NCBI RefSeq assembly: GCF_904846715.1
Contig: NZ_CAJHBU010000002.1
Location: forward strand, 186,001 to 250,000
DNA from: Psychrobacter vallis
Lineage (GTDB): Bacteria > Pseudomonadota > Gammaproteobacteria > Pseudomonadales > Moraxellaceae
Length of the DNA: 64,000 nucleotides
Direction of reading: 5' to 3'
The notes under the pieces were generated by a model. That model had not been told where the DNA came from. It saw only the letters and a list, made by a program, of their open reading frames with translations, and made no database searches. Of this stretch, positions 1-64,000 are shown one piece after another. A program made the translations under genes and the position numbers. How positions within the stretch are numbered: position 1 is the stretch's first letter; every line of letters starts with the position of its first letter.

Positions 1-822
1 GGCGGGTTTTGGTCAATGTCGGTAGCGATGGCAATAAGGTTAGTACCCAGCTCAGATGTGCCGCGAGCAATGGCTATTTTTAACAGTGGCAATGCCTTGG
101 CAATGGTTATTGCTGCGCCTTTAGGCAGTTACCTTGGCTCGATTATTGGATGGCGCGGTGCCTTCTTCTGTCTGGTTCCTGTCGCCATCGCAACCTTTAT
201 TTGGCAATGGATCAGTTTACCTTCTATGCAAGTTACGAGGGGTAAGACAGACAAACATCCCACTATTTTAGGATTGCTTCGTAATCCTGTCGTGATGATT
301 GGTATGTTGGCGGTCAGTTTGTTTTTTATGGGACAGTTTTCACTCTATACTTATATAAGACCTTTTCTAGAAACCATTACCCAAGTTGATATTTCTACCT
401 TGTCACTGATTTTGCTTGGTATTGGCGTGATGGGCTTTATTGGCACGTGTATTATCAATATATTTTTAGATCGTCGTTTTTATGCGACGCTAATTATGAG
501 TTCTATTTTAATGGCAGTTATTGCATTGACTTTGATATTTTTTGGTACATCGACCATAGTTGTAGCCATATTACTTGGAATTTGGGGTCTTTTAGGGACA
601 GGGCTGCCTGTTGGTTGGTGGCGTTGGCTTGCCCACACACTGCCAGAAGATGCTGAAGCAGGTGGTGGTTTAATGGTCGCTGTGGTTCAGCTCGCCATTG
701 CGTTGGGTTCGACACTGGGCGGTGTTTTATTTGACCATAGCGGCTATCAAGCAACGTTTATATTTAGTGCTATTATTTTAGTGATTTCTGCGTTCTTAAC
801 ATCGCGTTTGGCCGCTAAATAA
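1..822 (+). CDS. MFS transporter, C-terminal part
   Basis: The reading frame is open from the first base of the window, so the true start lies outside it; 273 residues are visible. They are strongly hydrophobic, with about eight membrane spans broken by short charged loops, including an Arg-rich turn (LDRRF) near the middle. The early segment SSDVPRAMAIFNSGNALAMV followed by a GWRGAF turn resembles the fourth and fifth helices of DHA1-type drug or sugar efflux permeases (AraJ/YdhP-like). It would act in the inner membrane as a proton-coupled exporter. The substrate cannot be told. The next gene starts 22 bases after the stop and may be co-transcribed. Confidence 0.8.
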   Translation, partial: GGFWSMSVAMAIRLVPSSDVPRAMAIFNSGNALAMVIAAPLGSYLGSIIGWRGAFFCLVPVAIATFIWQWISLPSMQVTRGKTDKHPTILGLLRNPVVMIGMLAVSLFFMGQFSLYTYIRPFLETITQVDISTLSLILLGIGVMGFIGTCIINIFLDRRFYATLIMSSILMAVIALTLIFFGTSTIVVAILLGIWGLLGTGLPVGWWRWLAHTLPEDAEAGGGLMVAVVQLAIALGSTLGGVLFDHSGYQATFIFSAIILVISAFLTSRLAAK

Positions 823-844
823 CTACTTTAAGGGAGTTTGACAG

Positions 845-1363
845 ATGAATGTGAATAATCGCATGATCATTATGATGGCTGTTGGTGTCATGTCAATATT
901 TAGCGCTTGTGCTGACGATCAAAATGGCACGTCAAACTCACCTATTGTGCATGAAGGTTTGACAAAAAAAACAAGCCCTAATCATACAGAGCAACCGATA
1001 TCAAAAAAGGAGCATATGAATATGTGGATGACAATTAATGGACATCGTTTTGAAGTGACGTTTGAGGACAATGCGACTGCAAATGCTTTTTCGGCACAAT
1101 TACCCTTAACGTTAGATATGGAGGATTTGCACAGTAATGAAAAGCACGCTCAGTTGCCAAGTGCATTGCCAACAAAGGCTATTCGTGCGAATACCATTCA
1201 TAATGGTGATATCATGTTGTATGGCTCATCAACGTTAGTGGTGTTTTATAAGGGTTTTTCTTCGTCATATTCCTATACGCGTATTGGTAGAGTAAGCCAG
1301 CCTGATCAGTTAGCCGATGTACTTGGGCAAGGTAACGTGCAAATTGAATTTAGTCGTGATTGA
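845..1363 (+). CDS. Cyclophilin-like fold lipoprotein
   Basis: 172 residues with a good ribosome site (AGGGAG, 8 bases before the ATG). The N-terminus is a lipoprotein signal: basic start, hydrophobic stretch, then a lipobox ending FSAC with Cys at about residue 22, so the protein is probably lipid-anchored in the envelope. After a polar linker, residues 60-170 (starting MWMTINGHRFEVTFEDN) match the cyclophilin-like domain family of small bacterial proteins. Typical marks are the W-x-x-x-NG start, the NGDIMLYG turn, the FYK strand and the YTRIG strand. Family members are not proven prolyl isomerases. The function here is unknown; a 22-base gap suggests co-transcription with the MFS gene. Confidence 0.7.
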   Translation: MNVNNRMIIMMAVGVMSIFSACADDQNGTSNSPIVHEGLTKKTSPNHTEQPISKKEHMNMWMTINGHRFEVTFEDNATANAFSAQLPLTLDMEDLHSNEKHAQLPSALPTKAIRANTIHNGDIMLYGSSTLVVFYKGFSSSYSYTRIGRVSQPDQLADVLGQGNVQIEFSRD

Positions 1364-1479
1364 TTTTAAATAGCCAAAAAATTGCTACTGCCTTATTGGT
1401 TAAAAAGACTGCTTGTTATTGCGGTAGTTATGCTAGGACTGTTTTGGATATTATGGCGGGTGTTTGGTTAAATACCAAA

Positions 1480-1705
1480 TTACTGGATCATTATACTTCG
1501 GATAAAACAGTGTATCGATGAGAGCGGCTTTGAAAAATAAGTGCTCAGAGTCTTCGGCTATTCCTCCCAAGGCCTACCTTGCATTGACAAGTACGACTGG
1601 CCGCAAAAAAATAGAACCAATGCGATTGGTGCTCTATATTGTAAAACCCTGCTTGCCGTCGAGTCCTTTCGACATAATGTTAACTGGAAGGTCGTCAGAT
1701 GGTAA
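1480..1705 (+). pseudogene. IS630-type transposase remnant
   Basis: Read across a frame change near 1515, this stretch encodes a piece of an IS630/Tc1-type transposase core. The first frame gives LLDHYTSDKTVY. The second gives IDESGFEK, an in-frame TAA at 1538-1540, VLRVFGYSSQGLPC, then DWPQKNRTNAIGALYCKTLL. The DESGF block and the RTNAIGAL block are characteristic of the catalytic DDE region. The first third and the C-terminal third are missing and no intact terminal inverted repeats are visible, so this is a fossil. A longer open frame on the same strand (1518-1838) is an out-of-frame shadow. A separate short hydrophobic frame (about 1373-1471, ending FWILWRVFG) just before it may be another gene remnant. 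Confidence 0.65.
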
Positions 1706-1782
1706 ATATTTCTGCTTTACCGTTTGCGCTACGATTTCTTTTGTCTTTTTTTACTCTACCAAAATAATTTTTCTGTTTATTA

Positions 1783-2121
1783 CTATCGTCTTCTATGTTT
1801 TAAAAGCTCTACAGCATCGTTATAGAACTCTATATTGAGTAGTTCATTGGGACTTTTAGATAATGGCTTAGAAGAAGCTCCGTAATGAATAGTTCTCTGT
1901 CCTAAGTTATATTTTGGGCCATTAGCCGGTTCGTTACATTTGACACATTTATAAGTATCTCCTTTTTCTCCAGTAGGGATTGCTATATGGCCACAGCCAC
2001 AATTGACAGCGTGTGCCTCTAAAAGTCTAGCGTTTATAAAGATTGGCGAACTGAAATCCTCAGTAACCATTCTCTTAGGTTGTCTACTAAAAATAGACTG
2101 TATTTTTTTAATCATTCGCAT
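1783..2121 (-). CDS. Small protein with CxC...CxxC metal-binding-like motif
   Basis: 112 residues, with AGGA five bases before the ATG. The basic N-terminus is followed by a central segment containing NCGCGHIAIPTGEKGDTYKC and then VKCNE, a four-cysteine pattern (CGC ... CxxC) typical of small zinc ribbons. The remainder is polar. There is no signal peptide or membrane span, so it is probably cytoplasmic. I do not recognise the family. It sits alone between an IS630 fossil and a decayed region, which suggests an accessory gene. The intact frame, plausible start and Cys pattern support a real gene. Confidence 0.5.
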   Translation of the reverse strand: MRMIKKIQSIFSRQPKRMVTEDFSSPIFINARLLEAHAVNCGCGHIAIPTGEKGDTYKCVKCNEPANGPKYNLGQRTIHYGASSKPLSKSPNELLNIEFYNDAVELLKHRRR

Positions 2122-2356
2122 TAATTCCTAAAGTAATCTAAAATTTTTGGAATACTAAAAAATAGTGTATGCGTTACGTTTATTACCTAATATTAATCTG
2201 ATTATTTAGGAATGAGTAGGTTAGCGGCGCACTACTATTGTATATCAATATGTAAATTTATGTATGTAATTGTTTATATATGAATTATTACTTTCTTCTT
2301 TTGGCGCAAAACTGTCATTTCTAATAATGACTAGGGATATCAATTTCAAGGTATCG

Positions 2357-2564
2357 ATGAAAGCAATGCCTTTATTAATCGGCATGTTCGTGTGGCATTA
2401 ACGGTATAGGCCAAGACGCAATCGCAACAGAAAATGAGCATCGAGTTGAAGGTGCAAATATCCCATTTCAAGCCAGCATACATATACCACCAAGTGTTTT
2501 TCTTTTAACTGTGAAGCTGCCTTTTATTAAAATAACAGACGTTATATTAAATAGTTATGAATAG
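2357..2564 (+). pseudogene. Probable frameshifted small lipoprotein gene
   Basis: An AAGG site at 2348-2351 precedes an ATG at 2357, giving MKAMPLLIGMFVWH and a stop. One base shift near 2379 opens a frame reading SACSCGINGIGQDAIATENE and continuing to a TAG at 2562-2564. A signal-like start followed by an S-A-C lipobox split over two frames suggests a small lipoprotein gene broken by an indel. No homologue is recognised. The rest of 2122-2692 shows nothing gene-like. Confidence 0.3.
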
Positions 2565-2692
2565 ATTTTGACTGTAATAAGCAGCTAAAAACAAAAAACT
2601 TAATAGCCTCGTATTCCTAACAATCAAATAGCCAAAAAACATGACTACCCTACTCATTTCACTTCTACGAGCATTAATACTTTTAAAGCACT

Positions 2693-2721
2693 AAAAAAGG
2701 ATACCGTCGTATCCTTTTTTT
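2693..2721 (-). terminator. Intrinsic terminator after the acr1-like gene
   Basis: GGATAC (2699-2704), a CGTC loop and GTATCC (2709-2714) form a perfect stem flanked by A6 on the left and T7 on the right, so it can work in both directions. It lies about 30 bases beyond the stop of the minus-strand reductase. Confidence 0.8.
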
Positions 2722-2752
2722 GTTTTATCTCGCAGCCAATAAAAACCTTATT

Positions 2753-3640
2753 TTAATGATGCTCACCAGGAAGAATTTTGGCGAAGGCACGCTGTGCAAG
2801 GTTTGGTTTTTTATCGGTAGTCAGTCCAGCGCGGGTGCTTGGAAAAATACGATAACCCATCGACTGAATACCAACGTTGATCGCTGGTGCTAATGAATAA
2901 GTCGCTGAGGCGAATTTGCCCATGTTGCTGGCAATACTATTTGGCTTATGAACAATCGCTTTTGCTACCATCATCGCCGCTTCATCGGGCATAAGCGCAG
3001 GCATGTAACGATAAAGCTTGGTTGGCTCAATCATGGGCGTACGTACCAATGGCATAAAGATATTGGTGATTGTCACATTATCCCCTTTCACTTCAGCCGC
3101 CAAACAACGACTAAAGGCGTCAAGTGCCGACTTGGAAGCGACATATGCTGCAAAACGTGGACTGTTTGCCAAGACACCAATAGAGGAGATATTAACAATT
3201 TGTCCAGCTCGACGTTCAATCATCGTCGGCAAAAACCCAAGAACTATTTTAACAGCACCAAAATAATTGATATCCATGGTACGCTCAAAATCATGGAAAC
3301 GATCAATAGATTCGTGCACTGAGCGTCGAATTGAGCGGCCAGCGTTGTTGACTAATACATCTACATATTTAAAATCTGCCAAAATCTGCTCGCTGACTTT
3401 TTCAATTTCATCCATATTGGTCAAATCACAAGGGTAATAGGTGGCCTTGCCACCAAGCGCTTCGATGTTTTCTTTGACCATCTTTAACTTTTCTTCGGTA
3501 CGTGCCAACAAAATAACATGAGCACCGCACTCACTAAGCAAAAAAGCGGTGCGCTCACCGATACCGCTTGAGGCACCGGTGATGATGATATGTTTATCTT
3601 TAACGGTTTTGGTTATAGTTTTCTTCGAGGGATTAGCCAT
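2753..3640 (-). CDS. acr1: Acr1-like fatty acyl-CoA reductase (SDR family)
   Basis: 295 residues; AAGGA lies 7 bases before the ATG. It is a classical short-chain dehydrogenase with nucleotide-binding TGASSGIG near residue 21, VNNAG near 97, and the catalytic Ser-Tyr-Lys of NISSIGVLA and YVASK. Long stretches agree with Acinetobacter Acr1 as I recall it: RSIRRSVHESIDRFHDFERT, MPLVRTPMI, and the C-terminal FPGEHW-like end (here LPGEHH). Acr1 reduces long-chain acyl-CoA to the aldehyde with NADPH, the first step to fatty alcohol and wax ester. It may sit at the membrane through its hydrophobic C-terminal third. The gene is monocistronic with its own terminator. A general SDR of unknown substrate is the alternative. 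Confidence 0.75.
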   Translation of the reverse strand: MANPSKKTITKTVKDKHIIITGASSGIGERTAFLLSECGAHVILLARTEEKLKMVKENIEALGGKATYYPCDLTNMDEIEKVSEQILADFKYVDVLVNNAGRSIRRSVHESIDRFHDFERTMDINYFGAVKIVLGFLPTMIERRAGQIVNISSIGVLANSPRFAAYVASKSALDAFSRCLAAEVKGDNVTITNIFMPLVRTPMIEPTKLYRYMPALMPDEAAMMVAKAIVHKPNSIASNMGKFASATYSLAPAINVGIQSMGYRIFPSTRAGLTTDKKPNLAQRAFAKILPGEHH

Positions 3641-3828
3641 AAAAAGTCCTTTTCACTTGTTCTATTTTAATTGATATTTATTTATAGAATAGCAAAAAAC
3701 AGAATGTAAAGTGAACAAAACATCAGACGCGGATGGTTAATTTGAAGATTTTGGAGGTTTGTAGACATATAATAGCGACAGTACTTGTTATTGTACTTTT
3801 TGCTGACTGATAACGAGGAGCATCTGCT

Positions 3829-4218
3829 TTGATAGAAACCTTAACCCAATATATTGACTCTATTGCCAAAATCATCGAATTTGTTGGAGTGATGATTATG
3901 GTTTTAGGCTTGGTCTATGCCTTTTATAAAACCATTTCATCGCTTGGTCACTTTACTGATGAAACGTATGTGAGTATCAGACAAGCGGTTGGTAAATCTA
4001 TCTTGCTGGGGCTTGAGGTGCTAATTGCCGCTGACATCATGGCAACAGTGGTCACTGAGCCGACACTAAAAGATGTGCTGGTACTTGGCTTTATTGTATT
4101 AATACGTACCTTTTTGAGTCTATCGCTGCAAGTGGAGCTTGAAGGTCGTTTTCCATGGCAAAGCAAAAAATCTGCATCTGAAAAAAGGTTAAACACACCG
4201 CAGGCTGATAAAATATGA
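3829..4218 (+). CDS. DUF1622 family membrane protein
   Basis: 129 residues starting at TTG, chosen because CGAGGAG lies 8 bases upstream and the frame has no ATG before the conserved part. It has three hydrophobic spans, around residues 13-33, 57-77 and 82-102. The blocks IIEFVGVMIMVLGLV, RQAVGKSILLGLEVLIAADI and LGFIVLIRTFLSLSLQVELE are diagnostic of the DUF1622 inner-membrane family. The function of the family is not established. The C-terminal 25 residues are charged and probably cytoplasmic. The gene stands alone, convergent with dusB 42 bases away. Confidence 0.75.
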   Translation: MIETLTQYIDSIAKIIEFVGVMIMVLGLVYAFYKTISSLGHFTDETYVSIRQAVGKSILLGLEVLIAADIMATVVTEPTLKDVLVLGFIVLIRTFLSLSLQVELEGRFPWQSKKSASEKRLNTPQADKI

Positions 4219-4260
4219 CGCTCCTAAGCCATTGACACATATCAATTGGATAAAGCCCTA

Positions 4261-5292
4261 CTACTCATGCTCGTGTAAAAAAGCCTCAACTACCCGAAAC
4301 TGTCCAGCCGTACTTTCCTCACCATACATCGCCTGCCTAAAAGCATTGGAATTGCGGATGCCAGTGGTATACCACGCAATATGCTTGCGGGCTATACGGC
4401 AGCCAGAATATTCGCCATAAAAATCATACAGCTCTTGTAAATGCGCCAGTACAATATCTTTTATCTCACTAACACTAGGGGCATCCAGACTTTCGCCCGT
4501 ACGTAAAAAATGTCCGATATCTCGGAATAACCACGGCTGTCCTTGTGCCGCCCGTCCAATCATCACCGCATCACAGCCCGTCAACTCATAAACGCGCTGG
4601 GCTTTTTGCGCACTATCAATATCACCATTGGCGATGACTGGGATGCTAATACTTTCTTTAACTTCTCGTATTAGCTCGTAGCGCGCTTCACCTGTGTACA
4701 TGTCCTCGCGCGTACGTCCATGAATGGCAATCGCGGCAATACCTGCTTGCTCTGCTCGCTTTGCGACGCGTAAAATATTCTCTCGACCATTTTCAAAACC
4801 CAATCGTGTCTTTAATGTCACGGGAGCATTTACGCTATTTACCGCCGCATCTAACAAACGGGCAACCAAATCTTCGTCTTGCAATAATGCAGAGCCTGCC
4901 AGCCTACGACAGACTTTTTTGGCAGGACAGCCCATATTGATATCGATAATTTGCGCGCCATTATCGATCTGGTAACGAGCAGCTTCCGCCAGCTTATCTG
5001 GCTCAGCGCCTGCTATTTGTGCAGAAATAGGCGCAATCTCATTATCAAAATTGGCGCGATAAAGTGATTTTTTGCGGGCATACAATGCCGTATCAGCGAT
5101 GATCATTTCGCTGACCGCATGACCTGCGCCAAACGACTTACACAATCGGCGAAAAGGATTGTCCGTCACGCCTGCCATAGGTGCAACCATAAGACGGTTT
5201 TCGATCGTTAGACCACCGATGTTTAATGGTTGTAGCAATGGATGATCGGCGACAGGTGAAGACGAGGATACAACGGGAGAGTTATTAGGCAT
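4261..5292 (-). CDS. dusB: tRNA-dihydrouridine synthase B
   Basis: 343 residues. An FMN-dependent TIM-barrel enzyme that reduces uridine to dihydrouridine in the tRNA D-loop. Visible family marks are MVAPMAGVTDNPFR near residue 35, the catalytic-Cys block DINMGCPAKKV near 119, AIHGRTREDMYTG, VIANGDI and GCDAVMIGRAAQGQPW. About 20 residues before the conserved PLNIGGLTIENRL are extra compared with E. coli DusB. The annotated ATG directly follows a T7 tract and has no visible ribosome site; a TTG about 54 bases downstream is an alternative start. No fis gene follows, unlike in enterics. The hairpin just upstream is described separately. Confidence 0.93.
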   Translation of the reverse strand: MPNNSPVVSSSSPVADHPLLQPLNIGGLTIENRLMVAPMAGVTDNPFRRLCKSFGAGHAVSEMIIADTALYARKKSLYRANFDNEIAPISAQIAGAEPDKLAEAARYQIDNGAQIIDINMGCPAKKVCRRLAGSALLQDEDLVARLLDAAVNSVNAPVTLKTRLGFENGRENILRVAKRAEQAGIAAIAIHGRTREDMYTGEARYELIREVKESISIPVIANGDIDSAQKAQRVYELTGCDAVMIGRAAQGQPWLFRDIGHFLRTGESLDAPSVSEIKDIVLAHLQELYDFYGEYSGCRIARKHIAWYTTGIRNSNAFRQAMYGEESTAGQFRVVEAFLHEHE

Positions 5293-5328
5293 AAAAAAAC
5301 GGCTTGTATCACGAGAGGGACAAGCCGT
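5293..5328 (-). terminator. Terminator-like hairpin abutting the dusB start
   Basis: On the minus strand, ACGGCTTGT pairs with ACAAGCCGT (5320-5328 with 5299-5307 in plus coordinates) around a 12-base loop. T7 follows and runs straight into the ATG of dusB. It would end transcripts of the upstream BCCT transporter gene, or act as a leader attenuator for dusB. Confidence 0.75.
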
Positions 5329-5412
5329 TATTCTAAGGAATCGTACATATAATGCAAGCTATTCACATTAATAACTTGCACTGATAGACACTAACTTTTA
5401 AACATTAAGTCT

Positions 5413-7458
5413 TTATTTGTCAAACACACTGCCCTGTTCCAACGTGATATCTTCATCATGCTCTTGCATACGCCACGGCAGACTATCGGGTGCCATATTT
5501 AAGAAATGTAGATATTTTTCGAACTGGTCGATGATGTCATTAATGATAGATTCTGATTGATAACCATACAAATCGTAAGTTTGACCCCCTCGGCGCAGAT
5601 AAACCTCAGCACGATAATGATGCTCTTGTGGCACGCTACCTGCCTTATCATCCATATAGTAATTAGGCACATCGTGCTCTGATAAACGAACCTCATACCA
5701 GAATTCAACATTATCGCCACGTCTTAATTCCAGTACAGCACGATTATTGACTTCATCATAATTGACATCAGGTAGCCAGCCTGTTTCTGCAAACTTCTCT
5801 GCCACTTCATTCATCGAGGTTACGATTGTCCCTTTGATATAACTCAGCACTTTCTCGCGCGTTGGCTGATTGGTCATATAATCGATACGATCGCGCCATG
5901 CGTCGAGTTTAAGTAAATGAGGCGGCAGATGATTGTCATTGGCCAAACTTTGATTGCGATGCCCTTCAATCCGTAGCGCGCGCCACATACCAAATGTCGA
6001 GATCAATATAATAATCGCAAACGGTAACGCACTAACAATCGCTGCTGTCTGTAGAGCGCTTAAACCACCCGCTATTAGTAAAACCGCAGCAACGGCGCCT
6101 TCAGTGATCACCCAAAATGAACGTTGCCACCATGGTGTGTCACTACGTCCACCTGCCGCCAGCGAATCAATAACTAATGACCCTGAATCCGATGACGTTA
6201 CAAAGAAGGTAATAATTAACAGAACTGTCAACGAAGATACGATCTGAGTAAATGGCAGATTTTCTAATAATTTGAACAAAGCGATTGCTTGGTTGTTTTG
6301 CACTTCGCTAATAAGCGAGTCATAACCATCGACCATAATCATATGGAGAGCGGTATCACCAAAGACTGCAAACCAGAAGAAAGTAAAGAACGTTGGCACC
6401 AGCATCACACCAAGCACAAACTCACGAATGGTACGGCCACGGCTAATTTTGGCAATAAATAGACCCACAAAAGGCGCCCACGCAATCGTCCATGCAAAGA
6501 TAAACAATGTCCAACTACCGATCCAATCACTGGATTGATAGGCTTGCAAGCTAAAGGTACGCTCAACGATATTGCCCAAGTAGCTTCCCGTATTTTCCAT
6601 GAAAGCATTCAGAATAAATATCGATGGACCCACGATAAATACAAACAACATCAGTGCCGTTGCCAATAGCATGTTTAAGATGGACAACCGTTTTACGCCC
6701 TTATCCATACCGGCTAACACAGATACCAAGGCCGCTGCTGTCACTAATGCAATGATGATGACCTGTACCGTCGTACTCACTGGCACCATAGTTGGTAGCA
6801 AATAATTTAGGCCAGCGTTAATTTGTGCTACTGACAGTCCTAAACTGGTGGCGATACCGAACATCGTACCCACAATCGCAAATACATCGACCGTATGTCC
6901 GATAGGGCCATAAATTTTATCACCAATGAGCGGATATAGCGTTGAACGTACGGACAACGGCAGTCCATGACGAAAAGAGAAATATGCCAGCGACAAACCG
7001 ACTACGCCATAAATCGCCCAAATATGAAAGCCCCAATGAAAATAGGCAATTTGCATGGCTTCTTTTGCAGCTTCAATCGTTTGCGGTGTAGATATCGGCG
7101 GACTGGCAAAATGTAATACCGGCTCTGCCACCCCATAAAATAGTAATGCTATGCCGTAACCTGCAGAAAACAACATAGCAAACCATTCAAGAAATTTATA
7201 CTCAGCTTCGGCATGGTCAGGGCCAAGCTTGATACTGCCATAAGGTGAAAACGCTAAGGCAATAATAAACATCAAAAATATAGCAACTGCCAACATATAA
7301 AACCAACCGAAAGTATCGGTGGTAAACGCCAGTACAGTACTAAATAACTCGCCAGCCGCTTCTGGATTGATAGCGGTGCCAATCACTAGCAACAGCATAA
7401 TAGCAGCTGCGGGTACGAAGACTGGCAGCAAAATGGTGGAGCGAGGTAATTTACTCAT
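5413..7458 (-). CDS. betT: BCCT family choline/betaine transporter, BetT type
   Basis: 681 residues from the ATG at 7458, preferred over an upstream in-frame TTG because AGGAAA sits 9 bases before it. Twelve hydrophobic spans fill residues 1-500. They include the first-helix block FVPAAAIMLLLVIGTAINP, the YGVAEPVLHF block and the tryptophan-rich substrate helix FIFAWTIAWAPFVGLFIAKI followed by SRGRTIREF. The C-terminal 180 residues are a soluble domain (DYMTNQPTREKVL onward), as in the long BetT choline carriers of about 680 residues. It would import choline or betaine with protons or sodium, as an osmoprotectant. No betaine synthesis genes are in view, so the substrate within the family is inferred. 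Confidence 0.85.
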   Translation of the reverse strand: MSKLPRSTILLPVFVPAAAIMLLLVIGTAINPEAAGELFSTVLAFTTDTFGWFYMLAVAIFLMFIIALAFSPYGSIKLGPDHAEAEYKFLEWFAMLFSAGYGIALLFYGVAEPVLHFASPPISTPQTIEAAKEAMQIAYFHWGFHIWAIYGVVGLSLAYFSFRHGLPLSVRSTLYPLIGDKIYGPIGHTVDVFAIVGTMFGIATSLGLSVAQINAGLNYLLPTMVPVSTTVQVIIIALVTAAALVSVLAGMDKGVKRLSILNMLLATALMLFVFIVGPSIFILNAFMENTGSYLGNIVERTFSLQAYQSSDWIGSWTLFIFAWTIAWAPFVGLFIAKISRGRTIREFVLGVMLVPTFFTFFWFAVFGDTALHMIMVDGYDSLISEVQNNQAIALFKLLENLPFTQIVSSLTVLLIITFFVTSSDSGSLVIDSLAAGGRSDTPWWQRSFWVITEGAVAAVLLIAGGLSALQTAAIVSALPFAIIILISTFGMWRALRIEGHRNQSLANDNHLPPHLLKLDAWRDRIDYMTNQPTREKVLSYIKGTIVTSMNEVAEKFAETGWLPDVNYDEVNNRAVLELRRGDNVEFWYEVRLSEHDVPNYYMDDKAGSVPQEHHYRAEVYLRRGGQTYDLYGYQSESIINDIIDQFEKYLHFLNMAPDSLPWRMQEHDEDITLEQGSVFDK

Positions 7459-7616
7459 AAAAAATAATTTCCTCAAAAGAGTAACAATAAAAGATAATAT
7501 TATGGGTGAGTTTATTCAAGTCGCTCTAATATTTATCACACTCTTTCCCAAAACCCCAGACAAGCCTTATATTTGTAACATTACTTTAACGAACATTACA
7601 TCAATATTACTAAACA

Positions 7617-7644
7617 ATAAAAAAGGCAGCTAGTAAGCTGCCTT
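7617..7644 (-). terminator. Intrinsic terminator of the HIT gene
   Basis: AAGGCAGC (7623-7630), a six-base loop, and GCTGCCTT (7637-7644), with an A-rich run on the left that is a U-tract on the minus strand. It lies about 65 bases past the stop of the HIT gene. Confidence 0.8.
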
Positions 7645-7710
7645 CTGATTCATTATAAGAAAAATTTACATTTCTATTAGGGCATGTCCTAGCGATACGC
7701 TTTAACGGAA

Positions 7711-8151
7711 TTAATTTTCGATAGCAGTAGCAAGCTGTTTAGCCATGTCAGCAAGTTTATCGGAGTCTGCTTGGGTTACCGCATGACGACCCAGCTCATG
7801 AATACTCGATGGTATCAGATGCACATGATAATGAAAAACCGTCTGCCCAGCTTGTGCGCCATTTAGCTGCATTTGAGTGATGCCTTCACGCTCAAATACT
7901 TGACGCTGTGCTTGCATGACTTTTTTGCAAGTCATTAAAACAGCCGCAGCATATTTAGCCTCAAGATCTGCCAAATCAACCGCTTTTTGTTTGGGTATGA
8001 CCAGTACGTGGCCTTCTGCTTGCGGCATGATATCCATAAAGGCGAGGGTTTTATCATCTTCATAGACTTTATGATAAGGAATGTCGCCGTTTAGCATTTT
8101 GGCAAAAATGTTGTTGTCATCGTAAGCAGTCTGTTGGGTAATATCAGTCAT
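7711..8151 (-). CDS. HIT family nucleotide-binding protein
   Basis: 146 residues from the ATG at 8151, where AAAGGA lies 7-8 bases upstream. The 30 extra codons of the longer open frame have no homology. The HIT motif HYHVHLIP (His-x-His-x-His, with the nucleophile His in the middle) is near residue 107. The typical N-terminal segment NIFAKMLNGDIPYHKVYEDD and the GHVLVIPK strand are also present. Members hydrolyse phosphoramidate or ester bonds of purine nucleotides, or bind nucleotides. The exact substrate is unknown. The gene is monocistronic and has a terminator. Confidence 0.88.
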   Translation of the reverse strand: MTDITQQTAYDDNNIFAKMLNGDIPYHKVYEDDKTLAFMDIMPQAEGHVLVIPKQKAVDLADLEAKYAAAVLMTCKKVMQAQRQVFEREGITQMQLNGAQAGQTVFHYHVHLIPSSIHELGRHAVTQADSDKLADMAKQLATAIEN

Positions 8152-8375
8152 TATTTTTTCCTTTAATTGTTTAATTATTGAATGCTTAATAGTTTTAGAA
8201 TGATTTAGACAGCTTGTCATATATAGCGGCCGAAATGTCACTTAAGCACAAGATAGCATAGCGTGAATCATAAAAACCACAAATTGTATGCGTGTGGTAT
8301 AGCTCACTAATTTATTGGCGAGTCAGGCGCTTAAAATGTTATATTAGTGCCCTACTTTGATGAAACACTCTAATT

Positions 8376-9191
8376 ATGGATTTGCCTACTTTGCCGACCA
8401 ATACATTAGATAGCCTAGATAATACTGACACTTATGTAGCACCTAATAATAAAGCATTTTTAGCGGATAGCGATGTGCCTAATACCTCTGTGCTTAATAA
8501 TGCTGAACTGGCGCAATCAACAGCTGAAAACAGCTCTCAGAAAATTGATCCTAACGCCATTATCTTAGCGGAAGCACTGACTGATAAAGCCATCAGTTGG
8601 CAAATACACAATTGTAAAATCATCAAAAAGACGGTCACTCAAGACTTACCCCTGCCCTTCTTGTATCACTACGACAGCTTAGATGACGCTGTTAAAAAAA
8701 CCCATCCGTTGACACCTACGCTATTAACTCAATTTAATACCTCTATGACAGCCAGTCAAGCCGCCAAACTGATTGGCATTGAAGAAGCATTATTATCCAG
8801 GCCGTGGCATGTAAAGGTGATAGGATCTTTGGTGGTATTTAGCGAAGCATTACAATTGGCGGTACGTTTGCACTGGACCAATACTGGCAAAGAAACGCAG
8901 CAGATTTATACCAAAAACGAGGCGGATGCTATTACCATCGCTTTTAAAGACTGGCAGTTTTTTGGCCGTGTCGATGTCCTCTATAAAAACGACAAACAGA
9001 CGTTAATCAGTATCGATGAACAAAGCCGCAGCACTGAAGAACCGCTGACTGAATCCCTGCTAACTATTGATGCCAGTAGCGATTATCAGCAGTTACTGAA
9101 TACTCATGCGTTGGCAGTGATTGTGAGGTTAGAAGCGGACAAAGCTGAGCTGCCTTGGTTTGATAAAGCCATACTAGAACGCATTGAATAA
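8376..9191 (+). CDS. Conserved-looking hypothetical protein
   Basis: 271 residues; no strong ribosome site precedes the ATG. No signal peptide or membrane span is seen, so it is probably cytoplasmic. Residues 1-70 are polar and low in complexity (Asn, Thr, Asp). Residues 75-271 look globular, with WQIHNCKIIKKTV, a Trp in SRPWHVKVIGSLVVF and KDWQFFGRVDVLYKND. I do not recognise a family. Its codon use resembles that of its neighbours. It is divergent from the HIT gene and upstream of ilvD, with 189 bases between, so it is likely independent of both. Confidence 0.6.
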   Translation: MDLPTLPTNTLDSLDNTDTYVAPNNKAFLADSDVPNTSVLNNAELAQSTAENSSQKIDPNAIILAEALTDKAISWQIHNCKIIKKTVTQDLPLPFLYHYDSLDDAVKKTHPLTPTLLTQFNTSMTASQAAKLIGIEEALLSRPWHVKVIGSLVVFSEALQLAVRLHWTNTGKETQQIYTKNEADAITIAFKDWQFFGRVDVLYKNDKQTLISIDEQSRSTEEPLTESLLTIDASSDYQQLLNTHALAVIVRLEADKAELPWFDKAILERIE

Positions 9192-9380
9192 GATGCTGCT
9201 TGCTTATTTTATTCTGCTCAACCCACCGTTATCTCCATTATTTTAGTTACTCATATCTAATGGTATGGTTATCAATTAGTATAATTCACTAGTCCTCAAA
9301 CCATATAAAAAGCACACTATCAATATCACAGCTGAGGATGTATATTTTTACCAACCTCGCCTATTTGTAAGGAATATCAC

Positions 9381-11267
9381 ATGGATTATCGTTCAAAAAC
9401 CTCCACTGGCGGTCGTAATATGGCAGGTGCTCGTGCCTTATGGCGCGCCACTGGTATGACTGATGGCGACTTTGGCAAACCAATTATTGCCATTGCCAAC
9501 TCTTTCACTCAGTTTGTACCGGGTCACGTACACCTAAAAGACCTTGGACAACTAGTCGCACGCGAGATTGAACAAGCAGGCGGCGTGGCCAAAGAGTTTA
9601 ATACCATTGCGGTCGATGATGGCATTGCCATGGGGCATAGTGGCATGTTGTACTCATTACCAAGTCGTGACCTAATTGCTGATTCTGTCGAATATATGGT
9701 CAATGCTCACTGCGCCGATGCGCTCGTTTGTATCTCGAACTGCGATAAAATCACACCGGGTATGCTAATGGCCGCGATGCGTCTTAACATTCCAGTGGTA
9801 TTTATTTCAGGCGGCCCAATGGAAGCGGGCAAAATTTTAGCCAGTACCGTTGGTAAGAGCCACAATACCGATAGTAGTGACAGCAGTGCCGTTCGTAAAC
9901 TTGACCTCGTCGATGCGATGATGGATGCTGCTGATGACAGCATTAGTGATGAAGATGTGGCCGCGATTGAAGCTTCAGCTTGTCCAACTTGTGGTTCGTG
10001 CTCTGGTATGTTCACTGCCAACTCAATGAACTGCCTAACCGAAGCGTTAGGATTGGCCTTGCCAGGTAACGGCTCACTACTCGCTACCCATTCGCTGCGC
10101 CGCGAGCTGTTTTTAGAAGCGGGTCGTACCATTGTCTCGCTTGCCAAACGTCGCTATGAGCAAGATGATGACTCAGTATTGCCGCGCTCAATCGCTAGCA
10201 AAGCGGCTTTTGAAAATGCGATGACATTAGATATCGCGATGGGCGGCTCAACCAATACTATTCTGCATTTATTAGCAGCAGCTAACGAAGCAGAAGTCGA
10301 TTTTAAAATGTCAGATATCGATCGTCTAAGTCGCGGTGTGCCTTGCCTAGCAAAAGTCGCTCCTGCCTCACAAAAATACCATATGGAAGATGTGCATCGT
10401 GCTGGTGGTGTCTTTGCATTATTGGCCGAGCTTGATCGTGCAGGATTACTGAAGACTGACGTGCCGACTATTCATAGTCCGACGATGAAAGCTGCGATTG
10501 ATAAATGGGATATCATGAACCCTGATAATCAAGAGGCACGCGCGCGCTTCCTTGCAGCACCTGGTGGCGTACGCACCACTGAGGCATTTTCACAATCAAA
10601 AGAATGGTCAAACCTCGACGTCAACCGTGAGTCAGGTTGCATCCGCAGTGCCAAACACGCCTATTCTACAGATGGTGGATTGGCAGTATTATATGGCAAT
10701 ATCGCAGAGCGTGGTTGCGTGGTCAAAACTGCAGGCGTCGACGAGAGTATCTTAACCTTTACCGGTCGCGCGCGCCTGTTTGAATCACAAGATGATGCTG
10801 TAGCCGCAGTATTGGCTGACAATATCGTTGCAGGTGATGTGGTCATCATCCGCTATGAAGGCCCCAAAGGTGGCCCTGGTATGCAGGAAATGCTTTATCC
10901 AACGACTTATCTTAAGTCAAAAGGTTTGGGTAAAGAATGCGCGCTACTCACGGATGGTCGTTTCTCTGGTGGAACATCAGGCCTCTCAATTGGTCATGCC
11001 AGCCCTGAAGCAGCTGAAGGCGGTGCCATTGGTCTGGTTGAAGAAGGTGATACCATCCATATCGACATCCCTAATCGTACTATTAACATGCAAGTCAGTG
11101 ATGCCGATTTGGCTACTCGCCGAGAAGCAATGGAAGCTCGTGGCCGCGATGCGTGGAAGCCAGTCAGTCGTGAGCGTTATGTCACCCCTGCTCTACGTGC
11201 CTATGCTGCCATGACCACCAGCGCTGATACTGGCGCGGTACGTGACGTCAGTCAGGTCGAACGCTAA
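9381..11267 (+). CDS. ilvD: Dihydroxy-acid dehydratase
   Basis: 628 residues; AAGGA lies 7 bases before the ATG. It dehydrates 2,3-dihydroxy-isovalerate and -methylvalerate in valine, leucine and isoleucine synthesis, in the cytoplasm, with an Fe-S cluster. The family blocks are the start [34 protein letters not shown] with a cluster Cys, [20 protein letters not shown] with two further cluster Cys, [11 protein letters not shown], and [20 protein letters not shown] near the C-terminus. The length is typical of the IlvD type. No other ilv genes are adjacent, and no leader-peptide attenuator was seen upstream. Confidence 0.97.
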
Positions 11268-11316
11268 GGCCAAAATTTCAATCATGATTTTGTAGCATAT
11301 ATTTATAAAATAATAT

Positions 11317-11343
11317 AAAGCCTGCGCTATGCAGGCTTTTTTT
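11317..11343 (+). terminator. Intrinsic terminator of ilvD
   Basis: AAAGCCTGC (11317-11325), the loop GCTAT, GCAGGCTTT (11331-11339) and a run of T to 11343, about 50 bases after the ilvD stop. Confidence 0.9.
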
Positions 11344-11460
11344 CACCCAAAAACAACACAGCTGCTGTTTTGATAACGATTTTTTGCAGTAATAGAATTT
11401 TCTTTGCGTCATGATAAGGTTTTTTGATAACTATTATTTTTATTTCAAGAAATATATTCG

Positions 11461-11596
11461 ATAATAAATAAAATGGATACACGACATTATGACGTAGGTT
11501 GATACAAATTTTTCTTGCTTGTTGTGTCTTTGCAGACAGAGGCTACAAAAATTTGTATCGGTCCTGCTGACTCTATTTTATATTGACCTAACTATA
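11461..11596 (+). repeat. TATAGT-ended miniature repeat, copy 1
   Basis: The core is a stem of GATACAAATTTTT (11501-11513) with AAAAATTTGTATC (11547-11559). The loop between carries CTTGCTTG and a small inner hairpin TGTCT-TTGC-AGACA. The right end reads TATTGACCTAACTATA (to 11596). The left end has drifted and its boundary is uncertain. The same unit recurs at 12935, 14501, 16381, 31930 and 35045. With the ilvD terminator, it is all that 11268-11651 is seen to hold. Confidence 0.8.
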
Positions 11597-11651
11597 GCTA
11601 TTAAATAGCACAAAACAGCCTTCCACCAATATAGCGGCATGCATAAAACTT

Positions 11652-12896
11652 ATGATTGAAAACTACAATTTATTCTTATTGATCTGCGGCATCGCTTTTT
11701 TATTTGGCGCGCTATTTCCTATTCTATTTAAACGAACTCCCATCTCTTTGCCCATGCTACAAGTGACTTTGGGGGCTATAGTAGGCTATTTTTGGATTAC
11801 GCTGACTTTTTTAGATCCCATTGATAATGGCGTGGTCATCGAAAAGCTTACTGAGTTTGTGGTGATAGTCTCACTGGTTGGCGCCGGTATTAAAATTGAT
11901 ACGCCGCTATCTTGGCGATTATGGCGGCCTACGGCACGCCTTTTGCTGATTACTATGCCGATTGGTATCTTTTCGATGGCAGTATTGGGTTATTATGCCT
12001 TTGGGTTGAGTCTCGCAGCAGCAATTTTGCTGGGTGCTGCATTGGCACCAACGGATCCAGTATTGGCGTCCAGCATTCAGGTAGGCCCGCCCAATACTGG
12101 CCGTGAAGACACACCTCGCTTCACCTTAACCTCAGAAGCAGGATTGAATGATGGATTGGCTTTTCCATTCGTGTATTTAGCCATAAAAATGGCAGAAGCT
12201 TTTAGCGAAGGCAATGATTTTACTACTGAGATGCTTTGGTCATGGTTTACCCACGATGTCTTGTGGAAAATTGGCGCAGGTTTTGTGGTTGGTATTATCG
12301 TCGGTAAACTCATGGCCAAGCTGGTATTTTCAAAATATAGCGGAGATACTGCTATTTCTCAAGGTTATGTGGTCATTGCTCTCACATTGGTCGCTTATGG
12401 GCTAGCAGAATTTGTACACAGTTATGGCTTTATCGCGGTATTTATCGCAGCATTTGCCTTTCGTCGTTCAGAGCATGAACATTCTTATCATCAAAAACTA
12501 CACGACTTCGCAGAGCAATCAGAAGGCTTGCTGATGTCATTAGTATTGGTCAGTTTTGGTATATTTATCGGTCAAGGCTTACAATCTGGGGTTGAGCTTA
12601 CGTGGCGCGTCTATATCGTCAGCTTTGCTTTTTTGTTATTCATCCGTCCAATCGGTGGCTTCATTGCGCTATCAGGACTAAAAATGCCGCACACCGAAAA
12701 GTACGCGATATCAGCACTAGGCATCCGCGGTATTGGCACGTTGTATTACTTATCTTATGCTCTCAATCAAGGCTTTTTCGGCGAAGAAGATGCGCTCAAA
12801 TTGTGGGTCGTTTGTTCCATTGTTATTTTGATCTCAATATTTATGCATGGCCTCAGCGCGACAAGGCTGCTTAAAATGACACCAAAAGAATCCTGA
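11652..12896 (+). CDS. CPA1-type cation:proton antiporter
   Basis: 414 residues with about 12 membrane spans. The exchanger core is clear: GAALAPTDPVLASSIQVGPP near residue 134 holds the TDPVL unwound helix, and EAGLNDGLAFPF near 163 holds the Asn-Asp pair that binds the cation. A conserved arginine-containing SALGIRGIGTLYYLSYAL segment follows near residue 360. It would exchange Na+ or K+ for protons across the inner membrane for pH or salt balance. It lacks the long cytoplasmic tail of NhaP2 or eukaryotic NHE proteins. No ribosome site is obvious. Copies of the TATAGT-ended repeat lie on both sides of the gene. Confidence 0.88.
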   Translation: MIENYNLFLLICGIAFLFGALFPILFKRTPISLPMLQVTLGAIVGYFWITLTFLDPIDNGVVIEKLTEFVVIVSLVGAGIKIDTPLSWRLWRPTARLLLITMPIGIFSMAVLGYYAFGLSLAAAILLGAALAPTDPVLASSIQVGPPNTGREDTPRFTLTSEAGLNDGLAFPFVYLAIKMAEAFSEGNDFTTEMLWSWFTHDVLWKIGAGFVVGIIVGKLMAKLVFSKYSGDTAISQGYVVIALTLVAYGLAEFVHSYGFIAVFIAAFAFRRSEHEHSYHQKLHDFAEQSEGLLMSLVLVSFGIFIGQGLQSGVELTWRVYIVSFAFLLFIRPIGGFIALSGLKMPHTEKYAISALGIRGIGTLYYLSYALNQGFFGEEDALKLWVVCSIVILISIFMHGLSATRLLKMTPKES

Positions 12897-12934
12897 TAAC
12901 CATTCTATAGTTCCTGTTCAACAGTCTCTGTTTA

Positions 12935-13034
12935 TGACGCGAGCCTAGGACAAGTTTTTCTTGCTTACTATGTCTTTGCAGACAGAGGCTACAAAAATTT
13001 ATCCCAGTCTCTCTTTTATATTGATCTGACTATA
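12935..13034 (+). repeat. TATAGT-ended miniature repeat, copy 2 (left end truncated)
   Basis: Same orientation as copy 1. It shares TTTTTCTTGCTTA, the TGTCT/AGACA inner hairpin, AGAGGCTACAAAAATTTAT and the right end TATTGATCTGACTATA. The final bases overlap the minus-strand serine hydrolase gene and contain its TAG stop codon (13030-13032). Confidence 0.75.
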
Positions 13035-14460
13035 TGTCATCGATAAGACTCAATACCGTTTCTGTTAGCGCAAACTGACGAATATCATGGAGCATCGTGG
13101 TATCAAAATTGTGAATAAAAGCAAATGACAACTGACGTTTGGGATCACACCAAGCAACCGAACCGTTATAGCCCATATGTCCAAAACTTGACCATTCAGA
13201 GTCCATGGTATTAGCCTTTTCATCAGAGCATAGGTGAAACATTCTGTGATAACCCAAGCGCCAGTACATTTTTGCTGGCATGACGGCATCTAAACCTGTG
13301 ACAGGCGAGACAGACAATTGCTGAACGGTTTCGTTATCAATGAGCGTTTGTCCTTTCCAAGTGCCGCCATTGGCCAACATCGCATAAATGGTTGCCAATG
13401 CCTGCGCTGAAGCAACACCATTGGCCGCTGGAATGACCGCTTGTAACGTCGCACGATTGTGATAGTCGAGCGTATTTTTATTATCGGGAATAAGCGCCGC
13501 TTTATAGTTCTTCAGATTGAGGTGACTCTTGTCAAAATATAAGCCGTTAATTCGCATGGTATCGAGCATAGGCGGTTTATCATCAGCAGAAAGCTTGATT
13601 TTGTCACTTTTATGGTTATGGTGAGCTGCCGCTTGGTTTTCTAACGTATGCTGCTGCCAACACGAGTGGCTGGGCAAATTTGCATAAGTGTTTAGAATAT
13701 GTTGAGAGTCTACTTTTAAGGTAGGCTTATGGCGCTTATTACGTAACGTTAGTGGCGCAGGATTGTCATCACTTGAGACGCCAAAGTCTCTAGCCAATGT
13801 CGCTACTTTCGCGATTTTGCTATCAGGTACACCAAAATAGCAACTGTCAGCGATACCTAAAGGTGTGGTTAGATAATGACTTAATGCTTCAGCCAACGAC
13901 ATATCAGTCACTACCTCTACTAGCCCGCCTAATATCCAGCCATATATCAACGCACTATAAGCACTATCGTACGCTTCGGCATTGTCAGGTGGCGTCATTG
14001 GCATGGCAGCAACTTTGTTTAGCATGGTATGCCAATCAAGTATGATTTCATTATCGACATCAATACTCTGAATTGAAAATAAATTGGCTTGATGTGACAT
14101 GACGCTACGCAAAGTGATGGTTTCTTTATCTCCAGCTGCAAATGCAGGCCAATAGTTGGCAATAGGCACATCATAATTGAGCATCTGCTGGGAGACCAGT
14201 ACATGAATCAGCGTTGCCAATATGCCTTTACCTGTTGAAAAATTAATCGCCAACGTATCAGGTTGCCACGACATCTCAGCACGCGCCATACCGATACTAG
14301 CTTCAGCAATACACTTGCCTGCTTGATAAACAACCACGGCACCACCTGCTGGCCCATCCTCTAACTGTAAATCCATTAATAATTGCTGTAAGCGTTGCTG
14401 AAGCTCTACATTGATTTGCTTATCGTGATTCTGATTGTTTTTTTTATTACTATCAATCAT
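13030..14460 (-). CDS. Beta-lactamase-fold serine hydrolase (family VIII esterase-like)
   Basis: 476 residues; AGAGGGAG lies about 10 bases before the ATG. The class C beta-lactamase/esterase fold is shown by SxxK in NFSTGKGILATL near residue 73, a Tyr in YDSAYSALIYGW near 165, and HMGYNGS near 430 in place of KTG. Families with these marks are esterases, D-aminopeptidases or carboxypeptidases more often than true lactamases. No signal peptide is seen, so it is probably cytoplasmic. It is about 90 residues longer than EstB-type enzymes; the excess is a His- and Lys-rich insert around residues 240-300. The gene ends ATA-TAG inside a repeat, so its original C-terminus may have differed. Confidence 0.8.
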   Translation of the reverse strand: MIDSNKKNNQNHDKQINVELQQRLQQLLMDLQLEDGPAGGAVVVYQAGKCIAEASIGMARAEMSWQPDTLAINFSTGKGILATLIHVLVSQQMLNYDVPIANYWPAFAAGDKETITLRSVMSHQANLFSIQSIDVDNEIILDWHTMLNKVAAMPMTPPDNAEAYDSAYSALIYGWILGGLVEVVTDMSLAEALSHYLTTPLGIADSCYFGVPDSKIAKVATLARDFGVSSDDNPAPLTLRNKRHKPTLKVDSQHILNTYANLPSHSCWQQHTLENQAAAHHNHKSDKIKLSADDKPPMLDTMRINGLYFDKSHLNLKNYKAALIPDNKNTLDYHNRATLQAVIPAANGVASAQALATIYAMLANGGTWKGQTLIDNETVQQLSVSPVTGLDAVMPAKMYWRLGYHRMFHLCSDEKANTMDSEWSSFGHMGYNGSVAWCDPKRQLSFAFIHNFDTTMLHDIRQFALTETVLSLIDDI

Positions 14461-14500
14461 GACTGTACCGCTCCCTCTTTATAAAAGAATATCAATAAAA

Positions 14501-14638
14501 TATAGTCGGTGAAAAGTAATATCGATGCAACACGTACTGCTGGTGCAAATTTTTCTTGCTTGCTGTGCCTTCGCAGACAGAGGCTACAAAAAATTTGCAC
14601 CAGCAGTACTGTAGCGACTGTGAAGTATTTCCACTATA
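14501..14638 (+). repeat. TATAGT-ended miniature repeat, copy 3 (best-preserved hairpin)
   Basis: It begins TATAGTCGGTGAAAAGTA and ends TATTTCCACTATA, an imperfect terminal inverted repeat. Perfect 21-base arms (14534-14554 and 14589-14609) flank the shared CTTGCTTGCTGTG and AGACAGAGGCTAC core. It lies upstream of the serine hydrolase start on the minus strand. Confidence 0.85.
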
Positions 14639-14647
14639 CTTGCTCAT

Positions 14648-14678
14648 AAAAAAGGCCACCTATAGGTCGCCTTTTTTT
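14648..14678 (-). terminator. Bidirectional-type terminator
   Basis: A6-GGC-c-ACC, the loop TATA, then GGT-c-GCC-T7. It lies 35 bases past the stop of the minus-strand phosphatase-like gene and probably ends its transcript. Confidence 0.8.
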
Positions 14679-14712
14679 ACTCAGTAATGATGATGCTTTA
14701 GCGTGGTACTTT

Positions 14713-15282
14713 TTAACGTGGTACTAGCAAACGCTTATAAACCTCGTCTTCAAGCTTGGTCAAACCATGACTGCGACCACGCTCCATAGCCGTGTCCATC
14801 TTACGCCCACGTAGCCAGCCTGCTCGTAGTGCAATCGCTGCGCCCACTCTATTACCTGATCCACAGTGCACGGCTATTTTTTTGCCGTAATGTTGACGCA
14901 ATATGTTATCAAACGCCAATATTTTGAGCTGCTTTAAGTCTGCAGCGCCATTGATAGGCAGATGCTCATACTGCATCCCTGCGCGCTCAACCGCTGCTGA
15001 TTCATCAAAGCTCAACTCGTCATCAGGCTGTAAATTAATTACCAGCTCAATTCCCGCCTTCGCTAAAGCGAGAACCTTTGTGTCGTCAAGTGCACCGCAC
15101 ACTATGGTGTTGGCATCAGGGCGAAAATAAGGGTCAATAACAGCAGCGAGATCCACACCATTATCAAGGGTGCTATTGTTAGTAGCATTGTTGTTGGCAC
15201 CATTATCATTGGCAGCAGCAGTATCAGTCATTACTGAGCTATCAGATAGCTTTAAACTTGTTGCGTCTTTATGTGAAGTCAT
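14713..15282 (-). CDS. DUF442-type tyrosine-phosphatase-like protein
   Basis: 189 residues. Residues 1-45 are a polar Asn/Thr/Asp-rich leader with no homology; an ATG at about residue 19 (MTDTAAANDNG) is an alternative start. The rest resembles the beta-lactamase-hydrolase-like phosphatase family (DUF442). Marks are YFRPDANTIVCGALDD, GIELVINLQPDDE and the phosphate loop AVHCGSGNRVGAAIALRAGW, with Cys-x4-Arg as in that family rather than the usual Cys-x5-Arg. It is cytoplasmic and its substrate is unknown. It is the last gene of the minus-strand group behind the MaoC-like gene, 52 bases away, and is likely co-transcribed with it. Confidence 0.7.
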   Translation of the reverse strand: MTSHKDATSLKLSDSSVMTDTAAANDNGANNNATNNSTLDNGVDLAAVIDPYFRPDANTIVCGALDDTKVLALAKAGIELVINLQPDDELSFDESAAVERAGMQYEHLPINGAADLKQLKILAFDNILRQHYGKKIAVHCGSGNRVGAAIALRAGWLRGRKMDTAMERGRSHGLTKLEDEVYKRLLVPR

Positions 15283-15334
15283 AATAATAAGTTTGTTCGT
15301 TAAATATGGCTATTAAGATAAAAGTTTTCTCATA

Positions 15335-16252
15335 CTATTTGCTGTCGCTCTGTAATCTAACAACGCCAGCCAGATGCGGCTTGTCATTTTTTGAGCTATA
15401 CAAACCAAATGCACACGTGTCTGCTGCGTTCTCAAGCTGCGCCACCGGATCAGCGATAAGTTCTACCTCAGCTGGTAAAAAGATAGGCAGCTTAAAGGAT
15501 ACCTCAACGGTACAAGCATCTGGCAAGTCATCCATCATAGCAAGACACTTGGCCTTTGACCACATACCGTGAGCAATCGCTTTAGGAAAACCAAATGCGC
15601 GTGCCGATAATGGATGCAAATGGATAAGGTTAAAATCGCCTGAAACAAAGGCATAACGACGGCCGATATCTTCTGGTACTTCAAAGATACTATGCACCCC
15701 TTTCTCGTTAACCAACGGCTTGACTGTTACTGGGCGCGGTGTACTTTTTTTGTCCTGACTGCTGCTAGGTTTTTTGCTACGAGATAGATAGGTGGATGTC
15801 CCTTCCCATACCACTTTATCCTCTGATTTGACCGTCGTCACAAAGTCAAACTGTTGCCCTTGAGCGTGGTCACGTAAATTGTCAAAAGTAACTGACATGG
15901 CGACTGTTTCGCGCTCACCGATAGGACGGTATTGAGTGACGCTATTTTCAACATGCACCAAACCCAACATAGCAAACGGGAATGGCTCTTTGACCATCAT
16001 ATTCATTTGCAGCGCTTGCGACAGTACAGAAAAATAAGTGATGGGCACTTTGCCATTATCCGCAAAACCACAAATCTTGCGATAATCGTTTAAATTATCC
16101 TGCTCGATATGCAAATCATCCACATAATAAGTTGCTTGTGGCAATTGATCTCTACTAATTTTGCCACTATTACCGATCGGTAGTAAACTTTTTACGATAT
16201 TGGCATAAGTAGTATGCGCTTTTGGCAACGCATCATAATGTTTATCTGACAT
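15335..16252 (-). CDS. MaoC-like (R)-enoyl-CoA hydratase, HtdX type
   Basis: 305 residues; AGGA lies 7 bases before the ATG. The C-terminal hotdog domain (about residues 190-300) carries the hydratase-2 motif: SGDFNLIHLHPLSARAFGF followed by AIAHGMW, with the catalytic Asp and His. The N-terminal half, with VTFDNLRDHAQG and ADNGKVPITYFSVLSQALQM, is the non-catalytic hotdog half found in two-domain hydratases. Such enzymes hydrate trans-2-enoyl-CoA to (R)-3-hydroxyacyl-CoA. The upstream FabG4-like gene and divergent thiolase match the Mycobacterium htdX-fabG4-fadA2 group, which supports this role. A terminator and a repeat separate it from the FabG4-like gene, so it may have its own promoter. 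Confidence 0.8.
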   Translation of the reverse strand: MSDKHYDALPKAHTTYANIVKSLLPIGNSGKISRDQLPQATYYVDDLHIEQDNLNDYRKICGFADNGKVPITYFSVLSQALQMNMMVKEPFPFAMLGLVHVENSVTQYRPIGERETVAMSVTFDNLRDHAQGQQFDFVTTVKSEDKVVWEGTSTYLSRSKKPSSSQDKKSTPRPVTVKPLVNEKGVHSIFEVPEDIGRRYAFVSGDFNLIHLHPLSARAFGFPKAIAHGMWSKAKCLAMMDDLPDACTVEVSFKLPIFLPAEVELIADPVAQLENAADTCAFGLYSSKNDKPHLAGVVRLQSDSK

Positions 16253-16380
16253 AAATAAATCCTAAGTGGGGCTTGAACAAATTTTCTGCGTGCATGTAGA
16301 GGCGCTATGAATACGTGGATTAAGCTCTAGCAATAAGCAATGTCGTAAGTACTATGTTTAATTCATTGTACTTACGACTA

Positions 16381-16519
16381 TATAGTTGGGTGCTAAATAA
16401 AAGTGCTATACGATATTATAACGCAGGACTGATACAAATTTTGCTTGCTGTGCTTACGCATATAGAGTTTATGACAAATTTGCACCAATTCTGCTGACTC
16501 TTATATTGACCTAACTATA
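16381..16519 (+). repeat. TATAGT-ended miniature repeat, copy 4
   Basis: It begins TATAGTTGGGTGCTAAATAA and ends TATTGACCTAACTATA. The core is eroded: GATACAAATTTTGCTTGCTG on the left and ATGACAAATTTGCACC on the right, so the stem is imperfect. It lies between the minus-strand FabG4-like and MaoC-like genes. Confidence 0.75.
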
Positions 16520-16563
16520 ACAGCAGAAAACGATCTGGCGTATGGTTTCTGTGTTTTTATCAT

Positions 16564-16589
16564 AAAAAAGCCACCCTTGGGCAGCTTTA
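16564..16589 (-). terminator. Terminator between the fabG4-like and maoC-like genes
   Basis: On the minus strand, AAAGC-tg-CCC-aa-GGG-tg-GCTTT is followed by further T. It lies about 135 bases beyond the FabG4-like stop and should end that transcript before the MaoC-like gene. Confidence 0.65.
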
Positions 16590-16723
16590 TTACAATTTAT
16601 CAGCAATTTTTTCGTAAGCATATGTTAGGTAAATTAAAAATAATTCGCTATATCATATATTTATCGAAAGTACGATTAACATTTACCTCTACTAAACGAT
16701 AAATAATATGTATTTAATGAATG

Positions 16724-18124
16724 CTATGCACCCAGTAAGCTTTGACCACAAACACGTACAGTATTGCCATTTAAGCCGCCAGAAGCAGGTGATGCCAACC
16801 ATGCGATGGTTTCAGCCACATCTACTGGTAAACCGCCTTGACTCATTGAGTTCATACGGCGACCCGCTTCACGAATAGCGAATGGAATGGCTTCTGTCAT
16901 TTGCGTTTCGATAAATCCTGGAGCGACTGCGTTGATTGTCATGCCTTTTGCGTTGTCTTCTAGTTGCTTTGCCGTAGCATCAACCAAGCCAATAACACCC
17001 GCTTTAGAAGTCGCATAGTTGGTTTGACCCATGTTACCGGCGATACCTGAAATTGAAGATACGCAGACGATACGGGCATTTTCTTTGAGGACATCATTAT
17101 CTAATAAGTAACGGTTCAGCTTAGCGATACTGCCTAAATTAATATCGATTACCATATCCCACTTTTTTTCGTCCATGTTTGCCAGCGTTTTATCACGTGT
17201 TACGCCCGCATTATGAATAACTGAGTCCAGACCACCACGTTTTTGTGCCGCATCTGCGATTTGAGCGCCTGCGTCGTCACTGGTGATATCGACAGTTAAA
17301 GCCGAGCCACTGATTTCGCTAGCGACTTTTTGTAGGTCAGATTGTTGCTGCGGTACATCAAGACAGATAACGTGTGCGCCTTCGCGCGCCAATACACGAG
17401 CAATGGCTTCACCGATACCGCGACTTGCGCCAGTAACCAGCATAGTTTTGCCGCCTAGCGGTTGATTCCAATCAACATCCACCGAATCTCCTTTGCTCAC
17501 ACGAACCACTTGACCTGAGACATAAGATGAACGGGCTGACGTGAAAAATCGCAACGTCGAATCTAGATTTTGTTCAGCACCTTTTGCGACATAGATAAGT
17601 TGGGCAGTTACGCCGCGCTTAAACTCTTTACCAACTGATTTTACAAAACCTTCAAGCGCACGCTGAGCCAAGGCAGCATCGATATCCGTGATATCCTCTG
17701 GTGGGCGACCAACGATGATGACTCGGCCTGATTTGTCTACGCGGCGCGCCACACTGTGAAAGAATTCATATACTTCTTTGAGCTGAGCTGCATTACTGAT
17801 ATTGCTGGCATCAAACAATAAAACTTTAAATTTATCATCGCCACCCGTATTGGCTTTTGCTTCTACGCCTGCATCCGCAAGAGCGTCTTTGATATCATCA
17901 CTACTATTCACAAACACTTCAGCATGGACATCTGACAGTATACGCGCTAATGACTCGCTGACGCTTTTATCTTCACCATCAGCACGACCAACCAACACAC
18001 TACCACGTACCAAACGCTCACCACTCTCGAAACGATCAAGAGTGACTGGCAAAGGCAAGCCTAAATTTTTTGCAACTTTTTTGCCAATAGAAGACTGAAC
18101 AAAATCACCATAACGGTCTGACAT
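16724..18124 (-). CDS. Two-domain 3-oxoacyl reductase, FabG4 type
   Basis: 466 residues; AGGA lies 7 bases before the ATG. Residues 1-215 form an N-terminal flavodoxin-like domain that is degenerate in nucleotide binding, typical of high-molecular-weight FabG proteins. Residues 225-466 are an active SDR: TGASRGIGEAIARVL, DVPQQQ after the second strand, HNAGVTRDK, the catalytic Ser in VSSISGIAGNMGQ, YATSK and the APGFIETQMT loop. The length agrees with M. tuberculosis FabG4 (about 454). It reduces 3-ketoacyl-CoA or -ACP to the 3-hydroxy form with a nicotinamide cofactor. It is divergent from the thiolase, with 557 bases between, and upstream of the MaoC-like gene. Confidence 0.9.
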   Translation of the reverse strand: MSDRYGDFVQSSIGKKVAKNLGLPLPVTLDRFESGERLVRGSVLVGRADGEDKSVSESLARILSDVHAEVFVNSSDDIKDALADAGVEAKANTGGDDKFKVLLFDASNISNAAQLKEVYEFFHSVARRVDKSGRVIIVGRPPEDITDIDAALAQRALEGFVKSVGKEFKRGVTAQLIYVAKGAEQNLDSTLRFFTSARSSYVSGQVVRVSKGDSVDVDWNQPLGGKTMLVTGASRGIGEAIARVLAREGAHVICLDVPQQQSDLQKVASEISGSALTVDITSDDAGAQIADAAQKRGGLDSVIHNAGVTRDKTLANMDEKKWDMVIDINLGSIAKLNRYLLDNDVLKENARIVCVSSISGIAGNMGQTNYATSKAGVIGLVDATAKQLEDNAKGMTINAVAPGFIETQMTEAIPFAIREAGRRMNSMSQGGLPVDVAETIAWLASPASGGLNGNTVRVCGQSLLGA

Positions 18125-18681
18125 AATATAATCCTATAGCTGATGGTTAAATAAGAGTAAACAGTGAATAAAATGCACCTATTATATAGGTGTACCAACA
18201 TCATAATTATCGATATAAAGTAAATAAGGCTAAAACTGCCTTAACTATACACTTTCATCATAAACAAGTCCAAAAACCACTAATGTCTATAACAATCTGT
18301 AAACAAGCTAGTATACAAGAGGGCAACTTTTTCTAGCGTCTAAAAATATCATATTGTGCTAATATTAAACGTATAAGTTATGGGGGACGTAATTATTGAT
18401 AACAATATATTATCAAATATGCGGTTATGCAATATCATTATTCAAGACCAATTAGTTTAATAAGGTGGGATCTGTGGGTTGCAGTCCTGTTCTTGACCGT
18501 TTATAAGCGTCACATAATTTGCCAAAGATATACATTAAGACAGTAAAAACCGTTCTATCTTAAACAGTTATGCAGCACAATAAATGCTAGCATTTGTTTA
18601 TTATCTTTTGATGACCTAGCAATCATTTTTAATATTGCCTTTTTTTTATCTACTTCTATTTAAATTTTTAAGGATAACACT
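18125..18681 (+). other. Intergenic region between divergent fabG4-like and thiolase genes
   Basis: 557 bases with no convincing open frame, tRNA or repeat. It must hold the promoters of both flanking genes and is long for a simple divergent promoter. I see no operator palindrome that I can name. Poly-T and AT-rich stretches lie near 18600-18660, just before the thiolase ribosome site (AAGGA). Confidence 0.5.
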
Positions 18682-20241
18682 ATGAGTAACAAAAACAATC
18701 ATCCTGATAGCCCTGTTGTTGAAAGCACTGTCGTAAAAAGCGATGATGCAAAAGATAAAGACACCGTAAATAAAGACACAGCAACGACTGATACCACTAC
18801 TAGCTCGAATGCCCCTACCAGCTCAAAGTCTGCTGACGTGACGTCTACTAATAAATCAGAAAACACCAAAAAAGACGCAGCCGAAGATAAAGCAACAACA
18901 GTAGCAAGCAAAAATCCCGCCACCACGGCTAAAAAATCCAGCAAGACCAAAGCCGTCTCAGGTCAAAACCGTGTGGCTGTCTTAGGTGGCAACCGCATCC
19001 CATTTGCTCGCTCAAACGGCTCATACGCTGACGTCAGCAATACAGACATGCTAACAGCCGCTCTCGATGGTCTGATTGAACGCTATAACCTACAAGGCGA
19101 AGTCGTAGGCGAAGTTGTGGCTGGTGCAGTCATGAAACTAAGCCGCGACATCAACCTGACTCGTGAAGCCACGCTAAACACAGCACTCAATCCACATACA
19201 CCAACTTATGATATCTCACAAGCCTGTGGTACTGGCTTGCAAGCGACCTTTGCCTCTGCCAATAAGATTGCACTTGGTCTTATCGATTCAGCCATTACTG
19301 GCGGTGTCGACACCACCTCTGACGCTCCTATCGCGGTTGGCGATGGCCTGCGTAAAGTCCTTATCAAGCTCGGTGCGGCAAAAGACAACAAACAGCGTCT
19401 AAAAGCCCTCATGGGTCTGAATCCAAAAGACTTGATTGATTCACCGCAAAACGGTGAGCCACGTACAGGTCTATCGATGGGCGACCATCAAGCGATCACC
19501 ACGCTTGAGTGGAATATTAGCCGTGAAGCACAAGATGAGCTTGCCTTTAACAGTCATCAAAACCTTGCACGCGCCTATGACGAAGGTTTCTTTGACGACT
19601 TAATCACCCCATACAAAGGTCTGACTCGCGATAACAACTTGCGCCCAGATACCACACTAGAAAAACTAGGCAAATTAAAGCCCGTGTTTGGCAAAAAGAA
19701 CGCCAATCCAACAATGACAGCAGCCAACTCTACGCCCCTCACAGATGGTGCTTCTTGTGTACTACTGGGTACGGATGAGTGGGCAAAAGAACATGGTCTA
19801 AAACCACTGGCTTATATCGTTCATCAAGAAACAGCAGCCGTTGACTTCATTGGCAAGTCTGGTACGACAGAAGGTCTACTAATGGCACCAGCCTATGCCG
19901 TACCACGCATGCTTGAGCGCGCTGGTCTGACATTGCAAGATTTTGATTTTTATGAAATCCATGAAGCGTTTGCCTCACAAGTGTTATCAACGCTAGCGGC
20001 TTGGGAAGATGAGAAATTTTGTGAAGAGCGTCTAGGTCTTGATGCGCCACTCGGATCGATCGATCGTAGCAAACTGAATGTGAATGGTTCATCATTGGCT
20101 GCTGGCCATCCATTTGCAGCCACTGGCGGCCGTATCTTAGCAACTGCTGCTAAATTACTGGATCAAAAAGGCTCAGGTCGGGCGCTAATCTCAATCTGTG
20201 CAGCGGGTGGTCAAGGCGTGACTTGCATTCTAGAAAAGTAG
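18682..20241 (+). CDS. Acetyl-CoA acyltransferase (thiolase), FadA2/FadI type
   Basis: 519 residues; AAGGA lies 7 bases before the ATG. Residues 95-519 are a thiolase: VAVLGGNRIPFARSNG at the start of the domain, the acyl-accepting Cys in DISQACGTGLQA near 178, NSTPLTDGAS, the His of EIHEAFA, NVNGSSLAAGHPFAATGGR, and the second catalytic Cys in SICAAGGQG. It would cleave or form 3-ketoacyl-CoA. The first 95 residues are a low-complexity Thr/Ser/Lys/Asp stretch not found in ordinary thiolases. The frame is continuous and the ribosome site is good, so the extension is likely real. It pairs with the divergent FabG4-like and MaoC-like genes in fatty-acyl metabolism. Confidence 0.92.
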   Translation: MSNKNNHPDSPVVESTVVKSDDAKDKDTVNKDTATTDTTTSSNAPTSSKSADVTSTNKSENTKKDAAEDKATTVASKNPATTAKKSSKTKAVSGQNRVAVLGGNRIPFARSNGSYADVSNTDMLTAALDGLIERYNLQGEVVGEVVAGAVMKLSRDINLTREATLNTALNPHTPTYDISQACGTGLQATFASANKIALGLIDSAITGGVDTTSDAPIAVGDGLRKVLIKLGAAKDNKQRLKALMGLNPKDLIDSPQNGEPRTGLSMGDHQAITTLEWNISREAQDELAFNSHQNLARAYDEGFFDDLITPYKGLTRDNNLRPDTTLEKLGKLKPVFGKKNANPTMTAANSTPLTDGASCVLLGTDEWAKEHGLKPLAYIVHQETAAVDFIGKSGTTEGLLMAPAYAVPRMLERAGLTLQDFDFYEIHEAFASQVLSTLAAWEDEKFCEERLGLDAPLGSIDRSKLNVNGSSLAAGHPFAATGGRILATAAKLLDQKGSGRALISICAAGGQGVTCILEK

Positions 20242-20281
20242 TTTTTTAGCCGCCAAATAAATAGCTTTAGAATTTCAAACC

Positions 20282-20316
20282 ACCCTCTAGTCTATAGACT
20301 AGGGGGTATTTTTTTA
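20282..20316 (+). terminator. Intrinsic terminator of the thiolase gene
   Basis: CCCTCTAGTC (20283-20292), the loop TATA and GACTAGGGGG (20297-20306), with one G-T pair, then a T-rich tract to 20316. Confidence 0.9.
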
Positions 20317-20472
20317 TCAAATCAATATTAGCCTTAACACGCAACTTACTGTATCTATGATAGATTTAAATTAAAATAAATACTTTATTCGATAAAGCAA
20401 CCATCGAATGTAGCTAGTCTATAGGCCTTACTGATAGATGTGCTAAAGTAAGGATAATAACCAATAAAAAAC

Positions 20473-20490
20473 TATAGTCAATTCACTATA
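20473..20490 (+). repeat. Short TATAGT...ACTATA inverted repeat
   Basis: TATAGT-CAATTC-ACTATA lies 55 bases before the ppk2 start. The arms match the ends of the TATAGT-ended miniature repeats, so it may be a solo end pair or part of a promoter. Confidence 0.3.
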
Positions 20491-20545
20491 AAATAAATCT
20501 AGTGCTGCTAGCATAAATGAGATCACAACTAATTTGGAGCTTTTT

Positions 20546-21559
20546 ATGGGTAAAATACCGTCAGCCGTTGACCCAAAATCCTTGACACCGCAAGAGCTTA
20601 AGGAGCTAAGCTCACTTGAACAAAACAGTTTTATCGCGCGCATGGATAAAGAAGTATTCGATGATGAACTTCGCCGTAAAATGCATAAAGACTTAATCGA
20701 CGCTTATGATGAAGAACTTGAAAATGAAGTCGATGACTATATACGTGATTTTCGTTTTGACGGCTGCGAGATGAGTGAACAAGAGAGGCTCGATCGTCGT
20801 ATGTATTTTCAAGAATTGGTGCGGCTACAGCGAGAGCTTATAAAGTTACAAGATTGGGTGGTCGATCGCGGTGAGCGCATTGTGGTGATATTTGAAGGGC
20901 GTGACTCTGCTGGTAAAGGCGGCGCGATTAAACGTATAACTCAACGGCTAAACCCACGCGTTTGTAGAGTGGCCGCCCTACCTGCGCCTACTGAACGTGA
21001 ACAAACACAATGGTATTTTCAGCGTTATGTGGCGCAACTACCAGCTGCTGGTGAGATTGTGTTATTTGATCGTAGCTGGTATAACCGCGGCGGCGTTGAG
21101 CGAGTCATGGGATTTTGCACCGATGCTCAGTATGAGGAATTTTTTCAATCCGTACCTGAGTTTGAACGTATGCTAGTAAGGTCGGGTATTCGTTTGGTCA
21201 AGTATTGGTTTTCGATTACCGATGATGAGCAACATTCGCGCTTTATGAGCCGTATTCATGATCCCCTCAAACAATGGAAGCTCTCGCCAATGGACTTACA
21301 ATCGCGTCGGCGCTGGGAGGATTACACCAAAGCAAAAGAGACCATGTTTGAGCGATCTCATATTCCTGAAGCACCGTGGTGGGTCGTTGAAGGGAATAAT
21401 AAGAAACGCGCCAGACTAAACTGTATTGCACATCTACTCGAACAGATTCCTTATAAAGAGGTGCCTCGTGAAGAGGTCGAACTACCTGACCGTAAACGTG
21501 ATGATGAATACTACCGCGAACCCATTCCAGACGATATGTATGTGCCACCGCGTTACTAG
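20546..21559 (+). CDS. ppk2: Polyphosphate kinase 2
   Basis: 337 residues from the ATG at 20546, with GGAG 7 bases upstream; an earlier in-frame TTG overlaps that site and is rejected. A P-loop kinase of the PPK2 family that moves phosphate between polyphosphate and nucleotides. Walker A is FEGRDSAGKGGAIKR near residue 118. Next come the NPRVCRVAALPAPTERE block, Walker B VLFDRSWYNRGGVE near 175, and the lid segment KYWFSITDDEQHSRF. DPLKQWKLSPMDLQSRRRW and the Trp-rich PWWVVEGNNKKRARLN close the domain. A charged helical N-terminal region (1-90) precedes it. It is a single-domain enzyme. The choice between GDP/ADP and AMP as substrate cannot be made from the sequence alone. Confidence 0.92.
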   Translation: MGKIPSAVDPKSLTPQELKELSSLEQNSFIARMDKEVFDDELRRKMHKDLIDAYDEELENEVDDYIRDFRFDGCEMSEQERLDRRMYFQELVRLQRELIKLQDWVVDRGERIVVIFEGRDSAGKGGAIKRITQRLNPRVCRVAALPAPTEREQTQWYFQRYVAQLPAAGEIVLFDRSWYNRGGVERVMGFCTDAQYEEFFQSVPEFERMLVRSGIRLVKYWFSITDDEQHSRFMSRIHDPLKQWKLSPMDLQSRRRWEDYTKAKETMFERSHIPEAPWWVVEGNNKKRARLNCIAHLLEQIPYKEVPREEVELPDRKRDDEYYREPIPDDMYVPPRY

Positions 21560-21595
21560 GGTGCGCTGATATCTACTCAACCTTATCTCACTTAT

Positions 21596-21633
21596 AAAAA
21601 AAGCAACCTTATAAAATATAGGGTTGCTTTTTT
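21596..21633 (+). terminator. Bidirectional terminator between ppk2 and pilZ
   Basis: A7-GCAACC, a 13-base AT-rich loop, then GGTTGC-T6. It lies between two convergent genes and has a run of T on each strand. Confidence 0.85.
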
Positions 21634-21665
21634 ATAGCACTACTTATGTAAAATCATATCAGAGG

Positions 21666-22013
21666 CTACATGGTATAAGTAGATTGCAAGCCATCTACTT
21701 TACCAGCCAATAAACGCTCGACCTCGTTTTTAATTTTTTGACCAGCGATATCAGTACCAATTTGCACAGCAAAACCTGCTGGACGACCGCTCTGAGCTTT
21801 AGCATTTATCCATACGACCTTGCCATTCATAGGTAGACGCTCGCTAGAATTGGGCAAAGTAATGGCAATAAATATTTCGTTGCCTAATTGCTGAGGTTGG
21901 TCAGAGGGTACAAATATTGCCCCATTACTGACAAAGGACAAATAGCTGGCATATAGCGTTTCGATGTTTTCAATGTGGCAGGTTAAAATTCCGCCGCGTC
22001 CTGGCATTGCCAT
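21666..22013 (-). CDS. pilZ: PilZ domain protein
   Basis: 115 residues; AAGGAAG lies 6 bases before the ATG. A single PilZ domain: an N-terminal strand followed by ASYLSFVSNGAIFVP, ITLPNSSERLPMNGKVVWI and GFAVQIG. The canonical cyclic-di-GMP motif RxxxR is absent from the start, as in the type IV pilus PilZ of Pseudomonas, which works through protein contacts and not by binding c-di-GMP. The position right after holB is the conserved pilZ place, which supports the pilus role. It ends the long minus-strand run. Confidence 0.88.
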   Translation of the reverse strand: MAMPGRGGILTCHIENIETLYASYLSFVSNGAIFVPSDQPQQLGNEIFIAITLPNSSERLPMNGKVVWINAKAQSGRPAGFAVQIGTDIAGQKIKNEVERLLAGKVDGLQSTYTM

Positions 22014-22151
22014 AGTCAGCTTCCTTGAGTGGTTAAATTTAATATGTTTTTATGGATCATCAACGGTCTGTAAAGCAATGCGTTTACGAAACGCCAAACG
22101 GCAAATATGAAACGGTAAGCAAACAACCATATACAAACGTGTCATGCTGTT

Positions 22152-23276
22152 CTATAAGTATGCCAATTCCTGCATCAGCTTATCATAAGCAAATTTCTCT
22201 TGCACATTTTGTTGTAGAGCCGTTTTGGTCTGCTGTAAGCTACTGGCGAATAACTCCAATCCATTATCAGCAGGTTGCTGGGTGTCTAGTATGGCTGATA
22301 GATTGATGTCGTTTTGTAGTTCGCTAAGCCCTAAGCAGACACGGCGCATATCAAGAAGCATCATCTCAGACAGCTGAATGAACGCTGCGATATCCAACTG
22401 GTTTTGCCAATAGTCGCTGGCGGCCACACTGCTGCGTTTACCACTACGTAACGCCTGCCACGTCGTTAGCCATAAAGCACGCTTACTGTACCATGGTGCT
22501 TGCGCCATCGCTATCGCTGCTAGTGGTGCGCCATTAGCCAGTTGAATCAGCTGTTCAATCGCAGCTGAACCGACTACCTTACGATTGACAGTACCGCCTA
22601 ATGCAGTCGTCACATAGTCTATAGCCACTGTCGTATCAATCGTTTGCAATGCCAGCTGCTGAACACGGCTTTTGATGGTTGGCAGTAGTTGCGCTGGCGC
22701 GTCACTGATTAAAAACAAATGAACTTGTGCTTGCGGTTCTTCAAGGGTTTTAAGTAACGCATTGGCTGCGGCAACGGTCATTTGCTCAGCATAATCTAAC
22801 ACACAAATACGCATCCCTTGCCCGCCTTGATAGATAAAGGGTTGCAAGGCACGGATGTCATCTACTTTGATTTTAAGTACACTATTACTGGTTGATTTGG
22901 TCGTTTTTTTGTCTTTTGCGGTGCTGCTCGATTTTTCTGTATCATTGACATGGTCTGTGCTGATTGGCAGTCGAGCAATTGGCAACACTTGCAAGCTTGG
23001 ATGCGTACCTGATCTTAACCATTGACAGCTTTCACACGCTGCACACGCACCCATTGGATGGTTTTCACGCTCACGGCATAACAACCAAGCGACCAGCCGC
23101 CATACAAAAGCACGTTTACCCATACCCTGCATACCTGCCGCGAGCAGTGCATGAGGCAAGGACTGCTGTGACAGCACCCGTGTCGTCAGTTGCGACCACA
23201 ACGCTTGCTGCCATGGCAATAATGGCGCAAAGTACATGCTATCTGCAACGCTGATGTTTTCTACTGTGTCATTCAT
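22152..23276 (-). CDS. holB: DNA polymerase III delta-prime subunit
   Basis: 374 residues. A clamp-loader subunit: PWQQALWSQLTTRVL at the start, then a P-loop-like GMQGMGKRAFVWRLVAWLLC near residue 49. A zinc-binding cysteine set follows (C in LLCRE, then GACAACESCQWL). VDDIRALQPFIYQGGQGMRI and ANALLKTLEEPQAQVHLFLI are the signature HolB strands. Residues 105-130 hold a Lys/Ser/Thr insert not usual in the family. It works with delta, gamma/tau and the beta clamp in chromosome replication. It lies 27 bases after kdsB and 138 bases before pilZ in the same direction. Confidence 0.93.
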   Translation of the reverse strand: MNDTVENISVADSMYFAPLLPWQQALWSQLTTRVLSQQSLPHALLAAGMQGMGKRAFVWRLVAWLLCRERENHPMGACAACESCQWLRSGTHPSLQVLPIARLPISTDHVNDTEKSSSTAKDKKTTKSTSNSVLKIKVDDIRALQPFIYQGGQGMRICVLDYAEQMTVAAANALLKTLEEPQAQVHLFLISDAPAQLLPTIKSRVQQLALQTIDTTVAIDYVTTALGGTVNRKVVGSAAIEQLIQLANGAPLAAIAMAQAPWYSKRALWLTTWQALRSGKRSSVAASDYWQNQLDIAAFIQLSEMMLLDMRRVCLGLSELQNDINLSAILDTQQPADNGLELFASSLQQTKTALQQNVQEKFAYDKLMQELAYL

Positions 23277-23303
23277 GGCTACTGCCCTGCTCTATAACAT
23301 TGC

Positions 23304-24140
23304 TTAGTTGCTCGATTGCTTAGTATGCGGATGTACAGGATTTTGAAAATCCACCACGCTCATCGCGTTTAAGCGCACCAAGTCCTCCGCTGTATCAACA
23401 CCAGCTGGTAACTGACAGGCAGCTGTAGCGATTGCGATATGTCCGCCATTCTCTAAAACACGTAGTTGCTCTAAGCTCTCAAGCACTTCAAGCGGTGTTT
23501 GCGGCCAATGGACGAACTGCTGCAATAGACTGACGCGGTAAGCATATAACCCTAAATGTCGATAAGCGTTTTTTGGCGGTTGCTTAAGGCTTTTATTGGC
23601 CAATACAACATCGCGCTCACAAGGAATGGGTGCACGGCTAAAGTACAGCGCCCGTTGCCTATCTTTGGCATATTGGCTGACCACCTTTACCACAGACGGA
23701 CGCTGAAAAGTGTCATAATCATCTATAGATTCACATAGAGTAGCCATGACGCTGTCACTGTCTGCCTCGAGAAGTGCTTTCACTTGCTCCAACAATAACG
23801 GCGGCACAAGGGGTTCGTCGCCCTGCATATTGACCACAATATCATGGTCAAGCCAGCCTTTGATCGCTGCAACCTCTGCCAAACGATCAGTGCCAGATGC
23901 ATGATTTGCACTGGTCATCACCACGTCAAAACCTGCATCCGTACATACCTTGGCAATACGATCATCGTCAGTGGCAATACACATATCATCAGCGAAGTGC
24001 GCCGCCTGTGCCTTTTCCGCGACCCAAAGAATCATTGGTTTACCATGGATAGTGAGTAATGGCTTGCCCGGTAGACGTTCGCTTTTAAAGCGCGCAGGAA
24101 TGACGATATGAGTTCTGGCGGGCGTGACAACTGATGACAT
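23304..24140 (-). CDS. kdsB: CMP-KDO synthetase
   Basis: 278 residues; AGGA lies about 7 bases before the ATG. It makes CMP-3-deoxy-manno-octulosonate for the inner core of lipopolysaccharide. The nucleotidyltransferase start [19 protein letters not shown], then [12 protein letters not shown] near residue 102, the [13 protein letters not shown] block and the [10 protein letters not shown] strand near 192 are diagnostic. The length is slightly above the usual 250 because of a polar C-terminal tail (HPHTKQSSN). It lies between lpxK and holB in one direction, a common gammaproteobacterial order. Confidence 0.96.
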
Positions 24141-24171
24141 GGTTTGTTCCTAATTTATGGTGATATTTAGC

Positions 24172-25281
24172 TTATTCATTTCGACCACTTTTTATATCGA
24201 TACCCACGTTATCTAACTGCTGCTGTAAATGATGGTAGCAACTATCAGATAGTACCGCAGTTACTGGTAATACCCACAATTTGCTCACAAGCGTCTTATA
24301 AGCATCGGGCAGTGCTTGCTCGGCGGTATACTCTAACAGTAATGCTCTTATTTTTACTGCGTCTTTGGTAGTGACAATGATTGGATGATCGCCATACTGT
24401 AACAGTTCAGCCAAGCTAAAATCATAATGATCAGGATAAGGGTGTCCGATGACATCGAAACCAAGCAAGTCTAGAGTATCAAAAAAACGCTGTGGATAAC
24501 CAATACCGCTCACGGCATGTACTCTGCTACCCTTTTCAGGCGCTTCCTCTCTTATTTGACTGTTAAAGGGTATGGGTTGCCATAAGCGCTGTATGTCATC
24601 GGCTTCGAGATGCATGGTCAGACGATTTGCGGGTTGCTGATTACCATTGTTGTTGGTTGATATGGTCTTTGAACGTTCATGATAGATGACGCTTGCACCT
24701 TTTAGCCGTGACATTGGCTCACGTAAGAACCCAGTGGGTAATAATTGCTCATTACCAAAACCCCGTGCCGCATCTACTACAATCCATTCGATATCACGTT
24801 GCAGTGCATAATGCTGCAAGCCATCATCCGCAATAATCAATTGCAAATCAGGATACGCTGCCAACAAGGTAGTAATGGCTTGCTCGCGATTGGGGCATAC
24901 TGCCATTGCTACCCCTGTCATATTGACGATCAAACATGGCTCGTCCCCTACCACATTGGGTAAGCTGTTGGCACTGACCAGCGTTGGCATCTGGCTGGTA
25001 TCGCCACCATAACCGCGACTAATCACCCCGACTACGATCCTTTGCTTTTGCAAATGATTAACCAACGCAATAATCAACGGCGTCTTACCACTGCCCCCAA
25101 CGCTAATATTGCCAATCACCATGACAGGAACGGGCGCACGATAGCTAGATAACATGCCAGTCTTATAAGCATGACGACGGATCATCGTAATGAGTCCATA
25201 TAACCAGCTAATAGGCAGCAACAGCCATAACCAAGCGGCTTGACGTTGCCATGCACGCGTCACTGTCGTCTCAATGCTCAT
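24172..25281 (-). CDS. lpxK: Tetraacyldisaccharide 4'-kinase
   Basis: 369 residues. It phosphorylates the 4' position of the lipid A disaccharide at the inner face of the inner membrane. An N-terminal hydrophobic helix (AAWLWLLLPISWLYGLITMI) anchors it. The P-loop is VIGNISVGGSGKTPLIIAL near residue 60. SRGYGG, GDEPCLI, DDGLQHYALQRDIEWIVVDA and LLPTGFLREP are the usual LpxK blocks. It follows msbA, with 93 bases between, and precedes kdsB by 31 bases. Together the three supply and export lipid A-core. Confidence 0.95.
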   Translation of the reverse strand: MSIETTVTRAWQRQAAWLWLLLPISWLYGLITMIRRHAYKTGMLSSYRAPVPVMVIGNISVGGSGKTPLIIALVNHLQKQRIVVGVISRGYGGDTSQMPTLVSANSLPNVVGDEPCLIVNMTGVAMAVCPNREQAITTLLAAYPDLQLIIADDGLQHYALQRDIEWIVVDAARGFGNEQLLPTGFLREPMSRLKGASVIYHERSKTISTNNNGNQQPANRLTMHLEADDIQRLWQPIPFNSQIREEAPEKGSRVHAVSGIGYPQRFFDTLDLLGFDVIGHPYPDHYDFSLAELLQYGDHPIIVTTKDAVKIRALLLEYTAEQALPDAYKTLVSKLWVLPVTAVLSDSCYHHLQQQLDNVGIDIKSGRNE

Positions 25282-25374
25282 TCGTATTGGTCACTTACCT
25301 GATTGGTTTGGCACGGCTTAAGCGTTAAAATTATTCCAAGACACTATTCAATAGTCTTATTTACATCAATAACT

Positions 25375-27162
25375 CTATTCAAAATCTCGGGCATACATTT
25401 GCGCATAATGACCTTGTCGCTGTATCAGTTCATCATGTGTACCCAGCTCAACGATTTGACCGCCATCTAATACAGCGATACGGTCGGCAGACTCAATAGT
25501 TGTCAAACGGTGCGCGATGACCAATGTCGTACGGTCCTTCATAACGTTATCGAGCGCTTGCTGAATATAGTACTCTGATTCATTATCAAGTGCGCTGGTG
25601 GCTTCGTCTAAAATCAAAATTGGCGAGTCTTTTAGCAATGCTCGAGCAATCGATAAGCGCTGACGCTGACCACCAGACAACTGCAAACCTTCAGCACCGA
25701 TTTCACTTTGATAGCCATTTGGCATTTTCATAATAAAATCATGTGCGAAGGCATCTTTTGCTGCTCTTTCAACTTCGGCTTGCGTTCTATTGGCCAAACT
25801 ACCATAAGCGATATTGTTAAATACCGTGGTATTAAACAGAACCACTTGCTGGTTTACCATCGCAATTTGAGAACGCAGAGATTCGAGAGTAATGTCCTCA
25901 ATCGCTATACCGTCTAAGGTAATCTGCCCTGAAGTGGTCGATAAAGTACGGGTTAATAAATTAACCAAAGAGGATTTGCCAGCGCCACTGCGCCCTACCA
26001 ATGCTACCGTTTCACCAGCTCGTACATCTAGCGTAAAATCACGCAGGGCGACGGTAGAATCCGGATAAACCAAACTGACATTGTCCAAATAAATCTCGCC
26101 TGACAACGTGGGACTAAGCACCCCTGTATTTTTTTCTTCGGGCTCATCTAATAAGGCAAATATCGACTCACCTGCTGCAATGCCTTTTTGCAGCTTTTGA
26201 TTGACGTCAGTCAGTGAGCGCACCGGCTTACTGAGCAAACCAGCCGCCGCGATATATGAAATAAACGCACCCGCCGAGATATCGTCTATCACTGATGGAC
26301 GTAGGGCAAGCCATACCACAACTGACATTGCGATAGCCATGAGCAACTGCACTGCTGGTGTATTGATACTGTTGGTAACGACTACCTTCATACCTTGGCG
26401 TAAATTCTTTTTTGAGGTTTTATCAAAACGCTTGGCTTCGTATGCTTGTCCACCATAATTTTTGACTACTTGATAGCCACCGATCACTTCATTGGTAATA
26501 TGGCTGACATCACCCATCGTCTCTTGGATACCTTTCGAGAGTTTAAGGTATCGCTTAGAAGCCACACGAATTAACCACAATATAGGCGGCAGCACGACAA
26601 ATAAAATCAAGGTCAAGCGCCAATTGCTATAAAGTAAAAAACCTATCAATGCCACGACTGTCAAACCATCGCGTAGTAAGGTTTTCATAGAATCAGTGCT
26701 GGCAGCTGTTACTTGCTCAACATCAAATATCAATTTGGACGAGATCGTGCCCGCTGGATTGGCCAAATAAAACGAGCTTGGTAAGCGTAGCAGTTTATTA
26801 AAAACTTCTACGCGCAGCTCATAAACCAAGTGACGTGATACCAGCGCCGAATAATAATTACCCAAAAAGCTACCCACACCACGCACAAAAAACAGGGCAA
26901 TAATCAATAGTGGAAATAAGGCCTGTTTACTTTGATCGTTTTGGTTGATGGCATCAGTAATGTATTGCAATAATTTAGCAATCCAAATTTCTGTCCCCGC
27001 ATTAATAGCAAACCCGACAACCGTCAGCATTAATGCCCACCAATAGGGTTTGAGGTAACTTAGTAAGCGTAGCAGTGTCTTACGCTTAGGTATATTATAG
27101 GGCAACGCTGACCGTTTTTTGACAGGATTTTTTGTAGAGTCAGGTAAATGTGCTTGGCTCAT
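25375..27162 (-). CDS. msbA: Lipid A export ABC transporter MsbA
   Basis: 595 residues; GAGGC lies 5 bases before the ATG. A half-transporter with six spans (residues 40-320) and a C-terminal ATPase. ATPase marks are Walker A GRSGAGKSSLV near 393, a Q-loop in MVNQQVVLF, the signature LQLSGGQRQRLSIARALL, Walker B ILILDEATSALD and the switch His in VIAHRLTTIE. The MsbA family is supported by the N-terminal RLLSYLKPYWW and by the neighbour lpxK. It flips core-lipid A across the inner membrane as a homodimer. Confidence 0.93.
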   Translation of the reverse strand: MSQAHLPDSTKNPVKKRSALPYNIPKRKTLLRLLSYLKPYWWALMLTVVGFAINAGTEIWIAKLLQYITDAINQNDQSKQALFPLLIIALFFVRGVGSFLGNYYSALVSRHLVYELRVEVFNKLLRLPSSFYLANPAGTISSKLIFDVEQVTAASTDSMKTLLRDGLTVVALIGFLLYSNWRLTLILFVVLPPILWLIRVASKRYLKLSKGIQETMGDVSHITNEVIGGYQVVKNYGGQAYEAKRFDKTSKKNLRQGMKVVVTNSINTPAVQLLMAIAMSVVVWLALRPSVIDDISAGAFISYIAAAGLLSKPVRSLTDVNQKLQKGIAAGESIFALLDEPEEKNTGVLSPTLSGEIYLDNVSLVYPDSTVALRDFTLDVRAGETVALVGRSGAGKSSLVNLLTRTLSTTSGQITLDGIAIEDITLESLRSQIAMVNQQVVLFNTTVFNNIAYGSLANRTQAEVERAAKDAFAHDFIMKMPNGYQSEIGAEGLQLSGGQRQRLSIARALLKDSPILILDEATSALDNESEYYIQQALDNVMKDRTTLVIAHRLTTIESADRIAVLDGGQIVELGTHDELIQRQGHYAQMYARDFE

Positions 27163-27250
27163 AAAAGCCTCAATGTGGATATCATAATATGAATGAGCTG
27201 TGACTATTGCACAGTTTTATAAGAGTATCTATAGCACAAATCGCTATAGA

Positions 27251-27682
27251 TTATTGCGGCAATGGTTGGCCAAGTGGCACAACCGTACTAATATTTAGGT
27301 TTAAAAATCCTAGTTTACCAGCGACATCCATTACTCGCACCACTGATTGATGCGTGGCGTTGGCATCTGCGGCAATAACAAACAGCATATCACGGTTACT
27401 GCCTGCCTCTTGCTGTAGCATACTGATCAACTCAGCCTCATTGCTGCTGGCCAGAGTAATACCATTGACCAAATAACTGCCATCTTCTTGTACCGCCACT
27501 TCGATGCTGTTTTTTTGTTCGGTCAGTGCGACACCTTCAGCTTCAGGAAGAATGATATTTAAGCGACTAAAATGATTGAATGACGTTGCCAGTAGCAAAA
27601 ATACGATCAAAAATAGTAAGCAGTCAATCATTGGGGTCAAGTTAATTTCGAGTGGCTCAACAGTCGGTTTTCTAAAGCGCAT
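27251..27682 (-). CDS. exbD: ExbD/TolR family biopolymer transport protein
   Basis: 143 residues; AGAGAG lies about 5 bases before the ATG. The N-terminus MRFRKPTVEPLEINLTPMID is followed by a single span (CLLFLIVFLLLATSF) with the conserved Asp of the proton path just before it. The periplasmic remainder has FVIAADANATHQSVVRVMDV. It works with the adjacent exbB product to pass proton-motive force to an envelope partner. No tonB or tolA is adjacent. The pair precedes msbA-lpxK-kdsB, as in several gammaproteobacteria. Confidence 0.9.
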   Translation of the reverse strand: MRFRKPTVEPLEINLTPMIDCLLFLIVFLLLATSFNHFSRLNIILPEAEGVALTEQKNSIEVAVQEDGSYLVNGITLASSNEAELISMLQQEAGSNRDMLFVIAADANATHQSVVRVMDVAGKLGFLNLNISTVVPLGQPLPQ

Positions 27683-27800
27683 ATTACTCTCTTTAATTCA
27701 CTTACTACTAATTCTGCTCAATCGATTATTCACATAACCACCAATACTAAGAAGTCACTGTCGTCACTTTATCTTAACCTGCTGTCAATCAACTATAAGC

Positions 27801-28493
27801 TTACTGCGAGCTCATGACTGGAATGTCCCTCGAAGCGCTATCAGGCTCAGGCTTATGAGCACTAGAGACAGAGATGTTTTCAAGCAGCTTATAGTCATAC
27901 AACTCTTGAATCATAAGCCCTGCTTGGGTTTCAAACTGAGCATTGATATCAATGATACGGCGCTGAAAATAACGATAAGCCACAAGTGCTGGAATCGCAA
28001 CAATCATACCGGCTGCCGTAGTAATCAATGCTTGTGACACGCCCGCGGCCAGCATCGTGGGATCTTGCATCGCCCCATCAGTAATCGCTAAAAATGAAGA
28101 AATAATACCCAATACCGTACCCAATAAACCAAGCAGCGGTGCTATGGCTCCTATAGTACCTAGCATATTGATGTTTTTTTCTAACTGATGAACTTGCACA
28201 CTTGCGCGATTCTGCATATGCATCGTCATCGACTCTAAGCCATACTGACGATAGAGCAAACCTGTCGCCAAAATATCACCCAGTGCCGTTTTTTCTTTGA
28301 CATTCATCAATTGCGTACGGCCAATATCGCCGTTTTCACGTAAACGGGTGATCAGTTGTTCACGCAATCGGCTCGGTGCAATTTTGTTAAACTGTAAGGT
28401 ATGGCTACGCTCGATGATGATGACCAACGCCAATATTGAGCACACCACAATAGGCGTCATCAACCACCCACCCGCCTTGACCAACTCCCACAT
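27801..28493 (-). CDS. exbB: MotA/TolQ/ExbB proton channel protein
   Basis: 230 residues; GAAGAGAG lies 4-5 bases before the ATG. The first span is GWLMTPIVVCSILALVIIIE, at residues 9-28. Two C-terminal spans carry the family signature: LGTIGAIAPLLGLLGTVLGI near 111-130, then SQALITTAAGMIVAIPALVA near 149-168. A charged cytoplasmic loop lies between the first and second spans. It forms the pentameric stator around ExbD in the inner membrane. The gap of 118 bases to exbD is larger than usual. Confidence 0.92.
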   Translation of the reverse strand: MWELVKAGGWLMTPIVVCSILALVIIIERSHTLQFNKIAPSRLREQLITRLRENGDIGRTQLMNVKEKTALGDILATGLLYRQYGLESMTMHMQNRASVQVHQLEKNINMLGTIGAIAPLLGLLGTVLGIISSFLAITDGAMQDPTMLAAGVSQALITTAAGMIVAIPALVAYRYFQRRIIDINAQFETQAGLMIQELYDYKLLENISVSSAHKPEPDSASRDIPVMSSQ

Positions 28494-28572
28494 ATTAGCT
28501 CTCTTCTATATTTTTACAAAAACAATTATTACCAAGATATTTGAATGGTTGTCGCAAATGCATTCAAATATC

Positions 28573-29706
28573 TTAAACTTGTGCTTCTATGTGCTTAATC
28601 AACGCTGCTAACTGGTCTTGGCTGTGAAAGAATATCTCAACGCTGCCCTGCCCATCTTTTTTATGCTTGAGTTTTACTTCAGCCCCTAGCATGTCGGTCA
28701 ATCTTCGAGTCAATTGTTCAGCATCGCGAGAGTGCGCTTGTTCAGTTCGAGTGGCTTTAGGCGTAGGCTGCAAAATTGATTTGACCAGCTTTTCAGCTTC
28801 ACGCACCGTCATGCCACCATCAATGATTTTTTGTGCGATGATAGGCTGCTGCTCAGACGATAACGCCAACAGCGTACGGGCATGACCCATATCTAGAGCG
28901 CTGTTGGCTAAATGGTCTTTTACGGTGTCATGCAATTGATTTAGGCGCAGTAGATTCGATACCGTTGTACGTGCCTTTCCAACGACCTCAGCGATCATGG
29001 CATGACTCATCCCAAACTCGGTATGAAAGCGCTGTAATGCGGCCGCTTGCTCAATCACTGATAGGTCTTCACGCTGGATATTCTCAATCAATGCCAGTGC
29101 AATCGCCAATTCATCAGACAAAGCCCGTTCAATCGCTGGAATAACCGACTTCCCTGCCATTTTTGCGGCACGCCAACGACGCTCACCAGCAATGATTTCA
29201 TGAGTGACAAATGCTGCACTCTTATCTTCATTCGCGAGCAATGGACGGATAACGATAGGCTGCATCACGCCATGCTGTTCAATAGAAGACGCCAACTCTG
29301 CCAGTGCCGTTTCGCTCATATCGCGACGTGGTTGATATTTACCAGCTTGCAGACGTGTCACATCGATTTGCACTAAACTGATTTGGTCTTCTGCTACGCT
29401 TACCTCTGATCCATTACCACGTACTTTATTGACAGGGGTTTTAATCATCGTGCGCGGCACACGAGTCTTACGATTACTGTTTTCAGGCATGTCGGCAGCT
29501 ACTGAATCTGTCGTCGACTTTTCATTGGCTTCTGTATGGTCTGTTTTAGCAATTACATTTATGCTTGGGCTATCAGTTGACAAAGCAGGGTCACGCACAG
29601 CCGTATCATCTTGCAAGGCAGAGGCGGTAATTTGCTTTTCTTTTTTGATTGACCCTAATAAGGCATCCAAGCCTCTATTGGCAGCCAATCCTCTTTTCTT
29701 CGCCAT
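28573..29706 (-). CDS. parB: Chromosome-partitioning protein ParB
   Basis: 377 residues; GAGGATAGG lies about 6 bases before the ATG. It begins with the usual ParB start (KRGLAANRGLDALLG), followed by a polar linker of about 90 residues (Asp/Thr/Ser-rich) longer than in most homologues. The CTP-binding core has YQPRRDMSETALAELASSI near 126 and the HEIIAGERRWRAAKMAG box near 178. A helix-turn-helix (LSVIEQAAALQRF ... SHAMIAEVVGKARTTVSNLL) precedes the C-terminal dimer domain. It loads at parS sites and acts with ParA. I did not find a parS site by eye. Confidence 0.95.
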   Translation of the reverse strand: MAKKRGLAANRGLDALLGSIKKEKQITASALQDDTAVRDPALSTDSPSINVIAKTDHTEANEKSTTDSVAADMPENSNRKTRVPRTMIKTPVNKVRGNGSEVSVAEDQISLVQIDVTRLQAGKYQPRRDMSETALAELASSIEQHGVMQPIVIRPLLANEDKSAAFVTHEIIAGERRWRAAKMAGKSVIPAIERALSDELAIALALIENIQREDLSVIEQAAALQRFHTEFGMSHAMIAEVVGKARTTVSNLLRLNQLHDTVKDHLANSALDMGHARTLLALSSEQQPIIAQKIIDGGMTVREAEKLVKSILQPTPKATRTEQAHSRDAEQLTRRLTDMLGAEVKLKHKKDGQGSVEIFFHSQDQLAALIKHIEAQV

Positions 29707-29867
29707 GATTACCTATCCTCTAACGCTAAAATAAAAGCCAAATAACTGCTAATGTAGCTTACTAAAAATATGATATTAAGTGTTTTACTACCTAACTGAA
29801 TGTGCTCTTTTCTGACTGGTTGGTTTATCTTATAGCCAGTTATGCTTATTCATGAGTAGTATCACGA

Positions 29868-30644
29868 TCAACTTTGCTTTATCACTTCTGCTGCGAGTTT
29901 TTGATACGCGCGCGCGCCTTTTGACCATCTTTCATAGGCAATGACAGGTAAGCCATGAGCTGGTGCTTCTGCCAAACGGATGTTTCTTGGAATATGAGTT
30001 TTATACATAATGTCGCCAAAGTGCGCTTCTAGTTCCGCAGATACATCGCGAGCCAGTGTGTTACGCGCATCAAATAACGTTCTTACAACACCGCGAATAT
30101 ATAATTTAGGATTTAGTTCCGTTAAACGCTCAATCGTCTGCGACAAATCAGCCAAACCTTCTAAGGCATAATATTCACATTGCATAGGAATAATAACGCT
30201 GTCAGTCGCAACCAAGGCATTAATGGTCAACAAGTTCAAACTGGGCGCACAATCTATAATGACATAATCATAAGCAGGTTTTTGCAAAGCAACTTGGCTA
30301 TCGACAAGATCTGCCATCGCTGTTTTAAACAACTCATGACTGTCGGTCTTGCTCATCAAAGTGATGTCCATACCTGCCAAGTCACGATTGGCACCAATCA
30401 CATCAAACCCTGCTGGACTGGTGACAATGGCGTCAGACAGCGACACACCATCTAATAAAACGTCCGCTATGGTAAGCGCTAACTCGTTTTTGTCTACTCC
30501 AGTCCCACTGGTCGCATTGCCCTGTGGGTCTAAGTCAATCAGTAGTACATGCTTGCGCTTAGCCGCCAAGCTGGCGGTCAAATTTACCGCCGTCGTGGTT
30601 TTACCCACGCCGCCTTTTTGATTCGCAACTGCTATGATTTCCAT
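29868..30644 (-). CDS. parA: Chromosome-partitioning ATPase ParA
   Basis: 258 residues from the ATG at 30644 (MEIIAVANQKGGVGKTTT). The longer open frame upstream runs into a repeat and is rejected. The deviant Walker A KGGVGKTTTAVNLTASLA, then LLIDLDPQGNATSGTG, YVIIDCAPSLNLLTINAL and the EYYALEGLADL block are typical Soj/ParA. It binds DNA non-specifically as an ATP dimer and drives ParB-parS movement. It lies 161 bases upstream of parB. The usual close link to rsmG is broken by a 277-base miniature element. Confidence 0.95.
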   Translation of the reverse strand: MEIIAVANQKGGVGKTTTAVNLTASLAAKRKHVLLIDLDPQGNATSGTGVDKNELALTIADVLLDGVSLSDAIVTSPAGFDVIGANRDLAGMDITLMSKTDSHELFKTAMADLVDSQVALQKPAYDYVIIDCAPSLNLLTINALVATDSVIIPMQCEYYALEGLADLSQTIERLTELNPKLYIRGVVRTLFDARNTLARDVSAELEAHFGDIMYKTHIPRNIRLAEAPAHGLPVIAYERWSKGARAYQKLAAEVIKQS

Positions 30645-30678
30645 ACACTCACTCAATTTAATGGGGGGTCTTTTACTA

Positions 30679-30955
30679 GGGCGTGTTTGATAATTCAACC
30701 ATAGCACTGACAGAGACTGTTTTTTAGGCGATTCGCAGGTAAAAATAGTGAGTATAGTTATTCTATACGGCTATTTTTAACAATGAAGCGGCAAAAAAGA
30801 GTCCTGTCCCCTGTTTTTATTATTGGGGCTGATGCTAAAACTGCCCCATACTGTGTTACAAGTCTTGCTAAGGTATTAACATTATCGTCGACTTGCGCCT
30901 TGTCTGGAACATTTTAGCGATCAGCAGTGCCTATCTGTGAATATCAAACACGCCC
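30679..30955. repeat. GGGCGTGTTTGAT-ended miniature element, copy A
   Basis: The ends GGGCGTGTTTGATA and TATCAAACACGCCC form a 14-base terminal inverted repeat flanked by TA on both sides (CTA left, TAG right). The inside has no open frame. It shares long blocks with copy B at 55909, such as GCACTGACAGAGACT, AATGAAGCGGCAAAAAAGAG and GACTTGCGCCTTGTCTGG. It sits between rsmG and parA, both on the minus strand. Confidence 0.9.
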
Positions 30956-31034
30956 TAGTATTTTCTTTAAAATTCAACTCATACTAAACACAAAAAACTC
31001 ATTGCTGTTTGACAATCAAAAACATGCTCATAGC

Positions 31035-31751
31035 TTAGACATTTTTATAAGACAATTCAATTAAATGACGACTGTCATGCAATTGTGGCACGTTTAGCTT
31101 AATTGTCTTGATTTGCCAAGCACTCTCAAGCGCTTGTAACTCTTCATCGCTAGGCGATTTGCCTTTCATAGCACACAAATAGCCACCATCCGCCAATCTC
31201 GGCTGCGCCACTTCGACAAAGTCTATCAGGCTGGCAAACGCTCTAGATGTGACTACATCATAACTCGCCTCATGCGCTTCAATACGAGACGCAATCGGTT
31301 GCATGTTGGTCAAGCCCAGCTCACTACTGATCTGCTTAATAAAGCGAATTTTTTTCTGATTGCTATCAAGTGCGGTACACTGACGCTCAGGCTGACAAAT
31401 CGCGATAATAACGGCAGGCAAACCAGCGCCAGTACCGATATCAAGCAAAGATCCTGATGGCAAATGCGTTATAATAGCCAAGCAATCAATCACATGTTTG
31501 ATCAGCGCTTCTTTTGGCTCGGTAATTGCGGTCAGATTATACGCTTTATTCCATAACAAAAGCTGGTCTAAGTACAATAATAACGTGCGCTGCTGCGTGT
31601 CGCTCAAGGGCAGACTTAGCTTGTCGATCGCTTGCGACAAGGTATTGGCGAGCGCTGGCAATTGTGATCCAAGCTTTACAAAACCAGTCGGATCAATAGG
31701 GATATTGCCCGTTTTGGCAGATGATGAAAAGGTTTTAGCGGAAGCTGACAT
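31035..31751 (-). CDS. rsmG: 16S rRNA (guanine-527-N7) methyltransferase
   Basis: 238 residues. The S-adenosylmethionine fold is plain: SLLDIGTGAGLPAVIIAI near residue 103, TALDSNQKKIRFIKQ, then DVVTSRAFASL near 170 and the GGYLCAMKG strand. WNKAYNLTAI near residue 68 is the RsmG-specific N-terminal block. It methylates G527 of 16S rRNA. It lies upstream of parA-parB as in many gammaproteobacteria; mnmG is not next to it here. The ribosome site is weak. Confidence 0.95.
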   Translation of the reverse strand: MSASAKTFSSSAKTGNIPIDPTGFVKLGSQLPALANTLSQAIDKLSLPLSDTQQRTLLLYLDQLLLWNKAYNLTAITEPKEALIKHVIDCLAIITHLPSGSLLDIGTGAGLPAVIIAICQPERQCTALDSNQKKIRFIKQISSELGLTNMQPIASRIEAHEASYDVVTSRAFASLIDFVEVAQPRLADGGYLCAMKGKSPSDEELQALESAWQIKTIKLNVPQLHDSRHLIELSYKNV

Positions 31752-31929
31752 ACAACGAGTTATCCAGTTTTGACATGTGAACCGTCTATTTTATCATGCA
31801 GTCTGCCCATTGAATAGTTGCAGATTGCCTCAATGTGAGACATCTTATACTATCTGCGCCTATATTGAGCTGTTATTCTTCTTTAATAGCCGCAAACTTG
31901 CTATTCATTGACCACTTTTTTATACATCA

Positions 31930-32073
31930 TATAGTCAGATTAATGTAAAAAGTAATCAGAGAGACTGGGATAAATTTTATGTAGCCTCTGTCTGTAACGG
32001 CACAGCAAGCAAGAAAAATTTGTACCAGTCCCGCTGTATAGTGTCATGTAGCGCTTTTATTTAATATCAACCG
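31930..32073 (-). repeat. TATAGT-ended miniature repeat, copy 5 (reverse orientation)
   Basis: It begins TATAGTCAGATTAATGTAAA. It has TAGCCTCTGTCTG and CACAGCAAGCAAGAAAAATT as the reverse complement of the core, and ends TTTTATTTAATATCAACCGT with an eroded end, so the right boundary is approximate. It lies in the 493-base divergent gap between rsmG and the Lon-like gene. Confidence 0.75.
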
Positions 32074-32244
32074 TACATTGCAACCACGCTAATAATGATA
32101 CAAAACTGCGTCTAATGACTTATCTAAAGCACGGTTATATCTTGTAAGATGCTCTTATTAGCTATTCACATTTAACATAAAAAGCCAAACACAGAAATCT
32201 GCGAAAAGTGCATTAAAAATTAATAACCCCTTACCTATTTTAAG

Positions 32245-35049
32245 ATGATATACCATACACTTATGACTGAACAGCCAAACACTCTTATCTCTCAAGTATC
32301 AAAAGACACTAATCATATGGCAATACCCACTTCTGAGTCGAAAAACACTAAGCCGACCGTACCTCATCCTATTTTTATAGAAGTCAAACAACGCTGTCTT
32401 ATCACCGCTGAACAACTCAAACGTTATAGCGAGCCAGATGAGCTGCCGACCGACACCCGTACTGCACCTGATTTGGATGTTGGCTTTGGTCAACAGCGCG
32501 CACTCAAAGCCTTACACACTGCTATAGACATCAAAGCCAGTGGCTATCATGTATTTGCCGCTGGTGAAAACGGCTTAGGAAAACGCACCGTTATCAGTCG
32601 CTTGCTCCATCGTATCGCCGCCGATGCAGCGACACCTGACGATTGGGTCTATGTGCATAATTTTACCGACCCACGCACTCCAGTAGCTTTACGCGTGTCT
32701 GCCGGTCAAGCGACGCTATTGCAACAACAAGTCAATCACTTGTGGCAACAAGCAAAAAAACGACTGAGCCAACGCTTTCGTAGCGATCAGTATCAAAGCA
32801 AAATCGAAGCCATTAAAAACAACACCCATCAAAAAGAAAGCCATGCTTATGAAGCGCTCAATGCCGAAGGCAAGCAATATGATTTAGCACTGACATTTCG
32901 CTCTTTTGATAATAAAGCGGTATTTGTACATCCAAGTCAGTTACCGACAGACGGTGACGACAATGAGGATAGCAGCACGCCACTCTCTGCCAAACATAAA
33001 AATAAATCACCATTAAATGATAGCAAAAAAACAAATGCGGTAAATGCAGACGACGAAGTGAGTGCCTATGATAATAGCGAATACGAAGCTGAATTGAATA
33101 ACTTTGCACAAAAAAACCATATGCAAAAACGGCTAAGTCAGCTGACTATTGCTTTGGAACAGATAGAAGACAAAGCCAATGATGCTATAGAAACGCTGCA
33201 TCGCAGTATTGCAAAGCGAGCACTAGAGCCTTTGTTTGCGCCTGTTTATGAGCAGTTCGTCACTCATCCTCTGGTCATTGAGTATCTCAAAGCAGTGTTT
33301 GACGACATGGTTACCCATGTAGAGCGCATCGTCAACGGCGATGATGAAGAGTTTGTCACGGCAGTGCTGGCCACGACACCGAGCCGTTATGCGGTCAATG
33401 TCATTATCAGTCACATGCCTGACAGCGGCGCACCTGTTGTCTTTGAAGATTTGCCAACTCACTTAAATTTATTGGGACATGTTGAGCAAATCACACAATT
33501 AGGCACGGTGACCACTGATGTCAGTATGATTCGGGCGGGCGCTTTACATCGTGCCAATGGCGGCTACCTGTTATTAGAGGCTAGCCACTTACTGGAGCAC
33601 CCTTATGCTTGGCAAGGCCTCAAGCGCGCACTACAATCACGCAAGATTAAGCTATCTAGTCTTGAGCAAATGATGACCTTGACAGGTAGCTTATCGTTAT
33701 CGCCTGCGCCCATTGATCTTGATGTTAAGGTGATTTTATTGGGCGAAGCAGATTTATATTATGAATTGTTGGAACTTGAGCCTGAGTTTGATGCGGTATT
33801 CAAAGTGCGCGCCGATTTTCACGATGACGTGATTCGCACCAGCGATCATGAATTGGCACTAGTCGCAAAAATGGCTGACATCATCGATTATGCAAACCTT
33901 TACCCATTTAATCGGTATGCACAAGCCGCGCTTCTTGAGCACTTAAGCTTACAAGCAGAAGACCAAGATCGCCTCAGTCTGCACAGTGACTTACTGATTA
34001 AACTCCTTCACGAATCCAATCGCCATGCACGCTTAAGCGGTGAAACGATAGTCGATGCCCATCATGTCACACAGGCCATCGATGATATGGATGAGCGCTC
34101 AGGATACTTACGCGACCTGTATTGGGATGAGCTCAAAAACGGCCAGCAACTTATCCAAACTCAAGGTAATGCGGTCGGCCAAGTGAATGCCCTAACGGTG
34201 GTGAGCTATGCAGATAGTGAGTTTGGTATGCCAGCCCGTCTGACCGCCGTTATTCAGCCAAATATTGGCGCTGGCGAGATTCTAGATATCGAGCGCGATG
34301 TCGATTTGGGAGGTAGCTTACACGCCAAGGGTATGCTGATTATGACCAGCTATTTGCGGGCGTTATTTAGTCAGCACCATGCCCTAAACTTTAGCGCCTC
34401 GCTCGCTTTTGAGCAAAGCTATGCGCATATAGATGGTGATAGTGCCACCGTCAGCGAAGGCTGCGCGCTATTGTCCGCCTTAGCAAACGTGCCAATTGAT
34501 CAGTCTTTTGCTATTACTGGCTCCATGAACCAGCTGGGCGAAGTGCAGGCCGTCGGCGGTATCAACGCAAAAATTGCCGGATTTTTTGATGCCTGCCGCG
34601 AGCAAGAGCTGACTGGGCAACAAGGCGTAGTCATTCCAATGGCCAATGTCAAACAACTCATGCTGCGTGACGATATAATTGACGCTGTTAGTGCTGGTAG
34701 CTTTCATATTTATGGCGTTTATACGCTCAGTGAAGCGCTGACGTTGATGACTGGCCTGCCCATCGATACGATGAATAAAAAAAGCCGCTATCGCAAAGAC
34801 ACCTTATTTGGCAAAGTTTTGAGCCGTTTGATGTTGTGGGATGACAATCAGGCCAATGATGATGACATTGACGACAAAAAGTCAAAGAAAGCTAAAAAAA
34901 AGCAGAAAGCCAAACGTCAAAAGAAAGAAGACAACAAAAAAGAAAAACGCAAAGACAATCGTGAAGTGACTGTTGATAGTGAATATGACATCCAATACGA
35001 TAGCGAAGACAATAATGAACAAAGTATTGATGACCATGATTCTATATAG
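32245..35049 (+). CDS. Lon-family ATP-dependent protease (LonB/YcbZ-like)
   Basis: 934 residues from ATG 32245; ATG 32263 is an equal choice, and neither has a clear ribosome site. The P-loop-like GENGLGKRTVISRLL is near residue 106. The AAA part continues with RANGGYLLLEASHLLEHPYA and VKVILLGEADLYYELLELEP. The C-terminal protease domain has DGDSATVSEGCALLSALA with the catalytic Ser near 735, and GGINAKIAGFFDAC with the Lys. This matches the long Lon-like proteins related to E. coli YcbZ. Unusual parts are an acidic insert at about 235-285 and a tail of about 70 residues very rich in Lys (860-900) and then Asp. The stop lies in a repeat. It probably degrades cytoplasmic proteins. Confidence 0.87.
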   Translation: MIYHTLMTEQPNTLISQVSKDTNHMAIPTSESKNTKPTVPHPIFIEVKQRCLITAEQLKRYSEPDELPTDTRTAPDLDVGFGQQRALKALHTAIDIKASGYHVFAAGENGLGKRTVISRLLHRIAADAATPDDWVYVHNFTDPRTPVALRVSAGQATLLQQQVNHLWQQAKKRLSQRFRSDQYQSKIEAIKNNTHQKESHAYEALNAEGKQYDLALTFRSFDNKAVFVHPSQLPTDGDDNEDSSTPLSAKHKNKSPLNDSKKTNAVNADDEVSAYDNSEYEAELNNFAQKNHMQKRLSQLTIALEQIEDKANDAIETLHRSIAKRALEPLFAPVYEQFVTHPLVIEYLKAVFDDMVTHVERIVNGDDEEFVTAVLATTPSRYAVNVIISHMPDSGAPVVFEDLPTHLNLLGHVEQITQLGTVTTDVSMIRAGALHRANGGYLLLEASHLLEHPYAWQGLKRALQSRKIKLSSLEQMMTLTGSLSLSPAPIDLDVKVILLGEADLYYELLELEPEFDAVFKVRADFHDDVIRTSDHELALVAKMADIIDYANLYPFNRYAQAALLEHLSLQAEDQDRLSLHSDLLIKLLHESNRHARLSGETIVDAHHVTQAIDDMDERSGYLRDLYWDELKNGQQLIQTQGNAVGQVNALTVVSYADSEFGMPARLTAVIQPNIGAGEILDIERDVDLGGSLHAKGMLIMTSYLRALFSQHHALNFSASLAFEQSYAHIDGDSATVSEGCALLSALANVPIDQSFAITGSMNQLGEVQAVGGINAKIAGFFDACREQELTGQQGVVIPMANVKQLMLRDDIIDAVSAGSFHIYGVYTLSEALTLMTGLPIDTMNKKSRYRKDTLFGKVLSRLMLWDDNQANDDDIDDKKSKKAKKKQKAKRQKKEDNKKEKRKDNREVTVDSEYDIQYDSEDNNEQSIDDHDSI

Positions 35050-35190
35050 TCAGGTCAATATAAAAGGGATACCGCAGGACGGGTATAGAGTTTTTTCAGC
35101 CTCTGTCTGCGCAGGCACAGCAAGCAAGAAAAATTTGTACCAGTTCCGCGTCATAATGTCGTGTATCCGTTTTATTTAGTATTGACTATA
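35045..35190 (-). repeat. TATAGT-ended miniature repeat, copy 6 (reverse orientation)
   Basis: It begins TATAGTCAGGTCAATATAAA and ends TTTATTTAGTATTGACTATA, the clearest pair of ends in the window. The core has CAGCCTCTGTCTGC and CACAGCAAGCAAGAAAAATT. The TAG stop of the Lon-like gene (35047-35049) is bases 3-5 of the element. Confidence 0.85.
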
Positions 35191-35336
35191 GTGAACTGAA
35201 TATAGGAAGAATTTAACGAAGCATAAACAACGACGGACGTCCCTAGACGTTACGATGCTTTTCTGCGATGATAACGTGTTCATAGCACACCAAAACGTAT
35301 AAAAACTGACTGTGACTTCATAAAGGCTATCTCTTA

Positions 35337-36458
35337 ATGACTGTACTTCCTACTGATGCCAACCTTCTCCAAACTCAGGCAGACTCTGGTGAGCAAACGG
35401 CTGCGCCAGCGACTGCGGACAGTCATATCGTAGCAGACACCAGCGATAGTCGTCACGGCGCAGCGACAACCGCTCGGCAATGGCAAGTGCTATCCCAATT
35501 ACAGCGCAATCGCTGGGTGGGCACGACCCACGTGTTTGAGCAACTCATGATGGCAGGCTTTGATATCAGTCTACGCACGGTACAGCGTGACTTGAATGCG
35601 CTGGCCAAACGCTTCCCCATTGAGAAAAACAACGCCAATCCGCAAGGTTGGCGCTGGAAAGAAGACGCCCCATTACAAAGCTTACCGCACATGAATCTAT
35701 CGCAAGCCGTTGCTTTTAATATGGTTGAAGCCAATCTAACCCAACTATTACCGCCTGTGATTTTAGATGAGTTATTTCCTTGGTTTGATTTGGCACGGCG
35801 ACAGCTTAAAAACAGTAAAGTGACGCATTCATGGATAGATAGAGTGCGTATCGAACCTGCCACTCAGCCTTTAATTGCGCCGCATATTCATTTGGACAGT
35901 AAAGACAATATTTACCATGCCTTATTTTATCAATTGCAAATTAACGCCCGCTACACTCGCAGCAACAAATCACAAGCCAGTGAATATACCTTAAACCCCA
36001 TCGCTATTATTCAGCGTGGCGTTATTATATACCTTGTGGCCACCCGTACCGACGATCCTGAAGCCATTATCCGCACCTTTGCTTTGCATCGATTTGCCAG
36101 CGTTGAGATTCTTGATAGTGCCGCAAAGACCCCTGAAGGCTTTCAACTTGATACCTATTTGGACGCCGGCGGTATGGGCTTTAGCCATCCATTGTTCGGT
36201 GAGTTGCCAAGCCATGGCAAAAACACAACTATTGAGCTACAATTTACCAAACAAGCGGGCAAGAGCCTGACCGAAAGCAAGCTCAATGACGACCAAATTG
36301 TCACGTTGAATGACGATGACACGCTGACCATTCAAGCAACGGTTAATTTGACCTCACAACTGGTTTGGTGGCTGCGCGGTTTTGGTAGTGGACTATTGAA
36401 TGCCAAGCCAGAGTTGCTATATCAAGCCGTGTTGGACAAGTCTATAAATGATGAATAG
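35337..36458 (+). CDS. WYL-domain transcriptional regulator
   Basis: 373 residues; AAAGG lies 10 bases before the ATG. After a 45-residue Ala/Thr/Asp-rich leader, a winged helix-turn-helix of HTH_11 type spans residues 48-105 (QVLSQLQRNRWVGTTHVFEQ, then ISLRTVQRDLNALAKRFPI). The middle and C-terminal parts fit a WYL domain, with IIQRGVIIYLVATRTDD, RTFALHRFASVEIL and the C-terminal WWLRGFGSGL segment. Such regulators sense a ligand and often control defence or stress genes. The TerD-like gene begins 91 bases downstream and could be its target. This link is inferred from position only. Confidence 0.85.
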   Translation: MTVLPTDANLLQTQADSGEQTAAPATADSHIVADTSDSRHGAATTARQWQVLSQLQRNRWVGTTHVFEQLMMAGFDISLRTVQRDLNALAKRFPIEKNNANPQGWRWKEDAPLQSLPHMNLSQAVAFNMVEANLTQLLPPVILDELFPWFDLARRQLKNSKVTHSWIDRVRIEPATQPLIAPHIHLDSKDNIYHALFYQLQINARYTRSNKSQASEYTLNPIAIIQRGVIIYLVATRTDDPEAIIRTFALHRFASVEILDSAAKTPEGFQLDTYLDAGGMGFSHPLFGELPSHGKNTTIELQFTKQAGKSLTESKLNDDQIVTLNDDDTLTIQATVNLTSQLVWWLRGFGSGLLNAKPELLYQAVLDKSINDE

Positions 36459-36549
36459 TGACAATGCTAAGGGTGCTGAGAGTGCTAGCGCTTAGCTTAA
36501 CGCAAACCACTACGACCATTTATAAAATTAAGAATAAAAAAGGAATGTT

Positions 36550-37197
36550 ATGCCAACCACTGCCCCATCATCATTACTGTCAGACAGTTTAAGAGGACTT
36601 GGCTTAGACGCGGGCACTTTATTTTTTGCGCTCAATTATGAATTTACTAAGATTGAACCAAAAGGCCTATTTAAGCGCTTTAAAAAGCATCAAGGCGCGA
36701 TTGATATCGACTTGGCGTGTGTGCTGTATGACGACAATTGCACCATCAGCGATATCGTCTGGTTCAAACAATTGCGTGACAAAGCAGAATCTGTAAAACA
36801 TCAAGGCGACAGTTTGAATGGCAAAGATCGTGGCGAACAAGCGATGTACTTAGCGCCACTTGATCAAGAGCAAATCAGGCTGTATTTGGATAAAATCCCA
36901 GCCCATATCACCCACATCGCTATGATGGCAAACTCCTACCATAACCATCCATTTTCTCGAGTCAAAAAGGGCGAGATTCATCTGAGTGACGATGAAGGCA
37001 ACCGTTGTTTTGAGGTCAACCTAAAACAGCTACCACGTGACTGTACGACGCTTTGGGTTGCTGATTTGCGCCGAGAAATTGATGACTGGCATTTGACCTT
37101 ACATAACTTACCGCTTGCTGCCGAAGATTTAGCAGGTGCCGCACAAGAGGTAGCGCATGAATTGGCACGGGTGCTCCCGCTTCCACAAGGAATGTAG
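36550..37197 (+). CDS. TerD-like stress protein
   Basis: 215 residues; AAGGA lies 5 bases before the ATG. Residues 20-200 fit the TerD/TerZ fold. AIDIDLACVLYDDN is the first conserved strand. The metal-loop equivalent is HQGDSLNGKDRGEQ, in place of GDNRTG. QEQIRLYLDKIPAHITHIAM is the conserved helix, and FSRVKKGEIHLSDDEG the last strand pair. TerD proteins bind calcium and are linked to tellurite and envelope stress. No other ter genes are adjacent. It may be co-transcribed with the WYL regulator. Confidence 0.75.
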   Translation: MPTTAPSSLLSDSLRGLGLDAGTLFFALNYEFTKIEPKGLFKRFKKHQGAIDIDLACVLYDDNCTISDIVWFKQLRDKAESVKHQGDSLNGKDRGEQAMYLAPLDQEQIRLYLDKIPAHITHIAMMANSYHNHPFSRVKKGEIHLSDDEGNRCFEVNLKQLPRDCTTLWVADLRREIDDWHLTLHNLPLAAEDLAGAAQEVAHELARVLPLPQGM

Positions 37198-37317
37198 CAC
37201 TCACACCAAGCCCAAAAAATACGCTTGGCTGAGTCAAACTCATTTAACCTACCATCAGCAGTAGTTACCGCGTTTTCTTTGCTACTCTAATTTTTGGAAT
37301 TAGGCTATATTGAGTAG

Positions 37318-38301
37318 TTACAATTGCTCGCCGCAATTTGGACAAAAGTTCTTCTGTCTCACCTCCACTTCTCTTTCGCGGCGCTCAAGCTCTTGTTCTC
37401 GCAATACCTGTAAGACGATATTTTGTGCCTGCTCCTTGTCCAATCCAAGCTCGCGGCGGATTTTGTCTATCATTATTTGATTTTGCACCAAATCAAAATC
37501 ACTCTCGATGAGCTGCTCCCGAAAGTGCTGTTCAAGCTCTTCACGGCGCTGGGCCAGCTCATTTGCTAAGCCCGTAGCCAAAATACCAGCAGGCAATGCA
37601 GCTAAACCTACCCCCAATATCGTAATCACAGCACCCAATATTTTACCTGCGGTAGTAATGGGTATAACATCACCATAACCCACCGTTGTCAGCGTCACCA
37701 CTGCCCACCACATGGCCTTGGGTATCGACTCAAACTCTTGGGGCTGAGCATGGTTTTCAACCAAATAAATCCCGCTAGAAGCTGTCACGATCATAATGAT
37801 TAAGATAAAAATAACGGCTTGGAAAGAACCTCTTTCCTTACTAATGACCACCAGCAAGATACGCAGGGAGGCAAAATAGCGCGTCAATTTAAGGATACGG
37901 AACAAACGTAGAATACGTAAGAAGCGCAAATCAATAGAGACAAAGAAGTTTAAGAACGCAGGTACAATAGCGATTAGATCAATCAATGCTGAGGGGCTTC
38001 TTATCCAATCCCAACGCTGACGCCACGTTGTATGAGTGGGCTTGGCTTCAGCAACACTCCACACACGTAACAAATACTCGATAGAAAATATCACAATAGA
38101 GAAGTTTTCAAACCAAGTAAAATACTCTTGATAAGGGTAATACCACTGATCGACAGATTCAGCAATGACGGCAGCCACATTGGTCATGATCAAAAATATT
38201 AAAAAATAATCAACATAACGGCTAAATAGCGTGTCATGCTCATCATTTTGCAAGATGTTATAGACAAAAAGACGCAAGCGCCGTATAGATTGGAATACCA
38301 T
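37318..38301 (-). CDS. Voltage-gated-type potassium channel subunit
   Basis: 327 residues from the ATG at 38301, with AGGGA 4 bases upstream; an in-frame TTG 99 bases earlier is the other option. Four voltage-sensor helices are followed by a pore. The S4 helix has regularly spaced Arg/Lys (DLRFLRILRLFRILKLTRYF), and the selectivity filter is TTVGYGDV near residues 207-211. A charged coiled-coil tail ends in FCPNCGEQL, one CxxC pair typical of half a zinc ribbon. It would conduct K+ across the inner membrane as a tetramer. A small Cys-rich membrane protein lies just upstream. Confidence 0.88.
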   Translation of the reverse strand: MVFQSIRRLRLFVYNILQNDEHDTLFSRYVDYFLIFLIMTNVAAVIAESVDQWYYPYQEYFTWFENFSIVIFSIEYLLRVWSVAEAKPTHTTWRQRWDWIRSPSALIDLIAIVPAFLNFFVSIDLRFLRILRLFRILKLTRYFASLRILLVVISKERGSFQAVIFILIIMIVTASSGIYLVENHAQPQEFESIPKAMWWAVVTLTTVGYGDVIPITTAGKILGAVITILGVGLAALPAGILATGLANELAQRREELEQHFREQLIESDFDLVQNQIMIDKIRRELGLDKEQAQNIVLQVLREQELERREREVEVRQKNFCPNCGEQL

Positions 38302-38479
38302 GCCGTCCCTATGCGGTGAAACACCGGTCTTATATGAATAGAATAAAGCAGCCACCATGCAATGCATCACCAGTGTTGGGGTAAAAACAGGTTGTGTCAA
38401 TCAGTCAGTGATTAGCATGTCGTTTAGAGATACTCGCTGTTCTCAGGCCAGCTTATTGAGTATGAATCATGAGAAGTGA

Positions 38480-38707
38480 TTATACAAAATTTAAATAATA
38501 AATATAGACAGACACCAATAACATAAACACAATCGCTAACACAGAAAGTCGTAAGAACTGTTCATCAGCATGTAGTTGTTGGCTGCCATCTCGAGCAGGC
38601 AGTAAAAATAAATTGCACTTTGGACAACAGGAATCCATTTGATTCAGTATCTTGGCAGAACGGGCATTTTTACAGCGTAGAGGAGAGTTACTACAATAGC
38701 CAAGCAT
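38480..38707 (-). CDS. Small Cys-rich single-span membrane protein
   Basis: 75 residues from the ATG at 38707 (AGAGGTG lies 9 bases upstream; a GTG four codons earlier is possible). Cysteines at YCSNS, LRCKN and SCCPKCN form a pattern that could hold a metal. Near the C-terminus comes one hydrophobic span (LSVLAIVFMLLVSVYIYYL). I do not recognise the family. It is 178 bases upstream of the channel gene in the same direction, and both carry a CPxC motif. Confidence 0.5.
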   Translation of the reverse strand: MLGYCSNSPLRCKNARSAKILNQMDSCCPKCNLFLLPARDGSQQLHADEQFLRLSVLAIVFMLLVSVYIYYLNFV

Positions 38708-38853
38708 AATGTATGACACCTCTTTTATATCATCGTTATTGATGCAAAAACATAATCTATTTTAAAATTTGATCGTTAACAGCCATCAAATTACTTAAGA
38801 AATAAAATGTTGTAATAAACAATTAAAACCTTACAGAAAGCATGGTTTTGTAT

Positions 38854-38870
38854 TATAATAGATTTATAAT
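38854..38870 (+). promoter_or_regulatory. Possible -10 elements for ompW
   Basis: Two TATAAT hexamers (38854-38859 and 38865-38870) lie about 100 bases before the ompW start in a very AT-rich divergent gap. No good -35 match at 17 bases was found, so the assignment is tentative. Confidence 0.3.
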
Positions 38871-38969
38871 GTTACAGGTTAATAAATAATCATAACATTG
38901 TGTATCGGTAACTAATGTCATCCCTCATTAGGTATTTACCAATAATCATCTATTATGTTGAGGAATCAA

Positions 38970-39599
38970 ATGATGAAACTACAATCCCTAGTTTTAGCTG
39001 CAGCCACCGCACTTACCATGACCACTGCTTTTGCTGTCCCTGCTGGCACTTGGTCTGTTGCTGCTGGTGCTCACTATGTTGATCCTAAAAGTGACAATGG
39101 TAGCCTTGCAAATGGCGCACTAAATGTTGATGTTGATGGCGATGTTCGTCCAACGATCAGCGGTGAATATTTTATTGCCAATAATGTTGGTGTTGAATTA
39201 CTAGCAGCCATTCCATTTCATCACGATATCACTCTAACAGATACTAATGGTAAAGAAATCGATGCAAAAACTCAGCATCTTCCACCTACGCTTTCTGTGC
39301 AATATCATTTTGACTATGACAATATGCCAATGAACATCAAGCCATTCGTTGGTGTTGGTGTGAACTATACGACATTCTTTAAAGAAAGAATCTCTACTGG
39401 TGGAAATTTGAAGCTTGATGACAGCGTTGGTGTCGCCGGTCATGTCGGTCTTGACATACCTTTTGCCCCAACCGAAGCTTTCCGTATTGATGCACGCTAT
39501 ATGGATATCAAAACCGACGCTAGCCTAGATGGTATTGATATCGGCGAAGTAGATATCAGCCCTTGGGTATATGGTGTGGCTTTTGTAAAACAGTTTTAA
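38970..39599 (+). CDS. ompW: OmpW family outer-membrane protein
   Basis: 209 residues from ATG 38970 or the adjacent ATG 38973, chosen because GAGGAA lies 4-7 bases upstream. The signal peptide ends at about TTAFA|VPAG. The mature part is an eight-strand barrel with family marks: AAGAHYVDPKSDNG, NNVGVELLAAIPFHHDITL, QHLPPTLSVQYHF, PFVGVGVNYTTFF, DARYMDIKT and the C-terminal PWVYGVAFVKQF ending in Phe, as barrel proteins do. OmpW proteins form narrow hydrophobic channels in the outer membrane. The gene is divergent from the small Cys-rich gene. Confidence 0.93.
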   Translation: MMKLQSLVLAAATALTMTTAFAVPAGTWSVAAGAHYVDPKSDNGSLANGALNVDVDGDVRPTISGEYFIANNVGVELLAAIPFHHDITLTDTNGKEIDAKTQHLPPTLSVQYHFDYDNMPMNIKPFVGVGVNYTTFFKERISTGGNLKLDDSVGVAGHVGLDIPFAPTEAFRIDARYMDIKTDASLDGIDIGEVDISPWVYGVAFVKQF

Positions 39600-39612
39600 T
39601 ATTATACCGATA

Positions 39613-39641
39613 AAAAAGCCAGCGTAATTGCTGGTTTTTTT
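39613..39641 (+). terminator. Intrinsic terminator of ompW
   Basis: CCAGC (39619-39623), a six-base loop and GCTGG (39630-39634), flanked by an A-run and T7. Confidence 0.85.
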
Positions 39642-39751
39642 GTGCCTAAAATTTAAGCAATAATTATCGTAAATCAAAACTATTTTATTAAAACATTTGA
39701 CCACTAAAAAGGTCGATAGACATAATACTCATTATCATGAAATTTTGAGCA

Positions 39752-39780
39752 TAAAAAAAGACCATCCTTAGACAGTCTTA
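39752..39780 (-). terminator. Terminator of aceE-aceF
   Basis: On the minus strand, AAGAC, a 12-base loop and GTCTT are followed by T7. It lies 33 bases beyond the aceF stop. The stem is short. Confidence 0.6.
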
Positions 39781-39812
39781 TTCTTGTAAATGTTTTTAGT
39801 TCAAATAATTTT

Positions 39813-41537
39813 TTATAACAAAATACGACGCGGATCCGCCAGTAATGTTGCAACATAACGGGTAAATACCGCAGCATCTGCCCCATTAATCACACGGTGG
39901 TCATAAGACAATGATAATGGCAACATCAAGCGTGGCTCAAACGTCTGCTTAGCAGCGTTCCAAACAGGCTGCATGGTGGCTTCTGACGCCCCCAATATGC
40001 CTACTTGTGGCCAGTTTACTAGCGGCGTGAAGGCAGTGCCACCTAAGATACCTTGGCTTGATATGGTGAAACTCGCACCTTGTAAATCTTTGGTACTGAG
40101 TTTTTTATCACGAGCTTTAACGGCAAGCTCGCCAATCTCAATAGCAATTTGCTTCAGACCTTTGTCTTGCACATTTTTAATGACGGGTACGATGAGACCA
40201 TCATCCGTTGCCACAGCAATGCCCATATTGACACTTTTTCGCAAGATAACTTGAGTATTATCATCGCTCAAATGACTGTTAAAACGTGGATGCTGTGTCA
40301 AGGCATAGCCAGTCGCTTTGACTATAAATGCCAAGATCGTGAAGCCAATACCTTCTGCTTTCATACTACCTTTTAGCTCACTACGCAGCTTTTCCGTTTC
40401 CGTGATGTCTGATAAATCAAACTGCGTCACTTGCGGCAACAACGTATTATAGTTGAGCTGTGGTATCGAGACTTTCTGTAGACGGCTGAGGTCTTGTGTT
40501 TCAGTCTCACCCCAAATCTCAGCATTACTCATATCAGGCAAGCTTGGTAGACTTGAGCTGGCGACATTACCACTGACAGGGGCCGCTTTTTGCGTGGTCA
40601 GACTTTCCTTAACATGGGCAAATAAGTCTTCTTTTAGAATACGGTCATTTAAGGCCGAACCACTTACTTGCGTGATATCTACACCCAACTGACGCGCCAG
40701 CTTACGCACGGCAGGGCCTGCATACACATTGACCAGTTTTTCATTCACTTGTGCTTCTGTCAGCTTGCTTACTGGCTTACTGGCTGGCGCATCAGTGTTT
40801 TTCGGTTTGGCTGCTTGTTTTGGTTCACCCGTTGTTTGCTGATCGGCTTTGCCCTTTACTTCATCTTGAGTTGAATCTTTTGCTTCAGTAGTAGCTGGCT
40901 TAGAGTCACTGGCTTCAGTTGCATCATCTGAGCCACTACCAACGATGACAATGAAATCTTGACCATTGGCAACCATGTCACCCGCTTCGACCAATATTTT
41001 TTCAATCTTGCCTGCGACTGGTGCAGGCACTTCAACCGACGCTTTGTCAGACTCAATCAGCAGAATCGATTGATCAGCAGTAACGGTATCGCCAACACTA
41101 ACCATGATTTCAGAAACTTGTGCTTCATCAACGCCTAAATCAGGCAATGCATGAGTGGTTGCCGCACCTGAGCTTTTCTTAGGTGCAGAAGATTCAGTAT
41201 CACTAGCATAATCAGAAGAGGCTTGCGGCTTTTCTGATTCTTGCTTTTGATTTTCATTGTTGTCTACGCTATCAGTATTGTCGTCATCAGCATTGTCATC
41301 GCTGCCACTGTCATCGCTTTCAAGCTCAATCAGTACCATACCTTCACTGACTTGGTCGCCAACAGCAACACTGATTTTGGTGACTTTACCAGCAGCGGAG
41401 CTTGGTACTTCGACCGAGGCTTTGTCAGACTCTAGCAAAACGATGTTGTCATCTTTTGCGATGACATCACCAATTTCTACCATAATTTCGCTAACTTCGG
41501 CGCTGTCCACACCCAAATCGGGGGCTTTAATGTCCAT
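39813..41537 (-). CDS. aceF: Pyruvate dehydrogenase E2, dihydrolipoamide acetyltransferase
   Basis: 574 residues; AAGGAG lies 7 bases before the ATG. It has two lipoyl domains, at about 1-75 and 125-205, each with the lipoylated Lys in ESDKASVEVP. Both are followed by acidic or Ala/Thr/Lys-rich linkers. The E1/E3-binding domain is near 272-308 (YAGPAVRKLARQLGVD). The catalytic domain runs to the end, with SYDHRVINGADAAVF holding the active His. It transfers acetyl groups to CoA at the core of the complex. It lies 25 bases after aceE. The E3 gene is not in view. Confidence 0.96.
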   Translation of the reverse strand: MDIKAPDLGVDSAEVSEIMVEIGDVIAKDDNIVLLESDKASVEVPSSAAGKVTKISVAVGDQVSEGMVLIELESDDSGSDDNADDDNTDSVDNNENQKQESEKPQASSDYASDTESSAPKKSSGAATTHALPDLGVDEAQVSEIMVSVGDTVTADQSILLIESDKASVEVPAPVAGKIEKILVEAGDMVANGQDFIVIVGSGSDDATEASDSKPATTEAKDSTQDEVKGKADQQTTGEPKQAAKPKNTDAPASKPVSKLTEAQVNEKLVNVYAGPAVRKLARQLGVDITQVSGSALNDRILKEDLFAHVKESLTTQKAAPVSGNVASSSLPSLPDMSNAEIWGETETQDLSRLQKVSIPQLNYNTLLPQVTQFDLSDITETEKLRSELKGSMKAEGIGFTILAFIVKATGYALTQHPRFNSHLSDDNTQVILRKSVNMGIAVATDDGLIVPVIKNVQDKGLKQIAIEIGELAVKARDKKLSTKDLQGASFTISSQGILGGTAFTPLVNWPQVGILGASEATMQPVWNAAKQTFEPRLMLPLSLSYDHRVINGADAAVFTRYVATLLADPRRILL

Positions 41538-41562
41538 AATTTATCTCCTTGTCTTATGATTA

Positions 41563-44382
41563 TTATTCTTTGACATCGCCGTCATTGAGTAAAGTCGCAT
41601 CCGCTTGATCTTCAGCACGGCCTTCGTTGCTGATTTCTTCATCGTCTTCAGCAACAAACTCAGGCACAGGAACTGGATTGACATTACCTGGTGCTGGTGC
41701 ATCTGGGAAATGATCATAATGAGGCTGCTGCTGCCAAGCAGGTGGCTGATCCGCTTCGATACCAAAACTGGAGATAGCATCTTTTACCAAACGCATTTCT
41801 ACTTCACCTTCATCCGCCAGACGTTTAAGCGTGGCGACAACAATGTGCGCTGCATCTACATGGAAGAAACTGCGCAGTTTTTCGCGTGAGTCAGAACGAC
41901 CATAACCATCCGTTCCTAGCGTCGTATAAGGACGATTGTCTGGTAACCAAGCACGAATCTGCTCTGAGTAGTTACGCATATAATCGGTCGCTGCTACCAC
42001 GATGCCTTCATGCGGTGCTAATTGCTCAGTCACCCAAGACACTTTTTCTTCTTCCATTGGGTGCAAGCGATTGTAATCATCACAAGCCATACCATCACGG
42101 GTTAGCTCGTTGAAGCTGGTTACACTCCAAACGTTAGAGGTGATATTGAACTCGTCTTTTAGAATCTTAGATGCTTTTTGTACTTCGCGTAAGATCACAC
42201 CAGAACCCAATAGCTGTACTTGTGCTGAGCCGTTGTCTTCTAGCAAGTACATACCACGCTTGATACCTTCTTCCGCTCCTTCTGGCATAGCAGGCTGGTC
42301 GTAGTTTTCGTTCATCAAGGTCAAGTAGTAATAGACGCGCTCGCCTTCTCCGTACATACGGCGCAAACCATCATGCACGACAACCGCCAGCTCATAACCA
42401 AAGCAAGGATCATAAGTAACACAGTTTGGTACGACGTTAAATAAAATCTGTGAATGACCATCTTGATGCTGTAAACCTTCGCCATTCAATGTCGTACGAC
42501 CAGCAGTGGCACCCAATAAGAAGCCTTGTGCCTGACAGTCACCTGCCGCCCAAGCCAAATCACCAATACGCTGGAAACCGAACATTGAGTAATAGATATA
42601 CATTGGAATCATCGGCAACGCGTTCACAGAATAGCTGGTCGCTAACGCAATCCAAGTACTCATCGCGCCCGCTTCGTTGATACCTTCTTCTAACATATGA
42701 CCATCGATGGCTTCTTTATAGCCCATCAGTGCTTCGCTATCTTCTGGTGTGTATTTTTGTCCAACCGCAGAGTAGATACCCAATTGACGGAACATACCTT
42801 CTAAACCGAAAGTACGCGCCTCATCTGGTACGATAGGTACAACGCGATCTTGGATGTCTTTGTTTTTCAGCATCGCTGATAACAAACGCACAAATACCAT
42901 TGTCGTCGATTGCTCTTTACCATTGCTGCCTTTTAATACACGATCAAACATTGACAGTTCAGGGATGTTCAATGGAATATGGCCACTACGACGATTTGGC
43001 AGATGACCGCCCAACGCTTCACGGCGACCTTTTAGATACTTCATCTCAGCCGACCCTTCTTCAGGACGGTAGAATGGTAGCGTCTCTAACTGCTCATCGG
43101 TAAATGGCAAGTCAAAACGATCACGGAAGTAGACCAAAGCGTCTTGATCAAGCTTTTTAATTTGATGCGATTTATTGACCGCTTGTGTTGTGCTGGACAA
43201 ACCATAGCCTTTCACCGTTTTGACCAAGATAACGGTCGGCTGGCCTTTGGTTTTCATCGCTTCGCTAAACGCAGCATAAACTTTTTGCGGATCATGACCG
43301 CCACGGTTTAGACGTGAAATGTCTTCATCAGTAAGCGCGTCAGCCATCTCTTCTAGCTCAGGATATTTACCGAAGAACTCTTTGCGAGTGAATTCAGGCA
43401 TACGGGCTTCATATAGCTGGTACTCACCATCGACCACTTCTTCCATACGATGTTTTAGGACACCTGTATCATCATTGGCAAGAAGACTGTCCCATTTACC
43501 ACCCCAAATGACTTTAATCACGCGCCAGCCAGCGCCGCGGAATACTGATTCTAGCTCTTGGATAATTTTGCCATTACCACGTACTGGACCATCAAGACGC
43601 TGCAAGTTACAGTTAACCACCCAAATCAGGTTGTCTAGTTTTTCACGACCAGCCAGAGAAATTGCACCCAAGCTTTCTGGCTCATCCGTCTCACCATCAC
43701 CTAAGAACGCCCAAATTTTGCGGCCTTCTTTCTCTAACAGTTTACGGTTTTCCATATAACGATGTACATGGGCATGATAGATTGACATGATTGGACCCAA
43801 ACCCATTGAAACGGTTGGGAACTGCCAATAATCAGGCATTAGGTATGGATGCGGATAACTTGATAAGCCTTTACCGCCCACTTCACGACGGAAGTTATCG
43901 AGCTGGTCTTCAGTCAAACGACCTTCTAAATAAGAACGTGCATAGATACCTGGTGCTGAGTGACCTTGGTAATAAATCATGTCGCCACCGAAATGGTCAC
44001 TTGCTGCTCGGAAAAAATGGTTGAAACCCGTTTCATAAAGCGTGGCACTAGACGCAAATGATGCTAAATGGCCACCCAAGTCATCATCGTTTTTATTGGC
44101 ACGCATCACCATTGCTAAAGCATTATAGCGAATCAAGGCACGGATCTTACGCTCCATGCCTAGATCGCCTGGGTACATCGGCTCATCTTCGACAGCGATA
44201 CTATTGATATAAGCAGTATCTAATCGATTGAACGGCAGCCCTTCTTGGACCGCCATATTGTACAAAGCTTTTAGTAGAAACTGAGCGCGATCCTTATCGG
44301 CATGTTTGAGAACAGACTCAAAGGCTTCCAGCCACTCTTGGGTTTCGGTGCTATCAGCATCCTTATAATAATTCATCATCAT
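41563..44382 (-). CDS. aceE: Pyruvate dehydrogenase E1 component
   Basis: 939 residues or slightly fewer: three ATG codons stand in a row, and AAAGGA is best spaced for the second or third. This is the homodimeric E1 form of gammaproteobacteria. The thiamine-diphosphate motif is FLGDGETDEPES ... WVVNCNLQRLDGPVRGNG. GHSAPGIYARSYLEGRL, LPFYRPEEGSAEMKYL and the C-terminal TDGYGRSDSREKLRSFFHVD are typical AceE blocks. It decarboxylates pyruvate and acetylates the lipoyl groups of AceF. No pdhR gene is adjacent upstream, unlike in E. coli. Confidence 0.97.
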   Translation of the reverse strand: MMMNYYKDADSTETQEWLEAFESVLKHADKDRAQFLLKALYNMAVQEGLPFNRLDTAYINSIAVEDEPMYPGDLGMERKIRALIRYNALAMVMRANKNDDDLGGHLASFASSATLYETGFNHFFRAASDHFGGDMIYYQGHSAPGIYARSYLEGRLTEDQLDNFRREVGGKGLSSYPHPYLMPDYWQFPTVSMGLGPIMSIYHAHVHRYMENRKLLEKEGRKIWAFLGDGETDEPESLGAISLAGREKLDNLIWVVNCNLQRLDGPVRGNGKIIQELESVFRGAGWRVIKVIWGGKWDSLLANDDTGVLKHRMEEVVDGEYQLYEARMPEFTRKEFFGKYPELEEMADALTDEDISRLNRGGHDPQKVYAAFSEAMKTKGQPTVILVKTVKGYGLSSTTQAVNKSHQIKKLDQDALVYFRDRFDLPFTDEQLETLPFYRPEEGSAEMKYLKGRREALGGHLPNRRSGHIPLNIPELSMFDRVLKGSNGKEQSTTMVFVRLLSAMLKNKDIQDRVVPIVPDEARTFGLEGMFRQLGIYSAVGQKYTPEDSEALMGYKEAIDGHMLEEGINEAGAMSTWIALATSYSVNALPMIPMYIYYSMFGFQRIGDLAWAAGDCQAQGFLLGATAGRTTLNGEGLQHQDGHSQILFNVVPNCVTYDPCFGYELAVVVHDGLRRMYGEGERVYYYLTLMNENYDQPAMPEGAEEGIKRGMYLLEDNGSAQVQLLGSGVILREVQKASKILKDEFNITSNVWSVTSFNELTRDGMACDDYNRLHPMEEEKVSWVTEQLAPHEGIVVAATDYMRNYSEQIRAWLPDNRPYTTLGTDGYGRSDSREKLRSFFHVDAAHIVVATLKRLADEGEVEMRLVKDAISSFGIEADQPPAWQQQPHYDHFPDAPAPGNVNPVPVPEFVAEDDEEISNEGRAEDQADATLLNDGDVKE

Positions 44383-44994
44383 TGTCCTTTGTTGTCAGTC
44401 AGTCCTGCTTAAAGCAGGAAGTTGTTAAATCGATAGTGTTAAATCAAAGTATTATTTCAATACTGTGTGACGTGAATGGTTCGCTCAATGACTTCCTTGT
44501 TAACTTTAAGAAGTTGTATATTAGTATGGTGCGTTAATATAGCCATGTACGACCGCTGCACAATAAGTAGTAGACGCCGCACGTAGCTGTAGGAAAAATG
44601 GCATTATTATCTATCGTTTGAATATGCACTGAGTAGGTAGATAATAAGGTAATATTCCAAATCAATATTTAGAGTCAATTACCGATTGATAATAACCCTT
44701 TATTATAGGCGCTTATGACGTGGTTGTTTATAGCGATAAGAAAATGATGATATGACAAGTATTTCTTAAATAAATAATGATTAGTGAGCAGGTAAATATT
44801 TGCTAAGAATATCATTATTTTCCATAATAACAAATGCGCTAGTACTGGCTACTTATCATCCTATTCAACCTTCTATCTTTTTTAATAAGCTTTTTGCTAC
44901 ATGCTTCGTTATATTTGACTATTTAAGGTTACTAATTTTTACTTTTATTGTATAGTAATTCTAATTTATATAGATTTAGCCTCGAGGTAGTTAG
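44383..44994 (+). other. Long intergenic region between divergent aceE and the DUF11 locus
   Basis: 612 AT-rich bases with no convincing gene. On the aceE side, TCCTGCTT-a-AAGCAGGA (44403-44419) is a perfect hairpin in the probable aceE leader. On the other side, TATAGT at 44951-44956 could be a -10 for the DUF11 locus. No PdhR-type operator was recognised. Confidence 0.5.
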
Positions 44995-47052
44995 GTGTCC
45001 AACAATCAATGTCTATGCTTAAGCAATCGCTTCAAAGACAACATAAATTCATATTCTGTTGTCTTTACTCTGCTATTTTTTATGTTACTAATGTCTAACA
45101 GCGCTCACGCTAACTTTGCATCGAATGAAACCTCTGCAAACGGCATGTGTCCTGTTAATCATAAAATGTATTACATTGGCGCTAATCCTCCTGCCTCTAC
45201 TTCAACTTTTCCTGTAGCCTCCCAAGCGTTGAGCTGGACTGCAGGCAGCACTACTAGGACTTTTACTTTCACTGAGTCATCAGGTAATAAAATATTTAGA
45301 ATTACCTTCTCCAACATATTAGATAAAACTACAACTACAATTAGTGTACCGTCAAATGCCGAAACACCTTTTTATGATAGCCTTAGCGGTGTAACCACAT
45401 CAGCCATAAATTTAGTTCATAGCTCTCCAGTATCAACCATTTCTAAAACTAACCATAGTATGGGGATTGCAGTTAACCGATCTACTAGTAAGTCGGGCTA
45501 TAAAATACAAGACTTGGATTCTGTCACAACGAATAATGCAACGCCATATATAGAACAAGTAGATGTGTCTGCCAATAGCGGTAAACTGACTCATAACAGC
45601 AATTTTCATACGATAAACGCGGCTGGCAATATTGTTACTGGTAGAAGAGGACTGAACTGTGGAGTAGGTGCATGTACTATTGATGCAAATTGGGACTACA
45701 CACTCGCTGATATTGCACTCAATTTGAGGCATAATAACGTCTTAAGTGAAGTAAACAGCCCGCATGCGGTCGGTTATTCAGACTTTTATTTCTGCTTAGC
45801 ACCACCTAAGTTAATCATTAAAAAAGCACTCAATGGCAACCGTGTCAATGATAGTGATACTAAACGAGATCAATTTGAGCTAACTGCTACCGGAGGCTCA
45901 ATAGCGACAAACAGCTTTACGACAACTGGCACAGGTTCAACCATCACCAATGGTACTAGCGCTACCCTTAGCTTAGCAGAGAACACAAGTTACATCATTA
46001 CAGAACGAGCTATGAATGGTACATCACTGGGTAATATAGCAGACTATGATGCTACCTATACTTGCACCAATGCCACGACTGGTAGCACCACCGTTATGCC
46101 AACTGCTGCAATGACTTACAACGCCACCGCTAACACTCGCTCATTTACACTTGCTAATGCGACATATGGTGATGAGATCACTTGTACAATTACAAACACT
46201 CCGAGATCTTATACTTTTTCGGGTATTGTTTTTAATGATAATGGCGGTATCGTAGATAATAACAACACCAGACAAGATATATCGAGTACCTTTACAGGTA
46301 ATAGCAGTTACTTTAATGGCATTTATGATAGTGGAAGTGAGCTTGGAATCTATGACAGTACCTTAAATATACGTTTAACCGACTGTAATGGTAATAATAT
46401 CGTAACCCCCTCATCAAACCCCCAAACTGTCTCAAATCTTTCGACCTCTATAGGAAGATATAGCTTTGTAGTAGCTGCCAGCGCACTAGTCAATAGAACC
46501 AAGGTTTGTGTGATTGAGAATGAACCAAGCGTATGGGACTATACCGTAGACACAACTGCTGATAACAGAGAAATTGTACTAACAGCCAACGTCTATGATT
46601 ATAGCAATTTAAACTTTGGCGAAATCAAAGCCAATAATTCGGCATTAGTACTAATAAAATCACAATATGTGCATGAATGTAATGATAATTTAAATTATCA
46701 AAGTATCAGCAGAAATAGCGCTGACCCGACCATAGGTTTCAGTGTCAACTCTATTAGTGGCATCAGTCCAGGAAAGTGTGTTGCCTACGCAGTTCAAGCC
46801 TATAATCGTGGACATATAGGACTTCAACAAGTACAAATTCGTGACCAGCTACAAACCACTCCGGTTACCTCGGTGTTTAGACTGCCTGCACCTTTGTTTA
46901 TTCCTACTTCAGTAGGTAGTCCTTCGGTTAACTATGGCAGCAATGGTGAGATTCGGTCTAATCAATTCGGTTTAGCAGCTGTGCCTCCTGGCAGTACGCA
47001 ACCAAGCTCAGCAACATTGTACTTCAACACCAAATACGGTCAAACACAATAG
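44995..47052 (+). CDS. Secreted DUF11/prealbumin-like surface protein
   Basis: 685 residues starting at GTG, with GAGGT well placed upstream. A signal peptide (residues 1-39, ending SAHA|N) sends it across the inner membrane. Residues 40-275 are Thr/Ser-rich beta-type sequence. Residues 278-400 look like a SpaA/prealbumin-type domain (LIIKKALNGNRVNDSDTKRD ... CTITNTPR). Residues 404-545 hold an SdrD-B-like unit (YTFSGIVFNDNGG). The last 140 residues share a two-cysteine module with the 700-residue protein encoded at 48203. No membrane anchor, LPXTG or barrel is seen. Likely a surface or secreted structural protein, exported with help from the barrel protein downstream; that role is inferred. 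Confidence 0.7.
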   Translation: MSNNQCLCLSNRFKDNINSYSVVFTLLFFMLLMSNSAHANFASNETSANGMCPVNHKMYYIGANPPASTSTFPVASQALSWTAGSTTRTFTFTESSGNKIFRITFSNILDKTTTTISVPSNAETPFYDSLSGVTTSAINLVHSSPVSTISKTNHSMGIAVNRSTSKSGYKIQDLDSVTTNNATPYIEQVDVSANSGKLTHNSNFHTINAAGNIVTGRRGLNCGVGACTIDANWDYTLADIALNLRHNNVLSEVNSPHAVGYSDFYFCLAPPKLIIKKALNGNRVNDSDTKRDQFELTATGGSIATNSFTTTGTGSTITNGTSATLSLAENTSYIITERAMNGTSLGNIADYDATYTCTNATTGSTTVMPTAAMTYNATANTRSFTLANATYGDEITCTITNTPRSYTFSGIVFNDNGGIVDNNNTRQDISSTFTGNSSYFNGIYDSGSELGIYDSTLNIRLTDCNGNNIVTPSSNPQTVSNLSTSIGRYSFVVAASALVNRTKVCVIENEPSVWDYTVDTTADNREIVLTANVYDYSNLNFGEIKANNSALVLIKSQYVHECNDNLNYQSISRNSADPTIGFSVNSISGISPGKCVAYAVQAYNRGHIGLQQVQIRDQLQTTPVTSVFRLPAPLFIPTSVGSPSVNYGSNGEIRSNQFGLAAVPPGSTQPSSATLYFNTKYGQTQ

Positions 47053-47084
47053 GATTTATAGAAAAAATCTATAACCTATAAAAA

Positions 47085-47324
47085 TTGGTCCAGAACGATA
47101 TAACAGACATTCTTTATCATAAAGATGTCTGTTTTTTTACGCATACGCTAAGTAATGTGGGTAATGTTAGAGATACTTATATTATTAGACCCACTGGTAA
47201 CGATGATCCTAATATCACGATGTCAACTTCAAATTATGCTCTTGGCATCACTGATATCACCTATATTTTTAAGCAATAAGACGGCAGTGCTTTGATGCCC
47301 GCTCAGAATTCCGCAATAAACTTC
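47085..47324 (+). pseudogene. Degraded paralogue of the 700-residue DUF11 protein
   Basis: The frame QNDITDILYHKDVCFFTHTL ... SNVGNVRDTYIIRP ... ITDITYIFK aligns with residues about 85-150 of the protein encoded at 48203 (NHTLTNSGNVEDTYTLALV ... STNVTYVIYN). A TAA at 47277 interrupts it, and similar sequence (DGSALMPAQ) continues for a few codons. No signal peptide or C-terminal part remains. It is the debris of a duplicated gene. Confidence 0.6.
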
Positions 47325-47695
47325 TCTATCCTACTCTTTTTATAACTACACACAGCAAATATTAAAAGAATTCGGCATATTTTTTATGACAATAATTGCC
47401 ATCTTACTGACATTTATAGTCAGCTATATGCCTCCCCAGTAATTCTAAGAATGAGCCAAAATATCCATAAAATTATATTTTGGTTTAATGATTGCCATTA
47501 GACTGCCTGAAAATACCACTCGTCACTTATAACATGACTCGTTAGCATATTATTTGTAATAATGTAACTAGGTACGCTATATCTTGTTTTTATGTAGTTT
47601 ATTTGATTCTTTATCATAGATATGGCGCGATTATTGCATACGTGCCAATAGGTAAAATTTTTACCAAAAATTATGGTCTTAGCAAGGATAAAAAT
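47325..47695 (+). other. Intergenic region before the small DUF11 gene
   Basis: AT-rich and without a convincing open frame. It contains TATAGTCAGCTATA near 47418, which resembles the ends of the TATAGT repeats but has no core. Presumably it holds the promoter for the genes from 47696 onward, as the paralogue debris separates them from the 44995 gene. Confidence 0.4.
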
Positions 47696-48160
47696 ATGAA
47701 CATCTTCAATGCTTTACGTATCGTTTTACTAGCGTCTTTAGCCTCTTTTTCATTACTAAGTGTTGCCCATGCTGATAATGCACTGCAAATGGAACTCACC
47801 GCTAATAAAGTCATTAAGAATGCAGAGGGAAAAGTCAGTTATTTACCTGTGAGCACTGCACCAGCAGGCACTACTATCCAATACAAAGCGACTTACACCA
47901 ATACGATCAATAAAGATATTAATGACCTAATGGTAACGTTACCTATCCCTGCAAATATGATATTTACTGGTGAGGCAAACCCTGCCAGCGCACAAGCCAG
48001 TACTGATGGTAAAAACTACGCCGATATGCCACTGATGCAAAAAGTAAATGGCAAGCTGGTCAAAACACCTTTATCTGAATACCGTACTCTACGTTGGAAT
48101 ATCAAACTATTACCAGCCATGAAGTCTGCTGCCGTTGCTCTAAACACAACCGTTAATTAA
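47696..48160 (+). CDS. Small secreted DUF11-like protein
   Basis: 154 residues from the ATG at 47696 (AAGGA lies 8 bases upstream); the 31 extra codons of the longer frame are rejected. The signal peptide ends SVAHA|DNA at residue 26. The mature 128 residues form a single DUF11-type beta-sandwich: MELTANKVIKN at the start, GTTIQYKATYTNTINKDIND, LPIPANMIFTGEANPA and TLRWNIKLLPAMKSAAV. No cysteines or anchor. It begins the compact three-gene run 47696-55761, with 42 bases to the next gene, so they are probably one operon. It could be a periplasmic or surface accessory of the larger proteins. Confidence 0.7.
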   Translation: MNIFNALRIVLLASLASFSLLSVAHADNALQMELTANKVIKNAEGKVSYLPVSTAPAGTTIQYKATYTNTINKDINDLMVTLPIPANMIFTGEANPASAQASTDGKNYADMPLMQKVNGKLVKTPLSEYRTLRWNIKLLPAMKSAAVALNTTVN

Positions 48161-48202
48161 TAAACTATTTTATCTTTCATTTTTGCTCAGGAAAATCACT
48201 GA

Positions 48203-50305
48203 ATGAACTCCAATATGTTTAAGTACTCTATACTTGCCGCAGCTATCATTACCTCTTTAGGTATGGTCAGCACAGCCAACGCTGCTAAATCTATAGCCGA
48301 CTCGACACCTACCATTGATAACGTCGCTACTGCCACTTATAGCATTGGCGGTGTTTCACAAACGCCTGTAGAGTCTAACAAAGTAACCGTTAACATTACG
48401 CAAAGTGCGGCATTTAGCTTAACCGCTAAGAATGCAGATGGCGATCTGACCGATGATTACAACACGTCAGTCTCTGTAACACCCAAAGGCAGAGTGGCTT
48501 TTAACCATACATTGACCAACTCGGGCAACGTAGAAGATACCTATACACTCGCCTTGGTTCAAGGTGGTAACATCCCAAACAGCCCGCAAGGTGTCGGGTC
48601 TTATGACTTTGCTAGTACCAATGTAACTTACGTTATATACAATGCAGACAACACTCAAAAGAGCACTAATACCGTTACAGGAACGGTATTTCAAAACACC
48701 AAGATAGTTCTTGCGCCCAATGAACGTGCTGACATTTTGGTTTCTGCTAAAACATCTGGTAACGTTGGTGGTGACTCACAGAACCTAACGTTAACTGCCA
48801 CCAGTGCATTTTTCACAACGTCTGACACTACCAAAGCGACTTTGACCAATATTAGTAACAGCGTTACAAAAGTACCTGTCTTCAAAATTACCAGTAAAGT
48901 AAGCAGTACTCTGAACTTGAATGATCCTACGTCAAAAGTCACTTACACCGTTACCGTGCGTAATGATGAAAATGCTGCATACACTACTAATGCTAACAAC
49001 ATTATGGTTTTTGACGGTCTACCAGAAGGTTTACGTTTAGCAGATCAGCCAAATATCAGCGTCAGCAACAATGCAACCATTACCTCAGGAAATGAAGGTA
49101 AAGGTACTAGTAGTTCAAGCGATAGCATTAGAGTCACTTTACTTAACCTTGCACCAGGTCAAGAAGCCACCATAAAATTTGATGTACAGAAGGATCAAGC
49201 AGAAGTGTTGGCTGATCCTAAGAATACAATCAATCATGCAGCCGTTACTCTTGATCTTGGCGAAAACCAAGTCATGTATGATACAACTGATGCTACTGAT
49301 ACCAAGCAAAACACGGCTAACTTCTACCCTCTAACTGATGATAGTGAAACTACAGATGGTACGGTAAGCACAGCAGTAGGTAGTGATTCAGCAGCACCGT
49401 TAACCTCTAATCAACGTGCCGTTAGCATCGTATCACCTACCAAAATGGACGTTCCTACAACGACCACTGCCACCACACTTGTGACCCATTCTGTGGTAAT
49501 CAGTAACACAGGTAAAGAAACTGAAGGTGATCAAGTTGGTGAAATTAAGGTGAAGATCACCTCAGAGGCTGATAGTAAAGTGAGCGTGGTCGCAGGATCA
49601 GTTGAGTTGGTGTACGATGCTGATAATAATCCAGCCACACCCAATGCTACTTACACGCTTACCAGAGACGGCAATGGTGACTACGACTTCAGTACTGCTA
49701 AACCTAAAAATGGTGCGCCAGCTTGGACGGGTATGGTACCAAACTCAACCGCAACCTTTAATTATCAAGTTGAATCTAGCCAAGCCGTTATTGATACCAC
49801 AGAAAGCATCACTGTCACATTAATTGTTGGCGGCCAAGACGCACCAACTCTAGGCGATCGTATTGTTAAAAACGAAAGTACAGTAAGAGGATTGAAGCTC
49901 GTTAAAGAACAAGCGCTCAATGAAAGCTGTACTGCCAATAGTACACTTACCTTTACTCAAGGAGCAATTGCTGCTAAGCCTGGTAATTGTATTGTATATA
50001 AAATTACTGCCTTTAATAACTTCTCTGCTGCAGATCCACGCTTTACTTTTGACAACGTGCTCATAACAGATACAACAGACCGTTTTAATAACAAAGCAAC
50101 GGTACAAAGTGCCAGTACTGCTTATGCATTCCCAGTCAAATTGGGTGATGTGACCAATGGTAATGAAGCACCTGCAACCAACAGCTATAACGCATCTGCT
50201 AGCAACTCAGCTGTCAGCGGTACCGTAACCAGCTTAGCACCGCAAAAATATGCAGCAATGGTGTTTGCTGTAAAGATTAACGCTGCAGGCTCTGCAACTC
50301 CTTAA
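48203..50305 (+). CDS. Secreted multi-domain DUF11 surface protein
   Basis: 700 residues; AGGAAA lies about 10 bases before the ATG. The signal peptide ends TANA|AKS at residue 27. Residues 35-75 (PTIDNVATATYSIGGVSQTP, then SNKVTVNI) form a start module shared with the giant protein downstream. Beta-rich repeats follow: NHTLTNSGNVEDTYTLALV, a DUF11 unit near 230-330 (VTYTVTVRNDENAAY), and another near 430-540. The last 140 residues carry the two-cysteine module (ESCTANS ... KPGNCIVYKITAFNN). Asp, Asn, Thr and Ser are abundant and aromatic residues few, as in S-layer or fimbrial proteins. No anchor is visible. Function unknown. Confidence 0.75.
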   Translation: MNSNMFKYSILAAAIITSLGMVSTANAAKSIADSTPTIDNVATATYSIGGVSQTPVESNKVTVNITQSAAFSLTAKNADGDLTDDYNTSVSVTPKGRVAFNHTLTNSGNVEDTYTLALVQGGNIPNSPQGVGSYDFASTNVTYVIYNADNTQKSTNTVTGTVFQNTKIVLAPNERADILVSAKTSGNVGGDSQNLTLTATSAFFTTSDTTKATLTNISNSVTKVPVFKITSKVSSTLNLNDPTSKVTYTVTVRNDENAAYTTNANNIMVFDGLPEGLRLADQPNISVSNNATITSGNEGKGTSSSSDSIRVTLLNLAPGQEATIKFDVQKDQAEVLADPKNTINHAAVTLDLGENQVMYDTTDATDTKQNTANFYPLTDDSETTDGTVSTAVGSDSAAPLTSNQRAVSIVSPTKMDVPTTTTATTLVTHSVVISNTGKETEGDQVGEIKVKITSEADSKVSVVAGSVELVYDADNNPATPNATYTLTRDGNGDYDFSTAKPKNGAPAWTGMVPNSTATFNYQVESSQAVIDTTESITVTLIVGGQDAPTLGDRIVKNESTVRGLKLVKEQALNESCTANSTLTFTQGAIAAKPGNCIVYKITAFNNFSAADPRFTFDNVLITDTTDRFNNKATVQSASTAYAFPVKLGDVTNGNEAPATNSYNASASNSAVSGTVTSLAPQKYAAMVFAVKINAAGSATP

Positions 50306-50323
50306 TACCAGTTTGTTCTGTAC

Positions 50324-50357
50324 CATGTTATTTGTCCTTAAAGGGATAAATAACATG
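50324..50357 (+). promoter_or_regulatory. Intergenic hairpin between the two large DUF11 genes
   Basis: CATGTTATTT (50324-50333) pairs perfectly with AAATAACATG (50348-50357), with extra TCC/GGGA pairing inside. No T-run follows, so it is not a standard terminator. It may protect the 3' end of the upstream mRNA or adjust the ratio of the two products. Confidence 0.55.
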
Positions 50358-50433
50358 ATTACGGTCATTACTCCCTCAAAAAGAAGTAAAAGTAATTTTA
50401 TACATTCTGTTGGTTTTATTGGATAAGCGACAT

Positions 50434-53400
50434 ATGACTCTATCTACCATAACACTGTCTAATCGTTCTTCATTGTGCACAGCGAAGATCTCGGCGCTGT
50501 CATTGGCAATGTTGCTTATGCAATCAAACACGGCATTTGCTGCGTCTGATTCACTCTTACAGTTAATCAACAACACGGCGCAAGCCAGCTACAATATTAA
50601 CAATCAACCAGAGGTAACGATCAGTACAGCCTCAAACCAAGTACAGGTCAAAGTTTCTGAGCTTTCTAAATACGGTATTAGCTTAACTCAGCAACCGTTA
50701 CGCACGGTCATGCCTAATAGCTTAGTAAACTGGGTCAACGTTCTAAATAATACTAGCTATAGCGATCAGACTGTTGAGCTCACGTTAGATGTATCGCCAA
50801 CTCTTTCTAATCTAAAAGTTTATCAAGATATCAATAAAAACGGCATCATTGACAGCGCCGATACTGAAGTTATCTTTGACAACTTAAGTGCTCAAATCAA
50901 GCTTGGACATAGCGAAAGCATTCAATTTATTGTGCAAGCTTTATCAGATGCTAACGGTAGGAGTGGCGATACTGCTAGCATTAAGCTTGGTGCGGTCGTG
51001 TTAGAAGATCCGTCTGTATTAGCCGCTAATGCGACTAACAACCTGCTTATCGTTGAACCTGAAGTAAAATTTACTACCCCTCAATTTGATGGAAATAAAA
51101 CCACCTCACAAGTTAGTGAAAACATCTATATCGACGCTAACTATGCGCAATGTAATGTTCAATTAGATAAACCAGATCAAGTATGGGTCACGATCACCTC
51201 TTTATTGACGGGTGACAAGTACTCATTGAAAGCGATTGAGACTGGTAATAGCACTGGTAAGTATCAGTTGTCCGCACCAACTCAAAACAATGCCAACGCA
51301 ATCAATGATAGGATTGTTCAAACATTAGCAAACGATACGTTAACTGCCAGCTTGGACGCTTGTATTGCTCCTTCTGTCGGTACTGGTGCCGATCAGTTAC
51401 CGAGCGATGGCGACTTTACGGTACGTATCGATGATTTAAATACTCAAATCAATATCGTCGATGCCAGTCCAAGTTTAGTAGTCACCAAAGAGAGTGATGT
51501 TAAAAGTGCCGAACTTGGTGACTATGTCAATTATACCATTAACATAACCAATAGTGGCAATGCTACTGCCTTTGATGTACAACTAAAAGATGCTTTACCA
51601 CGTGGTTTCAATTACGCGGATGGTAGTGTACGCGTTAGCCAAACTGCTGATATCGATATCAATAAAGTACAAACCACTGAGTTTAAAGCTGATGGTAGAT
51701 ATCAGGTGTTAAACTTAGGTAACATGGCAAATGGTGAAAGCAAAAAAATTACTTACCGTGTATTGATCGGTGCCTCATCATTAGGCGGTGACGGTATCAA
51801 TCGTGCAACCGCAGTTGCTAATAATGAACAAGGTCAACGCTTCGCATCAAGAGAAGCACAGTGGAAGATTGACGTAGAGCGCGGCATCATGAATACAGAC
51901 GGTATCATCGTTGGTAAGGTCTATCATGATATCAACCGTGATGGTATCCAACAAAAAGACGATGGCGAGCTTGGTGTTGCTGGCGTCCGCATCTATATGG
52001 AAAACGGCAATTTCATTGTGACCGATCCTGAAGGCAAGTACAACTTCTATGGCGTTAGCGCCAAGACTCATGTATTAAAAGTTGACCGCACTACTCTCCC
52101 TAACGCAACTGAAATGGTCACACAAAGCAATCGTAATGCTGGCGACGCGGGTAGCCGTTTCGTTGATTTAAAGTATGGTGAATTGCATCGTGCTGACTTT
52201 GGTATTGTTGGCGGGATGGGTGATAGTACTGAGCGTTTGAATTCAGAGCTGATCGCTCGTAGCAAATCAGTGGGTGTTAAAAATAATACGCTTGACCAAG
52301 CGGTGAAAACAGAGCTAACCTTAGATCCTGACTACAATCGCGACTTTAATGATAATATTAAAGCCAGCGGCTGTCATATCAACGGTGATCTAGACTTTGG
52401 TACTCACTGCGACTCCGCTATCATTAATGAGATCGTCAATCCAGTGGGCAATCGCGTAAATATGGCGGTAACCACTATTGCGCCGCCAGTAGAAAAAGAG
52501 CTCGAAGAATACTTAAAAGAAGTGGCTAATAATGATGTGACTTTCATCAACCTAAACGAAGGTCAGCAGCTTAGTACCTATAAGCAAATGGTACAAGTAC
52601 AAGCACCACTCGGCTCACTATTCACGCTATACGCCAATGGTAAAGCGGTATCAGAGCAACAAATCGGTAAAACTGCTAAGCAAGAAAAGCAAAATGTAAC
52701 TGCTTTTGACTATTATGCGGTTGATCTACAGCGCGGCAACAACGCATTACGCGGCGTGGCTACCGATATTAATGGCAAAGTTATCTCAGAACAAACGATC
52801 AACCTACTAACACCTGACAGCTTACAAGCTATTAATTATCGAACCCAAACGCAGCTAGTAGCAGCCGATGGTATTAGCGAATATCAAATCGTTATCAGCC
52901 TAAAAGATCGTGATGGCCGCCCTTATATTGCCTCAACACCCATCACTATCGATACCAACATTGGCCGTATCAACTTGAATGATGGCAGTAAAGATCAGGC
53001 TGGTACGCAAGTTATTGTGTCGGGCGGCGAGCTATTAATACCAGTGACTGCCCCAAGCGTACCGGGCAAAGGTGAGATGATCATCGATACTGGTAGCAGC
53101 AAACAAATCATCCCATTACAATTCACCGCTCAACTGCGTCCTCTGATCGCAGTGGGTATCGTCGAAGGCGCCATCTCACTCAAAGACTTTGATGGTAGTA
53201 GTATTACAGATGCTCAAGGTGCATTTGAGCAAGAGCTCAATGATTTTGCTGGCAATGATGATTATGCCGCCTCTGGTCGTGCGGCTATGTTCCTTAAAGG
53301 AAAGGTACGCGGTGATTATCTGCTCACCTTGGCTTATGACAGCGATAAAAAAGGTGAGCGCCTGTTCCGTGATATCGAACCTGGTGAGTATTATCCGGTA

Positions 53401-55761
53401 TACGGTGATTCATCAGCCAAAGGCTTTGATGCGCAGTCTACCAGTAAGCTATATGTGCGTTTGGACAAAGGTCGCTCATTCGCTATGTATGGCGATCTGA
53501 AAACACAGATTGACAATGATGAAGGCATCAAACTTGGTCAATATAATCGTACGTTAACTGGTGTAAAAGCCCAATTTGAAGACAATAATACTCGCGTTAC
53601 TGCCTTTGTAGCAGAAACCAGTACGAGCCAGCGCGTCAATGAGACTCGTGGTTTAGGCATCTCAGGTCCCTACCCATTGGCTGAAAACTTTGACGCGGTA
53701 TTAGAAAACTCAGAAATTATTGAGGTGATTACCCGTGACGCAAACAATCCTGGGTTGATTATCAGTCGCAAAACGCTTACTCGCTTCGCCGATTACGAGA
53801 TTGACCCTATTACCCGCAGCTTATTCCTCAAAGCGCCTATTGCCAGTCAGGACATCGAAGGCAATCCTATCTATATTCGTGTTACCGTAGAAGTAGATGA
53901 AGGCGGTGAAGAGTATTTAGTCGGCGGTATTGCAGCCAAACAACAGCTCACTGACAAAATAGCGATTGGTGGTAGTTACATCAATAGTGACGACCCGCTG
54001 AATAAAGAAGAGCTGGCCAGTGTCAACAGCGTCATCAAGTTCAATGAGCAACTAAAGCTGGTCGCAGAATATGCGATGAACAAAGCTGAAAATCCGAATT
54101 TTCAGCCAAGCAATCAGATCAATACGGCAGAATTAAACGGTAATGACGTTGAAGGCAATGCATTACGTATCGAGCTGGACTTTGATAATAAGAAAAATAC
54201 CCGTGCCAAAGCTTATTATAAAGATACTGACGAAGGTTTTGTGACTGGTGCCTCGCCACAAACTGCTGGCCGTGAAGAATCTGGCATCGAAGCCACACAC
54301 CTACTCAATGATAAAAACACCGCATTAAAATTAGAAGGCGTGCGCACTAAAGATCATACGACTGAGGCCAATCGTCAAGGCATCTTAGCCAGTATTGAGC
54401 AACGCTTAAGTACCAACATCGTTGGCGAGATTGGCGTGCGTTATTATAAGCAAGACGCCACTGCTGCCTCACGCAATACTCAAGCGGCAACAGATGTCGT
54501 GGACATTACAGATGATACTGTCTTTAATGATGACATCATCAATCAATCGGCACTCAATAGTGTCAATGATGCTGAAAAAGACATAGAAGGTATCACTGCT
54601 CGCGCTCGCATCACCGCTCGCCTGCCCAAGCTTAACAATTCTTTGGTATTTGCAGAGTACGAACAAGATATTGACAACAGTAATCGCAATGCAACTTCTA
54701 TTGGTGGCGAGACGCCACTAGGTGCATTAGGCCGTTTATATGCTCGTCATGATTTGATCAACAGCCTATCTGGTAGTTATGGTTTGGATGATACTGAAGA
54801 GCGTCAACGTACAGTAGTTGGTTTTGATGCCAACTATATGAAAGACGGCAAGGTCTATAGCGAATACCGTATGCGTGACGCTATCAGCGCTCGCGAAGCC
54901 GAGGCAGCTATTGGTCTAAAGAACAAATGGCATATCCAGAAAGGCTTAACAGTAAACACCTTGTTTGAGCGTATTGAATCTCTAGAAGGTGATACCGAAA
55001 ACACCGCAACGGCAGCAGGCATCGGTGTTGAATATCTTGCAAAAGAAGACTATAAAGCCTCTGCTCGTTTTGAGAAACGTTGGGGTGAGACCAGTGATAC
55101 GTTACTAGGTAGCGCTGGTATTGCTTATCGCTATACCAATGAAGTCACCTTACTGGCCAAAGACATTTACTCGCAAGTCGCCTACGATGATGGTGATCGT
55201 ACGATTAACCGTTTCCAACTGGGTGCCGCTTATCGTGATTACGATAGCAATCAGTTAGACATGTTAACGAAGCTCGAGTATCGCTTAGATGACAACAACA
55301 CTGGTGATGACGCATATCAAAAAGACACGGTTATCTGGTCATTGAGTGGTAACTATCACCCCACACGTCCGCTGACCTTATCCGGTCACTATGCTGGTAA
55401 GTACACACAGTTTAATGCCGATAATATCAGCAGTGATAATACGGCTCATGCACTTTATACTCGTGGTCTTTATGACATTAGTGAACGCTGGGATGTAGGC
55501 TTGCAAGCAGGTACTTACTGGAACAAGCAATCGGATGATATGTCTTATATGCTGGGTGCTGAAGTGGGTTATAGCCCGATGACCAACCTTTGGTTATCAT
55601 TAGGTTATAATTTCATGGGCTTTGAGGACGAAGACATCGCTTATGATGACACCACCCAACAGGGCGCTTATTTTAGACTACGCTTCAAATTTGATGAAGA
55701 CTTATTCAAGCGTGATGATCCTCGCAAAAACCAGCGCCTGATGCCTGTTTCTGAACTATAA
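50434..55761 (+). CDS. Giant DUF11/SdrD-B protein with outer-membrane barrel-like C-terminus
   Basis: 1775 residues from ATG 50434 (an in-frame TTG lies 8 codons earlier). Signal peptide to about residue 36 (NTAFA|AS). Domains in order: the start module shared with the 700-residue protein (INNTAQASYNINNQPEV, about 44-75); an EF-hand-like DINKNGIIDSAD near 130; a DUF11 unit near 347-440 (GDYVNYTINITNSGNATAFD); an SdrD-B unit near 490-560 (VYHDINRDGIQQKDDGELGV); and an Ig/Big-like segment near 790-910. From about 945 to the end, alternating strands such as GDYLLTLAYDSD, SKLYVRLDKGRSFAMYGD and MTNLWLSLGYNFMGF suggest a large barrel. It ends FRLRFKFDEDLFK plus a polar tail. Probably in the outer membrane with the N-terminal part exposed or periplasmic. 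Function inferred only: surface adhesin or export platform. Confidence 0.75.
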   Translation: MTLSTITLSNRSSLCTAKISALSLAMLLMQSNTAFAASDSLLQLINNTAQASYNINNQPEVTISTASNQVQVKVSELSKYGISLTQQPLRTVMPNSLVNWVNVLNNTSYSDQTVELTLDVSPTLSNLKVYQDINKNGIIDSADTEVIFDNLSAQIKLGHSESIQFIVQALSDANGRSGDTASIKLGAVVLEDPSVLAANATNNLLIVEPEVKFTTPQFDGNKTTSQVSENIYIDANYAQCNVQLDKPDQVWVTITSLLTGDKYSLKAIETGNSTGKYQLSAPTQNNANAINDRIVQTLANDTLTASLDACIAPSVGTGADQLPSDGDFTVRIDDLNTQINIVDASPSLVVTKESDVKSAELGDYVNYTINITNSGNATAFDVQLKDALPRGFNYADGSVRVSQTADIDINKVQTTEFKADGRYQVLNLGNMANGESKKITYRVLIGASSLGGDGINRATAVANNEQGQRFASREAQWKIDVERGIMNTDGIIVGKVYHDINRDGIQQKDDGELGVAGVRIYMENGNFIVTDPEGKYNFYGVSAKTHVLKVDRTTLPNATEMVTQSNRNAGDAGSRFVDLKYGELHRADFGIVGGMGDSTERLNSELIARSKSVGVKNNTLDQAVKTELTLDPDYNRDFNDNIKASGCHINGDLDFGTHCDSAIINEIVNPVGNRVNMAVTTIAPPVEKELEEYLKEVANNDVTFINLNEGQQLSTYKQMVQVQAPLGSLFTLYANGKAVSEQQIGKTAKQEKQNVTAFDYYAVDLQRGNNALRGVATDINGKVISEQTINLLTPDSLQAINYRTQTQLVAADGISEYQIVISLKDRDGRPYIASTPITIDTNIGRINLNDGSKDQAGTQVIVSGGELLIPVTAPSVPGKGEMIIDTGSSKQIIPLQFTAQLRPLIAVGIVEGAISLKDFDGSSITDAQGAFEQELNDFAGNDDYAASGRAAMFLKGKVRGDYLLTLAYDSDKKGERLFRDIEPGEYYPVYGDSSAKGFDAQSTSKLYVRLDKGRSFAMYGDLKTQIDNDEGIKLGQYNRTLTGVKAQFEDNNTRVTAFVAETSTSQRVNETRGLGISGPYPLAENFDAVLENSEIIEVITRDANNPGLIISRKTLTRFADYEIDPITRSLFLKAPIASQDIEGNPIYIRVTVEVDEGGEEYLVGGIAAKQQLTDKIAIGGSYINSDDPLNKEELASVNSVIKFNEQLKLVAEYAMNKAENPNFQPSNQINTAELNGNDVEGNALRIELDFDNKKNTRAKAYYKDTDEGFVTGASPQTAGREESGIEATHLLNDKNTALKLEGVRTKDHTTEANRQGILASIEQRLSTNIVGEIGVRYYKQDATAASRNTQAATDVVDITDDTVFNDDIINQSALNSVNDAEKDIEGITARARITARLPKLNNSLVFAEYEQDIDNSNRNATSIGGETPLGALGRLYARHDLINSLSGSYGLDDTEERQRTVVGFDANYMKDGKVYSEYRMRDAISAREAEAAIGLKNKWHIQKGLTVNTLFERIESLEGDTENTATAAGIGVEYLAKEDYKASARFEKRWGETSDTLLGSAGIAYRYTNEVTLLAKDIYSQVAYDDGDRTINRFQLGAAYRDYDSNQLDMLTKLEYRLDDNNTGDDAYQKDTVIWSLSGNYHPTRPLTLSGHYAGKYTQFNADNISSDNTAHALYTRGLYDISERWDVGLQAGTYWNKQSDDMSYMLGAEVGYSPMTNLWLSLGYNFMGFEDEDIAYDDTTQQGAYFRLRFKFDEDLFKRDDPRKNQRLMPVSEL

Positions 55762-55908
55762 TGTATGTCTATTGTCTCATATTGTCATCATATAACTTTA
55801 TGGCAATGCGAGCGGTATGCCCTGTTTCATCACGTTATACGACAGATATATTTCATTGAGCGATAAGATCAGTTTCGAAAATAACAAGCACTGACACCAA
55901 TTGGTTTA

Positions 55909-56174
55909 GGGCGTGTTTGATAATTCAACCATGGCACTGACAGAGACTATTTTTTAGGCGATTCGAAGGTAAAGATAGTGAGTATAGTCATTCTATACGT
56001 CTATTTTTAGCAATGAAGCGGCAAAAAAGAGTCCTGTCCTTTCAGGCTGATGCTAAAACTGCCCCATACTGCGTTGCAAGTCTAGTTAAGGTATTAACAT
56101 TATCGTAGACTTGCGCCTTGTCTGGAACAATTTTAGCAATCAGCAGTGCCTATTTGTGAATATTCAACACGCCC
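55909..56174. repeat. GGGCGTGTTTGAT-ended miniature element, copy B
   Basis: The ends GGGCGTGTTTGATAATTCAA and GAATATTCAACACGCCC are flanked by TTA and TAA, i.e. TA on each side. The interior agrees closely with copy A (30679) apart from a deletion of about ten bases. It encodes nothing obvious and ends 20 bases before the start of the orphan secreted protein gene. Confidence 0.9.
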
Positions 56175-56194
56175 TAATACAAGGTTTTTGCATT

Positions 56195-56974
56195 ATGTTT
56201 AATTCTGCGACCAAAATAAACGTTTGTAAACAAGCTATCTATATCCTGTTATCAGCCGCCTTATTATTGAACACCGCGTTGTCCGCTTCTGCGTCAAGCC
56301 ATCATTCTCTTGAAGAAACAGCTTTAAAGAATGACGCTTACGATTGCGCCAATGATATTCAAACGCAGGCCAATCATTATAAATATCAAAGTACACACCA
56401 ACGCGCCATGACGTGTATGTTGACAGAGCTAAAAAACTATCAACAAAAAAACATGACAGCACATCAACAGTACTTTGCTTACAAAGCTCAAGCTTGGCTT
56501 AATTATGCCATTCACCAAGACAGTATGAATAGTCGTTCATCTGCAGGTAAGCAAGCAGCGCAAAATGCAGAAACTATTTTGGCAATGTTAAAAAGTGGTA
56601 AAGAAAAAGACCTGAATCTCATCCAAGACATCCCTTCTAACTCTGCTTTAATGAGACCGGACCTATGGGCAGTTTTAAATGCCCTTAAGGAATCTGGCGG
56701 TATAACATCAGCACCACGTGAGTTAGCTTTTAGCGAAGTTGCCCTGATTTGGGCGGCAACCAATCAATGTCAGCGTGATTGGCGTGAGTCAGGCAGTCAT
56801 TTTCGTATGGCAGATCGCTGGCTTGAACAAGCACGTGAGGCTTATATCAACGCCCATGATTCGCAAACCAACGTCGTTCTAGAGCAATTAATCGTCCACT
56901 ACTATGAACAATACGCGCCTTTAGATGCGACCAAAGATGTTTGTCGTGGACAAGTATTAATGCCGATTCATTAA
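56195..56974 (+). CDS. Orphan secreted helical protein
   Basis: 259 residues from the ATG at 56195; the 28 codons of the longer frame lie in the miniature element and are rejected. The signal peptide is MFNSATKINVCKQ plus a hydrophobic stretch, ending at about LSASA|SS. The mature part is mostly helical and polar, with QRAMTCMLTELKNYQQKN, YFAYKAQAWLNYAIHQDSMN and ADRWLEQAREAYINAHDSQT, like a tetratricopeptide-type periplasmic protein. Four cysteines are spaced along it. I do not recognise the family. Its only upstream sequence is the element, which may carry or have displaced its promoter. Confidence 0.6.
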   Translation: MFNSATKINVCKQAIYILLSAALLLNTALSASASSHHSLEETALKNDAYDCANDIQTQANHYKYQSTHQRAMTCMLTELKNYQQKNMTAHQQYFAYKAQAWLNYAIHQDSMNSRSSAGKQAAQNAETILAMLKSGKEKDLNLIQDIPSNSALMRPDLWAVLNALKESGGITSAPRELAFSEVALIWAATNQCQRDWRESGSHFRMADRWLEQAREAYINAHDSQTNVVLEQLIVHYYEQYAPLDATKDVCRGQVLMPIH

Positions 56975-56994
56975 AATGATTCATTAAGACAACC

Positions 56995-57025
56995 AAAAAA
57001 AGCCGACATATAATGTCGGCTTTTT
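56995..57025 (+). terminator. Bidirectional terminator
   Basis: AGCCGACAT (57001-57009), the loop ATA, ATGTCGGCT (57013-57021), with A-runs and T-runs on the two sides. It lies between convergent genes. Confidence 0.9.
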
Positions 57026-57058
57026 CTATAATAGTATGCTGTTATTTCACAACCTATA

Positions 57059-57754
57059 TTAGCGGTTTTTACGCGGTAGCTTTTCTGGTAAATAGCAACG
57101 CAGATACGCGATAAAAGCGGTATTGGCTTCTTGAATATATTCATTGGTAATACTTTGATGACGGCGATAAGACAATGTGAATATAGCATTGATAATACTA
57201 TAAGCAATCAATAATGTGTCTTGGATATCGTCAAAATTCGGCATTTCATAACGCTCTGCCAAACGCTTATAGACCAAGTCAACGATTTGATGATCAATAT
57301 CTTCACCAAAGCTATCACCTTCAAATTCAGGCGTGTTGGTATCATAAATAAGCTTGGCTTTGGTTTCATCATTATGAAATATAGTCACACATTGGTCGAT
57401 AAGTGCGGTTAGATATCCTTGCCATCTGTCGTAATTGCCGACATCAACTGTTTCTACCATTTCTAATATTTCGATAGCATTCAAAAAGCGTAGTGCTAAA
57501 AATATTGCTTCGATATTAGGGAAGAAGTGATAAGCAGAGGCTCTTGGAATACCCGCTTCTTCACAAACAGCAGCCAATGTAATATCATTAATGGCGTGTG
57601 TTTCACTCAGTTTTTTGGCACCAGCCAAAAGTTTCTGACGGCGCGCACGGCCTTGTTGGCTGGTAAATTTAAACTTATTTGGTACAAGCTTTTTTGCCAG
57701 TTCCGAGTCTACCAACACATCTTCGATTTTTTCGTCTTTATTTTCGCTCATCAT
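57059..57754 (-). CDS. TetR family transcriptional regulator
   Basis: 231 residues from one of two adjacent ATG codons (57754 or 57751, with AAGAGA upstream); the 21 extra codons are rejected. Residues 50-95 are the helix-turn-helix: LLAGAKKLSETHAINDITLA followed by VCEEAGIPRASAYHFFPNIE and AIFLAL. The rest is a helical ligand-binding domain. An N-terminal acidic stretch of 25 residues precedes the domain. The target is unknown; the endonuclease-like gene 234 bases upstream runs in the same direction, and the secreted orphan is convergent. Confidence 0.88.
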   Translation of the reverse strand: MMSENKDEKIEDVLVDSELAKKLVPNKFKFTSQQGRARRQKLLAGAKKLSETHAINDITLAAVCEEAGIPRASAYHFFPNIEAIFLALRFLNAIEILEMVETVDVGNYDRWQGYLTALIDQCVTIFHNDETKAKLIYDTNTPEFEGDSFGEDIDHQIVDLVYKRLAERYEMPNFDDIQDTLLIAYSIINAIFTLSYRRHQSITNEYIQEANTAFIAYLRCYLPEKLPRKNR

Positions 57755-57987
57755 AAGTCTCTTAATATTACACCCTATTTTATAGATACAATCTTCATTG
57801 GATAGTATTTGTCCCAAATTGAAGGATTACTTTTTATTAGCTCATAACGTAGAACCGATACCAGCGCTACTCAAGCTAATGGAAAGGCATCATAAACGCT
57901 TGTACACTAGCAAGCAAGGGAGATGAATGGGTTAAAATAATGTATGGGTCAACAATTTGACAAAATTGACCATGCAATGTAATAAAA

Positions 57988-59016
57988 TTAATCGTTCAGT
58001 TTAATTTTCGCTCTTATAATACCATGATCGGTGACTCTATCTGCATAATCCCACTTCAAATGGTCATTAAAATAGTCTACTCGTTCAACTTGACCAAGCG
58101 AAAACTTGCTATCCGCCAAAAACTCTTCTGAAACAAACAATTGATCAATCACTTCTGGCATGCCCTGATATATATGCGTATAAGCCACATCCTTCATCCA
58201 GCCATAACGTGCTTGAATACGAGCAGCATCAAACAAGGCGACATCGCGCATGCCTTTATCATAGTTGACCTCACCAGTCTCAGTCATCAATTGCGTGGTC
58301 ACACTACCAGTGACATCATTCATATCACCCAATAAGATCAATGGCTCACGAGTATGATGCAAACGCTCAATGATAGACATGCGAATAGATGCCGCTTCTG
58401 CTGCACGCATGCACAAACTACGCAGCTTAGCACGGATTCTGATATTTGGATCGTCCATGTCTTCTAGTAGATGACCGTTTTCATCACGCAAGAAAAAAGC
58501 ACGTTTACTTTTGAGATGCGCGGTAATAATCGTTATTGGCTGACCAAACACATTCACCCGTAATACTAAGGGCGGACGGTTAAAGCGTTGGTAAGGCCCA
58601 ACATCAGGAATATCAATCACTGCTTTTGGCATGATTTCGTCTAACAAACTGCTCTCTAGTTGTTCAAAGCGACTAATAATACCAACAGCAGGCGTATTCT
58701 GTGCCCCTTTGCCTTGTGTATACGGACTCGCACTGTCATTGCTTGCCAATGGAATCACCACATGCTCAGGCTTAAATCCTAACGAAACAGCCAATGCTTC
58801 TAGCGCATTACTGTCCCATACTTCTTGTACTGCAATAATATCGGCATGTGCTTTGGCCAATAGATCAGTAATGCCACGTAGCTTATGCTCATATTCTTTA
58901 TTATTATAGGCGGGAGCATTCTCGTAATAAATGCGATTAGGATTAGCAAAATTCAGCAAATTCGCAGTCGCTATATAAAACTCCTTCTGACTGCTTTTAT
59001 TGGCGTGGTTGACCAT
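57988..59016 (-). CDS. Endonuclease/exonuclease/phosphatase family enzyme
   Basis: 342 residues. The metal-dependent EEP fold is seen in order: YIATANLLNFANPNRI, IIAVQEVWDSNAL (metal Glu), PITIITAHLKSKRAFFL (catalytic His), LILLGDMNDVTGS (Asp and Asn) and the final TDHGIIRAKI (Asp-His pair). No signal peptide is visible, so it is probably cytoplasmic. Members include nucleases and lipid phosphatases and the substrate cannot be told. An AGG-containing site lies 6 bases before the ATG. It lies below a terminator that separates it from the glycine-zipper gene. Confidence 0.88.
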   Translation of the reverse strand: MVNHANKSSQKEFYIATANLLNFANPNRIYYENAPAYNNKEYEHKLRGITDLLAKAHADIIAVQEVWDSNALEALAVSLGFKPEHVVIPLASNDSASPYTQGKGAQNTPAVGIISRFEQLESSLLDEIMPKAVIDIPDVGPYQRFNRPPLVLRVNVFGQPITIITAHLKSKRAFFLRDENGHLLEDMDDPNIRIRAKLRSLCMRAAEAASIRMSIIERLHHTREPLILLGDMNDVTGSVTTQLMTETGEVNYDKGMRDVALFDAARIQARYGWMKDVAYTHIYQGMPEVIDQLFVSEEFLADSKFSLGQVERVDYFNDHLKWDYADRVTDHGIIRAKIKLND

Positions 59017-59081
59017 AGACTACCTATTATTATATTTGATGATGGGTTGCTAATCTTAAAACATAGTCAGAAATATAAAGC

Positions 59082-59112
59082 AAAAAAGCCTCCAAAAGAT
59101 ATCTTTGGAGGC
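59082..59112 (-). terminator. Terminator of the glycine-zipper gene
   Basis: GCCTCCAAA (59088-59096) and TTTGGAGGC (59104-59112). The A6 on the left is a U-tract on the minus strand. It lies about 185 bases beyond the stop of the glycine-zipper gene. Confidence 0.8.
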
Positions 59113-59296
59113 TTCAAAATAGCATATATGCAACTTACTTTGTTCATCAAAATAGCAACATCTACAATCAAGCTAAATTTAGTGATGAGATAGTAAGCTT
59201 CTGCATTGTTTACTTACTTAAATTAAATAGGCCATTAGTTATGCCTCATTAATTTTAGCTTATATACCATCATTTCGCTATTATTTTAGCTAACTG

Positions 59297-59980
59297 TTAT
59301 TTTGACACGCGGTTCCATGCATCACGTGATGCGCGGCGAGCATCATTCCACTCCATGCGTGACTCACCTTTCACTTCCTGCCATGAACGCTCTAAATCCG
59401 CTTCGTGGTCTTCAAAACGAGCATCAGCAGGATAACGAGCGCGGTTGGCATAACCTACTGCATAGGCTGGATGCAAATCACGGTCAAAGTCATGACCTTC
59501 TCTGTAATAGTCAGCGTTTGCATGTTCTGCACGCCAGTACGCTTCTTCATGTGTTGGATCGATGGCTTCCGCTGCTGCATGTCCTGCACCGCCACCAACG
59601 ATAGCACCGATAGCACCACCAATTAGCGTACCTAATGGTCCCGCCATTGTACCGATAGCCGCGCCTGCTGCTGCACCGCCAATACCACCAATACCAGTGC
59701 CTACTGGATGCGAACCTGGCTCACCTGTAATAACGTCAGCATTTAAATCTTTTTTGGTCTCTTTTGACATACCTTTAACAGCGCTGCGATCAATCGCATC
59801 ATGGTCATGGATGATATTGTCATTTTCATGGGCAACAACTCTACTGTTGTCTATCGCATGATCACTGCCAGTCACTCTACGTTCGTTATCGTCAATTATA
59901 CGCTCTCTGTCACCTACTTCTAGGTAATCATCAGCAATTACATGGTTCTCAGTATCTGTAATACGGCCATCGTTATTCAT
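59297..59980 (-). CDS. Glycine-zipper envelope or stress protein
   Basis: 227 residues; AAGGA lies 7 bases before the ATG. No signal peptide. Residues 1-90 are highly charged (Asp, Glu, Arg, His). Residues 93-140 hold a glycine zipper: GTGIGGIGGAAAGAAIGTMA, then GPLGTLIGGAIGAIVGGGAG, which could insert in a membrane or pack as helices. Residues 145-227 are acidic and aromatic-rich (EAYWRAEHANADYYREGHDF, WNDARRASRDAWNRV). Similar proteins are described as general stress proteins. The function is unknown. It is monocistronic with a terminator. Confidence 0.7.
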   Translation of the reverse strand: MNNDGRITDTENHVIADDYLEVGDRERIIDDNERRVTGSDHAIDNSRVVAHENDNIIHDHDAIDRSAVKGMSKETKKDLNADVITGEPGSHPVGTGIGGIGGAAAGAAIGTMAGPLGTLIGGAIGAIVGGGAGHAAAEAIDPTHEEAYWRAEHANADYYREGHDFDRDLHPAYAVGYANRARYPADARFEDHEADLERSWQEVKGESRMEWNDARRASRDAWNRVSK

Positions 59981-60272
59981 AATATTGTCCTTAAATGGAT
60001 TGTTATATATTAGAGTTATTAAGTACTAATTTATTAAGTAATAAAAAAATCAGCAATGTTGCTTGATTCATCTAAAGTATAAGAATTTATAGGTGCGGAC
60101 AGATAGAACGATTATGTAAGCTGTGTTCGAATTACGAATATCTTGCGTTACAGCCTGTATCTTTAGACTCCTTTTGTATGACAGTTACATTCTTTAAGTA
60201 ATAATTGATTAAACACTTTATTAAGTGATTGTTGATTAATCTGGTACAGCACTTCATGACGCTACTCAGTAT

Positions 60273-61865
60273 TTATATCACGCTCAACGCTCTATTTATA
60301 GCTTGTTGCCACTTATAAAGATGCGCCTCACGCACATCAACAGACATGGTGGGTTCAAAAACTCGATCGACTTGCCATGAGGCTTGCATCGTTGCTTCAT
60401 CATATAGACCGGTTTTTAACCCAGCAAGTAACGCCGCACCTTTGGCCGTGATTTCTGTATCTTTTGGACGCAGTACCGGCACATCCAGCAAATCTGCCTG
60501 AAACTGCATGAGTAAGTCATTATTAGCAGCCCCGCCATCCACTCTTAGCTCGGTGAGTGGCTGAGGACTGTCTTTTTGCATAGCGATCAGTACGTCGTAA
60601 GTTTGATAGGCAATCGCTTCTAAAGCCGCTCGCGCAATATGAGCTTTGGTGGTGCCACGGTTCATCCCCGTAATACTCGCGCTGATATCCGAGCGCCAAT
60701 AAGGAGCCCCAAGCCCTGTAAATGCAGGCAGCAATACTACCTCGCCACTACTATCGACTTGCCGTGCCAAATGTTCAACCTCACCGCTTTGTTGAATCAT
60801 ACCCAGATTATCGCGCAGCCACTGGACAATGGCACCTGCCATAAATACACTGCCTTCTAGGGCATAAGTAACTTCCTTTTTTGGTGGTTGTAACATGCGT
60901 CGTCCTGATTGGACGATTTGATCAAATGAGAGACTCTCTGGACGAGTTGACGCAGATTTTCGTTGCCAAGCGATGGTGGTCAATAGTTTATGCTCACTGA
61001 GCTTGGGTTTTTGGCCAATATTCATCAGCATAAAACAACCCGTACCATACGTATTTTTGGCCATGCCTGCATCAAGGCAACCTTGTCCAAACAGCGCCGC
61101 TTGTTGGTCGCCCAATACCGCATGAATAGGAATCTGTTTGGCAAATAATCCTTTTTTGGTTTTCCCAAAATCACCATCAGAAGACAAAACTTTGGGCAAC
61201 ATACCCATCGGTATCGCAAAAAGAGCACATAAGTCTTCTGACCACGCCATTTTATGGATGTCATATAACAAAGTACGAGAAGCATTGGTCACATCAATGA
61301 CATGCTCACCACCTGTGAGCTTGTATATGAGCCAACTGTCTATGGTGCCGACCGCTATTTCGCCTTTGTTGGCGCGCGTACGCCATTTAGGATTGTGTTC
61401 TAGCAGCCAAGCGATTTTGCTGGCACTAAAATACGGATCTAAGCGTAAGCCTGTGATACGTTGTATGTCACTTGCTATGTCGTCCTGATTGCCATTATTG
61501 ATGCTGGTAGGAAGCTCAGTCGCAAGGGTTTTACAATAGTTTGCGGTGCGTCTGTCTTGCCAAATGATGGCAGGCGCTAAAGGTTTGCCCGTTTGTTTAT
61601 CCCAAATAACAATGGACTCGCGCTGATTGGTAATCGCAATACTGTTAACATCGGTAGCGAGTAGTCCTGCTTGGTTAATCACATCATGGGCACAACTGAT
61701 TTGAGTTTGCCAAATTTGCTGCGCGTCTTGTTCAACAAAATCTGCTTGTGGCGTTTTTAACGTCGTCGGCTGCTGTGCCATTTTAATTGGACGCGCATGA
61801 TCATCGTATAATATCGCTCGACTTGACGTTGTCCCTTGATCTAAGGCCAAAATATATCCTGCCAT
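60273..61865 (-). CDS. glpK: Glycerol kinase
   Basis: 530 residues; AGGGTG lies 6 bases before the ATG. An FGGY-family kinase that makes glycerol-3-phosphate. The N-terminal phosphate loop is LALDQGTTSSRAILYD. Glycerol-site blocks are TNQRESIVIWDKQTGKPLAP with AIIWQDRRT, and GTIDSWLIYKLTGG with the conserved Trp. YGTGCFMLMN is the second phosphate loop, and VDGGAANNDLLMQFQADLLD closes the ATP site. It is slightly longer than usual (about 500) owing to inserts near 140 and 310. No glpF or glpD gene is in view, so it stands alone. Confidence 0.95.
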   Translation of the reverse strand: MAGYILALDQGTTSSRAILYDDHARPIKMAQQPTTLKTPQADFVEQDAQQIWQTQISCAHDVINQAGLLATDVNSIAITNQRESIVIWDKQTGKPLAPAIIWQDRRTANYCKTLATELPTSINNGNQDDIASDIQRITGLRLDPYFSASKIAWLLEHNPKWRTRANKGEIAVGTIDSWLIYKLTGGEHVIDVTNASRTLLYDIHKMAWSEDLCALFAIPMGMLPKVLSSDGDFGKTKKGLFAKQIPIHAVLGDQQAALFGQGCLDAGMAKNTYGTGCFMLMNIGQKPKLSEHKLLTTIAWQRKSASTRPESLSFDQIVQSGRRMLQPPKKEVTYALEGSVFMAGAIVQWLRDNLGMIQQSGEVEHLARQVDSSGEVVLLPAFTGLGAPYWRSDISASITGMNRGTTKAHIARAALEAIAYQTYDVLIAMQKDSPQPLTELRVDGGAANNDLLMQFQADLLDVPVLRPKDTEITAKGAALLAGLKTGLYDEATMQASWQVDRVFEPTMSVDVREAHLYKWQQAINRALSVI

Positions 61866-62293
61866 TACTCACACCCTGTTTTATCTCACTCATTTATATT
61901 TTATAGCTTTCTATTCATCGCTATCACCTATTTATGATGCTTGAGACCGTATTGTAGAAAAACCAGCAAATTCAAAAAATCTCAACACTTAACCTTCTGA
62001 TCTTTAAGTCAATCTATTTTTATTACCTATTAACAAATGATGATATCATCTAGTATAGAAACAGATGTTTAGCACAAAATTATGATTCGTTCAACGCTAT
62101 GCAAGAGAATACTAAGCATTGACCGGTCACCATTGTGGTACTACAGTGTACGCCTTATTGTTAATGACAAAATTCCAGTCTCTATTGATAGTCTATAGTA
62201 TCGTCCCCGATTTAACAGTGATGGGTTATAAACAATGACTCCTGTCAATAACTCTAAAATACCTTGCATTCTAATTAATAGCTTGTGCGACTT
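61866..62293 (+). other. Divergent intergenic region glpK/tolC-like
   Basis: 428 AT-rich bases. A small palindrome GATGATATCATC lies near 62040. No gene, repeat copy or terminator was recognised; it must carry the promoters of both flanking genes. Confidence 0.45.
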
Positions 62294-63955
62294 ATGAAAT
62301 TTGCCTTATCGACACTGTCTAGTGCTGTAATTGCAGTGACACTTATAAGTCTAACTGTATCTGCCTCCGCTAACGCGAACGAAAATCATAATATTGAATG
62401 GCAACATGACATAACACCAGTCGCAGTGACACAAATTATCGACGCTGATAGTGCTGACAGTCAAATTAATACTCAAAATCTAACCGTAGTGACAAATACT
62501 GATACTGATAAAGTTGAGCGCCAAACTGGCTTGACTACTTTGATTGACCCTATCACTCATAAAAGTATCGATAACAGTTATCCATTAGAAGTCTCTAGCC
62601 TGTTAAGCCTTGAGCAAGCTCAAAATATTCTATTGCAAGTGTCACCAAAAATTGCTGCCAATCAAGCCGCAATTGCCGCTAGCGAATATCAAACGGACGC
62701 GCTTAGAACCATAGACAACCCGTTGGTATTTGCCAGAGTATCAGCCAGTGCTTATAACCTAGATACAGATATTGATTTATCCACGCTCAAGAGTGGTCTT
62801 ATCAATGAGGTAAATGACGGTGTTACCCCTTCTGTTCCTATCCTACCTGACTTGCCAAATTTTGGAGAGTTAATCGGTGAACGTATTCCTGATTCATACG
62901 AATTAAAGCGCTCAGGCTCAACGACAGGTGCAGGCATTGGTGTGGCATGGCCAATTTATACCGCTGGACGCGCAGCAGCATTAACGGGAGTATCTAATGC
63001 CCGTACCCAAGAAGTGCTAGCAGACAGCATACTCGATAAAAACGAACTATATAACACCTTGATTGAACGGTATTTTAAGGCGCAACTGGCAATCATTGCC
63101 GCTTATTTACGTGACGATGCTTATGATACGTTACAGCAGACCGATCACATGGCAGAGCGATTGTTTGAAGAAGGTTTCATCTCACGCGTTGATCGCTTGG
63201 AAGCACAATCAGCACTTGCCGACGCAAAAAGCGAATCGGTGAAGGCTAATAATGATGCGCGTCTTGCGATGATGGCTTTGCAGCGGCTACTGCGCACGGA
63301 TTACCGTATCAAACCCACGACGCCTCTGTTTGTCTCCAGTCGCCCTCTACCAGAGGTCAATTACTTTCAGAATTTAGCACTCACCAACCATCCCAGTCTG
63401 CAAAAAGTTGCTGCCAAACGCGCACAGGCTCAGCAACTACATGCGCTATCAGATACCGGTTATAAGCCCACGGTCCTGCTATATGGCTATGGACAAGTCG
63501 AAAAAGACCCAAGCTGGGTAGCAGGCGTCTCTGCGAGCTGGAAACTCTGGGGCGGACTTGATAAAACAGCGTCACTGGCATCAAGTAATGCCAAAATACG
63601 CCAAGCCGATCTGTCTGAAATTGAGGTCAGTGACAATTTATTATTGCTGGTCGAAAAAAACTGGCATGATGTCAATAATGCTCAGTCCCGTTATCAGGCA
63701 TTACAAAGCAACGTGGACTTGGCCGCAGAAGTATTGCGTTTGCGTCGATTGGGACTACAAGAAGGCCTGAACACACCTATCGATGTGGTACAAGCACAGA
63801 CACAATATCTCAAATCACGCACTGAACAAGCGCAATCAGCAAACAGTTATGTACAAGCATTGGCAGCTCTTATGCAAAGCTGCGGTACGCCACTCGCCTT
63901 TAACGCTTATCTCAATGCCGCTGACATCCACCTGCCGACTTTGTATACTGAATGA
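62294..63955 (+). CDS. TolC family outer-membrane efflux protein
   Basis: 553 residues from ATG 62294 (a GTG three codons earlier is possible; no strong ribosome site). The signal peptide ends near SASANA. Residues 25-95 are a polar region absent from most homologues. The two outer-membrane-factor repeats follow: SLEQAQNILLQVSPKIAANQ opens the first, with GVAWPIYTAGRAAALTGVSN and EEGFISRVDRLEAQSALADA. The second has NHPSLQKVAAKRAQAQQLHA, ASWKLWGGLDKTASL and RRLGLQEGLNTPIDVVQAQT. It would form a trimeric exit duct for an efflux pump or type I secretion. Partner adaptor and pump genes probably lie beyond the window edge. Confidence 0.88.
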   Translation: MKFALSTLSSAVIAVTLISLTVSASANANENHNIEWQHDITPVAVTQIIDADSADSQINTQNLTVVTNTDTDKVERQTGLTTLIDPITHKSIDNSYPLEVSSLLSLEQAQNILLQVSPKIAANQAAIAASEYQTDALRTIDNPLVFARVSASAYNLDTDIDLSTLKSGLINEVNDGVTPSVPILPDLPNFGELIGERIPDSYELKRSGSTTGAGIGVAWPIYTAGRAAALTGVSNARTQEVLADSILDKNELYNTLIERYFKAQLAIIAAYLRDDAYDTLQQTDHMAERLFEEGFISRVDRLEAQSALADAKSESVKANNDARLAMMALQRLLRTDYRIKPTTPLFVSSRPLPEVNYFQNLALTNHPSLQKVAAKRAQAQQLHALSDTGYKPTVLLYGYGQVEKDPSWVAGVSASWKLWGGLDKTASLASSNAKIRQADLSEIEVSDNLLLLVEKNWHDVNNAQSRYQALQSNVDLAAEVLRLRRLGLQEGLNTPIDVVQAQTQYLKSRTEQAQSANSYVQALAALMQSCGTPLAFNAYLNAADIHLPTLYTE

Positions 63956-64000
63956 TGATTTCATATTAAAAATTATCAGGTATATTGGTAAGCGCTCATA

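Follow-up and report, generated by a model that had tools for sequence, protein, structure and literature searches.

How proteins built of DUF11 domains are exported and anchored in Gram-negative bacteria is, to our knowledge, not settled, and a five-gene locus of Psychrobacter vallis offers a concrete, testable answer to that question. The window analysed here, a stretch of 64,000 nucleotides, lies on contig C2 of a 3.22 Mb genome (G000), and the operon that it contains is flanked by aceE and a tetR gene. With its large, conserved, probable barrel and two swappable partners, the locus points to an undescribed platform for changeable surface proteins. The reading favoured here, with a probability of roughly 0.6, is that the five genes form a system in which a conserved barrel platform would display exchangeable surface proteins. 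No description of this system was found in the open-access library searched, a scope outside which most subscription journals and preprints fall.

Gene layout and domain content

The original prediction had recognised four genes in the same direction encoding proteins of 685, 154, 700 and 1775 residues, and these were confirmed as open reading frames of the + strand at 44995-55761. It did not note that genes 1 and 3 are hypervariable, that the proteins share terminal domains, or that there is a fifth gene. The features of the locus are the following:

44995..47052, + strand: gene 1, 685 aa, GTG start, with a SpaA_3 domain and the conserved end YFNTKYG
47130..47300, + strand: decayed extra gene-3 fragment, interrupted by a stop, between genes 1 and 2
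47696..48160, + strand: gene 2, 154 aa, small conserved secreted single-domain protein, weakly DUF11-type
48203..50305, + strand: gene 3, 700 aa, hypervariable
50434..55761, + strand: gene 4 (the giant), 1775 aa
50542..51078, + strand: giant aa 37-215, N-terminal module homologous to that of gene 3 (hhalign)
51475..51822, + strand: giant aa 348-463, DUF11 (PF01345, 46.5 bits)
51916..52122, + strand: giant aa 495-563, SdrD_B (PF17210, 31.3 bits)
53266..55692, + strand: giant aa about 945-1753, predicted outer-membrane beta-barrel (model and fold search)
56195..56974, + strand: gene 5, 259 aa, with a signal peptide recognised by eye

The gaps between genes 1 to 4 are 643, 42 and 128 bp (ORF check), so that the last three are tightly spaced, as had been described. 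An inverted repeat resembling a terminator, with a run of seven T after it, was seen by eye at about 47102-47138, just before the gene-3 fragment, and is absent from the promoter/terminator scan, in which promoter-like sites did not clearly exceed shuffles (42 vs 33.6 +/- 5.7).

The signal peptides predicted for genes 1-4 could be recognised by eye, each protein having a hydrophobic N-terminus with an A-x-A-type cleavage site. The reported lack of a visible sortase or helix anchor also held, since none of the four proteins contains an LPxTG motif or a hydrophobic 19-residue window past the N-terminus. The locus shares its families (PF01345, PF17210 and PF20674) with the DUF11/SdrD_B/SpaA adhesin stalks of Gram-positive bacteria and archaea, but differs from them in having neither sortase motif nor membrane helix, the probable anchor here being an outer-membrane barrel.

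The claim that all four proteins are DUF11-like stood in part. It applies to the giant, the only product of genes 1-4 to exceed the Pfam DUF11 cut-off (24.6 bits), in which the expected SdrD_B unit likewise passed its own cut-off (29.7 bits), and to the middle of gene 3, which is related to the DUF11 of the giant (hhalign 98.1%). Gene 3 otherwise gave no Pfam domain, DUF11 included, and no NCBIfam domain over cut-off, its DUF11-repeat match in NCBIfam being weak and below cut-off (E 0.0023); among its homologues, 8/15 match DUF11 at E <= 0.01. The claim was not borne out over cut-off for gene 1, which falls short of DUF11 membership in Pfam and carries instead a SpaA_3 prealbumin-like domain (PF20674, aa 273-403, 80.7 bits), placed between a hypervariable N-terminal part and a conserved C-terminal domain. 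Nor was it borne out over cut-off for gene 2, for which no Pfam domain, DUF11 included, and no NCBIfam domain was found over cut-off, and which showed a weak DUF11-type match to TIGR01451 (E 0.0015, below cut-off). Comparison of gene 2 with the DUF11 of the giant and with the shared N- and C-terminal modules gave no hhalign probability above 20%, and gene 2 as a homologue of the C-terminal domain of genes 1 and 3 was not supported on the same measure.

The proteins are further connected through their ends. Genes 1 and 3 have homologous C-terminal domains (hhalign 98.4%, 69 aligned columns), and in the alignment of each a pair of Cys residues is invariant; gene 3 is also related to the giant in its N-terminal module (hhalign 97.2%, E 4e-11). 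The sharing of terminal modules points to a common partner for genes 1 and 3 and to a similar build of gene 3 and the stalk of the giant. In Psychrobacter, the partners range from about 540 to 1080 aa for gene 1 and from 610 to 780 aa for gene 3.

The predicted barrel and its relation to known systems

The C-terminal half of the giant had been called barrel-like, and modelling supports this. An AlphaFold2 run with 13 Psychrobacter rows gave a mean pLDDT of 34.7 and was not used, while a second run with two distant rows added reached a mean pLDDT of 60, with values of at least 70 in 322/875 residues and below 50 in residues 1-128. The resulting model is an antiparallel meander of about 31 consecutive strands at query residues 261-851 (giant aa 1160-1750), with more strands predicted upstream, in which short turns mostly alternate with longer loops; its neighbours are outer-membrane barrels, its pTM is 0.47, and closure is not seen. 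By eye, the alignment suggests up to six extra strands ahead of a highly conserved segment at giant aa about 1064-1153 that looks inserted.

Among the 50 PDB matches listed by Foldseek, 48 are bacterial outer-membrane barrels and the others are VDAC1 and ApoB100; LptD comes first, followed by Deinococcus SlpA and TonB-dependent receptors, and the TM-scores of the best matches are low (0.21-0.27). The rows listed by VIA-align are barrels too, headed by the FimD usher (9fy9_D, Z 17.1, 301 residues, rmsd 5.5), which matches model residues 122-596, with porins and FhuA matching residues 560-853. The C-terminal half of the giant is thus probably an outer-membrane beta-barrel as judged from the model; as the structure matches fall on two parts of it, a single closed barrel is not proven, and this half may comprise two barrels in tandem.

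Sequence comparisons are consistent with this assignment. The alignment of the barrel family has 23 rows, with 24-78% identity to the C-terminal part of the window giant, and its members weakly match 11 Pfam families, of which 8 are outer-membrane barrel families. DUF2490 is matched weakly in 10/23 members; we take it, as well as YfaZ and Phenol_MetA_deg, to be an outer-membrane barrel family. The barrel family is poorly covered by the Pfam and NCBIfam models tested, and a profile search found no relative among PDB sequences. Hydrophobic-alternation peaks in the barrel half outnumber those in shuffles (48 vs 25.6 +/- 3.9, threshold 2.6), but the Ig-rich N-terminal half exceeds its shuffles as well (51 vs 37.0 +/- 4.0), so the scan supports beta structure and not a barrel as such. 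Matches in a viral structure library (porins, a SusC-like protein and tail fibres) were uninformative, and searches of IMG/VR gave two relatives and no others. The absence of a family from the structure-match lists was not counted as evidence.

These neighbours raise the question of whether the barrel also acts as an exporter. The giant could be a dedicated translocon, that is, an usher- or SprA-like secretion and assembly channel with a plug-like insert, which would export the products of genes 1 and 3 by means of the C-terminal domain that both possess; we regard this as doubtful. If genes 1 and 3 encode surface proteins, an exit is needed, and no known exporter family was matched in the five operon proteins. 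FimD, whose barrel has 24 strands, is the best VIA-align match, and chaperone-usher systems resemble the locus in that a conserved barrel gene is accompanied by genes for Ig-like partners and for a small conserved Ig-like protein; however, the partners here are multidomain proteins and not short pilins, the model has more strands than FimD, and no Pfam match to an usher or periplasmic pilus chaperone was obtained in the five window proteins at E <= 1, nor to an usher in the 23 barrel relatives at E <= 0.1. The resemblance to SprA of the type 9 system of Bacteroidota consists in a very large barrel, cargo with a conserved C-terminal domain, and a weak Foldseek match (8gl8_A, rank 42 in the list, E 8.8e-4), whereas the giant belongs to Pseudomonadota and carries a fused DUF11/SdrD_B stalk. 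The SprA model TIGR04189 gave no match to the window giant at E <= 1 and a single one among the 23 relatives (E 0.076), no SprA chain was found among the PDB sequence matches to the barrel, and genes 1-3 gave no NCBIfam match to the type 9 C-terminal sorting domain at E <= 1. The SprA barrel is described as having 36 strands (PMC10994853). Distant relatives best keep the first third of the barrel half, including the inserted segment (profile about 35-345), and then the last strands, as would be expected of a gate rather than of a plain anchor, but the plug is read from conservation and from a low-confidence part of the model.

A tentative possibility is that the locus represents an undescribed secretion and assembly system of Pseudomonadota, with a barrel of more than 30 strands and a built-in plug that would recognise the C-terminal domain, export the cargo and assemble it on the fused stalk. 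If so, cargo genes would be exchanged as cassettes, and close relatives would wear different coats on the same machine.

The proteins of the window were also compared with other known routes to the Gram-negative surface. The type 11 secretion system (DUF560/Slam) is similar in that beta-rich cargo is displayed through an outer-membrane barrel, but no Pfam match to DUF560 was found in the window proteins. A link to that system from the literature proved to be a false lead in which 'DUF11' had matched 'DUF1194'; in a type 11 survey (PMC12282271), DUF11 is mentioned once, as an architecture partner of DUF1194. Two-partner secretion finds no counterpart, with no Pfam match to the POTRA-bearing, 16-strand TpsB or to the TPS domain of its cargo in the window proteins, and inverse autotransporters of the intimin/invasin type have an N-terminal barrel and a C-terminal passenger, an order opposite to that of the giant, whose predicted barrel is C-terminal.

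Co-occurrence and joint loss of the genes

The barrel profile matches 94/199 genomes of Moraxellaceae and 48/398 of Pseudomonadota, both samples having been drawn evenly from larger groups. Within the Moraxellaceae sample, 59/66 genomes of the same genus match, three of them (G007, G128 and G217) through small remnants only. Outside Psychrobacter, 36 barrel loci were examined, several of which share a genome, and a DUF11-type gene lies upstream of the barrel in 32 of them, in agreement with the prediction that homologues of the giant usually occur with such a partner. A fused giant (1667-2610 aa) is present at 21/36 loci, 18 of which are preceded on the same strand by a partner that the profiles recognise; the remaining three are L133 and L157, where the contig ends within 0.3 kb, and L120, which has 1.1 kb of room and an unmatched ORF. 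At the other 15/36 loci the barrel is a separate gene (1113-1747 aa), and a DUF11-type stalk gene stands directly upstream in 14 of these, no partner being detected in the 7.9 kb upstream of the barrel at L161. The two split-form stalks scanned for domains, L150 683-6892 (2069 aa) and L151 9411-15848 (2145 aa), contain CshA_NR2, GEVED, 7 or 9 DUF11 stretches, and OmpA. This arrangement of a stalk followed by a bare barrel gene in L150 and L151 is a naturally split form of the giant.

Some loci show particular arrangements. At L132 (genome G148), the module of gene 2, gene 3 and giant occurs twice in tandem at 2438-19901, the second copy having its own gene 1. At L113 (genome G069), the ORF translations upstream of the operon (271-3686) contain short motifs that recur in the manner of a CRISPR array, on one flank of the locus. 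The relative at L122 has weak Invasin_D3/Big_1 matches ahead of its barrel.

The downstream gene is also found in relatives. The gene-5 profile matches the downstream protein at 8/36 non-Psychrobacter loci (L113, L114, L115, L116, L118, L122, L124 and L125). Several of the downstream homologues in other genera have a C-terminal OmpA domain: nine downstream proteins were scanned with Pfam, and OmpA was found in seven (L115, L116, L117, L118, L122, L124 and L125) and not in those of L113 and L130; gene 5 of the window has no OmpA domain in Pfam either.

Gene 2 follows the giant less strictly than its neighbours do. The giant is present in 21/24 genomes of the phylum sample that have gene 2 (Fisher p = 8e-19, with kinship ignored), and a gene-2 match is absent from 27/48 that have the barrel. 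Paralogues of gene 2 also exist elsewhere, with two more in G000, one of which stands alone beside unrelated genes. Further gene-2-like proteins occur in one genome at L144 7913-8509 (198 aa, contig C7) and L145 7178-8143 (321 aa, contig C1), with no match to any other profile of the system within their 16-kb stretches; genus g23 has genomes with similar copies, and the listed barrel matches include none of these genomes.

The fate of the partners was followed in 17 genomes of the same genus, of which 15 have no usable giant (including the three with remnants, and G013, which is 83% complete) and two have a shortened one (G012 and G002). Intact gene 1 and intact gene 3 are each found in 0/17; as some of the giant-less genomes are related to one another, the 17 cases do not stand for as many separate losses. 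What persists is fragmentary: G012 keeps a broken gene-3 fragment and a match inside its giant, and G013 has a 51-position match to gene 3 (E 4.7e-4) and a 68-position gene-1 end with a stop. Both genes are present in G000, G117 and G134, which were searched alongside, the giants of the latter two being counted as present though their barrel matches carry a stop. In G002 (C1:685789-688374, minus strand), the giant is reduced to a frame of 1285 residues that keeps the whole barrel and lacks the stalk, and genes 1 and 3 are absent. Nine scar loci (L135-L143) were chosen at gene-2 matches, so that gene 2 is present in them by choice: aceE, gene 2, gene 5 and tetR adjoin in L135, L141 and L143, L142 shows the same with pieces of the giant, L137-L140 have gene 2 beside aceE and no gene-5 match, and L136 ends near gene 2. 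An unbiased count across genomes likewise shows gene 2 without the giant. The scar loci and the absence counts together indicate that genes 1, 3 and 4 are lost jointly, with gene 2 able to remain. The expectation of strict co-occurrence of the four genes agrees with the absence of intact genes 1 and 3 from these 17 genomes, but does not hold for gene 2, which persists and has paralogues.

This joint loss bears on the idea that the giant is an autotransporter-like adhesin acting alone, which would display its own N-terminal stalk and nothing else, with genes 1 and 3 as independent secreted adhesins that are merely co-inherited. The order of passenger and then barrel is that of classical autotransporters, and the N-terminal modules of the giant are more variable than its barrel (pairwise identity 56-69% and 86-90%, respectively), but intact genes 1 and 3 are missing from all 17 genomes without an intact giant. 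A one-chain autotransporter also does not explain the second subfamily, in which a separate DUF11 stalk gene stands beside a bare barrel gene. Moreover, the strands of the model far exceed the 12 of a classical (type Va) autotransporter barrel, and the Pfam Autotransporter family (PF03797) matches 1/23 members of the barrel family, at E 0.055. On balance, this explanation is unlikely.

Variation and apparent exchange of genes 1 and 3

Sequence variation is unevenly distributed along the operon. Identities were counted on 46/49 Psychrobacter loci, L066, L067 and L069 being excluded for a broken giant frame; alignment A8 comprises 34 rows, namely the window, 31/49 Psychrobacter loci and both IMG/VR loci. 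Across 41-47 loci, genes 1 and 3 have the lowest median pairwise identities (35% and 33%), against 64% for gene 5, 74.7% for gene 2 (45 loci) and 80.5% for gene 4; within the giant, the SdrD_B region (aa 481-600) reaches a median of 91.7%.

The difference persists between loci whose barrels are nearly the same. Among the 39 loci with all five genes, the window included where complete, 68 pairs reach a barrel identity of 97% or more; identity falls below 60% for gene 1 in 57 of these pairs, for gene 3 in 55, and for gene 2 and gene 5 in none. Both genes 1 and 3 fall below 60% in 47 pairs, gene 1 alone in 10, gene 3 alone in 8, and neither in 3. With barrels at least 95% identical, gene 3 is below 50% in 87/115 pairs. 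The converse also occurs, with gene 3 at 88% and barrels at 86.8% between L023 and L040, and at 84% and 88% between the window and L043, and the identities of gene 3 and barrel correlate weakly (Spearman 0.26). Between L027 and L063, both labelled P. glacincola, the DNA matches at 96-98% in the stretches around and between genes 1 and 3, but inside these genes the identity is lost, the similarity breaking at the ends of the two genes. Genes 1 and 3 thus behave, as far as their sequences can tell, as if they were hypervariable cassettes exchanged whole between close relatives.

Exchange of this kind could also be explained by variable coat proteins, but a paracrystalline or fuzzy surface layer built by gene 3 (and gene 1) and held by the giant is very unlikely, given that no SLH or S-layer family match was found in any of the five proteins, even though SlpA chains of the Deinococcus S-layer deinoxanthin-binding complex follow LptD in Foldseek (8ae1_A, E 2.8e-6) and 7zgx_A aligns over 422 residues in VIA-align (Z 12.7, rmsd 17.9). 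SlpA has a long N-terminal region followed by a large C-terminal barrel, a layout similar to that of the giant; the locus differs in its DUF11/SdrD_B stalk, its hypervariable partner genes, and its lack of the SLH domain with which SlpA binds the cell wall (Pfam, window proteins).

Through their conservation the barrel, gene 2 and gene 5 resemble machinery, and genes 1 and 3, which are swapped, resemble the exposed product; together with the shared modules, this favours the barrel display platform. Under that explanation, the giant would be a conserved outer-membrane beta-barrel platform carrying an extracellular structure made up of its own DUF11/SdrD_B stalk together with the products of genes 1 and 3. 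Genes 1 and 3 would represent the exposed, exchangeable part, comparable to an antigen or receptor locus, and probably dock through the C-terminal domain that they share, with gene 3 and the giant probably docking through their common N-terminal module. Horizontal recombination would swap the whole coding regions of genes 1 and 3 and leave the barrel, gene 2 and gene 5 constant. Gene 2 may have an accessory role as a small secreted protein, and gene 5, which is of the OmpA-domain type in relatives, would probably tie the platform to the cell wall. The original prediction of a giant that would anchor or export its smaller neighbours is supported in part: the gene content, the co-occurrence and joint loss, the common domains and the cassette-like variability are direct observations, the barrel has the backing of a model of middling confidence, and surface location, docking, the roles of genes 2 and 5, recombination and export are inferred. 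Because genes 1 and 3 are swapped on a constant platform, they are likely to be under outside pressure from phages, grazers or hosts, which makes the locus a natural place to seek strain-specific recognition.

A library of cassettes within the genome was considered as a source of the alleles and rejected, as G000 has no second copy of gene 3 except the fragment at 47130-47300. That fragment sits where L047, L048, L065 and L071 have an intact second gene-3 copy, which follows gene 1 and precedes the last gene 2. Gene 1 can be doubled as well: at L043, positions 77-4015, two different gene-1 homologues of 676 and 557 aa stand in tandem.
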